Below are positions 1 to 64,000 of a DNA stretch of 64,000 nt, piece after piece. The DNA is from Halobacteriovorax sp. HLS. GTDB lineage: Bacteria > Bdellovibrionota > Bacteriovoracia > Bacteriovoracales > Bacteriovoracaceae. The stretch spans positions 124,001-188,000 of the forward strand of contig NZ_QOCL01000014.1 in assembly GCF_004006665.1 (NCBI RefSeq), written 5' to 3'. How positions within the stretch are numbered: the first letter of the stretch is position 1; every line of letters starts with the position of its first letter. A program made the translations under genes and the position numbers. The notes under the pieces are model-generated. The model did no database searches. It saw only the letters and a list, made by a program, of their open reading frames with translations, and was not told the DNA's origin.

Positions 1-1437
1 TTCAATCTTTTTAATTATGGTCCAATTCATTGTGGCCAAAAATAGAGATATAATTGGAGATAGAATATTAAAGAAACAATAAGGAAGGTAGGTAAGGGTC
101 GGGATTCCTAGTGTTGCTGCATTATATGCACCACCACTATTCCAAGGAATTAAAACTGAAGTAACTGTTCCTGCATCTTCAAGAGCTCTTGAGAGGTTTC
201 GAGGGTCAAGACCATATTTTTCATATGCTTTTCTAAACATTTTACCAGGGACAACAATTGCTAAGTACTGATCAGAAGCAGTGGCGTTTAGGACAATACA
301 ACTCCCAAGAGTAGCACCTATAAGAGAGCCTGTACCTTTAACCAGGTGAAGAATTGATGCCGAAATTTTAGCAAGCATCCCTGTTGCATCAAGAGTTCCT
401 CCAAAAACCATTGCTGAGAATATAAGCCAAACTGTAGATAGCATACCGCTCATACCACCTCTATTTAGAAGCTTGTCAACGGTTGCAGAACCTGTTTCCA
501 TTGAAAAACCTTGATATGAAACTGTTGTGATTAGAGTGTAGAAGTCTTTAATTGAAGATTTCCCACTCATTAGTTCAATCATCATGTCTCTTTGAAATAT
601 TAGTGCCGTAATAACACCTATAAAGACTCCACAAGCAATTGCTGGTAGTGCTGGAACTTTCTTTCGCACAAGAAGAAGTACGGCTATCGGAGGAATAAAC
701 ATGAAAAAAGAAATATCAAATCTCGACTCTATTGTTTTTAACATTAGAGCTATATCTTCAGTATTCATACTTCCTGAGTCATAAGTAAGTCCTAGAATGG
801 TAAACCCAATGATTGATATAATAATTGCTGGTCCAGAAGTGAACATCATATGACGAATATGCTCAAAGAGCTCACTCCCAGCAATTGCTGGTGCAAGGTT
901 AGTCGTATCAGATAGCGGGGACATTTTATCTCCAAAGTATGCTCCTGATATAACTGCTCCAGCGATTGCCCCATCTGCAATACCAAGAGTTTGTCCAATC
1001 CCTACTAGGGCGATGCCAACAGTCCCTGTTGTTGACCAACTAGAACCAGTCGCTAGAGATACAATACAACAAATAACACAAGCAACGGGCAAGAAAACAC
1101 TTGGATTAATTAGTTTTAGACCATAGTAAATCATCGCAGGAACTGTTCCAGATAGGATCCAAACACCAATCAAGGCGCCAACGACTAGAAGAATTGTTAA
1201 GGCCGAAAGGGCCATATTTATTGAAGATGATATTTTAGTTTCTATATGATGATAAGGAACTTTGAGCTTAAAGATACCAATGAGACCAGTAACAAAGGCA
1301 GCAAATAGTAGGGCAACTTGGTTAGCACCCCCTGTAGCATCATCTTTGAAAATGAGGACATTAATGATGAGTAAAAATACTAAAAAGAACACTGGAACTA
1401 GTGATAGTATTAGTCCTGGTTTCTTGGCCCTGTGCAT
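1..1437 (-). CDS. nhaC: NhaC-family Na+/H+ antiporter, 3' end cut by window
   Basis: Inner-membrane secondary transporter that would exchange sodium for protons. The frame opens at the ATG complementary to 1435-1437 and stays open for 479 codons to the window edge, so the C-terminus is missing. The translation is a run of hydrophobic helices with the NhaC-type segments SGAYFGDKMSPLSDTTNLA and NATASDQYLAIVVPG, and a late IPWNSGGAYNAATLG stretch. A purine-rich AAGGAA lies 6 bases before the start. It diverges from the sugar operon at 1531 and has no evident link to it. Family assignment is firm; exact ion and affinity are not shown. Confidence 0.92.
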   Translation of the reverse strand, partial: MHRAKKPGLILSLVPVFFLVFLLIINVLIFKDDATGGANQVALLFAAFVTGLIGIFKLKVPYHHIETKISSSINMALSALTILLVVGALIGVWILSGTVPAMIYYGLKLINPSVFLPVACVICCIVSLATGSSWSTTGTVGIALVGIGQTLGIADGAIAGAVISGAYFGDKMSPLSDTTNLAPAIAGSELFEHIRHMMFTSGPAIIISIIGFTILGLTYDSGSMNTEDIALMLKTIESRFDISFFMFIPPIAVLLLVRKKVPALPAIACGVFIGVITALIFQRDMMIELMSGKSSIKDFYTLITTVSYQGFSMETGSATVDKLLNRGGMSGMLSTVWLIFSAMVFGGTLDATGMLAKISASILHLVKGTGSLIGATLGSCIVLNATASDQYLAIVVPGKMFRKAYEKYGLDPRNLSRALEDAGTVTSVLIPWNSGGAYNAATLGIPTLTYLPYCFFNILSPIISLFLATMNWTIIKKIE

Positions 1438-1495
1438 TTAAAATTCCTTAGTTTAGTTTTAAATAGAATAAATGCACTAACGCCATTTGGCAAAG

Positions 1496-1524
1496 ATGAC
1501 TCAGGCTTTTAGATTTGCTATAGT
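1496..1524 (+). promoter_or_regulatory. Extended -10 promoter giving an apparently leaderless mRNA
   Basis: A -35-like ATGACT (1496-1501), a 17-base spacer and an extended -10 TGC-TATAGT (TATAGT at 1519-1524) precede the ATG at 1531 by only six bases. Transcription would begin at or next to the A of the start codon, which explains the lack of a Shine-Dalgarno sequence. The same arrangement occurs before the gene starting at 17729. Confidence 0.5.
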
Positions 1525-1530
1525 TTTTGA

Positions 1531-2640
1531 ATGAAAGTTGTACTTATGCATGATTGGCTTACCGGCTTTAGAGGTGGTGAAAGAGTTTTAGAAGTTTTCT
1601 GTGAAATGTTTCCAGATGCTCCGTTGTATACTCTTATTCACAAAAAGGGGTCGACAACTAAAACAATTGAAGACAGAAAAATTGTCACTTCTTTTCTTAA
1701 TTATATTCCTGGAATTCATACTCATTATAGAAAGTTTCTTCCTTTATTTCCTCTCGCCGCATCGATGATGAATATTGAAGAAGATGCTGATTTAGTTATT
1801 AGCTCTTCTCATTGTGTAATTAAAGGCGTGAAAAAACCTAAGGGCTCGAAACATATTTCTTATATTCATAGTCCAATGAGATACCTGTATGATCAGTATG
1901 ATGTTTACTTCGGTCCTCATGCGCCATTTTATCAACGACTAGGAGCGAAGGTTTTTAAGAACTATCTTGTTAACTGGGACCTTGAAAGTAATAAAAATGT
2001 TGATGTCCCAATTGCAAATGCAGAGTTTGTAAAACAGAGGATAACTAAGTACTACCATATAGACTCAGATGTGATTCATCCTTTTGTAGATCTTAAAGAC
2101 TTTAAAGCGAATCAGAAAAGTCCTGTAGATAAAGAAGATTTTTATATTATGGTTACAGCATTTGCTCCAAATAAACGAGTTGATCTTGCTATTAAAACTT
2201 TTAATAAGCTAGGAAAGAATTTAAAAATTATTGGATCAGGTCAACAGGAACAAGAGTTACAGGAGATGGCTGGACCAACTATTGAGTTCTTAGGAAATCT
2301 TTCTCGCTCTGAAGTCGTTCAGTATTTTGCTAAAGCGCAAGCATTGATTTTTCCTGGGACAGAAGACTTTGGCATAACTCCTCTTGAGTCCCTTGCTAGC
2401 GGGACACCAGTTATTGCATATAAAATAGGTGGAGTATTAGAGACTTTAAATGAAAATGTTGCTGTTTTCTTTAATGAACAAACAGTGGAAGATTTAAGTT
2501 TGGCTATTAAAACCTTTGAAGACAAAGAATTTGTGACTCAAGAATTGTATGATAGGGCCAATGAGTTTTCTCGAGAACATTTTAAAAATAATATTCAAAA
2601 ATTAATCGATCAGGTTATGAAAGGTAAAAAGAATGGCTAA
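1531..2640 (+). CDS. GT4-type (group 1) glycosyltransferase
   Basis: Predicted cytoplasmic GT-B glycosyltransferase that moves a sugar from a nucleotide donor onto a growing surface glycan. The N-terminus (MHDWLTGFRGGERVLE) is typical of bacterial exopolysaccharide GT4 enzymes with a glycine-rich acceptor-side loop. The donor-site E-x7-E motif is visible as E278 and E286 in the segment GTEDFGITPLESLASGTPV. Its 369 residues are normal for the family. It heads an apparent operon: the next gene overlaps it by 8 bases. No Shine-Dalgarno is seen and the promoter suggests leaderless translation. Sugar specificity cannot be read from the sequence. Confidence 0.88.
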   Translation: MKVVLMHDWLTGFRGGERVLEVFCEMFPDAPLYTLIHKKGSTTKTIEDRKIVTSFLNYIPGIHTHYRKFLPLFPLAASMMNIEEDADLVISSSHCVIKGVKKPKGSKHISYIHSPMRYLYDQYDVYFGPHAPFYQRLGAKVFKNYLVNWDLESNKNVDVPIANAEFVKQRITKYYHIDSDVIHPFVDLKDFKANQKSPVDKEDFYIMVTAFAPNKRVDLAIKTFNKLGKNLKIIGSGQQEQELQEMAGPTIEFLGNLSRSEVVQYFAKAQALIFPGTEDFGITPLESLASGTPVIAYKIGGVLETLNENVAVFFNEQTVEDLSLAIKTFEDKEFVTQELYDRANEFSREHFKNNIQKLIDQVMKGKKNG

Positions 2641-3610
2641 GATACTTATCACTGGTGGAGCAGGTTATATTGGCTCCCATATTGTTAACCTCATAGGAGG
2701 GACAGATCATGAGGTTACAATTTATGATAATTTGTCTACAGGCCGCAAAGAAAGTGTACTCAATGGTGATCTCGTAGTTGGAGATCTCGAAGATATCTCA
2801 AAACTAGAGGCCTTGATTATAGAGAAAAAGTTTGATGCATGCCTACACTTTGCGGGATCAATCATTGTTCCAGAAAGTGTCACAGACCCTCTGAAGTACT
2901 ATAATAATAATACCCAAAACACTTTATCCTTGATCAACCTGTGTATTAAGCATGGAGTTAATAAGTTTATTTTCTCTTCGACTGCTGCTGTATATGGTAT
3001 GGCCCCTGGTGGAATTTGTTCTGAAGATATGCAGGTTGAACCAATTAATCCATATGGAAAAACTAAGCTAATGACCGAATGGATGCTACAAGACGTTGCT
3101 CAGGCCCATGAGGGTTTTGAGTTTGTTATATTGAGATACTTTAATGTTGCTGGAGCTAATGTTGATGGTAGGGTCGGTCAGTGTTCTCCGTTATCGACTC
3201 ATTTAATTAAAATTGCATGTGAAACAGCTCTTGGTAAGAGAGAAAAAATGTACGTTTTTGGAGATGATTATGAAACCAAAGATGGAACATGCATTAGAGA
3301 TTATATTCATGTCGACGATTTAGCCTCTGCTCATATAGATGCTTTAACTTATCTGTTAAAAGGTGGAAAATCGACACTTTGCAACTGTGGTTATGGACAT
3401 GGATTTACGGTAAAAGAAGTTCTAGAAGTTGTTAAAAAAGTTTCTGGCGTAAACTTCAAAGTAGAGCAAGGACCTAGAAGAGCAGGTGATGCTCCAGTAT
3501 TAATGTCAAAAGCTGAAAAAATTGGTACAGTTTTGGGCTGGAAGCCAAAGTATGATGATTTAGAATTAATAGTTAGAACTGCTCTTGAATGGGAAAAGAA
3601 ACTTTCTTAG
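2633..3610 (+). CDS. galE: UDP-glucose 4-epimerase-like SDR
   Basis: Extended short-chain dehydrogenase that would interconvert UDP-glucose and UDP-galactose, or the N-acetylated forms, supplying donors for the neighbouring glycosyltransferase. The NAD-binding GGAGYIG lies at residues 8-14, the catalytic Ser/Thr around residues 115-117, and the Y141-x3-K145 pair in INPYGKTK. The segments LRYFNVAGA and GTCIRDYIHVDDLA are GalE hallmarks. At 325 residues it matches bacterial GalE. The start overlaps the upstream stop by 8 bases, indicating translational coupling. Substrate could be UDP-GlcNAc rather than UDP-Glc; the sequence does not decide. Confidence 0.88.
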   Translation: MAKILITGGAGYIGSHIVNLIGGTDHEVTIYDNLSTGRKESVLNGDLVVGDLEDISKLEALIIEKKFDACLHFAGSIIVPESVTDPLKYYNNNTQNTLSLINLCIKHGVNKFIFSSTAAVYGMAPGGICSEDMQVEPINPYGKTKLMTEWMLQDVAQAHEGFEFVILRYFNVAGANVDGRVGQCSPLSTHLIKIACETALGKREKMYVFGDDYETKDGTCIRDYIHVDDLASAHIDALTYLLKGGKSTLCNCGYGHGFTVKEVLEVVKKVSGVNFKVEQGPRRAGDAPVLMSKAEKIGTVLGWKPKYDDLELIVRTALEWEKKLS

Positions 3611-3663
3611 TTAAAAAAATCTTTATCATATATAAAATTACAATTTAAAGGTATTATATTAGG

Positions 3664-4857
3664 ATGAATTTAATTAGTTTGAAATTAACTTTTGCAGCTC
3701 TTTTTGTTCTAGCTCTTGGAACTTTTGTTTCGGTTAGTTTTAGTGCTGTAAGCCATATCCTCTTCGTTATACCAGGGCTATACTTTTTTTACTTAGACTT
3801 CATCAAAAAAGAAAGACCAATACACTTTTCAGTAAGCTCTAAATTTTTACTTGTTATGGTAGCTACAATGATTCTATCTGTACTAGCGAATACAGATATC
3901 ATAGATAGACCTTTAAGCAATATATCAAAAGTTAAGTATTTTCTTATTCCTTGGTTAGGTGTTTTTGCAGTACAACGATTAATCGATGATTATCTGACAC
4001 CTAAAAGAGCGAGAATTCTTTTAAATACTTTCTTAATAGCGACAAGTATTGCAACAGTCTCAGGCTTAATTGCATTAAAGACAGGATTTAATCCAATCAA
4101 AATGAAGGATGCCTGTCATCCCTCAAGAGCCTGTGGTTTGTTTGGTATGTATATGACCTATGGTTACGGAATCAGCTTGTTTGCAACTCTTTTGACAGTA
4201 AGTTTATTGCTTAAGAATAAGTTTCTTTCTGTAAAGATCATTATTCCATCTACTGTTTTGGCCGTTATTGGAACAATTCTTTCTTATGCTCGAGGTGGAT
4301 GGATAGGGTATATTGCAGGTGTATCCAGTTTCTTTTTTAGAAAAAATACGAAGGTCTTCTTAATATTTTTAGCGATAAGTGCCTCTATATTCGCAGGTGT
4401 CTTAAAATTTAGTCCTACCGTAAATAATATGTTCTTTAATAGGGCGGAATCTAATTCTCAGCGTATAGCTTTTTACAAGACAGCTTATATTGCTTTTAGA
4501 GAGAAGCCTTTTTTTGGATGGGGTTATAGAAACTTTGAAAGCAATGTAAAAGAGATTAAGAAAAAGCATGATATCGCGTACCCTGAGTTTGGAGGACATG
4601 CTCATAATAACTTATTAGAGCATCTGGCCTCTACTGGTGGGCTTGGCTTTCTGGCAACTATTGCATTCTTTATGGCCTGGTTATTCGAAAGCTATCGTAG
4701 AGACGACTTTATAGGTAAAGTAACTTTTTCTTTTGTCGTGAGCTTTCTTGTTTCTGGAATGTTTCAATATACTTTTGGTGATGGAGAAAACTTGTTTCTT
4801 ATAATGGGAATTTGGATGCTATCCCAACTGAGGGGGAATAATGTCAGACTTGATTGA
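3664..4857 (+). CDS. O-antigen ligase/polymerase-like membrane protein (Wzy/WaaL family)
   Basis: Polytopic inner-membrane protein with about ten hydrophobic segments and one large extracytoplasmic loop, the layout of the Wzy_C/O-antigen ligase family. Such proteins use undecaprenyl-linked glycans, either polymerising repeat units or ligating them to lipid A core or protein. The segment SYARGGWIGYIAG and the conserved loop ending GHAHNNLLEHLASTGGLG support the call. Length 397 residues is usual. It sits between galE-like and aldose-epimerase genes and overlaps the latter by 17 bases. Ligase and polymerase cannot be separated by sequence alone. Confidence 0.82.
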   Translation: MNLISLKLTFAALFVLALGTFVSVSFSAVSHILFVIPGLYFFYLDFIKKERPIHFSVSSKFLLVMVATMILSVLANTDIIDRPLSNISKVKYFLIPWLGVFAVQRLIDDYLTPKRARILLNTFLIATSIATVSGLIALKTGFNPIKMKDACHPSRACGLFGMYMTYGYGISLFATLLTVSLLLKNKFLSVKIIIPSTVLAVIGTILSYARGGWIGYIAGVSSFFFRKNTKVFLIFLAISASIFAGVLKFSPTVNNMFFNRAESNSQRIAFYKTAYIAFREKPFFGWGYRNFESNVKEIKKKHDIAYPEFGGHAHNNLLEHLASTGGLGFLATIAFFMAWLFESYRRDDFIGKVTFSFVVSFLVSGMFQYTFGDGENLFLIMGIWMLSQLRGNNVRLD

Positions 4858-5722
4858 GATTTCCAGTGAATTTATTCAAGCAGTAATTGACCCTAATGGT
4901 GCTGAATTAACGAGTCTTTTAGATACAGAATCGGGAATTGAGTACTTGTGGCAACAGGACCCATCTTGGTGGAAAAGATCAGCTCCAATATTATTTCCAA
5001 TTGTTGGAAAACTTTTGGAGGATCGTTATAGAGTGGGTAATAAATTCTATAATATGACTCAACATGGTTTTGCTCGTGATATGAAGTTTCAACTCGTGAG
5101 AGCTGAGTCAGATAGTGCTCACTTTAAACTTGAGTACACTGATGAAACACTTAAGGTCTTTCCATATAAATTTGTCTTAGAAGTAAAGTTTAAAGTCTAT
5201 GGGCCTAAGCTTATAGTTGATTACGAAGTAAGAAATGTGGATAGAAGAGAAATGCTTTTTTCTATTGGCTCTCATCCTGCATTTAATGTTCCTCTAGAAA
5301 AAGGGGAAAAGTTTGAAGACTACTTTATTGAGTTTGATGAAGATGAACTTGGTGGAGCTTATTATTTAGAAAAAGGATTGGTTAACTTCCACGGGGCTCC
5401 AGATAGAAAGATGTTTGAAGGCCGTAAAATTGCGATGACAAAAAGCCTTTTTAGAAATGATGCGCTTATTTTTAAAGATTTGAACTCTACTAAAGTTAGT
5501 CTTAAAAACATAAATAACTCCAGGTCTCTTACAATGGAAATAGAAAATGCAACCTATCTAGGTCTCTGGGCTCCAGAGGGAGCGCCATTTGTTTGTATTG
5601 AACCATGGGTTGGTGTGGCCGATGGTGTTGACTCTAAAAATGACTTCTTAGAAAAAGAAGGACTTATTAGTCTTGAGTCTGGAAAGTGTTTCCAAACATC
5701 ATATACTTTATTTCTTAATTAA
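4841..5722 (+). CDS. Aldose 1-epimerase, LacX/GalM-like
   Basis: Cytoplasmic mutarotase-type protein of the galactose mutarotase superfamily, expected to interconvert alpha and beta anomers. The N-terminal GAELTSLLDTESGIEYLW, the TQHGFARDMKF segment with its histidine and the GSHPAFNVP histidine motif match the LacX branch rather than classical GalM. Length is 293 residues. The start overlaps the upstream membrane gene by 17 bases, so it probably belongs to the 1531-5722 operon with the GalE-like enzyme. Its 3' end overlaps the convergent hipA-like gene by 15 bases. Confidence 0.87.
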   Translation: MSDLIEISSEFIQAVIDPNGAELTSLLDTESGIEYLWQQDPSWWKRSAPILFPIVGKLLEDRYRVGNKFYNMTQHGFARDMKFQLVRAESDSAHFKLEYTDETLKVFPYKFVLEVKFKVYGPKLIVDYEVRNVDRREMLFSIGSHPAFNVPLEKGEKFEDYFIEFDEDELGGAYYLEKGLVNFHGAPDRKMFEGRKIAMTKSLFRNDALIFKDLNSTKVSLKNINNSRSLTMEIENATYLGLWAPEGAPFVCIEPWVGVADGVDSKNDFLEKEGLISLESGKCFQTSYTLFLN

Positions 5723-7039
5723 TAGTTCGATTCTCTTCTTAATAAGTGTTTTTAAATTGTTCTTTTTCTTTTCGTCTAGAAAGGATTTAGTAATGATATT
5801 TTCCCAACTCTTTGTCTTTAGTGAGAACTTTTTATAAATATAGTCTCTAACTTTATCCTTTATCTCCAAGTTTTTTGCAAGAATATCAAAATCTTCTTTT
5901 TTTAATTTATTTTTTTTTCCATTAATAGAAAGGGCCATTTGCTCATTATCATACTCCTTAAAGTCTTCTTGGAAAATTTCAAAGCTCAGAAGGTCATAGG
6001 CAGGAGATAGGCTCGGTCCATCATTATGGAGGACGCTAATATTTTTCAAGTGAAGATCTGAGTTTCCAACTATGAATGAGAAAATGATGAGTTCAAATAG
6101 TTTTAACACTTGTTCTGCCGGGGCATTTTGTGAGCAGTAGTTTCGTAAGGTTTTTGCAACTTTCTGATAACTGCCAGTATATTTTCGATCAGTAACTTGA
6201 TCAAAAATCTGACAAAAATCTTCCATATGAATTTTTGAATTATCCTCATTACGATCAAATCGTTTGATTAAAAGGGCGAGATCATTATTATCAAGGTAGA
6301 TAAGGGTTGATTCAGCTGTTGGAAGTCCATAGTCTCTTGATAGTTTTAATATGAGGTCTTCATTTTGAGCAATATGAGGAATTGATCCTTTTGGTTTTAA
6401 GATAAAATTTCCAGAAAGATGGGTTAGTGTTAATCTTTTTGTCTTTTTATCCTTATTTGAGCAGAGGGAAATTTTCTTTTGCACACCAGGAATTGTCAGG
6501 CCACTTTCAATATTTAAATGGGATAGCTCTTTTATTACTTCTTCACTCAATTGTATTGTAGGAGGTGTCGTCGTTTTGAAAAACTCTTTCGAGCACCTCT
6601 CATGAAATTCGCCACCTCTTAATTCTTCATAGCAGTATAAACACTTTCCAGGGTTTTGAATATTTCTGGCCTTAACGATATTTGGGGTCGTCGCCCTAGG
6701 ACTGATATTAGACTCTTGATCTGGCTCTCTTATTGAAACAGCTCCAATCGGATCATAGCAACTCTTAAGTAGCAGCTTGAAGCGATCTCTTATGGGATGA
6801 AATTTCCAGTGTTCAGTAGCTAGGTTTAAAATCCATCCCTCTGGAAGTAGACCATCAAAGAAGCCATTTAGATATTGAGATGAAAAAGGAGTGTCCTGTA
6901 AAGGAAGTGAGTAGCTTAGTGGCGAACTTTCATTATTTTCTAGGTACTCACTTATATATCTAAACTCAAAGTCTCCATCTTTTGATTCAGTAATTTTTCC
7001 TGCCAGGGTATCTTTAAAGTAGACGAGTCCTTCTTTCAT
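5708..7039 (-). CDS. hipA: HipA-family serine/threonine kinase toxin
   Basis: Toxin half of a HipBA-type type II toxin-antitoxin module; known family members phosphorylate protein targets such as glutamyl-tRNA synthetase and cause dormancy. The N-terminal subdomain (about residues 1-105, with LPEGW and YDPIGAVSI) is followed by a Cys-rich insert beginning CLYCYEELRGGEFHERC, then the kinase core: GVQKKISL, GNFILKPKG, LIKRFDR and the catalytic NSDLHLKN loop. At 443 residues it is a single full-length protein, not a split HipST type. It begins inside the hipB stop (ATGA). The Cys-rich insert may bind zinc; this is inferred. Confidence 0.9.
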   Translation of the reverse strand: MKEGLVYFKDTLAGKITESKDGDFEFRYISEYLENNESSPLSYSLPLQDTPFSSQYLNGFFDGLLPEGWILNLATEHWKFHPIRDRFKLLLKSCYDPIGAVSIREPDQESNISPRATTPNIVKARNIQNPGKCLYCYEELRGGEFHERCSKEFFKTTTPPTIQLSEEVIKELSHLNIESGLTIPGVQKKISLCSNKDKKTKRLTLTHLSGNFILKPKGSIPHIAQNEDLILKLSRDYGLPTAESTLIYLDNNDLALLIKRFDRNEDNSKIHMEDFCQIFDQVTDRKYTGSYQKVAKTLRNYCSQNAPAEQVLKLFELIIFSFIVGNSDLHLKNISVLHNDGPSLSPAYDLLSFEIFQEDFKEYDNEQMALSINGKKNKLKKEDFDILAKNLEIKDKVRDYIYKKFSLKTKSWENIITKSFLDEKKKNNLKTLIKKRIELLIKK

Positions 7040-7260
7040 AACTCATCTCTCTTTTCCATTTTTATTGGAACCAAAGTCAGGCCTAGAAAATTTAGAACCT
7101 CATTTACCTTATCAAGCCGCACGCTTTCTTTCCCTTGCTCTAATGCTCGTAAAAAGCTCAAGCTTACACCTGCTCTTAGTGAGAACTCTTCTTGAGTGTA
7201 TCCAAGTTTTTTTCTCTGCGTAGCGACTGTTTTTGAAAGAATTGATTTACTATTATTCAT
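7036..7260 (-). CDS. hipB: HipB-like antitoxin, XRE-type HTH repressor
   Basis: A 74-residue DNA-binding antitoxin made almost entirely of one Cro/C1-type helix-turn-helix (TQEEFSLRAGVSLSFLRALEQGK, residues about 22-44). It would bind HipA and repress its own operon. The gene lies directly upstream of hipA with a 4-base ATGA overlap. Three matching palindromes precede the start, the nearest ending one base from the ATG, so repressor bound there should block initiation. No Shine-Dalgarno is evident in front of the ATG. Confidence 0.9.
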   Translation of the reverse strand: MNNSKSILSKTVATQRKKLGYTQEEFSLRAGVSLSFLRALEQGKESVRLDKVNEVLNFLGLTLVPIKMEKRDEL

Positions 7261-7261
7261 T

Positions 7262-7279
7262 TATACATGATCTAGTATA
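7262..7279. promoter_or_regulatory. HipB operator O1
   Basis: Inverted repeat TATACATGATCTAGTATA, centred on GATC, immediately upstream of the hipB start codon. It is the first of three 18-bp copies whose starts are exactly 40 bp apart. Assignment to HipB is by position and copy number. Confidence 0.75.
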
Positions 7280-7301
7280 ATTAGGTCTGAGTCAATTAAA
7301 T

Positions 7302-7319
7302 TATACTTGATCTGATATA
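7302..7319. promoter_or_regulatory. HipB operator O2
   Basis: Second copy, TATACTTGATCTGATATA, the least symmetric of the three. A perfect -10 hexamer for the minus strand (TATAAT, complement of 7300-7305) overlaps its proximal end, so binding would occlude RNA polymerase. Confidence 0.7.
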
Positions 7320-7341
7320 GTTTGACTCTGAATAAGTTGAT

Positions 7342-7359
7342 TATACTAGATCGAGTATA
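7342..7359. promoter_or_regulatory. HipB operator O3
   Basis: Third copy, TATACTAGATCGAGTATA, symmetric except for one base pair and adjacent to the stop codon of the upstream minus-strand gene. Another TATAAT for the minus strand (complement of 7340-7345) overlaps it. Confidence 0.72.
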
Positions 7360-7360
7360 A

Positions 7361-8770
7361 TTATTTTAGCTTGCAAGAGCTAAGTGCCCAGATATTTGAG
7401 CGGTCTCTCCAGTTGAATGGATTAAATTTTAATACCCATGAAGGGTACGATATATACAGCTGAGAGCATTTGTACTTTGTGTTAATTAATTCAAAGTCAC
7501 TATACTTTGTCGTAAATGTATAGAATTCATTCTCATTTATCTGGTCGCTTTGAATAAGTTGCGTCTTGGGGCGCTTGTAAACAAGCATTTCTAAGTCAGG
7601 ATAAACACCTTTTCTATCTTTGAATGTGTAGAGCTTTAGCTGTTCGTTAGATTTGAAATTATAGAGAAATTGGTAAAACTTTAAAGGCGTGTAGGCAGGC
7701 TTAAAGCACACACCAATTAGAAAGATAAAATTTATAACGAAGAAAGTTTTTAAAACCTTGTGATATTTTTTCGCATCAATAAAATGAAAGAGCATGAAAA
7801 GAGTTAGAAATAGAAGTGGATAAATGAAGCGAAGCTCTTTGTGACCAATTGACGAGTGAAAGATAAGAAAAGGGATAAATACCCAACTCGCAAAAGAAGA
7901 TCTTTTCTTATAAATATAGACGCACGATACGACTAGAAGTGGTAGGGAGAATAGATGAAGACTTTTTAGTGAAAGCTTAATATATCCCCACCACGGCATG
8001 ACTCCAAAGCCACTGATTTTATCTTCAATTAGGTTTTCTTTTAAATAATTCAGTGGAGTAAGAGTAAGCTCCCCATAACCTAGGTAATCAAAACCAAAGC
8101 CAATGAGCACACCTAATAGTATAAAGAAACTAAAATTTAAAAACCAATCTCTTATTGAAACCTTCTTCTTATAGAGAAGCCATAGACCTAATGATAAAGA
8201 TAGTAGCCCTGTTTGATGCCTAAGAGAAAAAGAAAGACCTAGTAAAAGTCCTGATATAACTAAGTCTCTCACTTTTATTTCAGCATCTTTTAATAACCGT
8301 GCGAGCGCTAAGACGAAAAAACAAGTGGCCCAATTATCTGAAGAGGTTCTCACTGACATAAAGATTAGGGGATAAAATAAAAGGGAGAAACTTTGAAAGT
8401 ACTTAAAGGTATCATTCGTAAAAAATCTTCTAAAGCTATTTGAAAACTTAACTAATGTATAAAATCCAAGTAGCCCTGAAGCGAGCCTTGCAATTGTCGC
8501 TAGAGTGAAAGGATTATTGATTCCTGCAACCTTAAAGGGATAGAGAATAAAAGTAATAAAGTAGGGGAGAGTCCAAGGTCTTATCTTTGAATCTAGCTCC
8601 CATGTACCTAAATGTTCTAAAATACCAAGCTTTGAAAAAGCAAAGTCGAGGGTGTAGTACTGCTCATCTGGGTGTAAAAAGCCCACTGAGAAGAGGGCCG
8701 TTAGCATAATGGCAGTGAAGCTTAGTAGGTATATGTTCTTTTGAGCGAATATATTCACGCTAAATCTCAT
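7361..8770 (-). CDS. GT22-family (Alg9/PIG-B-like) mannosyltransferase, membrane protein
   Basis: Polytopic GT-C glycosyltransferase expected to transfer a sugar, typically mannose in this family, from a polyprenyl-phosphate donor on the periplasmic face. Key signatures are the first-loop H33-P-D-E36 with downstream Tyr pair (HPDEQYY) and the GHKELRFIYPL segment, both characteristic of Glyco_transf_22. About ten hydrophobic helices run through its 469 residues, and the last 90 residues are hydrophilic. It is transcribed towards hipBA and ends one base from operator O3. No sugar gene flanks it directly, so its acceptor is unknown. Confidence 0.8.
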   Translation of the reverse strand: MRFSVNIFAQKNIYLLSFTAIMLTALFSVGFLHPDEQYYTLDFAFSKLGILEHLGTWELDSKIRPWTLPYFITFILYPFKVAGINNPFTLATIARLASGLLGFYTLVKFSNSFRRFFTNDTFKYFQSFSLLFYPLIFMSVRTSSDNWATCFFVLALARLLKDAEIKVRDLVISGLLLGLSFSLRHQTGLLSLSLGLWLLYKKKVSIRDWFLNFSFFILLGVLIGFGFDYLGYGELTLTPLNYLKENLIEDKISGFGVMPWWGYIKLSLKSLHLFSLPLLVVSCVYIYKKRSSFASWVFIPFLIFHSSIGHKELRFIYPLLFLTLFMLFHFIDAKKYHKVLKTFFVINFIFLIGVCFKPAYTPLKFYQFLYNFKSNEQLKLYTFKDRKGVYPDLEMLVYKRPKTQLIQSDQINENEFYTFTTKYSDFELINTKYKCSQLYISYPSWVLKFNPFNWRDRSNIWALSSCKLK

Positions 8771-8836
8771 CTATTGTAGTTATTTTTAAAAGATTTTAGC
8801 TACTTATTGGCCTAAATACAATTTAGTATTTCTAGT

Positions 8837-9712
8837 ATGAAAGTATTTCAATTGGAATTTACTCGCAGCAACATATCCTTTAAAAAGTTATCAAGGGTTA
8901 TTAATTACAAAAGGGTTAAAGGGCTTATGGATGCAATGACATACACAAGTGATCTTTGCGCTGATTTGAGTAAAAGAGTACGGGAGTATAAGAAATCTCA
9001 TCCCGCTCTTAGTAGTACTCAGGTTGCGAAGAGATTTAATATGTCGACTTCATCACTCAACAGAATTGAAAACTGTGATGTGAGGATGCCGGCAATAGAT
9101 CAGATTATAAAAATCTTGAGAGGAACAGGTGCCAAAGGTGATCTTTTAAAATACTTGGATGAGCATTATCCGATTATTGCTGAGACTTATCGTGAGGCTT
9201 ATTCTTCAAAGACTAATGAGTATATAGACATAGATCTTGAGTACTATTTAAATGATAAGGATAAATTTATAATTATTCTTTTAGCTCTAAGTGGGAATGG
9301 TACAACAAGAGAAGAAATTAGTAGAGAGTTTGGACAACAAGGTCTTTTAGAATTAGATTTTCTTGTAGATAAAAATCTACTTCTGGAAAAAGACGGAAGA
9401 ATTGGTCATAATGATCAGCTATTTCACACTTCAGCTTCAACTCTTAAGTCTCTTTTAGCAAACACGGTTGAAAAGTCTTTTAAGTCAGATCAGTTAAATG
9501 ATGATCAAAATTTTATTTCGTACTATGCCTTGAGAGCCAATAGAGAAAAGGTATCACGAAAAATTATTGGGATTCTGAAGGAAGCTGAAATGCAAATTCT
9601 TGATGTTTTAAATGATCCTCTCAACGAAGGTGAGGATGATATATTTTTTGGACTTGTTACCGATTCACTTATAAGTAGAAACGTAACTTCTTCGAAAGGA
9701 GTAATTCAATGA
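8837..9712 (+). CDS. HTH regulatory protein, TIGR02147/DUF4423-like
   Basis: Likely cytoplasmic transcriptional regulator. Residues about 45-95 hold an XRE-like helix-turn-helix (SSTQVAKRFNMSTSSLNRIENCD); the remainder is an alpha-helical domain that reminds me of the TIGR02147/DUF4423 proteins common in Bdellovibrio-like bacteria. The ATG at 8837 has no clear Shine-Dalgarno; in-frame ATGs at 8927 and 8936 follow an AAAGGG at 8918-8923, so the protein may begin at the latter. A -10-like TACAAT sits at 8817-8822. It overlaps the next small secreted gene by 4 bases, so the two are probably co-expressed. Family resemblance is by eye. Confidence 0.65.
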   Translation: MKVFQLEFTRSNISFKKLSRVINYKRVKGLMDAMTYTSDLCADLSKRVREYKKSHPALSSTQVAKRFNMSTSSLNRIENCDVRMPAIDQIIKILRGTGAKGDLLKYLDEHYPIIAETYREAYSSKTNEYIDIDLEYYLNDKDKFIIILLALSGNGTTREEISREFGQQGLLELDFLVDKNLLLEKDGRIGHNDQLFHTSASTLKSLLANTVEKSFKSDQLNDDQNFISYYALRANREKVSRKIIGILKEAEMQILDVLNDPLNEGEDDIFFGLVTDSLISRNVTSSKGVIQ

Positions 9713-10026
9713 AATTAGTTTTAGGATTATTATTATTTTCATTTAGTAGCTTTGGTTCTGGTGGTGGAGTTGGAGGCTCTGCTGGCGGTGGTGGAGTAAA
9801 ACCAATTAAAGACGAAAGGGCACGAAATATAAATATTGGAAGCAGTACTGGAATCGTTCTTGGTGGAGCGTTAACTAAGTACGAGAACGTTTCTAATAGT
9901 TTTTCGAATTCTCAAAGTTCTCTTTCAATTAGCTTAGATAAGGTCGAAGAAGTTACTTTGCAGGATGGAACAGTTCTATCAAAAGAAGAACTTCTAGAGT
10001 TTTATTTTAATCAACTAAAAAAGTAG
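9709..10026 (+). CDS. Small secreted Gly-rich protein, unknown function
   Basis: A 105-residue protein with a short signal peptide (MKLVLGLLLFSFSSFGS) and then a glycine-serine-rich stretch (GGGVGGSAGGGGV), consistent with export to the periplasm or cell surface. The rest has no recognised domain; the C-terminus contains LQDGTVLSKEELLEFY. The start overlaps the HTH gene stop as ATGA, with GAAAGGAG nearby as ribosome-binding site. A strong terminator follows directly, so the HTH gene and this peptide form a two-gene unit. I do not recognise a family. Confidence 0.72.
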   Translation: MKLVLGLLLFSFSSFGSGGGVGGSAGGGGVKPIKDERARNINIGSSTGIVLGGALTKYENVSNSFSNSQSSLSISLDKVEEVTLQDGTVLSKEELLEFYFNQLKK

Positions 10027-10031
10027 TTTTC

Positions 10032-10060
10032 AAAGGGCCTAAAGAAGGCCCTTTCTTTTC
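10032..10060 (+). terminator. Rho-independent terminator after the 8837-10026 unit
   Basis: A perfect 8-bp stem AAAGGGCC/GGCCCTTT (10032-10039 with 10047-10054) and 7-base loop are followed by CTTTTC. It lies 6 bases past the stop at 10026. Confidence 0.88.
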
Positions 10061-10153
10061 AATTTCTGTCCATAAAATAGGCCATTTTTAAGATTATTCT
10101 TAACATAATTTCAGTTGGTTACGTTTGTTTTAGGGTAATAGATTTTCTTTAAT

Positions 10154-10159
10154 TATAAT
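10154..10159 (+). promoter_or_regulatory. Candidate -10 element for the repeat lipoprotein gene
   Basis: A consensus TATAAT lies 31 bases before the ATG at 10190, in a 163-base gap that otherwise holds only the upstream terminator. No good -35 is found at 16-18 bases, so activity may depend on an activator or another sigma factor. Confidence 0.35.
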
Positions 10160-10189
10160 TGATAATTATCCGATAAGTAGTTAACAATT

Positions 10190-13100
10190 ATGCTGAAAAT
10201 ATATTACTTCTTCGTCATTATTTTACTCGTTTCATGTTCTCCAAAAAGGCAGGGGAAAAGTACGGACCTTTTATTTACTTCCGCCGCTGTAGGTGGAGCT
10301 TCTTTTTCTGGCTCCATGGTTATATGGGGAGAAAGTAAGGAGGGTGATCAATTTACTTTTACGGTGGGGACTAGCTCTGTAGAAAAACCCATAAGTATTA
10401 AAAATGGGGATTGGACATTTCATGTAATTGGCTGGAATGGATCAAACCCTCTTGAAGGTTCTACGCTTTGTGGGCTCGTTAAAGAGGAGCTTAATGGTGG
10501 TGAACAAGAAATAAATATTACTCTTGCACAGAGTACTTGTGCTGGTTCAAGTTTTTCTAAGCCTGCATTTATGACTGGAAATGCATTCAATCCTGTAGAT
10601 ATTATTGGATGTTATTCTCCGGGGACATTGAGTGGGGCTTCAACTTGCGATAATTCTAATAAGGCGAATATTTCTTCAGTTAAAGTAAGCATTGTTTCAA
10701 ATTCTGAGGGGGCTGACTTTGGTGCCTCAGCTGAGATTAACTCTATTTGTTACTCTGAAAGTTCTTCAACATCGGGAACTCATATTACAAATTTGACTCT
10801 ACCGTTAGGTACGGGGGAAGATTTTCCTTTTGAAATTATTGTTGATACTTTCTCCGATACCGGTTGTTCTAGTTTCTCTGAATCATTCATTTTAGATGAT
10901 AATATTGAATTGGCGACTAGCAACAGTGAGGTTTATTCATTCTCAAGTAAAACAAAAATATTTTTGATATCTGATAGTCAGGGGAGTGCAGGACTCCCAA
11001 CTCCAAGCGCAATGGTTCTTATAACACCAGGCTCTAGCCCTGGAACTAATTTTAATCCTGTCATTCAAGTTCAAGGCGTTAGTGCTGGAAATAATGTTGA
11101 AATTTATAGTGATTCTGGCTGTACTACTTCTGTATCGGCCCTTACTAATGTTGCTTCAGGAACAGTTCAGAATGTAACTTTAAATACGCTGAGTGAAGGG
11201 AGTTATACTTTTTATTCTAGACAAGAGTTTTCTGCTGTCTACTCACTCTGTTCAAGTGCTTCTGTTTCATATGAAGTTGATGCAACTGCTCCAATTGATA
11301 ATACGGCAAACTTAAGTTTTACGAATAATTTTAGTATGACTGGTAATGCAATAGATGTTAGCTGGACGGCCTTTAGTGATTTAAACCTAAGCGATCATGA
11401 ATTATACACATATACTGATTCAGGTTGTGCTGGAGGGATGGTGAATCATGGATTTACTAGCTCGTCATCAAATAGTGATAATACAAAAATTAATGGTTTA
11501 ACAGATGGAGCTTATTGGGCAAAAGTCATGGCCTATGACTTGGCGGGAAATTCGACTTTTTCTGCATGCTCTACAGATTCAATAATAGTAGATTCAACAC
11601 CTCCGACAGATAATACTGCAAACTTAACTTTTACAAACAATTATAATCTAACAGGAAATAATTTAAATATTAGTTGGACAGCTTTTACTGATGTTAACGG
11701 TTTACTCGATCATCAAATCACAACCTATACAGATGCCGGTTGTACAACTGGTCAGGTGACTCACAGTAATACAGGTGGTGCCGTTAATTCAGATTCAAGT
11801 ACAGTTGTTGGACTGAGCGACGGTACCTACTGGGCAAAGGTTAAGGCCTTTGATATGGCAGGGAATACAACGTCTTCAGCTTGTTCAACTGATTCAATCA
11901 TTGTTGATTCATCAGCTCCGATTGATAATGTGGCAAACCTTCAATTTACAAATCTATATCAAAACTCTGGATCGGGAATAAATATATCTTGGACTTCTTT
12001 TTCTGATGGATTTTTAAATAATCATAAAATATATACTTATACCGACGCTGGATGTACTTCTGGAATGGTTGATCATGGCTTTACAGGAAGTGCTGCAAAT
12101 ACTGACGGATCTGTAATTACTTCATTAACTGATGGACAGTATTGGGCAAAGGTAGAGGCCCACGATCAAGCAGGTCATTTTACAACTTCTGCTTGCTCAA
12201 CTGACTCAATTATAATTGATACAACAGCTCCTATAAATAACTTAGCTGATCCACTTTTTGAAGAAATCCTCTATACTAATGGATCGAACGTTGTAGTTTA
12301 TTGGAAGCCCTTTACAGATATTAACCTCTATGAATATGAAATTGAAGTACACCATACTTTAGATTGTTCTGGAGCGATAGAAGGAAACTACCCTTTAGGT
12401 AATACATCAACTTCTGCTACGATTCCATCAGCTCTTTCAAATGGCAATTATGCGGTAAAAATCATTGCCAGAGACCATGCAGGAAATACTACAAGTTCTA
12501 GTTGTTCTAAGATGTACACAGAGGTAGATAGTGGTTATTCTCCATCTGCCTGGACAGTATTTATGACTGGAGGTGAGCCTGTTAGTCCTGCAAATAGTTT
12601 TTATCACTCGGCCTTTTTCAACCCCGCTTTATCGAAACTATTTATCTTTGGTGGTTTTAGAAATCCTTCTTTTCTTTCAACGAGTGTAATTAATACATCT
12701 AGCATAGGGAGTGGTTGGACTACACTAACTTCAAGGCCGACAACAACTTCTATTACGGGAGAGTCATCCATCTTTTTTGGAAGTTCAAACCATGTATGTT
12801 CTTTTGGAGGTTATCAATCAGCGGCATTAATAACTTCAAATAGAGCAGTATGTTTTGATGACAGCTCACCAACAGTAATTACTGATACAGGAGCACCCGG
12901 TCCTAGAATGTTTCAAGCAATGGAAAAGGCCCATGATTCAAGTCTAGAGTTTTGCGTGTGGGGGGGATTTTCTACTGGCACAGCAGATACTCCTGTCGCT
13001 GATGGGGCTTGTTATAATGGAAGCTGGAGTTCAATGAGCGCAGGGCCTCTTGCCGCTAGAGGTGGTCATTCAGCAGTCTGGACCGGAGATAAGATTTGTT

Positions 13101-13633
13101 TTTGGGGAGGAGGATTATCTTCATCAACAGGTTTAGATGTTACCAATACTGGTGCTTGCTATAAGCCGCTTGATGATAGCTGGCATCCTATAACCACTAC
13201 AAATGCACCGACACCGAGAATTTCACATAAGGCCGTTTGGACAGGTAGAGAGATGTGTATTTATGGTGGAACAGATAATTCTTCGCCTTTAATAGAGGGC
13301 GGCTGCTATAACCCTGATCTGGATTCATGGTCAACGATGACTGCTCCAGGAACACCCTTAGGTAGTATGTATACTAGTGTCGTTTGGACAGGGGCTAGAA
13401 TGTGTGTGATTGGAGGTCTTTTAGCCGCTAATAATCCTCAACAGGATCACGGAGAATGTTATAGTCCTAGAAAGAATGATTGGATACCACTTGATATGAC
13501 ATCCTTTAATGTTGGAATCGGTTCAGCAGCCTATTTTGATGGGGAGAGAATTTGTCTTCATGGAGGATACTCAGATGACTCCAATAAGATACCTTCGTCA
13601 GTAAATTCTACTAGCTGCTCTGTTTTAAGATAG
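10190..13633 (+). CDS. Large surface lipoprotein with four Ig-like repeats and a Kelch-type C-terminal region
   Basis: An 1147-residue predicted lipoprotein. The N-terminus MLKIYYFFVIILLVSC carries a lipobox with lipidation cysteine C16. Residues about 364-779 are four tandem repeats of 103-105 residues, each opening with an Asp-x-(T/S)-(A/P)-P-like boundary (D364, D468, D573, D677) and sharing SWTAFSD, YTDxGC, DGxYWAKV and ACSTDS segments with two conserved cysteines; this suits an Ig/fibronectin-like beta-sandwich. Residues about 790-1147 contain Kelch-like blades with repeated GG, AVWTG and CYxP segments (for example MCIYGGTDNSS). Likely an outer-membrane adhesion or binding protein; ligand unknown. 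It stands alone as a transcription unit. Confidence 0.85.
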   Translation: MLKIYYFFVIILLVSCSPKRQGKSTDLLFTSAAVGGASFSGSMVIWGESKEGDQFTFTVGTSSVEKPISIKNGDWTFHVIGWNGSNPLEGSTLCGLVKEELNGGEQEINITLAQSTCAGSSFSKPAFMTGNAFNPVDIIGCYSPGTLSGASTCDNSNKANISSVKVSIVSNSEGADFGASAEINSICYSESSSTSGTHITNLTLPLGTGEDFPFEIIVDTFSDTGCSSFSESFILDDNIELATSNSEVYSFSSKTKIFLISDSQGSAGLPTPSAMVLITPGSSPGTNFNPVIQVQGVSAGNNVEIYSDSGCTTSVSALTNVASGTVQNVTLNTLSEGSYTFYSRQEFSAVYSLCSSASVSYEVDATAPIDNTANLSFTNNFSMTGNAIDVSWTAFSDLNLSDHELYTYTDSGCAGGMVNHGFTSSSSNSDNTKINGLTDGAYWAKVMAYDLAGNSTFSACSTDSIIVDSTPPTDNTANLTFTNNYNLTGNNLNISWTAFTDVNGLLDHQITTYTDAGCTTGQVTHSNTGGAVNSDSSTVVGLSDGTYWAKVKAFDMAGNTTSSACSTDSIIVDSSAPIDNVANLQFTNLYQNSGSGINISWTSFSDGFLNNHKIYTYTDAGCTSGMVDHGFTGSAANTDGSVITSLTDGQYWAKVEAHDQAGHFTTSACSTDSIIIDTTAPINNLADPLFEEILYTNGSNVVVYWKPFTDINLYEYEIEVHHTLDCSGAIEGNYPLGNTSTSATIPSALSNGNYAVKIIARDHAGNTTSSSCSKMYTEVDSGYSPSAWTVFMTGGEPVSPANSFYHSAFFNPALSKLFIFGGFRNPSFLSTSVINTSSIGSGWTTLTSRPTTTSITGESSIFFGSSNHVCSFGGYQSAALITSNRAVCFDDSSPTVITDTGAPGPRMFQAMEKAHDSSLEFCVWGGFSTGTADTPVADGACYNGSWSSMSAGPLAARGGHSAVWTGDKICFWGGGLSSSTGLDVTNTGACYKPLDDSWHPITTTNAPTPRISHKAVWTGREMCIYGGTDNSSPLIEGGCYNPDLDSWSTMTAPGTPLGSMYTSVVWTGARMCVIGGLLAANNPQQDHGECYSPRKNDWIPLDMTSFNVGIGSAAYFDGERICLHGGYSDDSNKIPSSVNSTSCSVLR
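11279..12526 (+). repeat. Four tandem ~104-codon coding repeats
   Basis: Repeat boundaries fall at 11279, 11591, 11906 and 12218, ending at 12526, so units are 312, 315, 312 and 309 bases. Amino-acid similarity is clear while DNA has diverged, which implies an old duplication kept under selection. Confidence 0.85.
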
Positions 13634-13642
13634 CACAAGAAA

Positions 13643-13662
13643 TTGTTCTGATATCGGAACAA
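13643..13662. promoter_or_regulatory. 20-bp near-perfect palindrome, candidate operator
   Basis: TTGTTCTGATATCGGAACAA reads the same on both strands except for one base pair (half-sites TTGTTC[T/C]GAT with no spacer). It lies 56 bases before the ATG at 13719 and no T-run follows it on the plus strand, so a dimeric-repressor site fits better than a terminator. Confidence 0.55.
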
Positions 13663-13718
13663 AAAACTGGCATCTCACTTGCTTTAATTAAATTAAACAA
13701 GCAAACACAGGAGATGCT

Positions 13719-14009
13719 ATGAAAAAATTACTACTTTTAACTTCACTACTATTATCAATTTCAACTGTCTTTGGTGGCGAAGAGTCGGTTGGTAGAACTT
13801 ATATTGTCAATACTGACGGAACGGTTACTTTTCTCAACAAAGTTATTCCTAATTACGATGAACAGGGAAGAACTTATATTGTTGAAGAAGATGGAACTGT
13901 TACTTTTCTTGATAGAGTTGCACCGAATACAAACTTTGAATTAGCTGAGTTAGAGCAAGCAAAAGAAGAATTAGAGAGAATCATCGAATTACAATCACAG
14001 AGGAATTAA
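13719..14009 (+). CDS. Small secreted protein with two 25-residue repeats
   Basis: A 96-residue protein with a signal peptide (MKKLLLLTSLLLSISTVFGG, cleavage near residue 19-20). The mature part contains two tandem copies starting at G25 and G50: GRTYIV-x2-DGTVTFL-x2-V, 25 residues apart, then a charged probably helical tail. A strong AGGAGA ribosome-binding site precedes the ATG. Its stop codon shares one base with the start of the downstream Hsp70-like gene, so the two are translationally coupled. The repeat resembles no family I can name; a small beta-hairpin module is possible. A 20-bp palindrome upstream suggests regulated expression. Confidence 0.78.
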   Translation: MKKLLLLTSLLLSISTVFGGEESVGRTYIVNTDGTVTFLNKVIPNYDEQGRTYIVEEDGTVTFLDRVAPNTNFELAELEQAKEELERIIELQSQRN

Positions 14010-15262
14010 TGGCCAAAGTAATAAAGTACACACTGGATTTTGGAACTAGTAGCACACTTCTAGGTGCGATCACTGAGTTAGGACATGTTAGTTCTATTCC
14101 TCTCGATTTTAAAAATGATGATAATCATATTATGAAATCGTTAATATACACACCATCGAAACATGAATGGTACTTTGGAAATGAATGCTATGGAAAATAC
14201 TTAGAGCTAGAAGGTGAGGGCAGGTTTTTTAGATCTTTTAAGACACTGCTCTCTAGGGAGAGCTTTGAGTCAACAATGATTCATGGTGAGAAAGTAAGTG
14301 TTGAGTCTTTGATTGCGAGATTCTTAAGAGAAGTCAGGCATAGAGCGAATAGTTTCTACCAACAGGATGTAACCAGTGTTCGCGTTGGTAGGCCCGTTCG
14401 TTTTGGAGAAACTCTTAAGTCGGATCAACTTGCACTTAAGAGATTAACGAAAGCGTTAGAACTAGCAGGTTTTACGAATATTGAATTTATTTATGAACCA
14501 GTGGCAGCTGCAAAGGCGAGTAAAGAAGTTTTTAATCGTGAAAAACTCGTTCTTATTGCAGATATTGGAGCAGGAACAAGCGACTTTAGTGTTATTAAAT
14601 TTAAGAGTAGTAAATTTAATGATGAAGATATTCTCTCTATTAGCGGTGTAAATGTTGGAGGAGATAGCTTCGATTATGAGCTTATGAAGAATTTTATTCT
14701 TCCTGAATTAGGAAGCCTTGTTAGATACAGCAAAGGAGATAGCTCCATCAAACATGGAATATCAAAAGTACTTCTCTCAAAAATATGCTCTCCTGCAATA
14801 TTTTCTCTTATAAATGATGCTCAAATATATACGTATATTGAGGATGCGCTAGACAATGTTGAGGACTCAGAGGATGAAATGAAATTAAAAAATATGGAAA
14901 ACTTATTTAATGAAAAACTTGGATTTGATTTAATGAAAGAAATTGAAAAGTGTAAAATTGAACTGTCTAAACTCTCTGAAAAAGAATTAAGCTACTGTAA
15001 GAGAGGAGTGAAAATTAAAAAGTCACTCTCTCAAAAGAAATGCTTTGAATTAAGCCAAACAAAGATCGAAGAAATAAGAAAAGCCCTGCAAGAAGCATTA
15101 GATCTTGCTGGAGTTAATCAAAGTGATATTGACTCTGTTATGTGTACAGGTGGAGGGGTTCAGAATCCTATGATAATGGCGGAATTACAAAGTAGGTTTA
15201 ATGAAATTAGCATTAATTTGGATCAAGTTCAAAAAACGGTAGTTATGGGGATGAATGATTAG
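14009..15262 (+). CDS. Hsp70/actin-fold ATPase (YegD-like)
   Basis: A 417-residue ATPase of the Hsp70/actin/sugar-kinase superfamily. The phosphate-1 loop is DFGTSST (10-16), phosphate-2 is DIGAGTSDF (185-193) and the adenosine motif CTGGG is at 379-383, with EPVAAA (163-168) typical of Hsp70 relatives. It has the nucleotide-binding domain but no C-terminal peptide-binding domain, resembling the YegD group. A charged insertion around residues 250-340 is distinctive. Coupled by a one-base stop/start overlap to a secreted repeat protein, an odd partner for a cytoplasmic ATPase. Role unknown: specialised chaperone or cytoskeletal-like scaffold are both possible. Confidence 0.82.
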   Translation: MAKVIKYTLDFGTSSTLLGAITELGHVSSIPLDFKNDDNHIMKSLIYTPSKHEWYFGNECYGKYLELEGEGRFFRSFKTLLSRESFESTMIHGEKVSVESLIARFLREVRHRANSFYQQDVTSVRVGRPVRFGETLKSDQLALKRLTKALELAGFTNIEFIYEPVAAAKASKEVFNREKLVLIADIGAGTSDFSVIKFKSSKFNDEDILSISGVNVGGDSFDYELMKNFILPELGSLVRYSKGDSSIKHGISKVLLSKICSPAIFSLINDAQIYTYIEDALDNVEDSEDEMKLKNMENLFNEKLGFDLMKEIEKCKIELSKLSEKELSYCKRGVKIKKSLSQKKCFELSQTKIEEIRKALQEALDLAGVNQSDIDSVMCTGGGVQNPMIMAELQSRFNEISINLDQVQKTVVMGMND

Positions 15263-15266
15263 GCTC

Positions 15267-15296
15267 TTGTACTTACTGCTCTATTCTTGATATATT
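15267..15296 (+). promoter_or_regulatory. Promoter for the 15326 glycosyltransferase gene
   Basis: TTGTAC (15267-15272), an 18-base spacer and TATATT (15291-15296), beginning just after the stop of the upstream gene. An 8-bp inverted repeat overlaps the -10 and the expected start point. Confidence 0.5.
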
Positions 15297-15314
15297 ATTG
15301 TTCTTACAATAATA
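15293..15314. promoter_or_regulatory. Inverted repeat overlapping promoter and leader
   Basis: TATTATTG (15293-15300) and CAATAATA (15307-15314) form a perfect 8-bp dyad with a 6-base spacer, ending one base before the AGAGAG ribosome-binding region. It could be a protein operator or a small hairpin in the leader. Confidence 0.4.
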
Positions 15315-15325
15315 GAGAGATGAAA

Positions 15326-16372
15326 ATGATTAAACTTTATGGATTTAGTTTTATGAAAGATGGGGTCAGATTTGATTACCCTTTTAAGGAAATGCTCTCT
15401 TGTATGTCTTCATTAGTTGAGAAAACTTATGTCGCTCTAGGTGAGAATGATGATGGAACTAGTGAAGCCGTTGAGAAGTTTGACTCGGTTGAAATTATTC
15501 CTACTGTCTGGGATATGAAAAAAGTAGGAGACGGTGGACTTATATTTTCGGAACAAACAAATATTGCTCTTCATAAGTTGAGAGATAACCATAAAAATGA
15601 GTTAGGATCATGGGCAATTTACCTTCAAAGTGATGAAATTATTCATGAAGCTGATTTTGAACAACTAAGAAAAGATATTGAAGAAGCTGAAAAGCAAGGT
15701 TGCGATGCCGTTAGGTTTAGATATTTTCATTTCTGGATGAGTCATTATCAAATAGCTGTTAATAAGAGATGGTATCCTCATGAAATTAGGGCCATCAAGG
15801 TAAATTCTAATGTTGAGAACTTTGGAGATGCTCAAGGTTTTTCAAAGTTTACAAAAGTTTATGAAAGTGATGTTTCCATTTTTCATTATGGACATGTAAG
15901 AGATTTAGGAAAAAGAGAAGCAAAGCAGAAAGATCTCATTAACAGAATAAGGCCTGGAAAGAAATTTGAGAAATATTTGAATAGAGAAAAGCGTGCATTC
16001 TCTAAAACAAAAGTTAGACCTCTTATGATCCGGCATTCAAAAGTTATGAAAGACAGAATTGAGAAGATGGGAGAAGCATCCTTTATTGAATTCAAGAAAT
16101 TGATTTATGTTGTAGGACAAAGAGAACATATTAGTGACTCATTTTTTAGTAAGACTGTCTTTTCCAACCTTGTCTTTGTTTCTTCAGTATCTGATGTTCC
16201 TTTTGAGTACAGAAGAGCTCAGATGTTAATTCTCCATCCAACTCTATTTGAAAGGGTGCAGTGGGGAAGTGAAACTGTGACTGGTATGGATAGCGATATT
16301 GCTCGAGCTTGGGATGAAGATACAAGATTGCTTGTTTTACTTTCGCAATTATTTAATAAGCATTCTTATTAA
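15326..16372 (+). CDS. GT2-like glycosyltransferase family protein
   Basis: Predicted GT-A glycosyltransferase for surface glycan. The N-terminus (IKLYGFSFMKDGVRFDYPF) and SLVEKTYVALGENDDGT match a GT2-like group in polysaccharide loci; the metal-binding acidic site is probably the SDE in IYLQSDEIIHEADF, and HYGHVRD lies further on. The frame extends upstream to a TTG at 15287, but the ATG at 15326, about 6 bases after AGAGAG, gives the usual family start; ATG 15320 is the alternative. It ends in a 20-base convergent overlap with the initiating transferase at 16353. Donor and acceptor are unknown. Confidence 0.75.
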   Translation: MIKLYGFSFMKDGVRFDYPFKEMLSCMSSLVEKTYVALGENDDGTSEAVEKFDSVEIIPTVWDMKKVGDGGLIFSEQTNIALHKLRDNHKNELGSWAIYLQSDEIIHEADFEQLRKDIEEAEKQGCDAVRFRYFHFWMSHYQIAVNKRWYPHEIRAIKVNSNVENFGDAQGFSKFTKVYESDVSIFHYGHVRDLGKREAKQKDLINRIRPGKKFEKYLNREKRAFSKTKVRPLMIRHSKVMKDRIEKMGEASFIEFKKLIYVVGQREHISDSFFSKTVFSNLVFVSSVSDVPFEYRRAQMLILHPTLFERVQWGSETVTGMDSDIARAWDEDTRLLVLLSQLFNKHSY

Positions 16373-17729
16373 TAAACCCTTTCCAGAAAGTTAGAAAAAT
16401 TATTTTGATATCTAGCCAAAAGCTCCAGTTTTTAATGTAGTAAAGGTCACATTCGATTCTCTTTTCAAGAGAAGTATCTCCTCTCCATCCATTGACCTGG
16501 GCCCAGCCAGTTATTCCTGGCATCATCTTATGCTTAAGCATGTAGGCAGGTATTTCTTTTCTAAATTTTTCTACGAACACTGGTCGTTCAGGTCTAGGAC
16601 CAACCAAGCTCATTTGTCCAACTATTACGTTCCAAAGCTGAGGGAGTTCATCAATACTCGTTTTTCTAATAAAACTTCCTACTTTGGTTTTTCTTGGATC
16701 ATCTTTGGAAGACCAGGTTGTTTTGTCTTCATTATTAACGGCAACCCTCATAGATCTAAACTTCCACATTTTAAATTTTCTTCCATTGAGGCCTATTCTT
16801 TCTTGTCCATAAAAAATTGGACCAGCAGAAGAGATCTTTACAGCGAATGCAATGATAAGTAGTAATGGTGATATAATGACAATGCCAATACTACATAGAA
16901 CTGTATCAAATATTCTTTTCGTAAAATGATCTAAAGAAGAGAAGGTTGGTTGATTGACTGTGATGAGGGGGATCCCTGCAAAATCCTCGATTTGATGACC
17001 AACAAAAGAATATGTCATATCAGACAGAACTTGAATAGGAACTATATCATTGTAATTTTCTTTTAAGAATACTTCTGTTTTGTAAGACATCTCACCTGAG
17101 TACCCTATTACAACGACGTCTGGACGAAGCTCTTCGAGAGCTGTTGAGTATGTTGAATTAATGGATTTTATAGAAAATTTACTGGCCTGGTCTTCATCGT
17201 CAATCCATCCGATAAAATTTAGTCCTGAGTCTTTGTATTTGCGGGCCATCTCTATATAGTTTTCAATTTGTTTGCCATTTCCAACGAGCAGGATATGGCG
17301 AAGATTTTTGCCTTTTTGACGTAACCTTCTTAAAAAATTTCTGAGAATTATTCTATTTAAAGTGAGCAAAAATGTTGAAATGAGAAAGTATATAAGTAAG
17401 TGGGTTCTAGATAGCCTTTCAGGAAATAGGAAGTAAATAGTTAAAACAAGTGCCAGAAAAGATGCAAAGTTTGCTTTGAAGATAGATAGAATTTCAAATA
17501 GTCTTGAGTTAAATCTTTGAGAGTTATAAAGTTTATTTTTATTAAGAAAATAAATACTAAGAATCACTAAAAAAATTGAAATCTTTGCAAATAGGATTTC
17601 TAGGCCTTGTTGCGCACCTCCTAGATATTTAAATCTAATCTGATAGGCGAGAAACCATGAGGTTAATATGATAATAAAATCTATTAATTTCTGAAAATTA
17701 GAAAAACTTTTTTCATTTTGTTTAAGCAT
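16353..17729 (-). CDS. wcaJ: Undecaprenyl-phosphate sugar phosphotransferase (WcaJ/WbaP-type)
   Basis: Initiates glycan assembly by transferring a sugar-1-phosphate from a UDP-sugar to undecaprenyl phosphate at the inner membrane. Residues about 1-120 form four or five membrane helices, followed by a CoA-binding-like Rossmann region (HILLVGNGKQIENYIEMA). The catalytic bacterial sugar transferase domain begins with a membrane segment near residue 270 and holds KFRSM, SIDELPQLWNV, MSLVGPRPE, GITGWAQVNGWRGDT and DLYYIKNWS. Its 458 residues match the family. The gene probably has a leaderless mRNA. Glucose-1-phosphate is the commonest substrate, but others are possible. Confidence 0.92.
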   Translation of the reverse strand: MLKQNEKSFSNFQKLIDFIIILTSWFLAYQIRFKYLGGAQQGLEILFAKISIFLVILSIYFLNKNKLYNSQRFNSRLFEILSIFKANFASFLALVLTIYFLFPERLSRTHLLIYFLISTFLLTLNRIILRNFLRRLRQKGKNLRHILLVGNGKQIENYIEMARKYKDSGLNFIGWIDDEDQASKFSIKSINSTYSTALEELRPDVVVIGYSGEMSYKTEVFLKENYNDIVPIQVLSDMTYSFVGHQIEDFAGIPLITVNQPTFSSLDHFTKRIFDTVLCSIGIVIISPLLLIIAFAVKISSAGPIFYGQERIGLNGRKFKMWKFRSMRVAVNNEDKTTWSSKDDPRKTKVGSFIRKTSIDELPQLWNVIVGQMSLVGPRPERPVFVEKFRKEIPAYMLKHKMMPGITGWAQVNGWRGDTSLEKRIECDLYYIKNWSFWLDIKIIFLTFWKGFINKNAY

Positions 17730-17735
17730 AGATTG

Positions 17736-17764
17736 ACTATAGCACTAAGAGTGAGTTTTATTAA
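17736..17764 (-). promoter_or_regulatory. Extended -10 promoter giving an apparently leaderless mRNA
   Basis: Read on the minus strand: TTAATA (17764-17759), 17-base spacer, extended -10 TGC-TATAGT (TATAGT at 17741-17736), six bases, then ATG at 17729. This is the same -10 and the same six-base gap as before the gene at 1531. Confidence 0.5.
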
Positions 17765-17881
17765 TAATGAATCCTTTATATTTTTAAGTCGTGCTGCAGC
17801 AAATTTTGCAAAATGATATAAGTATTTTGTTTAGAAGTGGTATTTCTTCATATATACTGCCTTCATATTCGGGGAGGTTTC

Positions 17882-18718
17882 ATGAGTTATCAAAAAGAAC
17901 AGATGGTTGATTTGATATTAGATAAGTTAACAGAGAAATTTGACTCTTTGCGAGAGCAATATTTCCAAGAAAATGATGTAACTAAAACAAAGTTTTTTTA
18001 TGTTGATGACCTACTTCCTGTTGATCTTGCTGAAAAGATATTTCTCGCCTTTCCTGAAAAATCTGAAAAATGGAGAAGGCTGACTTCATTTCGAGAGAAT
18101 AAGTGTACTTCAAAAAGTTTTGACGATTTTGATAGTATTCTGAGAGATATTACTTTTGCCTTTCAAGATAATTCAGTCATTCAAATGATTGAGAAAATTA
18201 CAGAAATTCCTAATTTATGTGGAGATGACACTCTTTATGCGGGTGGATTAAGCATGATGAGTGAGGGGCACTTTTTAAACCCTCATATTGATAACTCCCA
18301 TAATCAAGATAGAACCTTATATAGAAGGGCCAATCTATTATTCTATGTAACTCCTGAGTGGAAGCTCGAAAATGGAGGAAATATTGAATTATGGAATACA
18401 GATGTTTCTAAAAACCTTACTATTGAAAGCAAGTTTAATAGATTAGTAGTTATGGAAACTAATGATAAGTCATGGCACTCTGTCTCTAAAGTTGTTGCAC
18501 AAGGCAGAAGGTGTTGCGTTTCAAACTATTATTTCTCAGAAACCTCTCCCAAGCAGAAGGACTACTTCCATATAACTGCCTTCAATGGCAGACCAACGGA
18601 AAAGCTTAAAAGACTTCAGTGTTTTGCAGATAACTTATTAAGAACCTCTGTAAGGAAAGTTTTAAAGAAAGGAATAGGAAAAAAAGACTTGTACAAGAGT
18701 GATGATAAACAAGTTTAG
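17882..18718 (+). CDS. 2OG-Fe(II) oxygenase-like protein
   Basis: Predicted iron- and 2-oxoglutarate-dependent dioxygenase, likely hydroxylating a sugar, lipid or protein. The double-stranded beta-helix shows an iron-site HID (NPHIDNSH), a distal histidine in KSWHSVSKV and a 2OG-binding arginine in the following RRCCVSNYYF strand. The frame extends to a GTG at 17837, but ATG 17882 follows GGGGAGG with a 4-base gap, giving 278 residues. It leads the 17882-24565 operon of epimerases and glycosyltransferase, so a sugar-modifying role is plausible but not shown. Confidence 0.78.
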   Translation: MSYQKEQMVDLILDKLTEKFDSLREQYFQENDVTKTKFFYVDDLLPVDLAEKIFLAFPEKSEKWRRLTSFRENKCTSKSFDDFDSILRDITFAFQDNSVIQMIEKITEIPNLCGDDTLYAGGLSMMSEGHFLNPHIDNSHNQDRTLYRRANLLFYVTPEWKLENGGNIELWNTDVSKNLTIESKFNRLVVMETNDKSWHSVSKVVAQGRRCCVSNYYFSETSPKQKDYFHITAFNGRPTEKLKRLQCFADNLLRTSVRKVLKKGIGKKDLYKSDDKQV

Positions 18719-18732
18719 CTGGAGACTTAATC

Positions 18733-19653
18733 GTGCTTAAAGTTTTAATTACAGGTGCTACAGGCTTTGTAGGAAGTAGCTTAGCAGACTATTTTCAATC
18801 TTGTGGTGATCAAGTTAGATACACCACAAGGAACAAAAAGCTTCCATATGGTGATTTTATTGAAATTGGAGATCTCTCTTCTGATGATTTTTGGAGAGAA
18901 GCAGTTGGAGACTCAAATATAATTATTCATTGTATGGCACGAGTTCATGTTATGAATGATGTTGCCTCGAACCCATACGAAGAATTTAAAAAAATTAATT
19001 TTGATGCAACTATGGCCTTAGCGAGGGCTGCAAAAGAGCATAATGTTGCAAAGTTTGTTTTTATAAGTACTGTTGGCGTTTATGGAAATAAGGGGCTATC
19101 TATTTCTGAGGATGATCCTATTAATCCTAATGGAGACTATGCACAAACAAAGTATGAAGCTGAGACAGCTTTAATTGAGTTATTTCGAGATACTAGTACA
19201 GACTTAATCATACTGAGACCTCCGCTTATTTATGGAAAGAATGCGCCTGGTAACTTCAAGAGTTTAGAAAAAGTAATCTCAAAACACATACCTCTACCGC
19301 TAGGATTAATTAATAATAAGCGTAGTTTTCTGTATGTTGAAAACTTAGTTTGGGCCATTGATAAAATGGTTCGAAGCACTAATAGATTTAATGGGGTGTA
19401 TAATATTTCTGACAATGAGGTGGTTTCCACCTCAGACTTCTTAAAAGGTATTGCGAAGAACTTTAAGCTTTCATTTATTTTACCATTTCCAATTTTCCTA
19501 TTAAAGATCTTAGGTCAGGTTACAGGAAAGTCTAAAGCGATAAATAAGTTAACTGATGATCTTTCTTTTGATGCTAGCCGTTTATATGGTGCGATTGGTC
19601 AAGAACCACCCTATAAAATGACTGAAGCCCTGTCTCGAACTTTCGGTAGATAG
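18733..19653 (+). CDS. NAD-dependent epimerase/4-ketoreductase (extended SDR, WbpV-like)
   Basis: Extended SDR acting on a nucleotide sugar. The Rossmann motif GATGFVG lies at residues 8-14; CMARVHVMND is a segment I associate with WbpV/WreQ-type enzymes that reduce UDP-4-keto-6-deoxy-GlcNAc to UDP-QuiNAc; STVGVYG and the catalytic YAQTK Tyr-Lys pair follow. It has 306 residues. The start is GTG at 18733, 7 bases after GGAG. It sits in the same operon as the 2OG oxygenase and two paired epimerases. UDP-glucose 4-epimerase activity is an alternative. Confidence 0.75.
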   Translation: MLKVLITGATGFVGSSLADYFQSCGDQVRYTTRNKKLPYGDFIEIGDLSSDDFWREAVGDSNIIIHCMARVHVMNDVASNPYEEFKKINFDATMALARAAKEHNVAKFVFISTVGVYGNKGLSISEDDPINPNGDYAQTKYEAETALIELFRDTSTDLIILRPPLIYGKNAPGNFKSLEKVISKHIPLPLGLINNKRSFLYVENLVWAIDKMVRSTNRFNGVYNISDNEVVSTSDFLKGIAKNFKLSFILPFPIFLLKILGQVTGKSKAINKLTDDLSFDASRLYGAIGQEPPYKMTEALSRTFGR

Positions 19654-19740
19654 TGAGAATTGGTTTATTTGAAAGGGCCCTCTTTCTTTACATAATGGCC
19701 TGAAATATGTAGCTTTAAATGAAAAAAATTGGAGTAAATT

Positions 19741-20808
19741 ATTAAAATATTAATAACTGGTGGAGCCGGATTTGTTGGTTCTAATTTAGGTCTATCTATT
19801 AAAAAGGATTACCCAGAATATGAGGTAACTGCTTTTGATAACTTAAAACGTCGAGGCTCTGAGATCCAGCTACATAAATTAATTGAAAATGGAATTAATT
19901 TCGTACATGGAGATATTCGAACAAGAGAAGATTTATTTTCTTTAGAGCAGGATTTTGATCTTATGATTGAAGCCTCTGCAGAGCCAAGTGTCCATGCTGG
20001 ATCTGATGGTAGTCCAGATTATTTAATTCAAACAAATCTCTTTGGAACTGTAAACTGCTTAGAATTTGCTCGTAAACATTGTAGAGGAATGATCTTTCTT
20101 TCAACTTCAAGAGTATATTCGATAAGTGACCTTGTTAATATTCCCTTAACTAAGAATGGAACCAGATTGAGCCTTGAAGAAACGGAAAGATTAGTTGGAC
20201 TTTCTGAAGAAGGTATTTCAGAAGAATTTAATATTTTAAATTATAGGTCACTGTATGGGGCGACTAAGCTTTCGTCAGAATTACTGATCCAAGAGTATGC
20301 TCAAACATATGACTTAAATGTGGTTATTAATAGATGTGGAGTTATTGCAGGACCTGGACAGTGGGGAAAGGTTGATCAGGGTGTATTTACGCTATGGGTA
20401 GCAAATCATTTTTTTAAAAAGTCTCTTCGATATACAGGATTTGGAGGAGAGGGGTTACAAGTAAGGGATTTATTACATCCGTCGGACCTCTATGAGGCTG
20501 TGGTTGCTCAGTGGGGAAGTTTGGATAAATTTAAGGGCCAGGTCTTTAACTTAGGTGGGGGAAACCTTTGTTCAACTTCATTGTTAGAATTGACTAAAGT
20601 TTGTGAAGAAGTGACAGGTAACAAAATAGAGATTTCAAGTGTCGCAGAAACAGCGGCCAATGATATTCCTTGGTATGTAACAGATAATACGAAATTTAAA
20701 ACTGCCTTTAATTGGGAAGTTAAAAAAAATGTCAAAGATATAGTAGAAGATATTTATAACTGGCTTAAATCGAATGAAAAAGATGTAGCCAAAATTTTTA
20801 ATAGCTAG
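19741..20808 (+). CDS. CDP-paratose 2-epimerase-like SDR with an ATT start codon
   Basis: Full-length extended SDR (355 residues) related to CDP-paratose/CDP-tyvelose 2-epimerase: the NAD motif GGAGFVGSN, STSRVYS with YGATK, and the distinctive GPGQWGKVDQGVFTLWV and GLQVRDLLHPSDL segments. The reading frame is closed upstream by TAA at 19735-19737 and contains no ATG, GTG or TTG before residue 75. Codons are ATT-ATT-AAA-ATA-TTA-ATA-ACT, with TTGGAG ending 6 bases before the second ATT, exactly where ATG is expected. Translation therefore seems to start at ATT; otherwise the gene is disabled. The ATG at 19963 would delete the whole NAD-binding fold. The next gene is a paralogue of equal length. 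Confidence 0.78.
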   Translation: MKILITGGAGFVGSNLGLSIKKDYPEYEVTAFDNLKRRGSEIQLHKLIENGINFVHGDIRTREDLFSLEQDFDLMIEASAEPSVHAGSDGSPDYLIQTNLFGTVNCLEFARKHCRGMIFLSTSRVYSISDLVNIPLTKNGTRLSLEETERLVGLSEEGISEEFNILNYRSLYGATKLSSELLIQEYAQTYDLNVVINRCGVIAGPGQWGKVDQGVFTLWVANHFFKKSLRYTGFGGEGLQVRDLLHPSDLYEAVVAQWGSLDKFKGQVFNLGGGNLCSTSLLELTKVCEEVTGNKIEISSVAETAANDIPWYVTDNTKFKTAFNWEVKKNVKDIVEDIYNWLKSNEKDVAKIFNS

Positions 20809-20816
20809 GGTAATAA

Positions 20817-21884
20817 ATGGAAATTGCAATCGTAACAGGTAGTTCAGGTCTAATCGGGAGTGAAGCGGTTAAGTTCTTTCATGAAAAAGGAATGAAAGTT
20901 ATTGGTATCGATAATAATATGCGAGAGTACTTTTTCGGTGCTGAGGGATCTTCTGAGTGGAACAAAGCGCAGCTATTAGAAAAATACCCTAACTTTGAAC
21001 ATCATAATATCGATATAAGAAATCAAGATGAAATTTTTGAATTGTTTAAGAAAAACAGCGCTGAAATAGGTCTCGTTGTCCACACTGCTGCACAACCGTC
21101 ACATGATTGGGCGGCAAAAGAGCCTTTTACTGATTTTTCTATTAATGCGAATGGAACTTTGAACCTTCTTGAAGCCACTAGAACTTTTTGTAAGGACGCG
21201 CCTTTTATTTTTACTAGTACTAACAAGGTCTATGGAGACACACCTAATAGACTTCCTTTGGTTGAAACTGAAAGTCGTTGGGAGTTATCTGCTGAGCATC
21301 ATTGGTCAGAATTTGGTATTGATGAAAGTATGAGTATCGATAATTCAATGCATAGTCTGTTTGGTGCTTCTAAGGTTGCTGCAGATGTTTTAGTTCAAGA
21401 GTATGGGCGATATTTTGAAATGAATACAGCTTCTTTTAGGGGAGGGTGCTTAACTGGTCCTAGTCATTCTGGAGCTAAGTTACATGGTTTTCTTTCATAT
21501 TTAGTCAAATGTGCAATAACAGATCAGCCATATACAATCTTTGGTTATAAAGGGAAACAAGTTCGCGATAATATTCATTCAAGTGATCTTATTAATGCTT
21601 TTTGGGAGTTTTATCAAGCTCCTCGTAAAGGTGAAATCTATAATATTGGTGGAAGTCGACACAGTAGTTGCTCTGTCTTAGAGGCGATAGATATTATTAA
21701 GAAACTATCTGGAAAAGAGCTGACTTACACACTATCAGATGACGCTAGAGCTGGTGATCATCAGTGGTGGATAAGTGACGTGAGAAAATTTCAAGAGCAT
21801 TATCCTAATTGGAAGTATGAGTACGATATAACGAGAATAATAAAAGAGATCATCGATGCAACACAAGAACGTTTTGAAAAGTAA
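20817..21884 (+). CDS. NAD-dependent epimerase, CDP-tyvelose epimerase-like
   Basis: Second member of the same SDR branch, also 355 residues. It shows GSSGLIGSE near the N-terminus, [24 protein letters not shown], the catalytic FGASK region, and the insertion around residues 140-180 typical of CDP-paratose 2-epimerase relatives. An AGGGT lies 7 bases before the ATG. It starts 9 bases after the ATT-start paralogue and overlaps the following GT2 gene by 29 bases. A pair acting on successive intermediates, or as a heteromer, is possible. Substrate is not certain. Confidence 0.82.
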
Positions 21885-22632
21885 TCCCAGTCTCTCAATT
21901 GTAATACCAGCACATAATGAAGAGGGTGGTATTACAAGAACTGTAGAGGGATTAATTAGTGAACTTAGAGAGCACAAAGTTCCATTCGATATTCTTGTTG
22001 TTAACGATAATAGTTCTGACAATACCGAAGATATTTTAAAGACACTTGGGCAGAAATACCCTGAAGTCTCATATGTTAATAATATTCCTCCAAATGGGTT
22101 TGGGTTTGCAGTTAGAAGAGGTCTCCAGTCGTTTAAAGGTGACGCTGTTGCTATAGTTATGGCCGATGGTTCAGACGCTCCTGGAGATGTTAAAAACTTC
22201 TACTTTGAGCTTTGTAAAGGTTACGAATGCGTGTTTGGTTCTAGGTTTATAAGAGGTGGAAAAGTTATTGACTATCCTTCACATAAGCTTTTCTTGAATA
22301 GGCTTTTTAATTTCTTTATAAGAATATTATTCGGACTGAGATATAATGATGTAACTAATGCATTTAAAATATATAGAAAAGAGGTTATCCAAGGACTTCA
22401 TCCTATATTGAGCCATCACTTTAACCTTACTGTCGAATTACCGCTAAAGGCAATTGTTAGAGGATATTCCTATTCAGTCGTTCCAAACTCTTGGACAAAT
22501 AGGGTGGAAGGCGTTTCCAAATTAAAAATTAAAGAGATGGGAAGCCGATACTTATTTATAGTTTTCTATTGCTTTGTTGAAAAATGGTTATCTCGTGGAG
22601 ATTACCATAAAGAAAAAATCACTATATCATAA
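21856..22632 (+). CDS. GT2 glycosyltransferase, polyprenyl-phosphate sugar synthase-like
   Basis: Cytoplasmic-face GT-A enzyme resembling dolichol-phosphate mannose or undecaprenyl-phosphate sugar synthases. Motifs are [28 protein letters not shown] and [10 protein letters not shown] (the metal-binding DxD-like site); the later GSRFIRGG and [12 protein letters not shown] are typical. It has 258 residues and no clear C-terminal membrane anchor. It overlaps the upstream epimerase by 29 bases and precedes a large membrane protein that could use the lipid-linked sugar as donor. That pairing with a GT-C-like protein is a common arrangement. Confidence 0.85.
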
Positions 22633-22651
22633 ATAACTTAGAGGTCATTTA

Positions 22652-24565
22652 ATGCTTAATAAATTTGAAATATCTTTAAAGGGTGTTCTGATTACATTCA
22701 TTTGTAGTGCGATCGTTTTATTTGGAGGCTTCTTATCTCTTCAAAACCCCTCGGGAACGATGTTTACAAGAGTAGATGTAAGCTCTAGCGAGCCAATACA
22801 AGTTTGGAGGAAGTCTGTTAAGGATAATACTCATGAATTTTTGAGAGAGCCATCTGAGGAGAATACTTACTTCTCCGATAATTCTATCTCGAAGATATAC
22901 ATAGGTATTTATGATAATAGCACTGCTGCTAATATAGAATTAAGTTTTGAAGGTAAATCTACAGATAAGATATCTTTAGATACTATTAAAAGTGAATGGA
23001 AAAAAGTAACACTTCCGATGGAAGAGATACGCAGGTCAAGAGCTGAAGAAGATATGGATAAATATCTTGCTGGTGTTAGCTTCTACGAGGCCCCGTCTAG
23101 CTATGGTCATCACTCGATAGCCTCCCTAGTTAAGCCTGCTTTAAACTGGGGCTTCAAATTTGGTGTATTTGAACTTTTTAAATTAACTTTTTACTCTCTG
23201 GTTTTGACTCTTGTATTTGTTTATATTAGAGCAATTACTATCACTGAAAATAGTGAAAAAAAGACTTTCCTCATTCGTTATCTATTTCCAGTTTTAGGTT
23301 TTATTTTTTCTGTGCTTCTAATTTTTAAATATGGCGTAGATATTTTTTGGATGGACGCTCTCGCTTTTCCGTACTTTTTAAAATCTATTGAAGCTGGTGA
23401 AATGAGTTGGCAACTTTTTTGGAATCAACACAATGAGCACCGTATTGTACTCGTTAGGGCCATGTTCTACCTACTTTCTAGATTCAGTAATATCAATATG
23501 CTCGTATTGCCAGTACTAAATCAACTGATGGTTTTAATAGGAGTTATTTACTTTATAAAAAGAACGAATGGTTTGAATGCGGTTGATAAGATAGTGACTT
23601 CTTTAATTATCTCTTTAGCATTTTTCTCTCCTGCAAACATAGAGAATACTATACTGCCTTTTCATGGACAGTGGCATGGAACAGTTTTTGGAATGCTCTT
23701 GGTCGCATCTGTAGTGGGGAATCAGAATTTTTTTATGAAAAGTTTGATTTTTTGGGTAGGCTTCTTTGCTGCTTATGCATCGATGCCTCCATGGGTTTGT
23801 ATTCCAGTTGCTATTTTATTAGGACTCGTGCTTAGACAAACTACTCCTACTTTGGAAAAGATTTCCAAAAATGAAGCTATTCACTTTGTTTCATTTGGAG
23901 TGATTACATTACTTCTGTTTGCTTATTATATGCATGATTGGCAAAGAGTTAGTGTCAGTCCTATTGATGGTATTTATAAAGATCCAATCAAGTTTATCAC
24001 GTTCTTCCTTCAGTTAGCTGGGAATCAGCTTCTGAATGAGAAACTCGCTCTTCTTGGAGGAGTGATAATATGCTCTTTGAGTTTTATGCTGATTTATTTA
24101 AGAAGATTAGGAAAGGTCATCATTCCCGAAACATTAGTTTGCTTAATGATGCTGTCGCTTACTTGGTGTTTTGTAACGGCCGTAGGTAGATCAACAAATG
24201 GATCTGCTATACTTCCGAGATATGTATTTATCAGTACTGGTTTGTGGGCAGCTACTCTAAGCGCCTATTGGATAAATCGGAAAGTATTTTCACGCTTTCT
24301 TTTACCTGCCTTTGTTGTGGCCTCCTTAGGTCTTGTTTCACTTCAATCTCTTAAGGGCTTTTCTGATGGATCTAGGTTCTACAGAATAATAAATAGAGAT
24401 GCGAAACTATTAAAGAAAGCAATGACTACTAAGGACTCTATTCATATACAACATTCAAATATTATTTCCATTTTTGACTTAAAGGGAAATAAGGAGCATA
24501 GAGATCACGTTTATGAGCTCTTTGATTTTCTACAAAGAAAAGGATACTGGACTATTTTGAAATAG
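22652..24565 (+). CDS. Large polytopic membrane protein, GT-C-like, unknown
   Basis: A 637-residue inner-membrane protein. A first helix at about residues 12-32 is followed by a hydrophilic extracytoplasmic domain of about 130 residues, then ten or more helices. The second half contains FWMDALAFPYFLKSIEAGE and WNQHNEHRIVL, with acidic residues in an extracytoplasmic loop after a helix, as in GT-C glycosyltransferases. A GAGG ribosome-binding site precedes the ATG. It is the last gene of the 17882 operon, directly after a polyprenyl-phosphate sugar synthase-like gene, which suggests it transfers that sugar. I do not recognise a named family. Confidence 0.65.
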   Translation: MLNKFEISLKGVLITFICSAIVLFGGFLSLQNPSGTMFTRVDVSSSEPIQVWRKSVKDNTHEFLREPSEENTYFSDNSISKIYIGIYDNSTAANIELSFEGKSTDKISLDTIKSEWKKVTLPMEEIRRSRAEEDMDKYLAGVSFYEAPSSYGHHSIASLVKPALNWGFKFGVFELFKLTFYSLVLTLVFVYIRAITITENSEKKTFLIRYLFPVLGFIFSVLLIFKYGVDIFWMDALAFPYFLKSIEAGEMSWQLFWNQHNEHRIVLVRAMFYLLSRFSNINMLVLPVLNQLMVLIGVIYFIKRTNGLNAVDKIVTSLIISLAFFSPANIENTILPFHGQWHGTVFGMLLVASVVGNQNFFMKSLIFWVGFFAAYASMPPWVCIPVAILLGLVLRQTTPTLEKISKNEAIHFVSFGVITLLLFAYYMHDWQRVSVSPIDGIYKDPIKFITFFLQLAGNQLLNEKLALLGGVIICSLSFMLIYLRRLGKVIIPETLVCLMMLSLTWCFVTAVGRSTNGSAILPRYVFISTGLWAATLSAYWINRKVFSRFLLPAFVVASLGLVSLQSLKGFSDGSRFYRIINRDAKLLKKAMTTKDSIHIQHSNIISIFDLKGNKEHRDHVYELFDFLQRKGYWTILK

Positions 24566-24574
24566 TCTTATTGA

Positions 24575-25492
24575 TTAAGATTTGAACAAGGCATTTACTT
24601 TCTTTTGAATGCCTTGTGTTTCTTTAAGCTTATTAATACCTGATTCAATATTTTCAACAGAGTGTTTAAGAAGATTAGCTACTTTTGAGTTTGATAGCGA
24701 CATATCTTCTGGTCTTTTAATTAGCTGATCAGAAGAGTTATACAAACCTTTTGAGATTAGTTTTTCATCTAAGTGAAACTCTTTAGCAAGTAGCTTTCCA
24801 AAGTCATATTTAGAAATTCTATCGTCTCCGACAACATTATATATGCCTTGGGCATCTTTTTCATATAACTCGAAAATAGTGTCAATAAGAGTATTTACAT
24901 TTATTGGAGTATAAAAGAGGTTGGTGTACATTGTAATAGCTTCATTATTAGTCAAAGCATTGATAATCCAATCCGAAAATGAATTACGATGAAGAGGTCC
25001 CCATCCGTAAAAGTTTGTTCTGATAATAAGAGTGCTATTATTTTCTTTTTTTACAACTTCTTCAGCTTGAACTTTAGATCTAGCATACTCGTTAATGGGC
25101 GATACTTGTGTTTTTTCATTTGATAGTTCGTTTTGACCAGAGAAAAGGTGATCTGACGAAATATGAATAAAGTCAAGTCCGAGTTCATGAGTTACTATTG
25201 CTAAATTTTGTGCGATTAGAACATTTTCCTTATGTGCTTTTTCTGGATATTGTTCACAACCATTAACATTTGTGTATCCAGCTGAGTTTATGACTAATTT
25301 ACATTTGCTTTCACAAAGTGTTTTTCTCACCTGATCTATGTCTGTTAGGTCTATATTCGAAGTTCGAATATTTGGATGGTTGGTAACAAGACTTTTGCTA
25401 CGGTAGCTTGCGATGATCTCGAATGAGTCAAGTTTTGTCGCGAGGATATTAGAGCCTAGTAGGCCAGTCGCACCAGTTAAAAATATTTTCAT
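24575..25492 (-). CDS. RmlD-like NAD(P)-dependent sugar reductase (SDR)
   Basis: SDR of the dTDP-4-dehydrorhamnose reductase family, expected to reduce a 4-keto nucleotide sugar. The N-terminal GATGLLGSN is followed by INSAGYTNVNGCEQ, in place of the usual NAAAYTAVDKAE of RmlD, SSDHLFSGQ and the catalytic YARSK. The 305 residues are usual. It is isolated on the minus strand between two plus operons and no rmlA, rmlB or rmlC lies in the window, so a substrate other than dTDP-rhamnose is plausible. Confidence 0.8.
   Translation of the reverse strand: MKIFLTGATGLLGSNILATKLDSFEIIASYRSKSLVTNHPNIRTSNIDLTDIDQVRKTLCESKCKLVINSAGYTNVNGCEQYPEKAHKENVLIAQNLAIVTHELGLDFIHISSDHLFSGQNELSNEKTQVSPINEYARSKVQAEEVVKKENNSTLIIRTNFYGWGPLHRNSFSDWIINALTNNEAITMYTNLFYTPINVNTLIDTIFELYEKDAQGIYNVVGDDRISKYDFGKLLAKEFHLDEKLISKGLYNSSDQLIKRPEDMSLSNSKVANLLKHSVENIESGINKLKETQGIQKKVNALFKS
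24587..24625 (+). terminator. Terminator for the 17882-24565 operon, inside the convergent gene
   Basis: A perfect 9-bp stem CAAGGCATT/AATGCCTTG (24587-24595 with 24608-24616), 12-base loop, then TGTTTCTTT. It follows the plus-strand stop at 24565 by 21 bases and lies within the last codons of the minus-strand gene. Confidence 0.6.
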
Positions 25493-25529
25493 GAATAGTA
25501 GCTTTTGCGATAAGTCATAGAGACTAAAT

Positions 25530-25556
25530 ACTATACTTAAAGTGTGTAATTTTCAA
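25530..25556 (-). promoter_or_regulatory. Candidate promoter for the RmlD-like gene
   Basis: On the minus strand TTGAAA (25556-25551) and TATAGT (25535-25530) are 15 bases apart; shifting the -35 one base gives CTTGAA with a 16-base spacer. The start codon lies 37 bases downstream of the -10. Confidence 0.4.
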
Positions 25557-25663
25557 GAATTGTAATTAGAAACTATTGGGCGAGTTTCATTGTATGTACT
25601 AGTAATATAGGCTCTAACGTCATATTATAAAGAAGTTAAAAATTAAAATGTTGCGTGGTGTAA

Positions 25664-26686
25664 ATGAAGGTTTTGATTACTGGTTCCGCTGGTTTTATAG
25701 GTTATCACTGTACTAAGCGGTGTGTTGAATTAGGCTATGATGTTGTAGGTATTGACTCTATAAATGATTACTATGATGTGCAGCTTAAGGAAGATCGACT
25801 TAAGGATTTAGGTCTTTATGGAAAAGAGTTTGAGCTGTCTTCTCATAAAAATTTAAAATTCAAGAAGATTGATATTTCTAATCACGTAGATATTATGAAA
25901 TTATTTTCGGTAGAAAAAATTGAGGTGGTTATACACCTTGCTGCTCAGGCTGGAGTGCGCTACTCAATCGAGCATCCTCATTCTTATATTAAATCAAATG
26001 CAGAAGGCTTTTTAAATATTTTAGAAGGCTGCAGAAACTATAAGGTAAAGCATTTACTTTTTGCCTCCTCTTCTTCTGTCTATGGGATGAATGAGAAGGT
26101 TCCGTTTTCAGTCAACGACCCAGTTGCTCACCCGGTAAGTTTATATGCAGCGACTAAAAGAAGTAATGAGTTAATGGCACACACATATTCTCACCTTTAC
26201 GGAATACCAGCGACTGGACTTAGGTTTTTTACTGTTTATGGACCTTGGGGGAGACCTGATATGGCGCCATTTCTTTTCACGAAATCAATTCTTAACGATG
26301 AAGAAATAAAGATTTTCAATAATGGTGAGATGGAAAGAGATTTTACTTACATAGATGATGTTATTGAATCTGTTATTAGACTTATTGATAAGGTTCCGGA
26401 GCCTTATGATAATACTGCTTTAATTAGCAGGTCAACTTCACCATACCGAATATTTAATATAGGAAGCTCTAGGCCAATTAAGCTTTTAGATTTTGTTAGC
26501 TCTATTGAAAGGGCTACGGGGATTAATTCAAAGAAGAAAATGATGCCAATGCAGGATGGTGATGTTATTACAACTTTTGCAGATGTGAGCGACTTGTCTT
26601 TAGAAATTGACTTTAAGCCTAGTACTTTGCTGAATGACGGTGTTCTTAATTTTGTTAATTGGTTTAGAGGATATTACAAGGTTTAG
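25664..26686 (+). CDS. UDP-glucuronate 4-epimerase-like SDR
   Basis: Extended SDR expected to convert UDP-glucuronate to UDP-galacturonate. The N-terminus GSAGFIGYHCTKRCVELG and DSINDYYDVQLKEDRL are signatures of this subgroup, as are HLAAQAGVRYSIEHPHSYI, SSSSVYGMN, YAATKRSNELMA and TVYGPWGRPDMAPFLFTKSI. It has 340 residues, the family norm. A UDP-GlcNAc or UDP-Glc epimerase is less likely given the GVRYS segment. It starts the long plus-strand run to 37413 and is followed 2 bases later by a membrane glycosyltransferase candidate. The 171-base gap upstream shows nothing else coding. Confidence 0.88.
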   Translation: MKVLITGSAGFIGYHCTKRCVELGYDVVGIDSINDYYDVQLKEDRLKDLGLYGKEFELSSHKNLKFKKIDISNHVDIMKLFSVEKIEVVIHLAAQAGVRYSIEHPHSYIKSNAEGFLNILEGCRNYKVKHLLFASSSSVYGMNEKVPFSVNDPVAHPVSLYAATKRSNELMAHTYSHLYGIPATGLRFFTVYGPWGRPDMAPFLFTKSILNDEEIKIFNNGEMERDFTYIDDVIESVIRLIDKVPEPYDNTALISRSTSPYRIFNIGSSRPIKLLDFVSSIERATGINSKKKMMPMQDGDVITTFADVSDLSLEIDFKPSTLLNDGVLNFVNWFRGYYKV

Positions 26687-26688
26687 TT

Positions 26689-28332
26689 ATGCATATGGAC
26701 AGTGAGAAAAAAAAATATAGTCTTTACTTTTTTATTCAATTTTTTGTATTTCTAGCTCTTTGGTACATTGCTGCTGGAAGTTTTGAAATGTGGGGAGATG
26801 AGATTACTCATCTCGGTATCGCTCGAGGAGAATTGATTACTCATAGTGGAACTTTTTCTAAATACCTAAACTTTTCAACGGGGGAATTAGTAGATAATCA
26901 ATACTTTAGAGGTGAAATTATTTCATACTTGTCCTACATTTTTCAAAAGATTTTTTACGAAGATATCCTTGTTGCAAGGTTGCCCTCGCTCGTTTGGACG
27001 TTTCTTACAGCAGTTTTGTTTATCATTTACACTTTAAAGCGCTTAAAAATATCACACCAGGCAGTCTTGTTTTCAACTTTTTTATTTTTGTTTAATTCAA
27101 TAGTTTTTGAAAAATCTTTTTACGTAAGAATGTACGCTCCGTTGGCATTTGTGACTCTTGTCATCGCAACCTTGAGTTGGGAGTTAAAGGGATATTTCCT
27201 GAAGAGAAAGTTTGGTGTTTGTGCGACACTTCTTGTTTTTATAGTGGCCCTCTTTAAAGTAACGATGGCTGATCAATGGCACTTGTTGCATATCCCTATG
27301 ATGGCTTTGGGGCTAGGGCTATTGTTAATAAGTGAAGAGACTTTTTTGAAAAGAGCTTTTGATAAGTATAAAAAATACATACTTTACCTTGTTGGAGTCG
27401 CCTTTCTTGTCGCTCCACTTTTTTTGCTATTTGTTGATATTTTCTTGGGAAGTCTTGGAATGGAATACGTCTATAAACGTACTCATTTTGGCTATATTGA
27501 CAATTTGTTAGGGTTGGCTAGAGTTCTTTTAACGTTTAATGTTACAATATTTTTTACAGTTAGAATATTAAAGAAACATAGCCTTGAGCTGGGTTATATG
27601 GAGTGGTTATTGCTTATTGGGGTTGTGTCAGCAGTCTGCCTTGCTATATTTACTCCTCATAATCACATCTATTTTTCTCGTTTTTATCATACACCTGCGA
27701 CATTTGCGATGTTAGGAGCAGGGGGAGTTTTATCTAGATTTAAGAGAAAGAAACTTTTCCTTGTTGTTTTTATTAGTTTTCAAATAGTTTTTTCTTTTAT
27801 CAATCTTCGTTATGACCGTAGTAATTTGAAATCTGGTGTTCAATATTTAAACCAAAATTTAAAAAGTAATGATGCATTACTTTCTTTTAACACCTTTTTG
27901 TTCGAGATGGGAGGTGAAGACTTGGTTAAGAAAGCCTATTTTGTGGAGCCAATTGCAAGCCAATTTGAAGCTGATAAGCTAATTGAGTATTTAGAAAATA
28001 GGGTGGGAGCAAATGTTTATTTTTTCTATAAAGACCACTATGGATTAAGGAGAGAATTGACGAGATTCTTTATCGGAGTTGATCGCGAGCCAGTGAAGGA
28101 CTTATTCACTTTCTTAAAACATTTCGGAAAAGGTAAAGAAATATTGAAGGAAGAGTTAAGAGGGTGTCAGCTGGTAAAGATAGACAGGAAAATGCTTATA
28201 AAGAAACTTAGGACTTTTGAACAAGACCTACCTAAAGCAAATCAAACGTTCTTAAGAAGGACGTTTGAATCCTTAAAGAAGTATTTACCTCCTGTGATTT
28301 CTAAAAAAATAGAGAGTTTAGGAGCTAGGTGA
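26689..28332 (+). CDS. GT-C membrane glycosyltransferase candidate (PMT/ArnT-like)
   Basis: A 547-residue polytopic protein. After the first helix comes W-G-D37-E38 in the first extracytoplasmic loop, the acidic pair that serves as catalytic base in GT39/ArnT-type enzymes, followed by RGEIISYLSY and VARLPSLVWTF, also typical of the superfamily. About ten helices follow and a hydrophilic C-terminal domain of about 170 residues. The ATG is 2 bases after the epimerase stop; a second in-frame ATG is at 26695. It would transfer a sugar from a polyprenyl-phosphate donor at the periplasmic face. Donor and acceptor are unknown. Confidence 0.75.
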   Translation: MHMDSEKKKYSLYFFIQFFVFLALWYIAAGSFEMWGDEITHLGIARGELITHSGTFSKYLNFSTGELVDNQYFRGEIISYLSYIFQKIFYEDILVARLPSLVWTFLTAVLFIIYTLKRLKISHQAVLFSTFLFLFNSIVFEKSFYVRMYAPLAFVTLVIATLSWELKGYFLKRKFGVCATLLVFIVALFKVTMADQWHLLHIPMMALGLGLLLISEETFLKRAFDKYKKYILYLVGVAFLVAPLFLLFVDIFLGSLGMEYVYKRTHFGYIDNLLGLARVLLTFNVTIFFTVRILKKHSLELGYMEWLLLIGVVSAVCLAIFTPHNHIYFSRFYHTPATFAMLGAGGVLSRFKRKKLFLVVFISFQIVFSFINLRYDRSNLKSGVQYLNQNLKSNDALLSFNTFLFEMGGEDLVKKAYFVEPIASQFEADKLIEYLENRVGANVYFFYKDHYGLRRELTRFFIGVDREPVKDLFTFLKHFGKGKEILKEELRGCQLVKIDRKMLIKKLRTFEQDLPKANQTFLRRTFESLKKYLPPVISKKIESLGAR

Positions 28333-28336
28333 TATT

Positions 28337-28945
28337 GTGAAAAAGCAGAAAGTTATTTTGATTGGAGCAGGTGGGCACTGTAAGGCCTGTATTGATGTAA
28401 TAGAAAGTAATTCTATGTATGAAATTGTTGGCATTGTGGACAATAATGTAAAAGATGATATTTTAGGTTATCCGATTTTGGGAACTGATGAGAACCTAAA
28501 AGATCTTATTAAACAGTATAGAAACGTTTGTATTACTGTAGGGCAAATCAAATCGCCAGAAGTTAGGAAGAGACTTTTTACAACTGCTAGTCAGTTAGGA
28601 GCAAGCTTTCCTACTTTTATTTCATCACGGGCTTATGTCTCTAAATATTCTACTATAGGTCAGGGTTGTATTGTTATGCATGGTGCAACCATTCAGGCGA
28701 ACTCTATTGTTGGAGAAAATTGTATTATTAACGATCATTCATTGGTTGAGCATGACTGTACTGTTGGTAGGAATTGTCATATTTCAACTGGCGCTCTTAT
28801 TAATGGAGGAGTTAGTGTTGGAGACGACACCTTTATTGGAAGTCGTGCAGTCATTTTTCAAAGCGTAAGTATTGGCGAAAAAGTTGTTGTTGGAGCGGGA
28901 GTTGTAGTTAAAGAAAATATAGCAGATGGGGTCATGTTAAAATGA
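28337..28945 (+). CDS. NeuD/PglD-like sugar N- or O-acyltransferase
   Basis: Left-handed beta-helix acyltransferase that uses acetyl-CoA, in this context probably acetylating the UDP- or GDP-4-amino-6-deoxy sugar intermediate of legionaminic-acid synthesis (LegH role). The N-terminal sugar-binding domain starts ILIGAGGHCKACIDVI; hexapeptide repeats span about residues 95-200. The likely catalytic base is in DHSLVEHDCTVG. It begins with GTG at 28337, and its stop overlaps the NeuB-like start as ATGA. It has 202 residues, normal for PglD. Confidence 0.85.
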   Translation: MKKQKVILIGAGGHCKACIDVIESNSMYEIVGIVDNNVKDDILGYPILGTDENLKDLIKQYRNVCITVGQIKSPEVRKRLFTTASQLGASFPTFISSRAYVSKYSTIGQGCIVMHGATIQANSIVGENCIINDHSLVEHDCTVGRNCHISTGALINGGVSVGDDTFIGSRAVIFQSVSIGEKVVVGAGVVVKENIADGVMLK

Positions 28946-29943
28946 ATGTTCAAATCATAGCTGAAGCTGGTGTTAACCATAATGGAAGCATGGAGCTTGC
29001 AAAATTGCTCATTGATAAAGCTGCTCTGGCTGGAGTAGATTTTGTAAAATTTCAAAGTTTTAAATCAGAACTTATTGTTACTAAGAATGCTGAAAAAGCT
29101 CAGTACCAAGTAGATAATCAGTCCTCTGGTTCAACCCAATATGAAATGTTGAAGAAGCTAGAACTATCATTTGAAGATCAAATTGAGCTCAGAAACTATG
29201 CTAAGACTTGTGGTGTTGAATTTTTATCAACAGCTTTTGATTTAGAGAGTGCAGATTTTTTAAATGAGTTAGGAATTCCTTTCTTTAAAATTCCTTCAGG
29301 AGAGATAACGAATTATCCATATCTATTGAAGGTGGCTTCATTTGGTAAGCCAGTCGTTATTTCGACAGGAATGTCTGAGATGAAGGATATTGAATGTGCT
29401 TTGAAACTATTTCTCGAAAATGGAATAACTAAAGAAAAAATTACAATACTTCACTGCTCTACAGAATATCCAACACCTATGGAGAATGTTAATTTACTCG
29501 CAATGAGTGAGATTGGTATAAAGTTTGGAGTTAAAGTAGGGTACTCTGATCATACATTAGGAGTTGAAGTTTCTATTGCTGCAACGGCTTTAGGAGCACA
29601 AGTGATAGAAAAGCACTTTACTTTAGACAGATCAATGGAAGGACCAGATCATTTAGCAAGTCTTGAGCCTGATGAATTGAAGTCTATGGTAGATGGAATA
29701 CGTAATATAACTAAAGCACTAGGCTCAAAAGAAAAAAGGCCTTCTAGTGTTGAATTGAGTAATCGTAAGGTTGCAAGAAAATACTTAGTTGCTAAGACAA
29801 AAATTGTTCAGGGAGAGGTTTTTTCTGATGAAAACCTATCTACAAAGAGAAGTGCTGAAGGAATTAATCCAATGAGATGGAAAGAGGTTGTTGGTAAAGT
29901 AGCGCGACGAGATTTTGACGAAGATGAGCTGATAGAAATATGA
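28942..29943 (+). CDS. legI: Legionaminic/N-acetylneuraminic acid synthase (NeuB family)
   Basis: Condenses phosphoenolpyruvate with a 6-carbon 2,4-diacetamido or ManNAc-type sugar to form a nonulosonic acid. The TIM barrel begins IIAEAGVNHNGS and includes VKFQSFKSE, IPSGEITNYP, STGMSE, LHCSTEYP, GYSDHTLG and the HFTLDRSMEGPDH block; a SAF/antifreeze-like domain fills residues about 275-333. It shares ATGA overlaps with both neighbours, so neuD-, neuB- and neuC-like genes are tightly coupled. Gene context with legB and legC favours legionaminic acid over sialic acid. Confidence 0.9.
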   Translation: MNVQIIAEAGVNHNGSMELAKLLIDKAALAGVDFVKFQSFKSELIVTKNAEKAQYQVDNQSSGSTQYEMLKKLELSFEDQIELRNYAKTCGVEFLSTAFDLESADFLNELGIPFFKIPSGEITNYPYLLKVASFGKPVVISTGMSEMKDIECALKLFLENGITKEKITILHCSTEYPTPMENVNLLAMSEIGIKFGVKVGYSDHTLGVEVSIAATALGAQVIEKHFTLDRSMEGPDHLASLEPDELKSMVDGIRNITKALGSKEKRPSSVELSNRKVARKYLVAKTKIVQGEVFSDENLSTKRSAEGINPMRWKEVVGKVARRDFDEDELIEI

Positions 29944-31094
29944 AAAAAATTGGAATCTTAACATCAACGAGGGCCGACTATGATCTTCTTCTTCCTGTTT
30001 ACAGAGAGCTGATAGATTCAGATTTATTTGATCCCGTATTTATCGTAACAGGGACACATTTAAGCGAAAATCATGGAATGACAATTGATGAATTAAAAAA
30101 AGAGAAGGTAAATATTTTATTTTCTTTCTCTTTAAGCACTGAAAACTCTACACCTGAAATGTTAACAATTTCTTTGGCCCAAATGCAAATGGAGTATAGT
30201 AGGGCGCTGAGAGATAATTTAGTTGATGGTCTTATTGTTCTAGGGGATAGAGTTGAGTTGCTACCAATTGTTTTAACTACCTCTCTTTTTGGAATACCGT
30301 TAATTCATATGCATGGTGGAGAAATTACTCAAGGTGCTATTGATGAAGTTATTCGTCACGCAGTAACAAAATTCTCATTATTTCACTTTCCTAGCACGGA
30401 GACTTATAGAAAGCGTATTATACAGCTGGGTGAGTCTCCCGAAAGAGTATTTAATATTGGAAGTGTTGGGGTAAATAACGTCAAAAATATTAATCCTTTA
30501 AAAATTTCTGAACTTGAAAAAGAGCTGAATCTTAAATTGAATGAAAAAACTATGGTTGTAACAATTCATTCTGAAACTTCTCAAAACAAAGAATATCAAA
30601 TTGAGATGATTCAAAATTTTTTGTCTGTAGTTAAGGAATATTCCGATTGGACAATTATTTTTACGGGTTCAAATATGGACCTTTATTCTGATTTAATTGA
30701 GAAAAAGATACACAACTTTGTAGAGAAAAATGAAAATGCATTCTACTTTAAATCATTAGGCCTTAAAAAATATTTTTCACTTTTAAGCTATTGTTCGCTA
30801 TGTGTAGGTAATACCTCTAGTGGTATTATTGAAGTACCAAGCTTTCTTATACCAACTATAAATATTGGGGATAGGCAAAAAGGGAGAGTTTGTGCGAGCT
30901 CTGTAGTTCATGCAGATATTTCTATTAACTCCGTAAAGTCGGCTTTTGTGAAAGCTACCTCAAAGACTTTTTTAGAAAGTTGTCGGGAAATTCAAAACCC
31001 TTACGAAGGTAATGAGCCAGCAAAGGAAATGGTACGTAAATTGGAGACCTTAGTATGGCCGGATGTGTTATCTAAGGAATTTAACGATATTTAA
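29940..31094 (+). CDS. legG: Hydrolysing UDP-sugar 2-epimerase (LegG/NeuC)
   Basis: GT-B-fold epimerase that removes the nucleotide while inverting C2, giving the ManNAc-type or 2,4-diacetamido-mannose substrate for the adjacent synthase. The N-terminus KKIGILTSTRADYDLLLPV is the NeuC/LegG hallmark; GDRVELL, HMHGGEITQGAIDEVIRHA and TFIFTGSNMD-like and GNTSSGIIE segments follow in order. It has 384 residues, as expected. It overlaps the synthase gene by 4 bases; an 89-base gap with its own promoter follows. Confidence 0.9.
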   Translation: MKKIGILTSTRADYDLLLPVYRELIDSDLFDPVFIVTGTHLSENHGMTIDELKKEKVNILFSFSLSTENSTPEMLTISLAQMQMEYSRALRDNLVDGLIVLGDRVELLPIVLTTSLFGIPLIHMHGGEITQGAIDEVIRHAVTKFSLFHFPSTETYRKRIIQLGESPERVFNIGSVGVNNVKNINPLKISELEKELNLKLNEKTMVVTIHSETSQNKEYQIEMIQNFLSVVKEYSDWTIIFTGSNMDLYSDLIEKKIHNFVEKNENAFYFKSLGLKKYFSLLSYCSLCVGNTSSGIIEVPSFLIPTINIGDRQKGRVCASSVVHADISINSVKSAFVKATSKTFLESCREIQNPYEGNEPAKEMVRKLETLVWPDVLSKEFNDI

Positions 31095-31126
31095 TGCCTT
31101 ATAACCGATGATATTTCTTATCAAAA

Positions 31127-31155
31127 TTGACTAAAACTTCTTGAAGCGAGATAAT
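31127..31155 (+). promoter_or_regulatory. Strong sigma-70-like promoter before legB
   Basis: TTGACT (31127-31132), exactly 17 bases, GATAAT (31150-31155). It lies 29 bases before the TTG start at 31184 and would allow legB onward to be transcribed separately from the upstream genes. Confidence 0.65.
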
Positions 31156-31183
31156 CCGTTTAAATACTTTATAGGGGTTAACA

Positions 31184-32164
31184 TTGAAGAATATACTGGT
31201 TACAGGAGCAGATGGCTTTATTGGTTCTCATTTAACTGAGTGGCTTGTTAAGAAAGGCTATAAGGTTAAGGCGCTATCTTACTATAATTCATTTAATCAT
31301 TGGGGATGGCTTGAGGATGTTTCATGTTTAAAAGACATTGAAGTAATCTCTGGAGATATTCGAGACCCTCGTTATTGTATGAATATTACAAAAGATGTGG
31401 ACTCTGTTTTCAACTTAGCAGCATTAATTGCTATTCCGTATTCTTATGTTGCTCCAGATAGTTATATTGATACGAATATTAGAGGTACAGTAAACCTTTG
31501 TAATGCAGCTCTTGAAAATAATATTGAAAGGTTTATTCAAACATCGACGAGTGAAGTTTACGGAACAGCACAGTATGTTCCAATTGATGAAAAGCATCCT
31601 CTTCAGGCGCAATCTCCTTACTCTGCTTCTAAAATTTCTTCAGATGCTATGGCGATGAGTTACTTTAACTCTTTTGATCTGCCTTTAACTATTGCAAGGC
31701 CTTTTAATACGTACGGCCCTAGGCAGTCGGCAAGGGCAGTTATTCCTACTATCATTTCTCAAATTGCCAGTGGAAAAAAAGAAATCATGCTAGGTGATAC
31801 TTCTCCAACAAGAGATTTTAACTATGTGCTTGATACATGTCATGGAATACTATCGTTGGCTGAAAGTGAGAAGTGTGTAGGTGAAGTCGTGAATATAGGA
31901 TCGAATTTTGAGATATCGGTTGGCGACACTTTAAATTTAATAAAAGAAATAATGAAAAGTGATGTCGAATTTAAGGTTGATCCTGCGAGAATTAGACCTG
32001 AAAAATCTGAAGTGAATAGATTGTGGTGTGATAATACAAAAATTAAAAATTTAACAGGATTTGAGCCTCAATTTGATATTCGAGCTGGCCTAGAGAGTAC
32101 TATTGAATGGTTTAAGAATCCTGAAAATTTGAAAAAATATAAAGTAGATATTTACAATGTATAA
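31184..32164 (+). CDS. legB: NAD-dependent 4,6-dehydratase LegB
   Basis: Extended SDR that makes the 4-keto-6-deoxy nucleotide sugar at the start of legionaminic-acid synthesis. Features are GADGFIGSHL, ALSYYNSFNHWGWLE, AALIAIPYSYVAPDSYIDTN, TSTSEVYGTA, YSASKISSD and ARPFNTYGPRQSARAVIPT, all close to known LegB/PglF-like dehydratases of this branch. It has 326 residues. The start is TTG at 31184, 8 bases after AGGGG. It overlaps legC by 8 bases. A PtmE-like gene downstream suggests a GDP-linked substrate as in Campylobacter. Confidence 0.88.
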   Translation: MKNILVTGADGFIGSHLTEWLVKKGYKVKALSYYNSFNHWGWLEDVSCLKDIEVISGDIRDPRYCMNITKDVDSVFNLAALIAIPYSYVAPDSYIDTNIRGTVNLCNAALENNIERFIQTSTSEVYGTAQYVPIDEKHPLQAQSPYSASKISSDAMAMSYFNSFDLPLTIARPFNTYGPRQSARAVIPTIISQIASGKKEIMLGDTSPTRDFNYVLDTCHGILSLAESEKCVGEVVNIGSNFEISVGDTLNLIKEIMKSDVEFKVDPARIRPEKSEVNRLWCDNTKIKNLTGFEPQFDIRAGLESTIEWFKNPENLKKYKVDIYNV

Positions 32165-33308
32165 TAAGACAATTTCCTTCATTAAAGATCTATACGGTAA
32201 TAAGGATTTTATCCCTCTTCATGAACCAATCTTTAATCAAAATGAAAGAGAGTATGTTCTTGAATGTATAGACTCAACTTTTGTTTCTTCGGTAGGAAAA
32301 TTTGTAACAAAGTTTGAAGAAGATATTTGTGAGTTTACTGGTTCAAAGTATGCTGTTGCATGTATGAACGGTACTGCAGCTTTACATATTGCTCTTGTTG
32401 TTTCAGATGTTAAGTTGAATGATGAAGTTATTACGCAAGCTTTAACGTTTGTTGCGACAGCAAATGCTATCAAGTATTGTGGCGCTCATCCTGTATTTCT
32501 TGATAGCGATATTGATAATTTGGGACTTTCTCCAGATGCATTAGAAAAGTTTTTAATAAGTAATGGAGAAATTAGAAGTGATGGGTTTTGTTATAATAAG
32601 AATACAGGTAGAAGAATTAAGGCGTGCGTTCCTATGCACGTTTTTGGTAATCCCGTAAAACTTGATGAGCTTTCAGATATTTGCAAAAAATATCAAATCG
32701 ATATCATTGAAGATTGTGCGGAGTCACTCGGTAGTTATTACAAGGGGAAGCACACAGGTGTAACCTCTAAAATGTCCATTCTAAGCTTTAATGGTAATAA
32801 GATTATCACTTGTGGTGGCGGTGGGATTGTTTTAACTCAAGATGAAAAGCTTGCAAAAAAGCTAAAGCATCTAACAACTACAGCTAAGATTCCTCATACA
32901 TGGGAATTTCAGCATGATGAAATTGCTTATAATTATAGAATGCCTAACTTGAATGCAGCTCTTGGCTGTGCACAGCTAGAATCATTGCAAAGCTTTATTG
33001 ATTCTAAAAAAGAACTTTTCAAGTTATATGAAGCTCACTTTCAAGATACGAATATTGAACTTTTAAGAGAAGCTCCAAATTCAAAATCGAATTATTGGCT
33101 TCAGGCCGTTGTATTAGATAATGAAGAACAAAGGAATATGTTCTTAGAACAAACTAATGATAACTCAGTGATGACTCGTCCTATCTGGAAACTTCTTCCT
33201 GATTTAGTTCCGTATCAAAATGATTTAAAGGATGAATTAACTAACGCTAAGAACTTCGCTTCTAGAGTCGTTAATATCCCTAGCAGTTGCAATTTTAAAG
33301 GTAAGTAA
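32157..33308 (+). CDS. legC: PLP-dependent aminotransferase LegC
   Basis: DegT/DnrJ/EryC1/StrS-family aminotransferase that places an amino group at C4 of the LegB product. The PLP lysine is K215 in SFNGNKIITCGGGG, and E-D-C-A-E-S (185-190) is the cofactor ring-binding segment. The N-terminal extension with PLHEPIFNQNEREYV matches LegC. It has 383 residues and starts 8 bases inside legB, while the next gene follows with no gap. Aminotransferase rather than dehydratase, because the lysine is kept, unlike the paralogue at 46008. Confidence 0.88.
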   Translation: MYNKTISFIKDLYGNKDFIPLHEPIFNQNEREYVLECIDSTFVSSVGKFVTKFEEDICEFTGSKYAVACMNGTAALHIALVVSDVKLNDEVITQALTFVATANAIKYCGAHPVFLDSDIDNLGLSPDALEKFLISNGEIRSDGFCYNKNTGRRIKACVPMHVFGNPVKLDELSDICKKYQIDIIEDCAESLGSYYKGKHTGVTSKMSILSFNGNKIITCGGGGIVLTQDEKLAKKLKHLTTTAKIPHTWEFQHDEIAYNYRMPNLNAALGCAQLESLQSFIDSKKELFKLYEAHFQDTNIELLREAPNSKSNYWLQAVVLDNEEQRNMFLEQTNDNSVMTRPIWKLLPDLVPYQNDLKDELTNAKNFASRVVNIPSSCNFKGK

Positions 33309-34352
33309 ATGGAAAACTGGAAAAAGGCAATTTTAACTCCTAGTAATACAATTCTTGAGGCGATGAAGTTACTTAATGAATCAGCTTCTGGGCTAGTCAT
33401 AGTTTCTAAAGATAAAAAATTAGTTGGTGTCGTCGCGGATGGAGATGTTAGAAGAGCAATTTTAAATAATATGCCATTGACCGCTCAAGTCAGCCAGATG
33501 ATGAATAAAACACCGATGCTGGCTTATGAGGAAGATTCCCGTGAAACGATCTTGAAGAAGTTTAAAGAAAAGGTTGTATCGAGAATCCCTCTAGTTAATA
33601 AAGATTTGTTAGTTCTAGATATACTGGCTTTGGAAAAGTATATTGAAAAGGTTTCACAACCTGAAGCACATATTGTTATTATGGCCGGTGGTCTTGGTTC
33701 GAGACTCAAACCTTTGACAGACTTAACACCTAAGCCAATGTTAAAGGTTGGAGGAAAACCCATACTAGAAAATATTATTGCTGGTTGTATAGATCAAGGT
33801 TTTAAGAAGTTTTCTATATCTGTTAATTATAAAAAAGAAATAATAAAAGATTACTTTGGTGATGGCGCTAAGTGGGATGTCGAGATTGATTATCTTGAAG
33901 AAGATAAGAAGTTAGGGACTGCGGGGGCCCTCAGTTTACTTAGTCCTTCAATAGATAAACCCATTATTGTAATGAACGGTGATATTCTTACCAAAGTCGA
34001 TTTTAATAAAGTTCTTAATTTTCACACTGAAAACTCGGCACAAGCAACAATGTGCTTAAAAGAATACGACTTTCAAGTTCCATATGGTGTTGTAAAAATG
34101 AGTGGAATTAAAGTCTCTAGAGTTGATGAGAAACCTGTTCAGAAATTTTTAGTTAATGCTGGGATTTACGTTCTTTCAACTAATGTCTTAAAATATATTC
34201 CTTCCGATGAGAGCTACAATATGACAAACCTCTTTGATGATTTGAAAAAGAATAATGAGGAAGTTATTGGTTTTCCAATTCATGAGTACTGGATTGATAT
34301 TGGAAGAGAGAAAGATTTTGAAAGAGCTCAATCTGAAGTTAAGGATTGTTAG
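33309..34352 (+). CDS. ptmE: CBS-domain nucleotidyltransferase, PtmE-like
   Basis: Two CBS domains (about residues 1-115) joined to a sugar-1-phosphate nucleotidyltransferase domain that starts IVIMAGGLGSRLKPLTDLTPKPML. In Campylobacter, PtmE of this architecture is a glucosamine-1-phosphate guanylyltransferase that opens a GDP-linked route to legionaminic acid; the same role is inferred here from position between legC and legF. GDILTKVDF and NAGIYVLS are the expected active-site strands. It has 347 residues and begins immediately after the legC stop. Nucleotide specificity needs assay. Confidence 0.85.
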   Translation: MENWKKAILTPSNTILEAMKLLNESASGLVIVSKDKKLVGVVADGDVRRAILNNMPLTAQVSQMMNKTPMLAYEEDSRETILKKFKEKVVSRIPLVNKDLLVLDILALEKYIEKVSQPEAHIVIMAGGLGSRLKPLTDLTPKPMLKVGGKPILENIIAGCIDQGFKKFSISVNYKKEIIKDYFGDGAKWDVEIDYLEEDKKLGTAGALSLLSPSIDKPIIVMNGDILTKVDFNKVLNFHTENSAQATMCLKEYDFQVPYGVVKMSGIKVSRVDEKPVQKFLVNAGIYVLSTNVLKYIPSDESYNMTNLFDDLKKNNEEVIGFPIHEYWIDIGREKDFERAQSEVKDC

Positions 34353-34354
34353 CT

Positions 34355-35272
34355 GTGAAGGTCTGTGTTTGGGGAGCCGGCTCAATTGGTACAAAGCATT
34401 TTAATATTCTTCAGGACAATGGTTGTGAAGTTTGTTTTCTCTCGAGAAGAAAATTAGACCAAAAACATTTTAACTCTTTAAATGATGTATTAAGTATATT
34501 TAATCCAGATCATATAATTGTTGCTACAGAAACAAATGATCATGAAAAATGTTTGCAATTAATAATTGAACAAAAATTTAAAGGAAATATTTTTATTGAA
34601 AAACCTATTTTTAATAAAATGTCACAGTTGAGTTTTGTTACAGATACCTTTAAAGAAAGAATATTCGTCCTTTATAATATTAGATTTAATAGAGGACTTG
34701 GTCTTCTAAAAGAAATTATAGAAACAGAAGGAATAACTGGATTAACGTGCTTTGTTGGTCAGTATCTTCCCGATTGGAGAAAAGGAACAGATTATAGGAA
34801 AAGCTACTCCGCTTGCTCAGAAAAAGGTGGAGGAGTTGTAAGAGACCTTAGTCATGAAATCGATTATACTGCATTTTTGGCTGGAAGAATAAAGTCCTTG
34901 TTTTCTATAAGTGGGAATTGTAGTGATCTGGAAATAGAGACAGAAGACTTTTCGAATATTGTTTTAGAGTCTGAAAATACGAGCAATATCACAATAGGGC
35001 TAAACTATTTAAATAAGTTTCCTCGTAGATTTATAATACTAAATACTAAATCAAATACGTATGAACTAGATCTCGTCAATAATCACTTATTGAAGAATGG
35101 TGAGAAAGTCGATCTTAAATTCGACATGGCCGAGTCATATGAAAGACAAGCTAAGGCCATACTTGCCGAGGATTATTCTCAGTTATGTACTTACGAAGAA
35201 GGAATTGAGACTCTTAAAGTAATTGAAGCTATAGAAGTATCATCTAATGATAAAAGGTTTATTAACTTATGA
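34355..35272 (+). CDS. Gfo/Idh/MocA-family oxidoreductase
   Basis: NAD(P)-dependent sugar dehydrogenase-type protein. The Rossmann segment is VCVWGAGSIGTKHF, the conserved EKP motif occurs as FIEKPIF, and GGGVVRDLSHEIDYT is the family substrate-site segment with a histidine. GTG at 34355 is chosen because AAGGA lies 9 bases upstream; a TTG at 34346 abuts that element and is unlikely. It has 305 residues and overlaps legF as ATGA. Similar genes occur with ptmE and legF in flagellin-glycosylation loci, where their exact step is unclear. Confidence 0.82.
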   Translation: MKVCVWGAGSIGTKHFNILQDNGCEVCFLSRRKLDQKHFNSLNDVLSIFNPDHIIVATETNDHEKCLQLIIEQKFKGNIFIEKPIFNKMSQLSFVTDTFKERIFVLYNIRFNRGLGLLKEIIETEGITGLTCFVGQYLPDWRKGTDYRKSYSACSEKGGGVVRDLSHEIDYTAFLAGRIKSLFSISGNCSDLEIETEDFSNIVLESENTSNITIGLNYLNKFPRRFIILNTKSNTYELDLVNNHLLKNGEKVDLKFDMAESYERQAKAILAEDYSQLCTYEEGIETLKVIEAIEVSSNDKRFINL

Positions 35273-35973
35273 AAGTTTTATGTAGTATTTGTGCAAGAGG
35301 TGGCTCTAAGGGCGTAAAGAATAAGAATGTTAGAGAATTAAACTCTATACCCTTAATTGCTCATAGTATTTTACAAGCAAAAGAGAGTAATCTCTTTGAT
35401 GTTATATCAGTCAGTAGTGATTGTGATCAAATCTTGAGTATTGCCAAAGAGTATGGGGCTGATTTTCTAATAAAGAGACCAGATGATTTGGCAACTGATA
35501 CATCTGCTAAGCTTCCTGTTATTCAACATTGTTTTAGCGAGAGCGAAAAAGAAAGTGGCATGAACTTTGACTTTGTCATTGATCTAGATGCTACATCACC
35601 TTTGAGAAAAGTTTCTGACATTAAAGGAGTTTTTGATATACTTCAATCGAGAAGTGAGGAGATTGATAATGTCATAACAGGTTGTCACGCAAGAAGATCT
35701 CCTTACTTTAATCTCGTTGAAGAAAATGAGAGTGGATTCTCACGTTTAGTAAAAAGCTTAGAAAAGGGGATTGTCAGACGTCAAGATTCTCCGAGGTGTT
35801 TTGATATGAATGCTTCGATCTATGGATGGTCTAGAAATGCACTTTTAAACTCAGATAAGGTGTTGATGCCAAAGACAGTACTTTTTGAAATGAGTGAAGA
35901 GACGGCTTACGATATTGATTCTGAATTAGACTTTAAAATAGTAGAACTATTAATGAGAGATAGAAATGAGTAA
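35269..35973 (+). CDS. legF: CMP-legionaminic acid synthetase (acylneuraminate cytidylyltransferase)
   Basis: Activates the nonulosonic acid with CTP to give the CMP-linked donor. The N-terminal CARGGSKGVKNKNVRELN is the CTP-binding signature; LDATSPLRKVSDI and the RRQDSPRCFDMNASIYGW segment are typical of NeuA/LegF. It has 234 residues, normal for the single-domain form. Four-base overlap with the preceding oxidoreductase and 8-base overlap with the following SDR show a tight operon. It completes the set from 28337 onward. Confidence 0.9.
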   Translation: MKVLCSICARGGSKGVKNKNVRELNSIPLIAHSILQAKESNLFDVISVSSDCDQILSIAKEYGADFLIKRPDDLATDTSAKLPVIQHCFSESEKESGMNFDFVIDLDATSPLRKVSDIKGVFDILQSRSEEIDNVITGCHARRSPYFNLVEENESGFSRLVKSLEKGIVRRQDSPRCFDMNASIYGWSRNALLNSDKVLMPKTVLFEMSEETAYDIDSELDFKIVELLMRDRNE

Positions 35974-36712
35974 AAAAAATATAATTCTTGTGGGAGCAGC
36001 GGGGTTGATCGGAAAAGCTATTTATAATGAGCTTGTTAAAGACGATATCAATCTAGTTGCGGTTGATATAAATGAGGATTCTTTAAAAGATATAGTTTCT
36101 CCTCATGGTGGAAAATATGTAGTTGCTAATATAACTTCGGAGGATTCTGTAATTGAACTTATTGCAAACCTTAAGGAGAATTATGGAGTTATTGATGCAG
36201 TAGTAAATACTGCATACCCTAGAAATAAGAACTTTGGAAAAGATCTATTTGATGTGAAGCTCGAAGATTTTAATGAGAACCATTCTTTACATCTTGGTGG
36301 CTACTTTAATCTTTCTCAAAAGTTTGCTTCACTCTTTATGGAGCAAGGCCTTGGCAGTATCGTAAACTTCTCATCTATTTACGGTGTTTGTGCTCCAAAA
36401 TTTGATATTTATAAAGAAACTAAAATGACTAATGGGCCAGAGTACGCTTCTATTAAATCATCCCTAGTATTTTTAACCAAATTTATCTCTCAAAGAATTA
36501 AAGGTTCTGGAGTTAGGATTAATGCTATAAGTCCTGGGGGGGTTCTGGATGGACAACCAGAATCTTTTGTTAATAATTATAAAAAATATTGTAATAGTAA
36601 GGGAATGTTAAATCCTGAAGACCTCGTTGGAGCTGTTCGCTTTCTTATTTCTGATGAGTCTAAGTTTGTCACAGGTCAGAATATTGTTGTAGACGACGGG
36701 TTTTCTATATGA
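35966..36712 (+). CDS. ptmA: PtmA-like SDR oxidoreductase
   Basis: Classical SDR (248 residues) resembling Campylobacter PtmA, found with legionaminic-acid genes. It has the cofactor motif GAAGLIGKAIY, NTAYPRNKNFGKDL in place of the usual NNAG, NFSSIYGV and a YASIK catalytic Tyr-Lys. The conserved C-terminus VTGQNIVVDDGFSI is intact. It overlaps legF by 8 bases and the next nucleotidyltransferase by 4. A paralogue lies at 54919 with the same SIYG and TGQNI segments. The reaction of PtmA is still poorly defined. Confidence 0.82.
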   Translation: MSKKNIILVGAAGLIGKAIYNELVKDDINLVAVDINEDSLKDIVSPHGGKYVVANITSEDSVIELIANLKENYGVIDAVVNTAYPRNKNFGKDLFDVKLEDFNENHSLHLGGYFNLSQKFASLFMEQGLGSIVNFSSIYGVCAPKFDIYKETKMTNGPEYASIKSSLVFLTKFISQRIKGSGVRINAISPGGVLDGQPESFVNNYKKYCNSKGMLNPEDLVGAVRFLISDESKFVTGQNIVVDDGFSI

Positions 36713-37413
36713 TTTCAGATGTAATGGTTTTAGTTTTAGCTGGAGGTAAGGGGACAAGATTATCTTCAGTTGTAAGTGATGTTCCTAAACCAATGGCCCC
36801 TATTGGAGATAAGCCCTTTCTATACTATGTCTTAAAATATCTTAAGAAGAATGATTTTAGAAATATATGTTTTTTAACTGGATATAAGGCTTCTGTTATT
36901 GAAAACTTTGCCACTGAGTATGACGATACTGAACTTAATTTAAGTCACTCTTTTGAGGATTCTCCACTTGGAACAGGAGGAGCTATAAAAAAGGCCATTG
37001 AGAAGCATAGCGACTTCTCTAGGTTTATTGTACTTAATGGCGATACATTCTTTGATGTTGATTTAAAATTATTTATGAATAGCTGTAAAACCAAATATGC
37101 TCTGGCCTTGAAGAAGATAGAAGATTGTTCAAGGTATGGAAGAGTTTCTCTAGATGAAGGTTTGATTTCAGAATTTATAGAAAAAGATTCGTCTCTTCAT
37201 GTCTCTGGATTAATTAATGGCGGTGTTTATTTTCTTGATAAGGATGTTATTAAATACATAGCTGAAGGCTTTGTTTCTTTAGAGAGTGAAGTATTTCCTG
37301 AGTTGATTAAGCTTAATGCCTTGTCAGGAGTAGAAGTCTCAGGAAACTTTCTCGATATAGGTATTCCTGAGGACTATTACTCTGCACAGACGTTAATTCC
37401 TAAATGGACTTAA
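36709..37413 (+). CDS. Sugar-1-phosphate nucleotidyltransferase, HddC-like
   Basis: Single-domain nucleotidyltransferase (234 residues) with VLAGGKGTRLSSVVSDVPKP, GTGGAIKKA, LNGDTFFDVD and NGGVYFLDKD. It is closest by eye to HddC, the D-glycero-alpha-D-manno-heptose-1-phosphate guanylyltransferase. An HddA-like kinase at 43878 could feed it, but no GmhA or GmhB is seen. Position at the end of the leg operon leaves a role in a related GDP-sugar step open. It overlaps the convergent oxidoreductase by 4 bases. Confidence 0.78.
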   Translation: MISDVMVLVLAGGKGTRLSSVVSDVPKPMAPIGDKPFLYYVLKYLKKNDFRNICFLTGYKASVIENFATEYDDTELNLSHSFEDSPLGTGGAIKKAIEKHSDFSRFIVLNGDTFFDVDLKLFMNSCKTKYALALKKIEDCSRYGRVSLDEGLISEFIEKDSSLHVSGLINGGVYFLDKDVIKYIAEGFVSLESEVFPELIKLNALSGVEVSGNFLDIGIPEDYYSAQTLIPKWT

Positions 37414-38357
37414 TTTTCGCCATTTAGGATTTGAAGGTAGATATTAGATTTTGAGTTTTGCTCTTCTATGCTAATTAAGTTACCTTTTTTATTTTCAATA
37501 AAATCTTTCGTTTGAAGAAAGAAGCCCGGCTTAAACTCTTGGTCTAAACTATCGTCTACTTCTATCTTATTTACGGCAACACTTCCAAGTTCTTGTACTT
37601 GGAGTTGCTCCATTGGTTTTAAGTAGTAGCGGTTGGTTGCAGTAATGAATTCTAGGGCCCACCTTCCAGGTCCCTTCCAATTGGCCTGATAAGTAAAAAG
37701 GGCATGTTTTTCACTAATTCCAGAGCCGACAAAATTAGATCCATTTGGATGCCAATCAAGTTCAGAAGTTTTTAAGCTATTCATCTTTAAAGGAGAACCA
37801 CCTAAATGGAATGCCAAGTCGATAACATGACTAGAGTTTTGAAAGAACCAATTTTCTTTAACCCCTGGATTTTTAGGAATGTCTTGAATGACATGGCTCC
37901 ACTCAGTGAATTCAAAGTGAAACGACTTTAAACCGCCATCATTTAAAATTCTTTTTTCTAGCTCAAGAACAGAAGAGAAATATCTTCTATTATAAGCTAA
38001 GTGAACTTTTGCATTCTTATTCTGAGCTAAGTCCTTTACTGCTTGGACTTTCTCTATAGTAGAGGCTCCTGGTTTTTCTACCAATATATCTTTTATTCCA
38101 AGTTCCAATAAAGCAACTGTCGCAATATCCAATTGATCTTCTGAAACAGCAACTATAGCTTTATTGCATACTAAGATAGCTTCTTTATTTTTATCAATTC
38201 CGCCAACGAGGGCATCTCGTCCAGTGGCCTGCTTAAATGAATTTGCCGAACTTTCCCCTCTACCAATGACGATATATTCCTGTTCTAGCTTAGTGAGTAT
38301 TTTACTATATTCAATTGCAATTGGACCAGCTCCGATAATAGCGATTCTATTAGTCAT
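37410..38357 (-). CDS. Gfo/Idh/MocA-like oxidoreductase
   Basis: NAD(P)-binding oxidoreductase of 315 residues. The N-terminal fold shows IAIIGAGPIAIEYSKIL, the EKP motif appears as ILVEKPGAST, and YNRRYF plus the HVIDLAFHLGG histidine segment define the family's second domain. It lacks close similarity to the paralogues at 34355 and 41162, so the three probably have different substrates. It overlaps the downstream-facing amidotransferase start by 8 bases, placing it as the last gene of the minus operon running from hisF to 37410. Confidence 0.8.
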   Translation of the reverse strand: MTNRIAIIGAGPIAIEYSKILTKLEQEYIVIGRGESSANSFKQATGRDALVGGIDKNKEAILVCNKAIVAVSEDQLDIATVALLELGIKDILVEKPGASTIEKVQAVKDLAQNKNAKVHLAYNRRYFSSVLELEKRILNDGGLKSFHFEFTEWSHVIQDIPKNPGVKENWFFQNSSHVIDLAFHLGGSPLKMNSLKTSELDWHPNGSNFVGSGISEKHALFTYQANWKGPGRWALEFITATNRYYLKPMEQLQVQELGSVAVNKIEVDDSLDQEFKPGFFLQTKDFIENKKGNLISIEEQNSKSNIYLQILNGEN

Positions 38358-39567
38358 TTAAACCACCATTCCACACATTATGCTTAAGTTTCCATTCTCC
38401 TGCGGAGTCTTTACCCCAAAGGTGAGGAGAGCGAAACTTGTCGCAAGTATCATGGAACTGTTGAGGTGTAATATCTAGGTACTCCATGATTTCATCAAAG
38501 TATCTATCAGGAAATTCTCCATCATATTTTTTGATTAGTGCCTGGGCTTCTTCTCTTGTTATATGATTATTACGAATTTCTTGTGAAGCATCATATGTTG
38601 CTCTACCGAGTCCAAATTTTATAAATGTAGTGTAGTAGTGAAGGTCATCAATCTTATCGTCAATACTATTGTACTTACTATAAGTACCTTGAGTTCTAAA
38701 TGGTCTAGCTTTAAAGCCAGTGTTTTCAACAGCGTAGTAATATACTTCTTGCGGAGTCCATTTCAGGTAATAACCAAGATAGTGAACATCAATTTTAGAT
38801 TTACCTAGTTCTGCTTCAGTTATTGGAAGAAAAGATTGTAAGTCAGATAATCTAACATTATGTTCTTCTTGAAGCTCTTTAATTGAAACTCCTCCAAGAT
38901 AGATTTCATCAAGGTGGCTGTAGCTAAAATATGATTTATCTCTCAACGATGAAGTGTTATCGGCGATAGGATTACCATACTCAGCTTCATTTTCGCCGTA
39001 GAAAATAAGGTCAATGTCATATTTGGCAGCTAACTTAGGAGCTAGGTTTTTTTGTCCTAGGATAAATGTTTGAAATGGGTGTAATATATTAAGGATAGAA
39101 AGCTTAGTTAGAAGCTTCATAACTTTACCATTTCTGTTAAAGCTTAAATTGTCGAAACCTCCAACATCAATCCAGTTTCTAAAGTTCTTAAGACCGTATT
39201 CCGTGTATAGTATTGGTGGCCAAGTAACTGTAAGCGGATTCATTCCATACTTATATTTTAGAATATGCGCTTGATAAGCACTATCCTTTCCCCCACTACC
39301 CGGAACGAGACAGTCATAGCTTCCATCATTTTTTCTATGTTTATCTAGTAGGGCAACAAGCTCTGCTTCTCTTTGTTCCCAATTGATTTTATCTTTGCTT
39401 TCATTAACTCTACAAGCATCGCATATACCTTCGTTATCGAAGCCCATAGTTCCTTTTTTACTGTCTAGAGTGTGTTTAAATTCTACAGATGAAGTAGGTC
39501 TTTGGTTGGACATTACACATTTTTTACAAAAAATTACTTCATCAGGAAGGCCGTATAAGTTTGCCAT
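38350..39567 (-). CDS. N-acetyl sugar amidotransferase (WbpG/PseA-type)
   Basis: PP-loop ATP-pyrophosphatase-fold enzyme that converts an N-acetyl group to acetamidino, using ammonia. The PP-loop SGGKDS is at 91-96; zinc-type cysteine pairs C14/C17 (FCKKCVMSNQRP) and C49/C52 (GICDAC) precede it. It has 405 residues, the TIGR03573-like length. The HisH- and HisF-like genes directly upstream would supply ammonia, as with WbpG in Pseudomonas O-antigen loci and PseA-type enzymes in Campylobacter. In this locus legionaminic acid is the likely target; a diacetamido sugar precursor is an alternative. Confidence 0.88.
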   Translation of the reverse strand: MANLYGLPDEVIFCKKCVMSNQRPTSSVEFKHTLDSKKGTMGFDNEGICDACRVNESKDKINWEQREAELVALLDKHRKNDGSYDCLVPGSGGKDSAYQAHILKYKYGMNPLTVTWPPILYTEYGLKNFRNWIDVGGFDNLSFNRNGKVMKLLTKLSILNILHPFQTFILGQKNLAPKLAAKYDIDLIFYGENEAEYGNPIADNTSSLRDKSYFSYSHLDEIYLGGVSIKELQEEHNVRLSDLQSFLPITEAELGKSKIDVHYLGYYLKWTPQEVYYYAVENTGFKARPFRTQGTYSKYNSIDDKIDDLHYYTTFIKFGLGRATYDASQEIRNNHITREEAQALIKKYDGEFPDRYFDEIMEYLDITPQQFHDTCDKFRSPHLWGKDSAGEWKLKHNVWNGGLND

Positions 39568-39581
39568 TTTATCTCTCTTTT

Positions 39582-40211
39582 TTAGTTTAAATCTTTCCAG
39601 TTTTGATATATTTGAAGTCCGCTTTTAGAACTTTTTTCTGGATGGTATTGAGTTGCAAATACATTGTCTTTTAAAATTGAAGAACAGTAATTTAGTTCTC
39701 CATGAGTAGTGTAGGATAGCTCATTTTCGGTTGAGCTTAAATCACAGTAGTACGAGTGTACGAAATAGAAGTCAGTCTTGTTCTTAATACCTTGTAATGG
39801 AGTATTATCCCAACTGATATCTTTTTCATTCACTTCATCCCAAGAAATCTTAGGTACAGGAAGATTCTTGTTATTGTCTGGAAGCTTTCTAACAATCCCA
39901 TCTATGATACCAAGACCTTTAGATTCACCAAATTCAGCACTACTCTTTAAAAGTAGTTGCATGCCTAAGCAAATTCCCATGAAAGGCTTACCTGTCTTGA
40001 TAAAAGATTTAATCTCTTCATCAAGGCCAGAGGTAACTAAATTCTGCATTCCTTGTGCAAAAGCACCAACTCCAGGAAGTATTAGTGCGTCTGCGGACTT
40101 TAGTTCTTTAGGAGTAGATACAAGAAATGGATTTAATCCTACCTCTTTGCAAGCTTGTTGAACGCTGAATAGGTTACCGATCGAATAGTCAATAATTGCT
40201 ACATTTTTCAA
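39582..40211 (-). CDS. hisH: HisH-type glutamine amidotransferase
   Basis: Class I glutaminase (209 residues) producing ammonia for its partner. Nucleophile C81 is in GICLGMQLLL and the H190/E192 pair is in QYHPEKS, so the catalytic triad is intact. It lies 4 bases from the HisF-like gene and 14 from the amidotransferase. No other histidine-pathway gene is near, so this is most likely the sugar-modification paralogue (HisH2) and not the one for histidine biosynthesis. Confidence 0.88.
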   Translation of the reverse strand: MKNVAIIDYSIGNLFSVQQACKEVGLNPFLVSTPKELKSADALILPGVGAFAQGMQNLVTSGLDEEIKSFIKTGKPFMGICLGMQLLLKSSAEFGESKGLGIIDGIVRKLPDNNKNLPVPKISWDEVNEKDISWDNTPLQGIKNKTDFYFVHSYYCDLSSTENELSYTTHGELNYCSSILKDNVFATQYHPEKSSKSGLQIYQNWKDLN

Positions 40212-40215
40212 ACTC

Positions 40216-41070
40216 TCAACCTCGTCTACACTGTATGTCTGCTTTGATTAAAGCATCTTTAAGTTCTAAAATTGAAAATGTATTAATCTTAGAAAATCTT
40301 TTACCACTATTTATAAAGTTTTTATTTCCTTCTGATGTGGAAACATTATTTATAAACTTTGCATTATTGATTGTGTCGTAATGAAATGCAGATGCAATTG
40401 CAACTGCACTCACGTTTGTTTCTTTGATCATTTGAATAGTATCTTCAAGGGATGACCCTCCTCCATGTGCTACAACTGGAATTGAGACAACGTCAGTAAC
40501 AGACTTAATAAGGTCAATATCAAAACCTTCTCCTGTTCCTTCTCTATCGACGGAAGTAATTACTATTTCTCCCGCACCTAGGGACTCAACTTCTTTGGCC
40601 CATGCAACAATATCTTTACCTGTTTCCTCTCTACCATTATCTATAAAAGCAAAGTAGGCACCGTTTTCTTGTTTAATAGCTTCAATTGCTACAACAATTG
40701 TTGAAGAACCAAATAATTGTGATGCTTGTCTTATAAATTGAGGATTTTTAATTGCAGCAGTATTAATACAGACTTTATCTGCACCTTGCTGAAGTACATT
40801 TCGTATATCTTCTATTGTTCTTAAACCACCACCAACAGTGATTGGAATAAAAGTTTTCTGAGAAGTTTTTGTTATAATTTCATCTAAACTATTTCTCTCA
40901 AAAAGACTGGCGACACAGTCCATGTAGAATATTTCATCTGCTTCATTATTGTAGTAATATTCGCAAAAACTCTGCGGGTCGCCCAGCACTCTTAATCCCT
41001 CGAGATGGATGCCTTTAACAAGATTAGGCCCTTTAATGTCTAAGCGCGAAATGATACGTATTTTTCTCAT
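40216..41070 (-). CDS. hisF: HisF-type cyclase-barrel paralogue
   Basis: TIM-barrel partner of HisH that channels ammonia. D11 (SRLDIKGP) and the TSVDREGTGEGFD segment are present, but the position of the second catalytic aspartate of canonical HisF (D130, normally in a VVAID strand) is E130 here (VVAIEAI). That substitution and the 284-residue length with a C-terminal extension argue for an ammonia-delivery role and against imidazole glycerol phosphate synthesis. A strong AAGG-TAATAT ribosome-binding site precedes the ATG. Confidence 0.86.
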   Translation of the reverse strand: MRKIRIISRLDIKGPNLVKGIHLEGLRVLGDPQSFCEYYYNNEADEIFYMDCVASLFERNSLDEIITKTSQKTFIPITVGGGLRTIEDIRNVLQQGADKVCINTAAIKNPQFIRQASQLFGSSTIVVAIEAIKQENGAYFAFIDNGREETGKDIVAWAKEVESLGAGEIVITSVDREGTGEGFDIDLIKSVTDVVSIPVVAHGGGSSLEDTIQMIKETNVSAVAIASAFHYDTINNAKFINNVSTSEGNKNFINSGKRFSKINTFSILELKDALIKADIQCRRG

Positions 41071-41121
41071 ATATTACCTTTTAATAGGCAAAATTCTATA
41101 TGAGGAGGCCTATTTTGTATA

Positions 41122-41154
41122 GATATAAGACCCTTTTAAGTAGGGTCTTATATC
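41122..41154. other. Perfect 12-bp hairpin between oxidoreductase and hisF genes
   Basis: GATATAAGACCC (41122-41133) and GGGTCTTATATC (41143-41154) pair perfectly around a 9-base loop, seven bases after the stop of the 41162 gene. No T-run follows on either strand, so this may be a processing or attenuation hairpin instead of a classic terminator. A second 7-bp repeat AATAGGC/GCCTATT (41083-41089, 41108-41114) lies next to it. Confidence 0.6.
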
Positions 41155-41161
41155 GAGATTC

Positions 41162-42136
41162 TTAGGTAAAGGGAAAATCAGTTTCAATTTGTTTTTTGCT
41201 TTTTAATAGATGTTCTTTTAAGGGAATCAGTAAAGAAAGATGTATATCTTTTGACTCTTCGTATCGTGGAAGGCTTATATTTTGGTTGTTAAGGAGATCA
41301 AGAACTAAATTTGCAGTTAATTGACTTTGGTAGAGAAGGTTTAGCTCTTTTTCTTCCCATTGCCATGCCGTGTTAGTTGATGATTCTAAATACTTGTCTT
41401 CATTTTCTTTGAAGATAAATCTTGAGTCTTCTGTATTAATCTCTATCAGTACTGGTAATGTCCCCTCTGGGAAGCATGTGATATTTATAACGCTATTATC
41501 TGGAAATTGACATTTTATGTGTCCGTTTATCTCAAAAAAACCAACTCTCTTACTTTCGATTAAATTTGGCTCGAGCGACTGAAGGTCCGCTAAAAATGTA
41601 TGTGACTTTGATATACTACAAGCATGATCTATGTAATGAATCGCATTTGTAATATTTCCAAAGTTTGAACCTGTAACATTGTATGTAAACTTCTTCTTTG
41701 ATAATTCCCTAGTCAAACGCTTATAAACACTTTGCATTCTCATACAGCAGTTAACCCAGCAGTTAACGTTTCTATCTTTAAGTAGAGTTCCTATTTCGGC
41801 GTATTGTGACTCAGTGTTAAATAATATTTTTTCTAGTAATAAATTAGAGACATTGCATACTTCAAGGAGATCTCTAACAACTGTGGCCCTGATATTACTA
41901 GTTGTTGCTACGACACAAAAATATATGTCTTGAGCAATAATTTCTTTGAGACTTGTAGCAAAGGTGATCTTGTGTATATCGTTGTTTATTTGGTCACTTC
42001 TTTCTTTGGCTACGCTGAGTGAGTCTCGAGATGGGTCTATGACGAAGATATTGAAGGCTTCTACGTCAACGGACTTTATCGATTGAAGGTGTCTACTCCC
42101 TAATTGTCCTGCCCCAATTATTACAATATTTTTCAT
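41162..42136 (-). CDS. Gfo/Idh/MocA-like NAD-binding protein
   Basis: A 324-residue protein with an N-terminal Rossmann motif (IVIIGAGQLGSRHLQSI) and a family-like middle segment LLLEKILFN, where the usual EKP motif has lost its proline. NAIHYIDHACSIS resembles the substrate-site histidine segment. It shares the minus strand with the genes at 42144 and 43878 but is separated from hisF by a hairpin. Because the EKP motif is altered, it may be a divergent dehydrogenase or a non-catalytic relative. Substrate unknown. Confidence 0.68.
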   Translation of the reverse strand: MKNIVIIGAGQLGSRHLQSIKSVDVEAFNIFVIDPSRDSLSVAKERSDQINNDIHKITFATSLKEIIAQDIYFCVVATTSNIRATVVRDLLEVCNVSNLLLEKILFNTESQYAEIGTLLKDRNVNCWVNCCMRMQSVYKRLTRELSKKKFTYNVTGSNFGNITNAIHYIDHACSISKSHTFLADLQSLEPNLIESKRVGFFEINGHIKCQFPDNSVINITCFPEGTLPVLIEINTEDSRFIFKENEDKYLESSTNTAWQWEEKELNLLYQSQLTANLVLDLLNNQNISLPRYEESKDIHLSLLIPLKEHLLKSKKQIETDFPFT

Positions 42137-42143
42137 AATTTCT

Positions 42144-43874
42144 CTACTTAGTTGAAAGGTTTTTAATTTGTTCTTTAATTATTTTTATCGTCGATTCCGG
42201 GGAAATTTTTTGAAATGATTTAATGGGAAAGAGTTCTCCCTTAATTAAAAGTTTAATCTTCTGATCAAGATCTTGAAAATTACTGACGGTCATTTCATTA
42301 ATTGCCCTGTCTGCTGTATATTGAGCACAATTCAGAGGATCATAGTAAATAGCCGCTCTTCCTAAGGTTTCAGCATAAATTGAAGGTGAAGTAAAAGGTG
42401 TACTTATTGAAAGATTAACATCATGTATAACCTGTAAAGGGTTTTCTAATGGGTCCCTTAGTTCAACATTAGGGAGTTTTTTGATTTCTTCAAATGAATC
42501 TACTAATTCAAACTTTTCTTGATACCTTCTCTTTTCTTTAAATATGAAAGTGATTGATGGGTAATTACGAATCAACTTTAATAAGTCAGTATAGAAGGCA
42601 TTCTGAATTTCGAAAGTAGTAAAAGGGCCAATTCCTAATTTAACTCTGTCGACAGGCTTGATAGACGGTATATCAAAGATTGCAACTTTAGTGGATTTAC
42701 TTGAGGGAAGAGGGTGGGGAATAAGCTTACTGTAAATTATAGGGCCAGTTATTATGAACTCTGTTTTGTAATCTGAAATCTTCCTCCTTGAAAATAAGTC
42801 TGCTAAATTCTTATTCCAAAGCCAAGCTTGGTCAGCATTAAATAAAGAGAACCTTATACTTAAGTCTTGAAAATGAGGATTTTTATTAGAGTAGTGAAAT
42901 TCTCCTGTTCCATAAAACCATATAACATGTTTGAAGTTACATTGTTTTTTTAAGAGAGACTCTGGAGGAGATGGCCACGCCGTTGACAAGGATGTTAGAT
43001 AAATAGCTGGTTTCACTTTTTTAAAGAAAGCTTCCCATTTTAGTGCTTGAATTTTGAGAATAGCTATTTGTCTTTTTTGGTAATTAGGAGAAGCTAAGTC
43101 TTTTAACTTTTTTAAGATAAGAAAAAAGAGTTGAGTCAGAAAAGTAAATCTCCTCGTTTTTGAAAGAATAGTTGTTATTTCTCTTTCTGTTAAAAAAAGG
43201 ATCTTTCTTTCAAGAAGTTGTTGAGTTTGCTTTTTATTTGGCGAGACAGGTAAGAGAAATAAGGTTTCGCTCTCTTTTGTTATCTTGTTTAGGGTCAACC
43301 AGAAAAAACTCAGATCTTTCTCTTTTGATGGTATTGCATAGGGACTAATTCCTGAGCAAACAACTTTAATTTTGCTTAAGTCAAGTGAGGACGTTTTCTT
43401 TATTGCTATGAGCGCTTTAATGATCTCTCTTATGACTTCAAAGAAAGTTTCGGTAAGTAAGTAAAAATAATCGAGTATATTGTTGGTAAATTGTAGAAGT
43501 GTTGTTTTATTTCTATTTAAGTATTTCATATGACTTAAAAAATAGATCATATGAAAAATTGTATTTTCTTTAGAGAGATAATTGAAAAAGAAAAACTGTT
43601 CAACTTGAATAACTTCTAGTTGATTAAAATATTCGGTATATAAAAAGTCATTCTTTACCTTATCCTTTTTACTTTGAAGAAACTCTTTGGAGAAATAAAA
43701 AGCTTCTTCCTCTGCATCGTGCCAGTGATCATGGTCTCGAAAGTCATTTAGTATTTCAAATTTTCCAAGAGGAATTTTAGAAATAGTCATAACTTTTACT
43801 TTACCAAAAAAGCTTAAGAAATAAGCCAATAAAAAGTTAGCATAGTGAATCTTATAAAATGTATAAGTCTTCAT
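42144..43874 (-). CDS. Putative GT-B-like surface-carbohydrate transferase, unknown family
   Basis: A 576-residue protein without a firm family match. The first half is rich in Phe, Leu and Lys with probably amphipathic helices; the second half looks like a GT-B nucleotide-binding domain: HVIWFYGTGEFHYS, ITFIFKEKRRY and the late STPFTSPSIYAETLGRAAIYYD, which resembles the donor-site end of CDP-glycerol or sialyl-type transferases. It lies 7 bases from the oxidoreductase and 3 from the kinase gene. A transferase for a nonulosonic or heptose sugar is a guess from context. Confidence 0.5.
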   Translation of the reverse strand: MKTYTFYKIHYANFLLAYFLSFFGKVKVMTISKIPLGKFEILNDFRDHDHWHDAEEEAFYFSKEFLQSKKDKVKNDFLYTEYFNQLEVIQVEQFFFFNYLSKENTIFHMIYFLSHMKYLNRNKTTLLQFTNNILDYFYLLTETFFEVIREIIKALIAIKKTSSLDLSKIKVVCSGISPYAIPSKEKDLSFFWLTLNKITKESETLFLLPVSPNKKQTQQLLERKILFLTEREITTILSKTRRFTFLTQLFFLILKKLKDLASPNYQKRQIAILKIQALKWEAFFKKVKPAIYLTSLSTAWPSPPESLLKKQCNFKHVIWFYGTGEFHYSNKNPHFQDLSIRFSLFNADQAWLWNKNLADLFSRRKISDYKTEFIITGPIIYSKLIPHPLPSSKSTKVAIFDIPSIKPVDRVKLGIGPFTTFEIQNAFYTDLLKLIRNYPSITFIFKEKRRYQEKFELVDSFEEIKKLPNVELRDPLENPLQVIHDVNLSISTPFTSPSIYAETLGRAAIYYDPLNCAQYTADRAINEMTVSNFQDLDQKIKLLIKGELFPIKSFQKISPESTIKIIKEQIKNLSTK

Positions 43875-43877
43875 GAA

Positions 43878-44876
43878 TTATTGAGGGTTATATAGTGTGA
43901 TGTGAGATCCGAGGTATTCAAATTTGAATGGCACCCAGACTTTAATATTTTTTGCCAAAGCTTCTTTGATTTGTTGATGTTTTTCTGGAGGTGCGATGAA
44001 CATCATGAAACCACCGCCTCCTGCGCCGAGTAGTCTTCCTCCGTACGCTCCATTCTTGATTGCGATCTCATATGCGTCATCAATATAAGAGTTAGAAATT
44101 ATTTTTGTAAGCCCTCTTTTTATTTTCCAGGTTGTATCAAATAGTTTCCCAAAATCTTTGAAGTCTCGTTCTTTTTGAAAGAGCCCTAAACCCTCTTTAG
44201 CAATAGAGTGGATTTCTTTCATTTGAGTGTTTATCGATCCATTTTTAATTTCATTTATTTGTTTTGATGCATTATCAGACGAGAATCTTGTTTGTCCTGA
44301 AAAAGCTAACATTATATGAGATTCAAAATTTCTTTTAAATTCGTTCCCTAAAATTAGTGGGAGTACTTTGTATTGATTGCCTGGTCCCATTTCTATAATG
44401 TTTAAACCACCATACGCTGTTAGTATTTGGTCTTGAATACCAACACTTTCGTTATTCATTACTTGTTCAACATGTATTGCTTGTTTCGCTAACTCCTCCT
44501 TACTAATCATTTTATGATTATATGCATGAAGTGCATTGAGCATTCCACATGTGAAACTAGAGGACGAGCCAATACCACTTCTAGCTGGTAAGTCTCCATC
44601 ATAGTGTATTTCTAATCCATCATTTATATCTGTTAGCTTGAGACAGTTTCTTACTGAGGGATGTTCAATTTCAGAGTTGCAGTTAACTTGTTCAGTTTTA
44701 GAGTAAACGATACGAGTCTTATGTTCAAAGAAAGGGGGTAACCTTCTTAAGGTAATGTAATTATATTGGTCGAAAGTACTGCCAATAATTAAGCCACCAT
44801 TCTCTTCAAACCAAGAGTTATAATCAGTCCCACCTCCAAAAAAAGATAGTCTGAATGGTGTCTTTGAAATAATCAT
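43878..44876 (-). CDS. hddA: GHMP kinase, HddA-like (heptose kinase)
   Basis: Sugar kinase of the GHMP superfamily, closest to D-glycero-alpha-D-manno-heptose-7-phosphate kinase. The N-terminal TPFRLSFFGGGTDY, the phosphate loop RSGIGSSSSFTCG (loop at residues 101-107) and the C-terminal GGRLLGAGGGGFMMF are all intact. It has 332 residues. With an SDR upstream and an HddC-like nucleotidyltransferase at 36709 it suggests a GDP-heptose-type donor, although GmhA and GmhB are not seen. L-fucokinase-like activity is an alternative. Confidence 0.83.
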   Translation of the reverse strand: MIISKTPFRLSFFGGGTDYNSWFEENGGLIIGSTFDQYNYITLRRLPPFFEHKTRIVYSKTEQVNCNSEIEHPSVRNCLKLTDINDGLEIHYDGDLPARSGIGSSSSFTCGMLNALHAYNHKMISKEELAKQAIHVEQVMNNESVGIQDQILTAYGGLNIIEMGPGNQYKVLPLILGNEFKRNFESHIMLAFSGQTRFSSDNASKQINEIKNGSINTQMKEIHSIAKEGLGLFQKERDFKDFGKLFDTTWKIKRGLTKIISNSYIDDAYEIAIKNGAYGGRLLGAGGGGFMMFIAPPEKHQQIKEALAKNIKVWVPFKFEYLGSHITLYNPQ

Positions 44877-44887
44877 AAATTTACCTT

Positions 44888-45820
44888 TTATATGTTTGCG
44901 TACTCAGTTCTTTTAATTATAGAGAAGGCTTTTTGAAGTTCTTTGATGCCGTCTTGTAGGGAATAGTCTGTTTTATAGCCTGTGGCTTCAATCTTCTCGT
45001 TACTAACAATATAATTACGCTGATCAGGGTCTTTGCCTATTTCAGATTCAGAGACCATAAAGTTTGGAACAAATTTTTTGATTTCATCGCACAACTCTTT
45101 CTTACTTAAGTTTGCAGTGCTTAAACCTACATTATAAGTATTCCCTTTCATCTGGTTATAGTTGTTGATCGTGTGAATAAATGCTTTTGCAGCATCTCTA
45201 ACATGTAGGTAATTTCTCTTAAAATGAGATTCAAACAAGATAATATATCCATCATTTATAGCTTTATAGGTAAAATCATTAACCAGAAGGTCAAGCCTCA
45301 TTCTAGGGCTAGACCCGAAAACGGTCGCAAATCTAAAGCATACAGCTTCACCTTTAGTAAGTAAGTATGATTCAGTCTCTACCTTTAGTTTTCCATAAAG
45401 AGAAATTGGTTTTAAGGGAGAGCTTTCATCACAGAAGATATCTGCCTCTCCAATACCGTAGCCGCTGTTTGTACATGGATAAATGAGCATTTGATTGTCA
45501 GATTTATTATCATACAAAAACTTGATGGCGTCCGTATTTACAGCTTTAGCTGCCATTGGGTCTTTATTGCAAAGTGGAGCTCCAACTAGGCAAGCAAGAG
45601 GAATTAATACATCATGACCAGGAATAAGAGACAGCATTAGCTCTTCGTTTCTCACATCTCCATTTATGATTGTTAAGTTATCTTTGTGGCATTGATCAAG
45701 CAAAGGGTTTTGCTTAAACATGAAATTATCTATGACTGTAACTTGGTGTCCCTCGTCTAATAGCATAGGTACTAAAGTTGAACCAATATAACCTGCACCA
45801 CCAGTAACTAAAACTTTCAT
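44888..45820 (-). CDS. NAD-dependent sugar epimerase/dehydratase (extended SDR)
   Basis: Extended SDR of 310 residues: GGAGYIGSTLV, LACLVGAPLCNKDP, a catalytic YGKLK and VFGSSPRMRLDLLVNDF. The NSGYG segment replaces the usual SSxxVYG. It is first in the minus run 45820-41162, directly before an HddA-like kinase, so it may modify a heptose or the precursor of the deoxysugar made by the divergent genes. Its promoter region is shared back-to-back with the ColD-like gene at 46008. Exact reaction unknown. Confidence 0.8.
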   Translation of the reverse strand: MKVLVTGGAGYIGSTLVPMLLDEGHQVTVIDNFMFKQNPLLDQCHKDNLTIINGDVRNEELMLSLIPGHDVLIPLACLVGAPLCNKDPMAAKAVNTDAIKFLYDNKSDNQMLIYPCTNSGYGIGEADIFCDESSPLKPISLYGKLKVETESYLLTKGEAVCFRFATVFGSSPRMRLDLLVNDFTYKAINDGYIILFESHFKRNYLHVRDAAKAFIHTINNYNQMKGNTYNVGLSTANLSKKELCDEIKKFVPNFMVSESEIGKDPDQRNYIVSNEKIEATGYKTDYSLQDGIKELQKAFSIIKRTEYANI

Positions 45821-45845
45821 TAAAACTCCCTTCTTTTTTCCAATA

Positions 45846-45875
45846 AATATATACTATGAATAACATTTGCGCCAA
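45846..45875 (-). promoter_or_regulatory. Promoter for the 44888-45820 SDR gene
   Basis: On the minus strand TTGGCG (45875-45870), an 18-base spacer and TATATT (45851-45846); TATATA with a 16-base spacer is an overlapping choice. The start codon is 25 bases downstream. Confidence 0.45.
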
Positions 45876-45920
45876 CTTTGTGTGTTTAAATATAGAGAAT
45901 TTACGTTAGAATGTTGCATC

Positions 45921-45950
45921 TTGTTACTAAAGATACTTAGTAAGTAATAT
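45921..45950 (+). promoter_or_regulatory. Promoter with embedded dyad before the ColD-like gene
   Basis: TTGTTA (45921-45926), 18-base spacer, TAATAT (45945-45950). A perfect inverted repeat TTACTAA-N6-TTAGTAA (45924-45943) fills the spacer, so a bound dimer would sit between the -35 and -10. The 187-base gap is otherwise unremarkable. Confidence 0.5.
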
Positions 45951-46007
45951 CTTTTCATATTGTTTTAAAGGATTAGAATAATCACTTAACAAAAAGATGA
46001 GGAAAAG

Positions 46008-47177
46008 ATGATTAATATTCCATTAATGCAAGAAAATATTACTAGAGACGATTTAGATATTCTTGTTGAGTATCTAAAGCAAGACAATCCAAGACTAACA
46101 GCAGGAAGTGAAGTTCTAGCTTTTGAGAAAGAATGGTCAGAATGGTTAGGGGTTAAGTATAGCTTGTTTTTGAACTCTGGTAGTTCGGCAAATATTCTAA
46201 CAATGGCCGCAATAAAGCACCTCTACGGTGATGGTGAAATTATAGTACCTTCACTTACTTGGGTTTCTGATATTTCTTCAGTTATGTTTGCTGGTTTAAC
46301 TCCAATCTTTGTTGATATTAATCCTAAGAACCTTGCAATGTGTGAGAAACAGGTATTGTCAAAAATTACTGATAAAACTAAAGCTGTTTTTATTACTCAT
46401 ATTCTAGGGTTTAATGGGCTTTCTCAAGACTTACTTGATGAATTAAAAAAGAGAGAGATTCTTTTAATAGAAGATGTTTGCGAGTCTCATGGAGCGACTT
46501 TCAACAATAAAAAGCTTGGTAGTTATGGATTTGCTTCTAATTTTTCATTTTATTTCGCACATCACATGAGTACGATTGAAGGCGGGGTAGTTTGTACAAA
46601 TGATGAGAAGTTCTATCAAACTTTGAGAATGTTGCGCTCGCATGGAATGGTTCGAGAGCTAAGCTCTCAGGAAATGAAAGATAGCTATATTAATAAGTAT
46701 CCAGACCTTAATCCTGAATTTATTTTCTCTTACCCTTCTTATAATATGAGAAGTACTGAGCTTAATGCAATTATCGGAAGAAGCCAGCTTAAGAAGCTTG
46801 ATGCAAATAACGATTTAAGAAGAACAAATTGTGATTTATTTTATAGTCTTCTTGATTCTGAAAAGTATAGAACAGATTTCGATCTTGATGGTGCTGTGAA
46901 CTATGCTTTTGTACTTATTTTGAAGGACAAAGATGATGATTTAATGAAAAAAGTTTCGAACTCGTTGCGAGATAATATGGTTGAGTTTAGAAGAGGAACT
47001 TCAGGGGGAGGGAATCAGCTGAGACAACCGTATTTGAGAGAGATAATGCCTCCGTCTTATTATGAGCAATTTCCTGAAACAGATCATATACATTTCTATG
47101 GAATGTATATTGGTAATTATCCAGGGCTTGAAGTTGAAAAAATTAAGAGCCTTTGTGAACTTTTAAACTCTCTATAG
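46008..47177 (+). CDS. PLP-dependent sugar 3-dehydratase, ColD-like (His replaces PLP Lys)
   Basis: DegT-family fold with the cofactor-linking lysine replaced. In SFYFAHHMSTIEGG the residue six before the Glu of EGG, normally Lys in aminotransferases, is H185, the hallmark of ColD and of the E1 enzyme of ascarylose-type pathways, which remove a C3 hydroxyl instead of transaminating. E155-D-V-C-E-S-H (155-161) is the ring-binding segment. At 389 residues it matches ColD (about 388) and lacks the Cys-rich extension of iron-sulfur E1 enzymes. GAGGAAAAG precedes the ATG. The next two genes are a split transketolase. Substrate is probably a GDP- or CDP-4-keto-6-deoxy sugar. Confidence 0.85.
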   Translation: MINIPLMQENITRDDLDILVEYLKQDNPRLTAGSEVLAFEKEWSEWLGVKYSLFLNSGSSANILTMAAIKHLYGDGEIIVPSLTWVSDISSVMFAGLTPIFVDINPKNLAMCEKQVLSKITDKTKAVFITHILGFNGLSQDLLDELKKREILLIEDVCESHGATFNNKKLGSYGFASNFSFYFAHHMSTIEGGVVCTNDEKFYQTLRMLRSHGMVRELSSQEMKDSYINKYPDLNPEFIFSYPSYNMRSTELNAIIGRSQLKKLDANNDLRRTNCDLFYSLLDSEKYRTDFDLDGAVNYAFVLILKDKDDDLMKKVSNSLRDNMVEFRRGTSGGGNQLRQPYLREIMPPSYYEQFPETDHIHFYGMYIGNYPGLEVEKIKSLCELLNSL

Positions 47178-47185
47178 GAAATCAA

Positions 47186-48001
47186 ATGGATTACGAATAT
47201 TTAAAAGAAAAGTCTAAATTTGTCAGAGTGGAAACTCTTAAAATACATCAAAGAGTTGCCGAAACAAGAGTTGCTTCGTCCTTGTCTCCAATTGAGATTG
47301 TAGTGTCTCTCTACTACGGCGGTATAATTAAATTTGACCCTAAGGACCGCTTTTCTGACTCTAGAGATAGGTTTATAATCTCAAAAGGTCATGGTTCTAT
47401 ATGTATGTACCCACTTCTTGCTGATCTCGGATTTTTTGATGTTTCTGAATTAGAAAATGCTTGTAAGAAAGGAAGCTTCTTGGGAGGAATTCCAGATCCA
47501 GTTATCCCTGGCTATGAAACAGTTAATGGATCATTAGGTCATGGCCCTGGAGTTGCTTCTGGTATGGCGGTCGCACTGAAGTCCCTTAATAAAAAAGAGA
47601 ATGTTGTTGTTCTTACTGGTGATGGAGAATTAAATGAAGGTTCGGTCTGGGAGGCCGTCATGTTCGCTTCACACCATAAGTTAGATAATCTAACTATCAT
47701 TGTGGACAATAATAAAACATCAATGCTTAATAGATCAGAACAGATAGTTAACCTCTCACCACTTTCTAGTAGATTCGAAGCGTTCGGATGGGATACTTTT
47801 GAGGTTCAAGATGGTCACTCTGTACAAGAGGTACACTCCGTGCTGGACAAGCGTATCCCAGAGAGATCCGGAAAGCCAAAGGTTATTATTGTTAACACTG
47901 TAAAAGGAAAGGGTGTACCTTTTTTAGAGAAGCATCATTTATGCCACATTCTTTCTGTTGGAAGTGAGTCAATAGATGAAATTATAAAGGATTTAGAATG
48001 A
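47186..48001 (+). CDS. Transketolase-like protein, N-terminal (ThDP pyrophosphate) subunit
   Basis: Half-size transketolase (271 residues) carrying the thiamine-diphosphate pyrophosphate-binding domain: SKGHGSICMYPLL, NGSLGHGPGVASG and the metal/ThDP motif GDGELNEGSVWE through IIVDNNK. It begins 8 bases after the ColD-like stop and overlaps the C-terminal subunit gene by 4 bases (ATGA). Split transketolases are known, but their location directly behind a deoxysugar dehydratase is notable: the pair may add a two-carbon ketol unit to the keto sugar. That role is inference only. Confidence 0.85.
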   Translation: MDYEYLKEKSKFVRVETLKIHQRVAETRVASSLSPIEIVVSLYYGGIIKFDPKDRFSDSRDRFIISKGHGSICMYPLLADLGFFDVSELENACKKGSFLGGIPDPVIPGYETVNGSLGHGPGVASGMAVALKSLNKKENVVVLTGDGELNEGSVWEAVMFASHHKLDNLTIIVDNNKTSMLNRSEQIVNLSPLSSRFEAFGWDTFEVQDGHSVQEVHSVLDKRIPERSGKPKVIIVNTVKGKGVPFLEKHHLCHILSVGSESIDEIIKDLE

Positions 48002-48918
48002 ATAAAAGAGCAATGAGAGATGTATTTTTGGAAGAGTTGTATCAGAGAATGCTGATCGATAAAAATATATTCTTTGTTTGTGCAGACTTTGGTTCTCCTG
48101 TTCTTGATAAGATTCAAGCAGATATTCCAGGGCGATTCATAAATGTTGGAATAGCAGAGCAAAATTTAATAAATGTTTCAGTTGGAATGGCTCTAGAAGG
48201 ATATACTGTCTATGCTTATGCAATTGCTCCGTTTATTACAATGAGGTGTTATGAGCAGATAAGGGTTGGTGTATCAGTTCTTTCTCAAGTTCGCCCAATG
48301 AATATAAATATTATTGGTGTTGGTGCAGGTGTTAGTTATACGGTCAGTGGGCCAACTCATCATTGCCTTGAGGACCTTTCTATAATGAATACTTTGCCGA
48401 ATATTGATATTTTCTCACCAAGTGATTGCTCGTTAGTGAAAAGTTACTTTGATTATACTGTAAGCTTTAAACATCCTAAGTATATAAGATTTGATGCTCA
48501 ACCAATTTCTGATATAGAAGCAGAAGGGTTTTCTTCTGATGGATATAGAGTTGTTAATGAGGGGGATGGTGAGAGTGTGTTAGTGTCAACTGGTTATATG
48601 ACTCATACTGCTCTTGAAATCATAAAAAAGAAAAATGTTACTTTAGTGGATATATATTTAGTAAACAGTTTTGATAAGAATAGTCTTTTCCAGAAGCTAT
48701 CTTCATTTAATAAGATTCTTGTTCTTGAAGAAGGTATTGCTAACAAAGGGGGACTTGTGAGTGAAATACATGAGTTATTTCAAGACAGTGAGAAAAACCC
48801 TAAGGTAAAAGGAATTGGCTTTTCTAAAGAATATCACTTCGATGTTGGAAGCCGCGCTGAAGTCCATTCATGTGCCAAAATAGGGTTTGATAACATTATT
48901 GAAATATTATCAAATTAA
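47998..48918 (+). CDS. Transketolase-like protein, C-terminal (pyrimidine-binding) subunit
   Basis: Partner subunit of 306 residues with the pyrimidine-binding and C-terminal domains. The catalytic glutamate is in GIAEQNLINVSVGMA; FVCADFGSP, FSPSDCSLVKSYFDY and KILVLEEGIANKGGLVSEI are the expected following segments. ATGA overlap with the N-terminal subunit gene implies a heteromeric enzyme. It ends with a 4-base convergent overlap with the glycosyltransferase at 48915. It resembles both transketolase and 1-deoxyxylulose synthase-like proteins; donor substrate unknown. Confidence 0.85.
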   Translation: MNKRAMRDVFLEELYQRMLIDKNIFFVCADFGSPVLDKIQADIPGRFINVGIAEQNLINVSVGMALEGYTVYAYAIAPFITMRCYEQIRVGVSVLSQVRPMNINIIGVGAGVSYTVSGPTHHCLEDLSIMNTLPNIDIFSPSDCSLVKSYFDYTVSFKHPKYIRFDAQPISDIEAEGFSSDGYRVVNEGDGESVLVSTGYMTHTALEIIKKKNVTLVDIYLVNSFDKNSLFQKLSSFNKILVLEEGIANKGGLVSEIHELFQDSEKNPKVKGIGFSKEYHFDVGSRAEVHSCAKIGFDNIIEILSN

Positions 48919-49892
48919 TTTTCTATAACGGCAGTTAGTTTTTTATAAATGCTCTTGTCTGTGGAGTTTAGTTTTAAGCTCCATACTTTTGGAAACATTA
49001 GCTTTACTCCTGCTATGAGGGTCTTTGCTAATCTTGTTCTTTCTTTTTTTTGTACAGATCTTTTCTTTGCATTTTCAATATATTGAAGAACAGCAAGCTC
49101 TACAGGTTTTAAAAACATATTAGAGGTTTTGCCAGGGAAATGTTCAGATATTTTATCTGCCGTAATGCCACATAGCAAATCGTAGCTTTGTCGCCACGCC
49201 TCTTGTTTCATTATCGTGTCATAGTCTGGCAAGATAAACCTTTGATAATGAGTATTTCTTGCGACACTTGTTAGTTCTAATTTTTTCGATTTGCCACTTA
49301 CGATTGCTAATATATTAGGTAGTACTTCTCTTAGGCCTCTATCCGGAAGTGGAGTTGTTAAGCGAAAGGAGTTTTTAAATTCGTCATTTCTGTGAACAGA
49401 AAATAGTGGAACGTAGTAATTGGATGTGAAGTTTGTTAGTCTGTCGAGTGGATTTTCATCTTCAACTTGACCCATATTGTATTTTGAAATACCGAGAAGC
49501 TTTCCTTTTGCCTCTTTACCTGTTTCAAAAGTAACTCCTTTTCCGTGGCAAGTTGCATAATCATTATTGTTTTCAAGAAACTCTGCACAAGCTGATAATG
49601 ACTCAGGAAAGTGAAAATCATCATCTCCTGAAAATGTACTATATTTTTCTTCAATATTGTCTAGACAGTACAAAATTGCTTCTGAATCATTTAGTTTTCC
49701 ACAGTCGTGGTGAAAAACCTTAAAGGGAAAAGATGTTTTTTCTATAAATTTAGAAACCTTCTGGAAGTTTTCTTGTGAACTTGAATCTCCTATATGAATA
49801 GGATGATTTGAATTACTATTAATATAAAAATGAAGCATTCTGATAATGAAATCAGGTCTGTCTAGTGTTGGGACTGCAATGGCAACTTTCAT
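48915..49892 (-). CDS. GT2-like glycosyltransferase (TIGR00180-type)
   Basis: Predicted GT-A glycosyltransferase of 325 residues. The N-terminus VAIAVPTLDRPDFIIRML is typical; the metal-binding site is the acidic run GDDDF (89-93) in FSGDDDFHFPESL, the TIGR00180-like signature. A likely catalytic region follows with RNDEFKNSFRLTTPLPDRGLREVL. It lies 3 bases from the radical SAM gene on the same strand, so the two are probably co-transcribed. Donor sugar unknown. Confidence 0.78.
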   Translation of the reverse strand: MKVAIAVPTLDRPDFIIRMLHFYINSNSNHPIHIGDSSSQENFQKVSKFIEKTSFPFKVFHHDCGKLNDSEAILYCLDNIEEKYSTFSGDDDFHFPESLSACAEFLENNNDYATCHGKGVTFETGKEAKGKLLGISKYNMGQVEDENPLDRLTNFTSNYYVPLFSVHRNDEFKNSFRLTTPLPDRGLREVLPNILAIVSGKSKKLELTSVARNTHYQRFILPDYDTIMKQEAWRQSYDLLCGITADKISEHFPGKTSNMFLKPVELAVLQYIENAKKRSVQKKERTRLAKTLIAGVKLMFPKVWSLKLNSTDKSIYKKLTAVIEN

Positions 49893-49895
49893 GAT

Positions 49896-51365
49896 CTATC
49901 TTTCGTAATTTCTTGCGAGTTTTTTACTAGTCATGAAGTTAATATGTTCAAGTGCCTTGTCTCCAAATGTTTCTTTGACCATCGATAAATACTGCTCACC
50001 TTTAAAGAACTCCTCCCACTTTTCATCTCTAAACTTTAATACTTCCATTGCTCCAATATGCTTGGTGGGGAGTGGAAGCTGGTCTTTAGCGTGTTGAGAG
50101 TAGTTAGACCATGTAGTAGGTAAAGCTTGATTATTCTCTAGAGCTTCTGTGTATAATTTAGATCCTGGATACGCCATAGCACTATACAGGTTCATGAATT
50201 CAGTGTTTAGGTCTACAGCCATTTGAAATGTTTCTTCCATGGTTTTTATATCGTCATCTGGAAGGCCGACTATAAAATTAGAAAGTACTCTGATTCCTGC
50301 GTCTCTTATTGATTGGACGATTTCTTTAATATCATTAAACCTGAGTCTTTTTGAAGCACCATCTCTAACGAGGTCATTTGCTGACTCAATTCCTAGGCAG
50401 AACCAATTAAAGCCAGCTTTTTTCATCCTTGCTAAATGCTTCGTTTTCACTGTATCAATTCTGGAGTAGCACCAGATGTTTAGGTCTAGATCTTTTTCAA
50501 TCAACAGATCTGTAATCTTCATGTAATGGCTTTCTTTAAGCACAAACATTTCATCGATAAACTTAAAGTTTTTGACACCGTACTTCTTTACAAGAAGTTC
50601 GATCTCTTCAACTACAAGCTCTGGGCTTCTGTACCTTATTCCTGGTTTCCCAAATGGTGCATTGATGCAACAAAAAGTACAACTGTAAGGGCAACCAAGG
50701 CTTGTGTAAATTGCTGCGTAAGGAGATCTGTTCTCAATATCGTCAAAGCAGTGCCAGTTGTGAGCACGATATTTGTCCATTGGGAGTAGGTCCCACGCAG
50801 CTATTGGTAGGGCTTCGTCTAGATCTTTTATAACAGGATTTTTAGGATTACAGCGAATGACATCATTCTTGTAGTACCAAAGGCCAGGCACGTCTTCAAT
50901 TTTATTTTTATTATCTATATATTTCATAAGTTCAAGAAGGCTTTCTTGTTCTTCACCTTCAATCACATAATCTACATTTTCTTCTTTTAAGGTTCTCTTT
51001 GGTAATGCCGAAGGATGTAGTCCTCCTATGGTTACAGGGTAGTTTGTATGTTCTTTTATTTTAGAACAGATTTCTCCTGCTATATTCATTGTTTGTGTCG
51101 AGGCTGATGGTTGACCCCCATAAACAATTACCGCACAAAGTTTTGGAGAATATTCCTTTATCCTAGTTAGTGTTTCTTCAGGAGTTAAGTTCTCTGCATT
51201 TGCGTCAATAATCGCGACAGAGTAATTATTATTTCTTAAAAAACTAGCAAAGCTCGCAGTTAGAAATGGGGGCTCAATAGCGCAAAGTTCATCGCCTAGG
51301 TTTTGATATGTTACTTTTCTGTTTCCTGGGTTGATAAATACAATGTCACGTTGATTTTCACTCAT
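49896..51365 (-). CDS. B12-binding-type radical SAM protein
   Basis: A 489-residue iron-sulfur enzyme. Residues about 1-150 form a cobalamin-binding-like Rossmann domain (with AVIVYGGQPSAS and TIGGLHPSALP), followed by the radical SAM core with cluster cysteines C225, C229 and C232 in LGCPYSCTFCC. NFIVGLPDDDIKTMEE and a C-terminal tail complete the Elp3-like barrel. Relatives often methylate unactivated carbons or rearrange substrates. Placement between a glycosyltransferase and a GDP-fucose synthase-like gene suggests a sugar or lipid-linked glycan substrate, for example C-methylation; this is inferred. Confidence 0.83.
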   Translation of the reverse strand: MSENQRDIVFINPGNRKVTYQNLGDELCAIEPPFLTASFASFLRNNNYSVAIIDANAENLTPEETLTRIKEYSPKLCAVIVYGGQPSASTQTMNIAGEICSKIKEHTNYPVTIGGLHPSALPKRTLKEENVDYVIEGEEQESLLELMKYIDNKNKIEDVPGLWYYKNDVIRCNPKNPVIKDLDEALPIAAWDLLPMDKYRAHNWHCFDDIENRSPYAAIYTSLGCPYSCTFCCINAPFGKPGIRYRSPELVVEEIELLVKKYGVKNFKFIDEMFVLKESHYMKITDLLIEKDLDLNIWCYSRIDTVKTKHLARMKKAGFNWFCLGIESANDLVRDGASKRLRFNDIKEIVQSIRDAGIRVLSNFIVGLPDDDIKTMEETFQMAVDLNTEFMNLYSAMAYPGSKLYTEALENNQALPTTWSNYSQHAKDQLPLPTKHIGAMEVLKFRDEKWEEFFKGEQYLSMVKETFGDKALEHINFMTSKKLARNYER

Positions 51366-51415
51366 AGTGGCTTACCTTTCGATTTTTAATAGTCTACAAT
51401 GCGAATAATATTACT

Positions 51416-51444
51416 TTGAATGAATACCTATTGTCTAATATTAT
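51416..51444 (+). promoter_or_regulatory. Promoter for the Fcl-like gene
   Basis: TTGAAT (51416-51421), exactly 17 bases, TATTAT (51439-51444), 47 bases before the ATG at 51492; AAGGAA is a good ribosome-binding site for that start. Confidence 0.5.
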
Positions 51445-51491
51445 ATAGTTATAGAGTATGCTTAGGCAATTTTCGATAAAGGAATTTTGAA

Positions 51492-52412
51492 ATGAAGAAA
51501 ATTTTGGTGACAGGTGGTTCTGGAATGGTTGGTCGTAACCTTTTGTCACATAAGGAAAGTGAAAAATTTGATATTATTGCTCCGTCCCATGGGGTGCTAG
51601 ATTTAACTATTAAGAGGGATGTTGATGAATACCTTGCAGATGAAATGCCTGATTTTATTATTCATTGTGCAGGTCTCGTTGGTGGAATTCAGGCAAATCT
51701 TAAGTACCCCTTAGAGTTCTTGATGGAAAATCTTGATATGGGGTGTAACTTGTTGATGTCTGCTAGAAAGGTAGGTATTAAAAATGTTCTCGCTCTTGGT
51801 AGTAATTGTATGTATCCAAAAAATATTGAAGAAGGCCTTACTGAGGAAATGATATTAAAAGGGGAGCTTGAGGAGTCCAATGAAGGTTATGCCTTGGCAA
51901 AAATAACAATATCAAAGCTTTGTAAAATCATATCCAATGAGAACAAAGATTACAATTATAAGATGATTGTACCTTGTAGTCTCTATGGTAAATGGGACAA
52001 ATTTTCTCCTGAGAGTTCTCATCTAATACCTGCAATTATAAAGAAGTTAAACGATGCAAGAGTTAATAATGAAGTGAATGTGGAAATTTGGGGAGACGGT
52101 CTAGCTCGAAGAGAGATCATGTATGCTGAAGATCTTGCCGATTTTATTTATTTTTCTTTGGATAGATTTAATGAGTTGCCGGAAATTATGAATGTTGGCC
52201 TAGGTAAAGATTACTCAATCAATGAGCTATATTCTGCTGTCGCAAAAGTTGTAGGTTATAAGGGAGGCTTTTTTCATAATTTAGATCGACCAGTTGGAAT
52301 GAGGAAGAAGTTACTGAACATTAAACAGCTTGAGAGTTTTGGATGGCAAAGTGGAACTTCTTTAGAACAAGGCCTTAAACTAACTAATGATTTTTATTTG
52401 AGCAATATTTAA
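51492..52412 (+). CDS. fcl: GDP-L-fucose synthase-like epimerase/reductase (Fcl/WcaG)
   Basis: Extended SDR that in the family epimerises C3 and C5 and reduces C4 of GDP-4-keto-6-deoxymannose. N-terminal GGSGMVGRNLL, CAGLVGGIQANLKYPLEFLMEN, GSNCMYPKNIEEGLTEE and the YALAK catalytic pair are distinctive for Fcl. It has 306 residues, as usual. No GDP-mannose 4,6-dehydratase was found in the window; as in Campylobacter heptose pathways, the substrate could be a GDP-4-keto-heptose. It ends in a 29-base convergent overlap with the gene at 52384. Confidence 0.84.
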   Translation: MKKILVTGGSGMVGRNLLSHKESEKFDIIAPSHGVLDLTIKRDVDEYLADEMPDFIIHCAGLVGGIQANLKYPLEFLMENLDMGCNLLMSARKVGIKNVLALGSNCMYPKNIEEGLTEEMILKGELEESNEGYALAKITISKLCKIISNENKDYNYKMIVPCSLYGKWDKFSPESSHLIPAIIKKLNDARVNNEVNVEIWGDGLARREIMYAEDLADFIYFSLDRFNELPEIMNVGLGKDYSINELYSAVAKVVGYKGGFFHNLDRPVGMRKKLLNIKQLESFGWQSGTSLEQGLKLTNDFYLSNI

Positions 52413-53736
52413 CCTCTAAGGCTTTAAGTAGTTCTTGTTTTAAAGTAGCTTTTTTCTCAGTAATTTGAGGGGCTGTGTAAATAGCTCCATCCACTCTCAG
52501 CCAGTTAATCCCTTCTCCATATCCAAACCAGTTTGGTATATTGAGTTTTGAGCTTTGGGAAATCGTTTTGGCTACCATTATTGAAATCCTTTCCATTCCG
52601 TATATTTGAATATCTGGGTTTTGATACTTAATGTCTCTAAAGCTTGACGAGGCAAATCCTGTGACAGCTTTGTACTGAGTGAGTATATCTCTAAAAGGCA
52701 TTTGTTTGGGTAAGATTTTAGTATTTATTCCGCAAGAAATGAGGTGTTCTTGAAGACACACTACCCAAGTACTTTTTTCTCTCGGGTGTGGCTTTAGGTC
52801 AATCGACTTGGTTTTGGAGTGTTGCATGATATGTGTGAGTTCGTTTTGAATTTTAATGAGTTCGGTTATTGGTAAAGTATTTTGGTTACTATATCCTGTT
52901 GTTAATATGAATAATAACTTTTCACTTTTTTGAGTTGTCGACTTTGATAATTTGTATGTAGGGTAGGTTATAGTCGAGCATAGTCCTTTAGTTAAGATTT
53001 TGCTCATTGTTTCTTTTTCAAAATCATCTACGAAAAAGTGGTGTGAAGACATGTTGTTAGAAATTTTTGTAAGTTTGGCAACTTTTCCAAGCTTAATAAG
53101 TTCGACCTTGTGAAATTTTCTGATTAGCTTCTCTAGGAAAAACCTCGCTTTATTGAAAACATTGACTTTAAGCTTTCTGTTTGACCGTTTGAACATCTCC
53201 TTTAGTAGAAAGGTTAAGAAGTTTAAGAGTGATCTCTGGAGGTATTGTTTTGTTAACCACGACTTTAATCCAATTTGACGATTGAGAGTGTCTTCATATT
53301 GAATAAACTTCCAGTATTGTTTCGTAGTGCTATATTGGTCAATAAAATTTTGGTCTAGGAGGTTGTAACCAAGAGCGGTCCAAAGTGTACAAAATGGTTT
53401 ATTGGAAAAGTTTAGTATTAAAGATCTGTTTAACTCAGAAGTTTCGCTTGCGCCTAGGATGAGATCAATATTCCAGTTCTTTACTTTTTCGATAATTTGA
53501 CTATACCTAAGATATTTTTTATAACCCAGAAGTCCTTCACTCTCAATATAGATAAACTCACAAATCTTTAATTCATTTTTGAGGTCTTGTAGGTCTTCTT
53601 TTAGCCTGCTATTTACAAACCCATTAGACAGTATCACATATACATTAAAGTCATTACTTAGCTCTTTGATTGTAGGGTAAACAACTTCATGGAAAATGTA
53701 AGCATTTCCATAGCTAATTAATAAGTGAGGCTTCAT
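52384..53736 (-). CDS. Putative GT-B glycosyltransferase, unknown family
   Basis: A 450-residue protein with the look of a GT-B transferase: N-terminal LLISYGNAYIFHEVV, WTALGYNLLDQNFI, a basic helical middle, then LFILTTGYS, the SIDLKPHPREKS segment and TQYKAVTGFASSSFRDIKY. A KPHPRE-type HP motif with a following Ser-rich loop is found in sialyl/polysialyltransferase-like and Kdo-type enzymes that use CMP-sugars. That resemblance, plus nearby nonulosonate genes, suggests transfer of a CMP-activated sugar. Family membership is not firm. Confidence 0.55.
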   Translation of the reverse strand: MKPHLLISYGNAYIFHEVVYPTIKELSNDFNVYVILSNGFVNSRLKEDLQDLKNELKICEFIYIESEGLLGYKKYLRYSQIIEKVKNWNIDLILGASETSELNRSLILNFSNKPFCTLWTALGYNLLDQNFIDQYSTTKQYWKFIQYEDTLNRQIGLKSWLTKQYLQRSLLNFLTFLLKEMFKRSNRKLKVNVFNKARFFLEKLIRKFHKVELIKLGKVAKLTKISNNMSSHHFFVDDFEKETMSKILTKGLCSTITYPTYKLSKSTTQKSEKLLFILTTGYSNQNTLPITELIKIQNELTHIMQHSKTKSIDLKPHPREKSTWVVCLQEHLISCGINTKILPKQMPFRDILTQYKAVTGFASSSFRDIKYQNPDIQIYGMERISIMVAKTISQSSKLNIPNWFGYGEGINWLRVDGAIYTAPQITEKKATLKQELLKALEVKYCSNKNH

Positions 53737-53737
53737 C

Positions 53738-54907
53738 TTATAAATTTTTACTAAAATATATTAATGTTTCTTTTAAAATATTTGCCTGTTCTTGGGCCAT
53801 ATGTATGGTCTCAAAGTTTGTTTTTAGTTGTACCATGCGTTGCTGAGCTTTTTCTGAGTTAGGACAGAGTCCTTTTTCAAAAAGTTGATTGCCAATTTTT
53901 TGCCCTCTAAGTGCAGGCTCCAGGTAGGCAAGTTGCCAGCAACCATAATATTGATGTCCTCCAAGTTCCATGAATTTACTTTTGAAAACATCCCAGTCAA
54001 TATTCTCATGGAGCATAAATGAAAACGCCCAGTAGGAGTGTTCTGAATTTTCAATATTCTTTTGTACCTTAATTATATTTGAAAATTCTTTTGTCGCCTC
54101 TAAGTAAAGCTGTCCTATTTTCTTTCTCAAGTTTGAAAGATGAGTGGCCTTATCTAGTTGCGAAATAGCCATCGCAGCGCAAACTTCTGGAAGTCTAAAG
54201 TTCTTACCAAGTAAGTCATGTCTTAAGAAATCAGGGCGTTGTAATTTATTTTTATCCTTGAGGTGGCTTCCCGGAGAAGCCTGTAAAGTTGAATAACCCA
54301 AGTCTGATAATTTTCTCGCGTAAAGAGCAAGCTTTTCGTTGTTTGTTGTAAGTACGCCACCATCTCCTGTTGTAAGATGTTTACTTCTTTGTAATGAGTA
54401 AATACTAAAGTCTCCAAATGAGCCTTGAAGTTTATCATTTAATTTAGCATCAAAACTTTGAGCATTGTCTTCAACCAATTTTAGATTATGCTCAGAACAT
54501 ATTTGAGTAATTTCATTATAGTCTGGAAGTTCTCCATAAAGAGAGACTGTTATAATTGCCTTTGTTTTAGGTGTGATGTTTTTACGAATACTGTCTGCTG
54601 AAATGAGAAATGTGTCAGGGTCAATATCTGCAAAAACAGGCGTTGCTCCTACATAAAGTGGAGCAAAGCAAGAAGCAGAAAAAGTGAGGGCTGGAACAAT
54701 TACTTCATCGCCAGGTTTTAAGTCTAAAGCCATCATAGAGACTTCAAGCGCTGATGTTCCTGAGTTTAAAGATATCGCGTACTTTGATTTTGTTCTTTCC
54801 GCAAACTTATTCTCAAATTCCTCTATATAGTGACCTTTTAATCCAGACTTTATCGCCTTTTCAACCATTGCTAACTCTTCTGAGTTGTTGCGCCAAAATT
54901 TAAACAT
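53738..54907 (-). CDS. PLP-dependent sugar aminotransferase (DegT family)
   Basis: Sugar aminotransferase of 389 residues. The PLP lysine is K176 in SLQRSKHLTTGDGG, so it should transaminate, in contrast to the ColD-like paralogue at 46008. SLNSGTSALEVSMMAL and VPALTFSASCFAPLYVGATPVFADID are usual family segments, and VEDNAQSF is the ring-binding motif. It belongs to the minus operon 56608-52384 together with an SDR and an unknown NAD-binding protein. Likely substrate is a 4-keto nucleotide sugar or a keto group on a nonulosonic acid side chain. Confidence 0.85.
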   Translation of the reverse strand: MFKFWRNNSEELAMVEKAIKSGLKGHYIEEFENKFAERTKSKYAISLNSGTSALEVSMMALDLKPGDEVIVPALTFSASCFAPLYVGATPVFADIDPDTFLISADSIRKNITPKTKAIITVSLYGELPDYNEITQICSEHNLKLVEDNAQSFDAKLNDKLQGSFGDFSIYSLQRSKHLTTGDGGVLTTNNEKLALYARKLSDLGYSTLQASPGSHLKDKNKLQRPDFLRHDLLGKNFRLPEVCAAMAISQLDKATHLSNLRKKIGQLYLEATKEFSNIIKVQKNIENSEHSYWAFSFMLHENIDWDVFKSKFMELGGHQYYGCWQLAYLEPALRGQKIGNQLFEKGLCPNSEKAQQRMVQLKTNFETIHMAQEQANILKETLIYFSKNL

Positions 54908-54918
54908 ATTCTATTCCT

Positions 54919-55647
54919 TTACCAGATAGTAAATCCACCATCGACTGTAATATTTTGTCCAGTTGTATGGTTATTGTTGAAGTCTACTAGATATTCAATT
55001 GTTTTTTGTAAGTCGTCAACAGATCCCATCCTAGAAGAAGGTGTTTTTCTTTCATACTTTTTCACGAACTCTGGGTCTTGATTGTTGAAGATACCTCCCG
55101 GAGAAATACAGTTAACTTGAACATTATTTGGTGCCATATAAGCCGCAAAATATTTCGTCAAATTAATTATTGCAGCCTTGGTTGCACCATAGATTTCAGG
55201 TGTTCTTCTGTCACCCTCTTTATAGAGGTTCATATCTCCAGCAACTTGCCCATAAATGGAGCCAATATTAACTATTTTGCCTTTCTTGATTTTACTCATG
55301 GAGTGCTTATAGACACTTTGGGTAAGAAAAATATTTGCCTTTATATTAGTACTAATAACGTAGTCTAGTTCATCTTCTGTTCGCTCTTCAAATGGGCTAA
55401 AGACAGAGACCCCTGCATTGTTAACTAGGATCAAAATATCGCCTTTAGAACAAATCTCTTTGATTATTTGATCAACTTCACTTTTGTTAGTTATATCTAT
55501 CTTACAGTAGTTGATATTCTTTATAGAAGAACTTTCCTTGATATCAAAACCATAAACATTATAGCCAAGGCCTTGAAGAGTTTTTACATAACCTGAGCCT
55601 ATTTGCCCCTCGCTTCCAGTGACAATAGCGATTTTTTCTCTAATCAT
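54919..55647 (-). CDS. PtmA-like SDR oxidoreductase (second copy)
   Basis: Classical SDR of 242 residues with VTGSEGQIGSGYV, LVNNAGVS, NIGSIYGQ, catalytic YGATK and the C-terminal TGQNITVDGGFTIW. Segment order and the SIYG and TGQN motifs match the PtmA-like paralogue at 35966, but its NNAG motif is canonical. It overlaps the unknown NAD-binding gene by 8 bases and precedes the aminotransferase by 11. With SpsF- and SpsE-like genes nearby it may serve a second nonulosonate-like sugar. Confidence 0.82.
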   Translation of the reverse strand: MIREKIAIVTGSEGQIGSGYVKTLQGLGYNVYGFDIKESSSIKNINYCKIDITNKSEVDQIIKEICSKGDILILVNNAGVSVFSPFEERTEDELDYVISTNIKANIFLTQSVYKHSMSKIKKGKIVNIGSIYGQVAGDMNLYKEGDRRTPEIYGATKAAIINLTKYFAAYMAPNNVQVNCISPGGIFNNQDPEFVKKYERKTPSSRMGSVDDLQKTIEYLVDFNNNHTTGQNITVDGGFTIW

Positions 55648-56608
55648 TTCTTTCTATCCTTTTTACATTTCCTAGTCCGTCACAAACACCAATGACTGTT
55701 TCAAGTGGCTTTGATATATCCGATACTATAATATCCCCCTTCGTTCCGCTAACACCGCTAACATATCTGGTGTTGTCAATTGTTTTTGCACCATGTCTTG
55801 GGTAGAGGGTCTCATTTGAGTCTTTAACGCATTGAAGTTTGTATAAAATATCGAATGTAATATCAGTTCGAAAAACTGTGTATTTTTCCATTATTTCTTG
55901 AGAAAAACAGTTTTTGCCACAGTCTATTAAAAGTTTTGCTTCAGATTCGTTGAGATGGTCTATGCTAATTAGTGATGATGTTGTTGCAGTAGCTATAATA
56001 ACATCACAGCCTTTAACAGTGCTACCAATTGAGTCACAGGGAATCGCTTTTGCAAGAGTTCCCTTTGGCTTTATTTCATTTATGATCTCAGATTGTTTTA
56101 CTAAGAGCTCCTGATTTCTTCTATATAAATTAACCCAAAAGCCTCTCTCTACAAGTTTTAGTGCTACTTTGAAGCCAATATTTCCTGCTCCTACTATTGC
56201 AATTTTTACGTTGCTTAAGTTTTTAACTTTCTCACAAGTGAATTGGTCGATAGCATCTACAGTAATATCATTTGCCTTGTAGGTGAGAAGTTTACTTTTA
56301 CGGACGATGTCTTGAACTTCTCCTTTTATATTTCCTTCATCTCCGTCATATGTATACCGTGAGGGGCAAATTTTCTTTTCCGAGTCAACTGCTATATAGT
56401 CGAAGTGACCGTCAGCTAGTTGTGCAAATTCGATGGCTTCTTGTGTGTTGGAAACTACCACACCACATAAGCTAAAGTTGTTGTGAACTCTTGTCGGCGT
56501 GTAGTAAAAGAAGTCTATATGTTTGGAAGTACTGGATATTGTGAAGCAGGTTGTCCCTACCTTTTCTTCCTGGAACTTTGCTAAAAAATGGTTAAAATTC
56601 TTATTCAT
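55640..56608 (-). CDS. NAD(P)-binding protein of unknown function
   Basis: About 322 residues. The central part is a clear Rossmann domain (VKIAIVGAGNIGFKVALKLVERG) followed by GCDVIIATATTSSLIS, as in shikimate dehydrogenase or glutamyl-tRNA reductase-like folds. The N-terminal 130 residues have no recognised domain, and the C-terminus holds RYVSGVSGTKGDIIVSD. The frame extends to a TTG at 56620, but the ATG at 56608 is more likely; neither has a clear Shine-Dalgarno. It leads the operon with the PtmA-like SDR and aminotransferase. An oxidoreductase for a sugar intermediate is plausible, unproven. Confidence 0.65.
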   Translation of the reverse strand: MNKNFNHFLAKFQEEKVGTTCFTISSTSKHIDFFYYTPTRVHNNFSLCGVVVSNTQEAIEFAQLADGHFDYIAVDSEKKICPSRYTYDGDEGNIKGEVQDIVRKSKLLTYKANDITVDAIDQFTCEKVKNLSNVKIAIVGAGNIGFKVALKLVERGFWVNLYRRNQELLVKQSEIINEIKPKGTLAKAIPCDSIGSTVKGCDVIIATATTSSLISIDHLNESEAKLLIDCGKNCFSQEIMEKYTVFRTDITFDILYKLQCVKDSNETLYPRHGAKTIDNTRYVSGVSGTKGDIIVSDISKPLETVIGVCDGLGNVKRIERND

Positions 56609-56616
56609 AATAGGGC

Positions 56617-56646
56617 TCAAGTATTAATATGAAGAAGAATACTTGA
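56617..56646. promoter_or_regulatory. 9-bp inverted repeat between divergent genes
   Basis: TCAAGTATT (56617-56625) and AATACTTGA (56638-56646) are perfect complements separated by 12 bases. The right arm overlaps the -35 of the ABC transporter promoter and the left arm lies at the start of the minus operon, so one regulator could control both. Confidence 0.5.
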
Positions 56647-56670
56647 ATCTTGACCGTTTGTCTTTAATAA
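56643..56670 (+). promoter_or_regulatory. Promoter for the ABC transporter gene
   Basis: TTGAAT (56643-56648), 16-base spacer, TAATAA (56665-56670), 25 bases before the ATG. A TTGACC also occurs at 56650 but its spacing is poor. Confidence 0.4.
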
Positions 56671-56695
56671 TAACCATCTGTAAGTAGGTAGTAAA

Positions 56696-58456
56696 ATGAC
56701 AACTTTTTCTCGTAGATATAAATTCTTAAGTGAGTATAAGACTGATTTTCTAGTTTCTCTAGTTTTGGGAATATTAATTTCTGTGTTAGAGGTTTTTAGT
56801 ATTACTCTTGTGATGCCATTACTGGGAGAGAGTGAAGGGAGTTCAAGTCTTATATACTTCTTTAATAGGTATCTTGAGACCTATTCTGATAGAGAGAGGA
56901 TTGCTCTTATCGCAATTCTAATTGTTGTTTTTACTTTGCTTAAATCTGTGTTTATTTACGTCAAGAGCTTGATTGCTGCGAAATTAAGGACATCTGTCAC
57001 AGCGACTTATCAAAAGAAGTGTTTTAAGCAAATTATTGACATGCCTATTGCAGAGTTCAAAAAGCTCAAAAGAGGTGATTTACAAATATTGACAACAATT
57101 CATACTAACAATATGGGGATAGTTGCAGGTAAACTTTTGGCTAGTCTGCATTATCCTTTTATAGTAGTTCTTACCACGGCTCTACTTTTAAAAATCTCTA
57201 TTTCGCTGACCTTCTTATCATTATTTGCAACAGGACTACTATTTATTGGATTAAAGTATTTAAATGTCGCAGCTGATCGTCGAGCAAGATTAGTGAGTCC
57301 TTCTCATAAGAGGTTGGGTGTAGCTCTTTTGGAGTATTTAGATGGGAAAAAGACAATCTTCTTGTTTGATATAGGAGATTATGTTCGCGGATTGTTTGAT
57401 TCGAAAGTTGAAAATTATAGAGATAAAGTTATTGATATGGAAAAGCTAAGAGGTGTCGTAATGCCTTTAGGCGGATTTGTTACGTCCTTAAGCCTTGCTA
57501 TTATTTTAATAGGATCTCTTTATTTTGGTAATATTCAAAAGTCTGTTTTATTGCTTTTTCTTGTGGCGTTTAGCAGGCTTTCTGCTCCTGTAAATGCCCT
57601 TGTTCAACTAAGGTCTTCCTTGTCAGGAGACCTCCCTTACCTTGATGAGGTTCATACATTCTTGGATAAGGATTTTGGAGTGAGTGATACTTCTGAGAAA
57701 AACAAATTATTGCTTAATGACTCTATAAAACTTAGAGATATTTCATTTAAGTATCCTGGTTCAGATAGTTTTCTTTTTAATGGTCTTAATCTTAGTATTA
57801 ATAAAGGTGAAAAGGTTACGATTGTTGGTGGATCTGGGTCTGGAAAGTCAACTCTAGTTAATATTTTGCTGGGTATTGAAAAACCTAGTGACGGTGATGT
57901 TGTTGTTGATGGAGAAGCTCTAACTGAAGAGTTGTTTATCGAGTGGAGAAAAAATATAGGAGTTGTTTCGCAAGATGTTTTTCTATTTGATGATACAATT
58001 TTAGGAAATATTACTTTGGAAGAGAAGGGTCAGTTAACTGAATGGATTTTAAAGGTTTCTAGTCAAGCTTCTCTCGATGATTTTGTAAATGATAATGAAG
58101 CTGGCTTTAACCATTTCGTAGGGGAAAATGGTGGCGACCTTTCTGGTGGACAGAGACAGAGAATTTCCATCGCAAGGGCTTTGTATAGAGACCCTGAAAT
58201 TGTTATTTTTGATGAAGCGACCTCTGCTTTAGATATAAAAACTGAAGCTGAGATACAGTTAACAATGAATAAACTATCTAAGAGTTTCTCTAAAACTCTT
58301 ATTTATGTAACCCATAGACTATCTTCTATTGAAAGTGATGAGAGGGTTATAGTTTTAGAAAAAGGTAAAATTGTCGAAGACGGCCTTCGGAGTGAATTAG
58401 AGAATAAAAGAGGTTGGTTCTTCAACCTCTTGAATCGAGAGCTTTCTGGAAAGTAG
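56696..58456 (+). CDS. ABC exporter, PglK/MsbA-like flippase
   Basis: Half-size ABC transporter (586 residues) with six membrane helices in about residues 15-300 and a C-terminal ATPase. Walker A is GGSGSGKST (378-386), the signature LSGGQ is at 482-486, Walker B IVIFDEATS follows and the switch histidine is in YVTHRLSS. Such proteins flip lipid-linked oligosaccharides (PglK) or lipid A (MsbA). Since no Wzx flippase is seen in the window, it is the best candidate for moving the undecaprenyl-linked glycan across the inner membrane. Confidence 0.88.
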   Translation: MTTFSRRYKFLSEYKTDFLVSLVLGILISVLEVFSITLVMPLLGESEGSSSLIYFFNRYLETYSDRERIALIAILIVVFTLLKSVFIYVKSLIAAKLRTSVTATYQKKCFKQIIDMPIAEFKKLKRGDLQILTTIHTNNMGIVAGKLLASLHYPFIVVLTTALLLKISISLTFLSLFATGLLFIGLKYLNVAADRRARLVSPSHKRLGVALLEYLDGKKTIFLFDIGDYVRGLFDSKVENYRDKVIDMEKLRGVVMPLGGFVTSLSLAIILIGSLYFGNIQKSVLLLFLVAFSRLSAPVNALVQLRSSLSGDLPYLDEVHTFLDKDFGVSDTSEKNKLLLNDSIKLRDISFKYPGSDSFLFNGLNLSINKGEKVTIVGGSGSGKSTLVNILLGIEKPSDGDVVVDGEALTEELFIEWRKNIGVVSQDVFLFDDTILGNITLEEKGQLTEWILKVSSQASLDDFVNDNEAGFNHFVGENGGDLSGGQRQRISIARALYRDPEIVIFDEATSALDIKTEAEIQLTMNKLSKSFSKTLIYVTHRLSSIESDERVIVLEKGKIVEDGLRSELENKRGWFFNLLNRELSGK

Positions 58457-58461
58457 GTAGG

Positions 58462-59241
58462 TTATTCAAGTTCTTTGTCTTTTTCCAATGAAGGTTTCCA
58501 TCCTGCGTAGTCCTCGATGTGAGAGTTGATTTCTTTTATCTGAGGATTGTTTCTTAGGTAGTTTATCATTTCTTCCATTGAGAAAAGTGGGTTATCAGGT
58601 AAAAAATGAGAAAATAATTTGTCAGTAAGTTCGAAGTCTTCTTGGTAGTCCAATGTAAGTCTGAAGTCTCGAACGTTTTCTCTGTAGTCAATCTTTTTGC
58701 ATTTAAATAGATCTAAATTTTTCCAAAAGTAAAATGTTACATGCTCTCTCTCAGAAGGTTTTTTTGCATTTTTCCAAGCATTTTCAAGAGCAGCAAAAGT
58801 AAAAATTTCAACATCCATACCATCTGGGTACGAAGCTGGGGGAGGGGTCGTGTTTGATAGATAGTCGTAGGTGTCATCTTTTAAAAACTCTTCGATAGTA
58901 TGATCAATAATTCTATGGTCATGAAGAGGGCAGTCGGCAGTTAGTCTTACGATAATATCTGCTTTGTGAAGTTTAGCGCATTCGTAATATCTCTCAAGAA
59001 CATCATCTAAGCTTCCTGTTGTATAGGAGTAATTGTTTTCAACACAGTGATTGATGATTTTCTGATCTGAAGGATCATTAGTCGTTGCTATCACAATATT
59101 ATCTAGAAGTTTGGAGGGAGTAATTCGGTTAATCATATGTTGAAGCATTGATTGGGAATTAGATTCCATTAATACTTTTCCAGGAAGTCGTGTAGAACTC
59201 ATTCTTGCTTGAATAATAGCAACAATTTTATTTTTTTTCAT
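58462..59241 (-). CDS. SpsF-like cytidylyltransferase
   Basis: Nucleotidyltransferase of the acylneuraminate cytidylyltransferase superfamily, spore-coat SpsF type (259 residues). The N-terminus IVAIIQARMSSTRLPGKVL is the NTP-binding signature, followed by VIATTNDPSDQKI, LTADCPLHD and DGMDVEIFTF. It begins 3 bases after the FAD-NeuB fusion gene ends, matching the spsE-spsF pairing in Bacillus. It would activate the sugar acid made by the fusion. LegF at 35269 is distinct, so two activation routes may exist. Confidence 0.84.
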   Translation of the reverse strand: MKKNKIVAIIQARMSSTRLPGKVLMESNSQSMLQHMINRITPSKLLDNIVIATTNDPSDQKIINHCVENNYSYTTGSLDDVLERYYECAKLHKADIIVRLTADCPLHDHRIIDHTIEEFLKDDTYDYLSNTTPPPASYPDGMDVEIFTFAALENAWKNAKKPSEREHVTFYFWKNLDLFKCKKIDYRENVRDFRLTLDYQEDFELTDKLFSHFLPDNPLFSMEEMINYLRNNPQIKEINSHIEDYAGWKPSLEKDKELE

Positions 59242-59244
59242 TAT

Positions 59245-61638
59245 CTATACCTTTTCCCAAGTAATAGGAAGATCACTTTCAATATTAGTTTTTGCAGTTC
59301 TGCCAATAACAATATCTAAATATTTTGGAAGAATCGCTCCTCCCGGTCCTTTGATTGTAAGCATATCTTGGGTAATTAGTTGACCCTCTTTAATGTCAAC
59401 ACGACTGTAAATACCCTTTCTTTGTTGGTTAAGAGCAATGTATTCATTTGGTTGAATTGTCTTTACACCATCGCCTAGAATTATAGGAATAGATTTGGCC
59501 ATTTCAACTAATGCAGCCATTTCTGCAGGTTCGGATGATAAAATGTGATCGGGACCTTCCATCGTTCTATCAAGAGTGTAATGCCTTTCAATAATATTTG
59601 CACCGAGTACAAGAGCAGTGTGAGAAACGAATAGTCCAAATGTGTGATCCGAGAGTCCAGTGGGAACATTAAATGTCGACTTCAATGTTTGAATTGCTTT
59701 TAAGTTCATTTCCTCTGGAGCAGCAGGGTATGTTGAATTACAGTGAAGTAGCATTAAATTTGAATTCCCCTCTTTGAGGACAGCATGAACAGCATCTTCT
59801 ATCTGACCTAGTGTGGACATTCCGGTAGAGATAATAATTGGCTTTCCAGTTTTCGCAACATGCCTTATTAAAGGGAGATTAACCAAATCCATAGAAGCTA
59901 TCTTGTATACACTAACTCCAAACTTTTCCAGGAAGTCTACACTCTCTAGGTCAAATGGCGTGGAGAAAACTTCGAGCCCCTTTTCTTTTGCATAGTTAAA
60001 TATTTCTACCTGATCTTCAAAGCTCATAGCTAGTCTTGAAAATACCTGGTCTAAGCTTTCTTCAAGTCCAATTACTTTTTCAGCGTACTTAGCAGCTTTA
60101 ACTTTTTTGGAGACTCTGCTGTTTGGTAGGTAAGTCTGAAATTTAATGGCATCACAGCCCGTGTGAACCGCTTTATCGATCAGCTTCTTAGCGATATCTT
60201 TACTTGCATTATGGTTTAATCCTGCTTCTGCAATTATATATGCAGGGTAGTCACTGCCAACTTTTCTTCCATTGATATCGATAACTTGATTTGGTTTGCA
60301 TGTTTGAATTTGTTTTGCAGTTTGAATTCCTTTAAACTTCTTTCCACAAAGAGAGTCCACTAAGTCCCAAGCTTTATGGAATAAAATTTGAATATCTGAG
60401 TAGTAGAACTCGCCACCAGTTCCTAGGCTATGAAGTTGGTTGTATTTTGAAATAACTGCACGAGATTTTGTAAGCTCTTCCTGATGTCCAACATATTGAA
60501 CAGGGTAGACAAAATCTTCTTTGTTAAAGGTCATTCCTGTTACTTGGTCTGCCTTTGCTAGTCCAACAAGTTCGACTTGATCAGCAATCTCACTCATCAT
60601 TTGATCGGTGTCTAGCATGTCAAACTTATCACCTTTGGAGTAGGTTGTTTCAATCGCTAAGTATGTTTTACCTTGAGGGCATACAAATCTAGACATCTTC
60701 TTAGGTTCAGAAATTCTATTAAAGTGAACTTTCTTGCTGCCGTAATATAGCCAGTGGAGCCCTTCTGGCAAAATAGATTCCTTGTCATAAGAAAGGTAGG
60801 TCGTGCAGATCCCTCTAAACTTTAGGTCACTATTGTGGCCAAAGAATCTGGCCAATAAGGTAATAGGAAGACTAGAGATAATTATATCATCGGCTGAAAC
60901 AGTATGTTCTGAACCATCTTTAAATTGAATTGAATTAATAACATTATCTGTTCTTGAGAAACCAGTTATTGTTGATTCTAGATGTATCCTACCGCCAAGC
61001 TTAATTATATTGTCTTTAATAACATTCAAAATCGAGCCTGTACCATACTTCCCGACAGCATTCCATTCCTCATGATAAAACGGGGTTATGGACTTTCTGA
61101 ACTGGATCCTTTTAGGGGCCCATAATGCTGACATTTCTTCGGGAGGAATTCCCCATAGTTTTTCTGGGTACTCTTCAAAGAACATTTTTCTTAGTGTTGG
61201 GCCTACTTGAGCATCTATGAAATCCTTATATGTATTAGCATTTCTTTTTTTTTCTTCAGAGGCCAGACCAATTTCATTCAGAATTTTTTTCTTAAGCTCT
61301 TGGGGGTATTTGGAAATACTTTCCCAAGAAATTGGATAGTCCCACATAGTGTCAAAGTTATCCCCTTGGACATTCTTACACCAAAAGTCATTTTGGATGA
61401 ATAAGTCACCGAATTCTGTTTCCCAGTATTTTTGAAGGTCCTTATCTGGGGTATGGAAAATATGTGGCCCCGTATCGAGTATAAATTCTCCCCAGTTCCA
61501 AGACCTACACATACCTCCAACGAGTGGAAGCTTCTCATAAATATCTACTTCATATCCTTCTTTAGCGAGTCGTTCTGCTGCGATTAGGCCAAGGGGGCCA
61601 GCTCCAAGAATAACTGCTTTTTTAGATGGTTTTGACAC
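59245..61638 (-). CDS. Fusion of FAD-dependent oxidoreductase and NeuB/SpsE-type synthase
   Basis: One 797-residue frame with two complete enzymes. Residues about 1-430 form an amine-oxidase/protoporphyrinogen-oxidase-like flavoprotein with the dinucleotide motif GAGPLGLIAAERLAKEG (12-28) and GGMCRSW. Residues about 460-725 are a NeuB barrel: YIIAEAGLNHNASK, IKFQTYLP, STGMSTLG, LHCNSTYP, GLSDHTFG and HYTLDRTMEGPDH; residues about 735-797 are a SAF-like tail. No stop or likely internal start lies at the junction, near 60270-60350. The start is GTG at 61638. Usual lengths of both families are kept, so it is a real fusion. The flavin step is unknown. Confidence 0.88.
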   Translation of the reverse strand: MSKPSKKAVILGAGPLGLIAAERLAKEGYEVDIYEKLPLVGGMCRSWNWGEFILDTGPHIFHTPDKDLQKYWETEFGDLFIQNDFWCKNVQGDNFDTMWDYPISWESISKYPQELKKKILNEIGLASEEKKRNANTYKDFIDAQVGPTLRKMFFEEYPEKLWGIPPEEMSALWAPKRIQFRKSITPFYHEEWNAVGKYGTGSILNVIKDNIIKLGGRIHLESTITGFSRTDNVINSIQFKDGSEHTVSADDIIISSLPITLLARFFGHNSDLKFRGICTTYLSYDKESILPEGLHWLYYGSKKVHFNRISEPKKMSRFVCPQGKTYLAIETTYSKGDKFDMLDTDQMMSEIADQVELVGLAKADQVTGMTFNKEDFVYPVQYVGHQEELTKSRAVISKYNQLHSLGTGGEFYYSDIQILFHKAWDLVDSLCGKKFKGIQTAKQIQTCKPNQVIDINGRKVGSDYPAYIIAEAGLNHNASKDIAKKLIDKAVHTGCDAIKFQTYLPNSRVSKKVKAAKYAEKVIGLEESLDQVFSRLAMSFEDQVEIFNYAKEKGLEVFSTPFDLESVDFLEKFGVSVYKIASMDLVNLPLIRHVAKTGKPIIISTGMSTLGQIEDAVHAVLKEGNSNLMLLHCNSTYPAAPEEMNLKAIQTLKSTFNVPTGLSDHTFGLFVSHTALVLGANIIERHYTLDRTMEGPDHILSSEPAEMAALVEMAKSIPIILGDGVKTIQPNEYIALNQQRKGIYSRVDIKEGQLITQDMLTIKGPGGAILPKYLDIVIGRTAKTNIESDLPITWEKV

Positions 61639-61663
61639 GGTGTTCTTCTCTTTGTATTCAATT

Positions 61664-61680
61664 AGTAAATAGGATTTACT
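61664..61680. promoter_or_regulatory. Inverted repeat at the fusion-gene promoter
   Basis: AGTAAAT-AGG-ATTTACT is a perfect 7-bp dyad with a 3-base spacer. It covers the downstream edge of the proposed -10 and start point of the minus-strand promoter, a typical repressor position. Confidence 0.45.
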
Positions 61681-61706
61681 CTATCTTGTAACGATCATTT
61701 TTTCAA
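61678..61706 (-). promoter_or_regulatory. Promoter for the FAD-NeuB fusion gene
   Basis: On the minus strand TTGAAA (61706-61701), 17-base spacer, TAGAGT (61683-61678). The GTG start is 39 bases downstream. Confidence 0.4.
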
Positions 61707-61801
61707 AGAAATTGTCGATAGATATAGTCCGGAGAAATGGACCTAAGTCTTAAATAAATGTAAGATTATGGTCTCTTAGATCTTATAAAGGTAAGTGAAT
61801 A

Positions 61802-63334
61802 GTGAAGAATGATGAGTTTATTCAGGAATATTCAAAAGTGATTGCAGCTAGTGCCAGTCACTTTAATGAGCTAGGGTGGTGGTCAACACTAATTTCTTCT
61901 AAAGATCGATTCTTGTGTCCTTTGCAGGATTACTTTTTTGACCTATATTCTTCAAAAGGAGCTTTGTTTTCACCAAAGACCAGAATAAAAGAGTTGATAA
62001 AATTTTGTTTAATCCCTTGGCTATTTTTGTATCGATTAGTAGTTCTCAAGATTATCTTCAATAATAGATATAAAAGAAATGTTATAAAAAATACGAGGAC
62101 TGATTACAGTGTATTTAGATCGTTCCTTTATAATAAGTCTCTTCAAGATGATGGAAGTTATCGAGATGTTTTTTGGGGAGACTTAATTGAAAGGGCGAAT
62201 GAGAAGAGTATCCCTAATATCATTCTAGTTGATCCAATTATGCCTTGGCATAAGTCTCTTAAGTTGGCATCTCGAGTAGATTCTATTTTTCTTTCTCTTT
62301 TCTTTTTATCGTTTAATCAAGTTTTCTATGCTCAGTTTATTTTGTTAAAATGTTATTTGGCAAAAAAACCTTCTGGGATTTTCTTTAAAGAAACAGATGT
62401 TTCGAAAGAAATATTCATGCAGTACAGAAATGATTTACTAAGTATTTCTGCCTATACTGCGATGTTAAACTTTTTCATATATAAAAATATTTTGAAAAGA
62501 GTCGGTGCAAGTAAGTTTTATCTTCCATATGAAGGGTTGCCTTGGGAAAGAATGGCAATTCTTGCTTTTAGGCGATATTCTCCAGACACAGAAATAATTG
62601 GTTATCAACATGCTGTTGTATCTCCAGCGGCGCTTAATTATTTTGGAACTAGGAATGAATGTAGTCCAGTTCCTGACATCGTTTTTACTCTAGGCAAGGA
62701 AACAAAGAACATTATCGACAGGTACAATAAGGATACTCGACTCAAGTATGAAGTTGCAGGCGCACTGAGGTTTAAAACTAGAAGTAAATCAATTCACTTA
62801 GAGCCTATAGAAAGAGGCTCGAAGACTATTTTAATTGCCCTTGAAGGAACTGTATCCTGTGCTGACTTTTTAAATGAAACCCTGAAGGGATTATTTGACC
62901 TAAAAGAATGGAGGGTCGTAATTAGAACACACCCAATGCTACCTTTTGAGAAGCTTGAAAAATTTATAGATAAGAAGTTTTATGATAAAGAGTTGATAGA
63001 AATATCTAGAGGAAAAAGCTTAAAAGAGGATCTTCTAAGAAGTGGAGTTGTTTTTTACTGGGGGTCTACAGTCTCTTTAGAAGCCTTAGAGCTTGGAGTT
63101 CCATTAATTAACTATACAAATAATGAAAGCTCTCTAAACTATGATCCTAACTTTTTATTTGATGAGTTTAAATGGAGCTTTACGACTAGTAGTGAAATTC
63201 CCGTGCTATTAAATTTAATTACAAATTTCTCTGACCAGGATTATAGACTTGGGCAAGACAGGGCACTTAAGTACGTCAAAAGCTACTTTTACCCTGTAGA
63301 TAATGAGACTTTAGACCGTATGCTGGACTATTAA
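61802..63334 (+). CDS. Putative GT-B surface-carbohydrate transferase
   Basis: A 510-residue protein. After a poorly conserved first half with two hydrophobic stretches come YEGLPWERMAILAFRRYSP, IGYQHAVVSP, VVIRTHPMLP and FYWGSTVSLEALELGVPLI, which resemble the donor half of GT-B enzymes that use CMP-sugars (sialyl-, Kdo- or legionaminyl-type). Start is GTG at 61802 after AAAGGT. It diverges from the FAD-NeuB fusion and is followed 2 bases later by a polysaccharide deacetylase. Function as a nonulosonate transferase is a hypothesis. Confidence 0.6.
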   Translation: MKNDEFIQEYSKVIAASASHFNELGWWSTLISSKDRFLCPLQDYFFDLYSSKGALFSPKTRIKELIKFCLIPWLFLYRLVVLKIIFNNRYKRNVIKNTRTDYSVFRSFLYNKSLQDDGSYRDVFWGDLIERANEKSIPNIILVDPIMPWHKSLKLASRVDSIFLSLFFLSFNQVFYAQFILLKCYLAKKPSGIFFKETDVSKEIFMQYRNDLLSISAYTAMLNFFIYKNILKRVGASKFYLPYEGLPWERMAILAFRRYSPDTEIIGYQHAVVSPAALNYFGTRNECSPVPDIVFTLGKETKNIIDRYNKDTRLKYEVAGALRFKTRSKSIHLEPIERGSKTILIALEGTVSCADFLNETLKGLFDLKEWRVVIRTHPMLPFEKLEKFIDKKFYDKELIEISRGKSLKEDLLRSGVVFYWGSTVSLEALELGVPLINYTNNESSLNYDPNFLFDEFKWSFTTSSEIPVLLNLITNFSDQDYRLGQDRALKYVKSYFYPVDNETLDRMLDY

Positions 63335-63336
63335 TT

Positions 63337-64000
63337 ATGAAAAACTTATGCTTGCTTTTCCACTGTATAAAGAAAGAAACTAGTGACTATTCTCAGGTAA
63401 ATCCCAGTTTGTATATCTCGTTAGACGAGATGGATGATCTTCTTGGTCAGTTGAAAAATAGAGGATACGAGTTTACTCTTCCAGGAAAGTCTAAGGAACA
63501 TTCCTCCTGTTCGATTACTTTTGATGACGGATATAGCAACAATATACTTTTTCTAGACCTCGCGAAGAAGTACAAAATTCCTTTTATTCTATTTTTAAGT
63601 TCTTACTATAGTGAAAATCAAGTTCCTTATATTTGGGATTTAATGAAGTTCCACAAACATAATACTTGGAGTTTTTATAAAGACGATTACTATGAGAGTT
63701 TAAAAAGTTTATCTACTAATCAAAAAATGGATCTTATGGATGATTCTCATCGTCCTTTAACTATTGATGAAATCCACGCATTGGATGCTGAGGATGAGTT
63801 TTATCTTGCTCCTCATACGCATACTCATCAACCTTTCTATGGAAACTTCGAAGAGAGAAGCGACGAAGAAATTCATAAAAATTTGAAGTTCTTAAAACAA
63901 TTTAAATCTCTTATTGAAACTGAATTTAGCTTCCCGTGTGGAATTAGCTCCTCTAAAAAAAGAAAGGAGTTGAAGAATAAGTTTGAACGAATTTATACCG
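63337..64000 (+). CDS. Polysaccharide deacetylase (NodB family), cut by window end
   Basis: Partial gene, 221 codons visible. Motif 1 of the carbohydrate esterase 4 domain is SITFDDGYSNN, with the catalytic and metal-binding aspartates, and motif 2 is APHTHTHQPF with the metal histidines. The start is ATG at 63337, two bases after the upstream stop. The domain begins near residue 55 and continues past the window. Enzymes of this type remove N-acetyl groups from glycans; here they may modify the locus product. No signal peptide is evident in the first residues. Confidence 0.85.
   Translation, partial: MKNLCLLFHCIKKETSDYSQVNPSLYISLDEMDDLLGQLKNRGYEFTLPGKSKEHSSCSITFDDGYSNNILFLDLAKKYKIPFILFLSSYYSENQVPYIWDLMKFHKHNTWSFYKDDYYESLKSLSTNQKMDLMDDSHRPLTIDEIHALDAEDEFYLAPHTHTHQPFYGNFEERSDEEIHKNLKFLKQFKSLIETEFSFPCGISSSKKRKELKNKFERIYT

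Follow-up and report, generated by a model that had tools for sequence, protein, structure and literature searches.

Yersiniose A of Yersinia pseudotuberculosis is produced by E1/E3 and YerE: a lysine-less PLP enzyme deoxygenates an NDP-4-keto sugar at C3, and a ThDP enzyme then introduces a branch at C4. According to a review, ketone acceptors are known for just three ThDP superfamilies, i.e., YerE-like decarboxylases (lipopolysaccharides), E1-type enzymes with pyruvate (antibiotics), and split transketolases (PMC12247030). For the latter, the activity was proposed in streptomycetes only and never shown in vitro; for the miharamycin and amipurimycin enzymes, transfer of a hydroxyacetyl group onto a keto sugar is proposed, and streptomycetes are the source of all 13 sequences listed (PMC12247030). 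In Campylobacter jejuni, Cj1427 produces GDP-4-keto-heptose, which is converted to GDP-3-deoxy-4-keto-heptose in vitro in the presence of the PLP-dependent HS:5 C3-dehydratase; the ketone is reduced by C4-reductases, and the paper describes no ThDP branching enzyme (PMC10680097).

The cluster analyzed here is located in a 64,000-nucleotide stretch of the Halobacteriovorax sp. HLS genome (the window). It shares with yersiniose A the succession of a PLP and a ThDP enzyme and the location of the genes in a lipopolysaccharide cluster, but the yersiniose enzymes act on a CDP-hexose and employ a ThDP enzyme of the decarboxylase superfamily, whereas a GDP-heptose (predicted) and an enzyme of the split transketolase type are found here; besides, the dehydratase is of the ColD type and scores below the E1/RfbH family cut-off. 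The GDP-heptose pathways of C. jejuni resemble the cluster in their Cj1427-type C4-dehydrogenase, HddA, HddC, and PLP C3-dehydratase. In contrast to the streptomycete split transketolases, those described here occur in surface-polysaccharide clusters of many phyla and are accompanied by a putative C3-dehydratase. The genes (Table 1) probably encode the middle part of a pathway whose product, a GDP-activated 3-deoxy-heptose branched at C4, would be used for a surface polysaccharide; the reactions, the order of the steps, and the donor are deduced from homology, active-site residues, and gene linkage. A literature search found no description of the module, whose novelty would lie in the yersiniose logic applied to a heptose, in the remodeled split transketolase, and in the wide distribution across phyla.

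Table 1. Genes of the putative branched-heptose cluster (positions in the window)
Feature	Position	Strand	Basis
HddC-like heptose 1-phosphate guanylyltransferase	36709..37413	+	HddC is the best-scoring NCBIfam model (188 bits; cut-off 300 bits)
HddA-like heptose 7-phosphate kinase (GHMP)	43878..44876	-	best NCBIfam model HddA, score below its cut-off
Cj1427-like SDR	44888..45820	-	aligns with PDB ID: 6vo6 over 308 aa, 58% identity
ColD-type PLP protein, His185 at the lysine position (H185 protein)	46008..47177	+	389 aa; ORF, Pfam, solved relatives, homolog alignment
TkN, ThDP-binding (N) subunit of the split transketolase-like enzyme	47186..48001	+	271 aa; GDG...NN motif; Transketolase_N (Pfam, E 2.4e-34)
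TkC, pyrimidine-binding (C) subunit of the split transketolase-like enzyme	47998..48918	+	306 aa; Transket_pyr and Transketolase_C (Pfam)
B12-binding radical SAM enzyme	49896..51365	-	Pfam B12-binding and Radical_SAM
GDP-L-fucose-synthase-like reductase	51492..52412	+	NCBIfam GDPFucSynFcl, 282.6 bits, below the 500-bit cut-off

The PLP protein and the split transketolase-like pair

The H185 protein belongs to the DegT/DnrJ/EryC1/StrS family (Pfam, E 2.9e-62), and its best solved relative is ColD from the colitose pathway of E. coli O55 (PDB ID: 2gms, E 1.8e-50). His185 aligns with the catalytic His188 of ColD; two ColD entries that are otherwise near-identical, 3b8x and 2r0t, have Asn and Lys, respectively, at this position. 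Histidine is present there in 81 of 81 homologs, and the lysine-type DegT proteins of the same window carry Lys. The homologs in the loci of two relatives (L034 and L041) share 60% and 59% identity with the window protein. With 181.7 bits, the protein remains below the E1/RfbH family cut-off of 423; the conserved cysteine set for the iron-sulfur cluster of E1/RfbH is absent, Cys158 being the sole cysteine conserved across all 81 homologs. While ColD acts on GDP-4-keto-6-deoxymannose, the enzymes linked to the H185 protein suggest a heptose, and a function as GDP-4-keto-heptose C3-dehydratase is predicted.

The TkN gene starts 8 bases downstream of the H185 gene, and the TkN and TkC genes, which overlap by 4 bases, are translationally coupled. 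ORFs, Pfam matches, and alignments confirm the initial annotation, which had noted His in place of the usual lysine in a ColD-like protein and, directly behind it, a coupled split transketolase pair. Each subunit has its best solved relative in one of the two chains of the Carboxydothermus hydrogenoformans split transketolase (PDB IDs: 6yak and 6yaj). Both subunits match transketolase domains and not TPP_enzyme_N/M/C (Pfam), which rules out membership in the YerE-type decarboxylase superfamily; nonetheless, the pair may act like YerE. Its gene context also corresponds to that of the miharamycin-type enzymes, i.e., a split transketolase within a cluster whose gene content indicates the synthesis of a keto sugar.

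The pair was aligned to the full-length transketolase of the same genome, with residues given in E. coli numbering. The ThDP machinery is kept: GDG...NN is found in TkN, and the activating/catalytic Glu (equivalent of Glu411) in TkC. The equivalent of His473 is retained in TkC, and that of His261 (H254) is nearly invariant. His26, His100, His461, Asp469, and Arg520 of E. coli transketolase contact the substrate or its sugar-phosphate part. All five are present in the full-length enzyme of the genome; in the split pair, Arg28 and Ile take the places of His26 and His100 (TkN), and Gly, Ser, and Ala those of His461, Asp469, and Arg520 (TkC). The Carboxydothermus enzyme, in contrast, keeps the Asp469 and His461 equivalents. 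Loss of His461 and Asp469 is common to most of the polysaccharide-cluster split transketolases sampled, and three split pairs among relatives (L046, L050, and L052) retain both residues. The Arg/Ile combination, on the other hand, is confined among the sampled sequences to pairs linked to the H185 protein. Together with Ser for Asp469, these two replacements (Arg for His26 and Ile for His100) form a residue signature by which such enzymes can be found.

The possibility that the pair is a cluster-borne transketolase just supplying a sugar-phosphate precursor has to be considered, as it is a transketolase by family and sedoheptulose 7-phosphate, for instance, is the start of heptose pathways (PMC10680097). 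Such a role is very improbable, given that all five contact residues are replaced, that the genome encodes a canonical full-length transketolase, and that E1- and decarboxylase-type enzymes, for which no formation of sedoheptulose 7-phosphate is known, occur in the same slot of related clusters. The full-length enzyme is encoded on another contig of this 3.84-Mb genome (16 contigs, 99.98% complete), so the pair is not the sole transketolase of the organism, which excludes the case that would have refuted the initial annotation. This enzyme (C9:412787-413542) has an odd N-terminal stretch, with ACHWGG instead of the GHPGG type, and keeps all canonical catalytic residues.

Conservation and exchange of the ThDP enzyme

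When 85,000 species genomes were scanned for relatives of the H185 protein, 80 loci encoding His-type proteins of 48-66% identity were retrieved in 12 phyla; no match was found among PLSDB plasmids at E 1e-60. Linkage was counted in the 55 loci with 5 kb of sequence on both sides, using detectors that were built from the case loci themselves and run on six-frame translations, and 20 lysine-type DegT loci from related genomes of one phylum served as controls. The six-frame search recovered genes masked by antisense ORFs in L078, L086, L089, and L092. A ThDP gene is found within 5 kb in 49 of the 55 loci and in none of the 20 controls (Fisher p 3e-13, the loci being phylogenetically non-independent); no ThDP gene was recognized within this distance in the other six. 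Clustering at 70% identity yields 19 clusters, 13 of which are wholly ThDP-positive. Within the same 5 kb, HddA is present in 49/55 loci (controls 0/20), the Cj1427-like SDR in 44/55 (0/20), and the B12-radical SAM gene in 41/55 (1/20), and most homologous loci contain an HddC-like gene. Since ThDP linkage alone separates the loci from the controls so clearly, the grouping of the genes is not due to chance. Both L034 and L041 carry the SDR, HddA, H185 protein, transketolase pair, B12-radical SAM enzyme, and HddC. The three-gene set is hence not unique to the window, and its conservation elsewhere, on which the initial annotation had made its proposal depend, is seen in these relatives and in the species scan.

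In about half of the ThDP-linked loci, the ThDP slot is filled by a split transketolase; in the remaining ones, the same operon position is taken by E1-type enzymes, either as a small pair or as a full pair or fusion, or by a decarboxylase-type enzyme (representatives of each type were confirmed by Pfam). At least 13 changes of the ThDP type map onto the maximum-likelihood tree of the H185 proteins. The presence of the other types rules out a transketolase-specific module. Replacement among exactly those three superfamilies for which ketone acceptors are known or proposed would be hard to explain unless the slot serves carboligation onto a 4-keto sugar, which points to carboligation, and not transketolase chemistry as such, as the conserved step. 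From the occurrence of three ThDP superfamilies in one pathway slot, a whole family of branched heptoses that have yet to be described is predicted. Candidate ketone-accepting transketolases are now found in surface-polysaccharide clusters across many phyla, SAR11-like marine bacteria among them.

The dehydratase and the ThDP enzyme might also be mere neighbors, each serving a different sugar of one polysaccharide. Transketolase pairs without the dehydratase and dehydratase loci without a ThDP gene both occur, and the window cluster seems to make a legionaminic-like acid as well; however, the tight adjacency in 49/55 loci of nine phyla, together with the Arg/Ile transketolase subclade, which adjoins the dehydratase in all sampled cases of sufficient sequence length, makes this unlikely. 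Pairs of the same broad family in loci lacking the dehydratase (L035-L037 and L053) do count against the proposed branched 3-deoxy-heptose pathway, and they indicate that branching need not require 3-deoxygenation. As the transketolase, the Cj1427-like SDR, and the radical SAM enzyme occur without the H185 protein in L053, 3-hydroxy heptoses are probably branched too.

In many loci, a very small split E1-type ThDP enzyme (approximately 203 and 178 aa) without Transketolase_C is encoded directly upstream of the H185 gene (e.g., L099:8832-9983 and L061:8821-9969) and would represent a minimal ThDP carboligase. The module is also present in Pelagibacteraceae (SAR11-like) genomes (L102, L107, L110-L113, L116, and L121-L133), some of whose clusters hold two or three different ThDP enzymes.

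Predicted acceptor, donor, and later steps

The module exceeds the three core genes, additionally comprising HddA, HddC, the putative C4-dehydrogenase, the B12-radical SAM enzyme, and often the GDP-fucose-synthase-like reductase. The SDR is a sequence ortholog of Cj1427 via PDB ID: 6vo6, an entry that, together with 6vo8, we take to be the 2-oxoglutarate-dependent GDP-heptose C4-dehydrogenase of C. jejuni; the same activity, providing the 4-keto acceptor, is predicted for the window protein. Its similarity to 6vo6 and the presence of HddA- and HddC-like enzymes make a heptose the probable acceptor. A GmhA-like gene is located on the same contig, away from the cluster. Formed from GDP-heptose by a Cj1427-like enzyme, the 4-keto acceptor would keep its 6-hydroxyl group and would not be a 3,6-dideoxyhexose. 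GDP-4-keto-6-deoxymannose is disfavored and a heptose preferred, because neither L034 nor L041 has a recognized 4,6-dehydratase in its transketolase module, and because the SDR is Cj1427-like.

In the proposed pathway, GDP-heptose would be oxidized at C4 by the SDR, and the C3 hydroxyl would be removed by the His-type ColD homolog (with PLP and glutamate, without a lysine Schiff base) to give GDP-3-deoxy-4-keto-heptose. TkN/TkC could then transfer a two-carbon acyl or ketol carbanion onto the C4 ketone, creating a tertiary alcohol; YerE, acting on CDP-3,6-dideoxy-4-keto-glucose, is the precedent for such an addition. The product obtained in vitro with Cj1427 and the HS:5 dehydratase is exactly the proposed acceptor. 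As this compound is already accessible by enzymatic synthesis, the question of a ketone-accepting transketolase is directly testable.

E1-type and decarboxylase-type ThDP enzymes are expected to use 2-oxo acids. Their presence in the same slot and the loss of the sugar-phosphate contacts widen the choice of donor: hydroxypyruvate, pyruvate, or another small compound is no less likely than xylulose 5-phosphate. The initial annotation is partly supported. The core of its reading, C3 deoxygenation followed by ThDP branching, is right and has strong comparative support in the ThDP linkage, but its acceptor and donor are unproven or probably wrong: the yersiniose-like acceptor persists as a 3-deoxy-4-keto sugar and gives way to a heptose with a 6-hydroxyl group, and of the two-carbon ketol donation the C2 addition stays proposed, with an acyl unit as an alternative to the ketol.

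The branched product would probably be modified by the B12-radical SAM enzyme and the GDP-fucose-synthase-like reductase. The latter, a homolog of which scores above 150 bits in 8 of 23 full transketolase-type loci, is a candidate for the reduction of the branch ketone or of C4. The model of the radical SAM enzyme (pLDDT 92) has AprD4, TsrM, MgmA, OxsB, and CysS as its nearest folds. AprD4 is a sugar diol dehydratase, whereas TsrM, MgmA, and CysS are methyltransferases. Probably the enzyme carries out a later tailoring step, and the folds do not discriminate between methylation, dehydration, and ring closure.

Ring closure is speculative, yet compatible with the module. The branched 3-deoxy-4-C-acyl heptose might be an intermediate in which the radical SAM enzyme joins C7 to the branch carbonyl, resulting in a carbocyclic sugar of the caryose type. 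Caryose is a 4,8-cyclo-3,9-dideoxy-nonose, a 3-deoxy nonose in which C4 and C8 are bonded (PMC9671505, PMC9026286), and its carbon count equals that of a 3-deoxy-heptose bearing a two-carbon (acetyl) unit at C4 and closed by a bond between C7 and C8. The frequency of the radical SAM gene in the loci is consistent with such a role, as is the best NCBIfam model, the ring-forming B12-radical SAM enzyme BchE, whose score is far below the cut-off; the nearest folds, on the contrary, belong to dehydration and methylation, and none of the clusters was identified as belonging to an organism known to produce carbocyclic sugars. This intermediate role seems quite improbable. The same low probability applies to a route to higher sugars with a carbocycle that would be widespread among bacteria, in which a C4-dehydrogenase, a C3-dehydratase, and interchangeable ThDP carboligases would precede closure of the branch onto the sugar tail by the B12-radical SAM enzyme. 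If this were true, the transketolase version would lead to a hydroxylated caryose-type analog, none of which has been seen yet.

Related clusters and other sugars of the window

A second split transketolase pair without an H185 protein is encoded on the contig of the window (L053, C14:24500-44000). This locus, probably a second branched-sugar cluster, carries its own B12-radical SAM gene, an HddC-like gene, and the only other Cj1427-like SDR of the genome (49% identical). Another cassette recurs in relatives (L036:5272-9320, L047:8608-12673, L048, L049, and L051). In these cassettes, an SDR approximately 33% identical to Cj1427 and an apparent fusion of a HAD phosphatase and an APH-type kinase accompany a split transketolase pair, which has Leu at the place of Asp469 and Lys at that of Arg520.

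By inspection, the window contains a legionaminic-acid-like set (28337-41070) with homologs of NeuB, NeuC, LegB, LegC, PtmE, PtmF, and LegF, followed by a HisF/HisH/WbpG-type amidotransferase set, and the polysaccharide seems to hold further rare sugars. Farther along, an ORF of 797 aa (59245-61638) apparently combines an FAD-dependent amine-oxidase-like domain with a NeuB-like sialic acid synthase domain.
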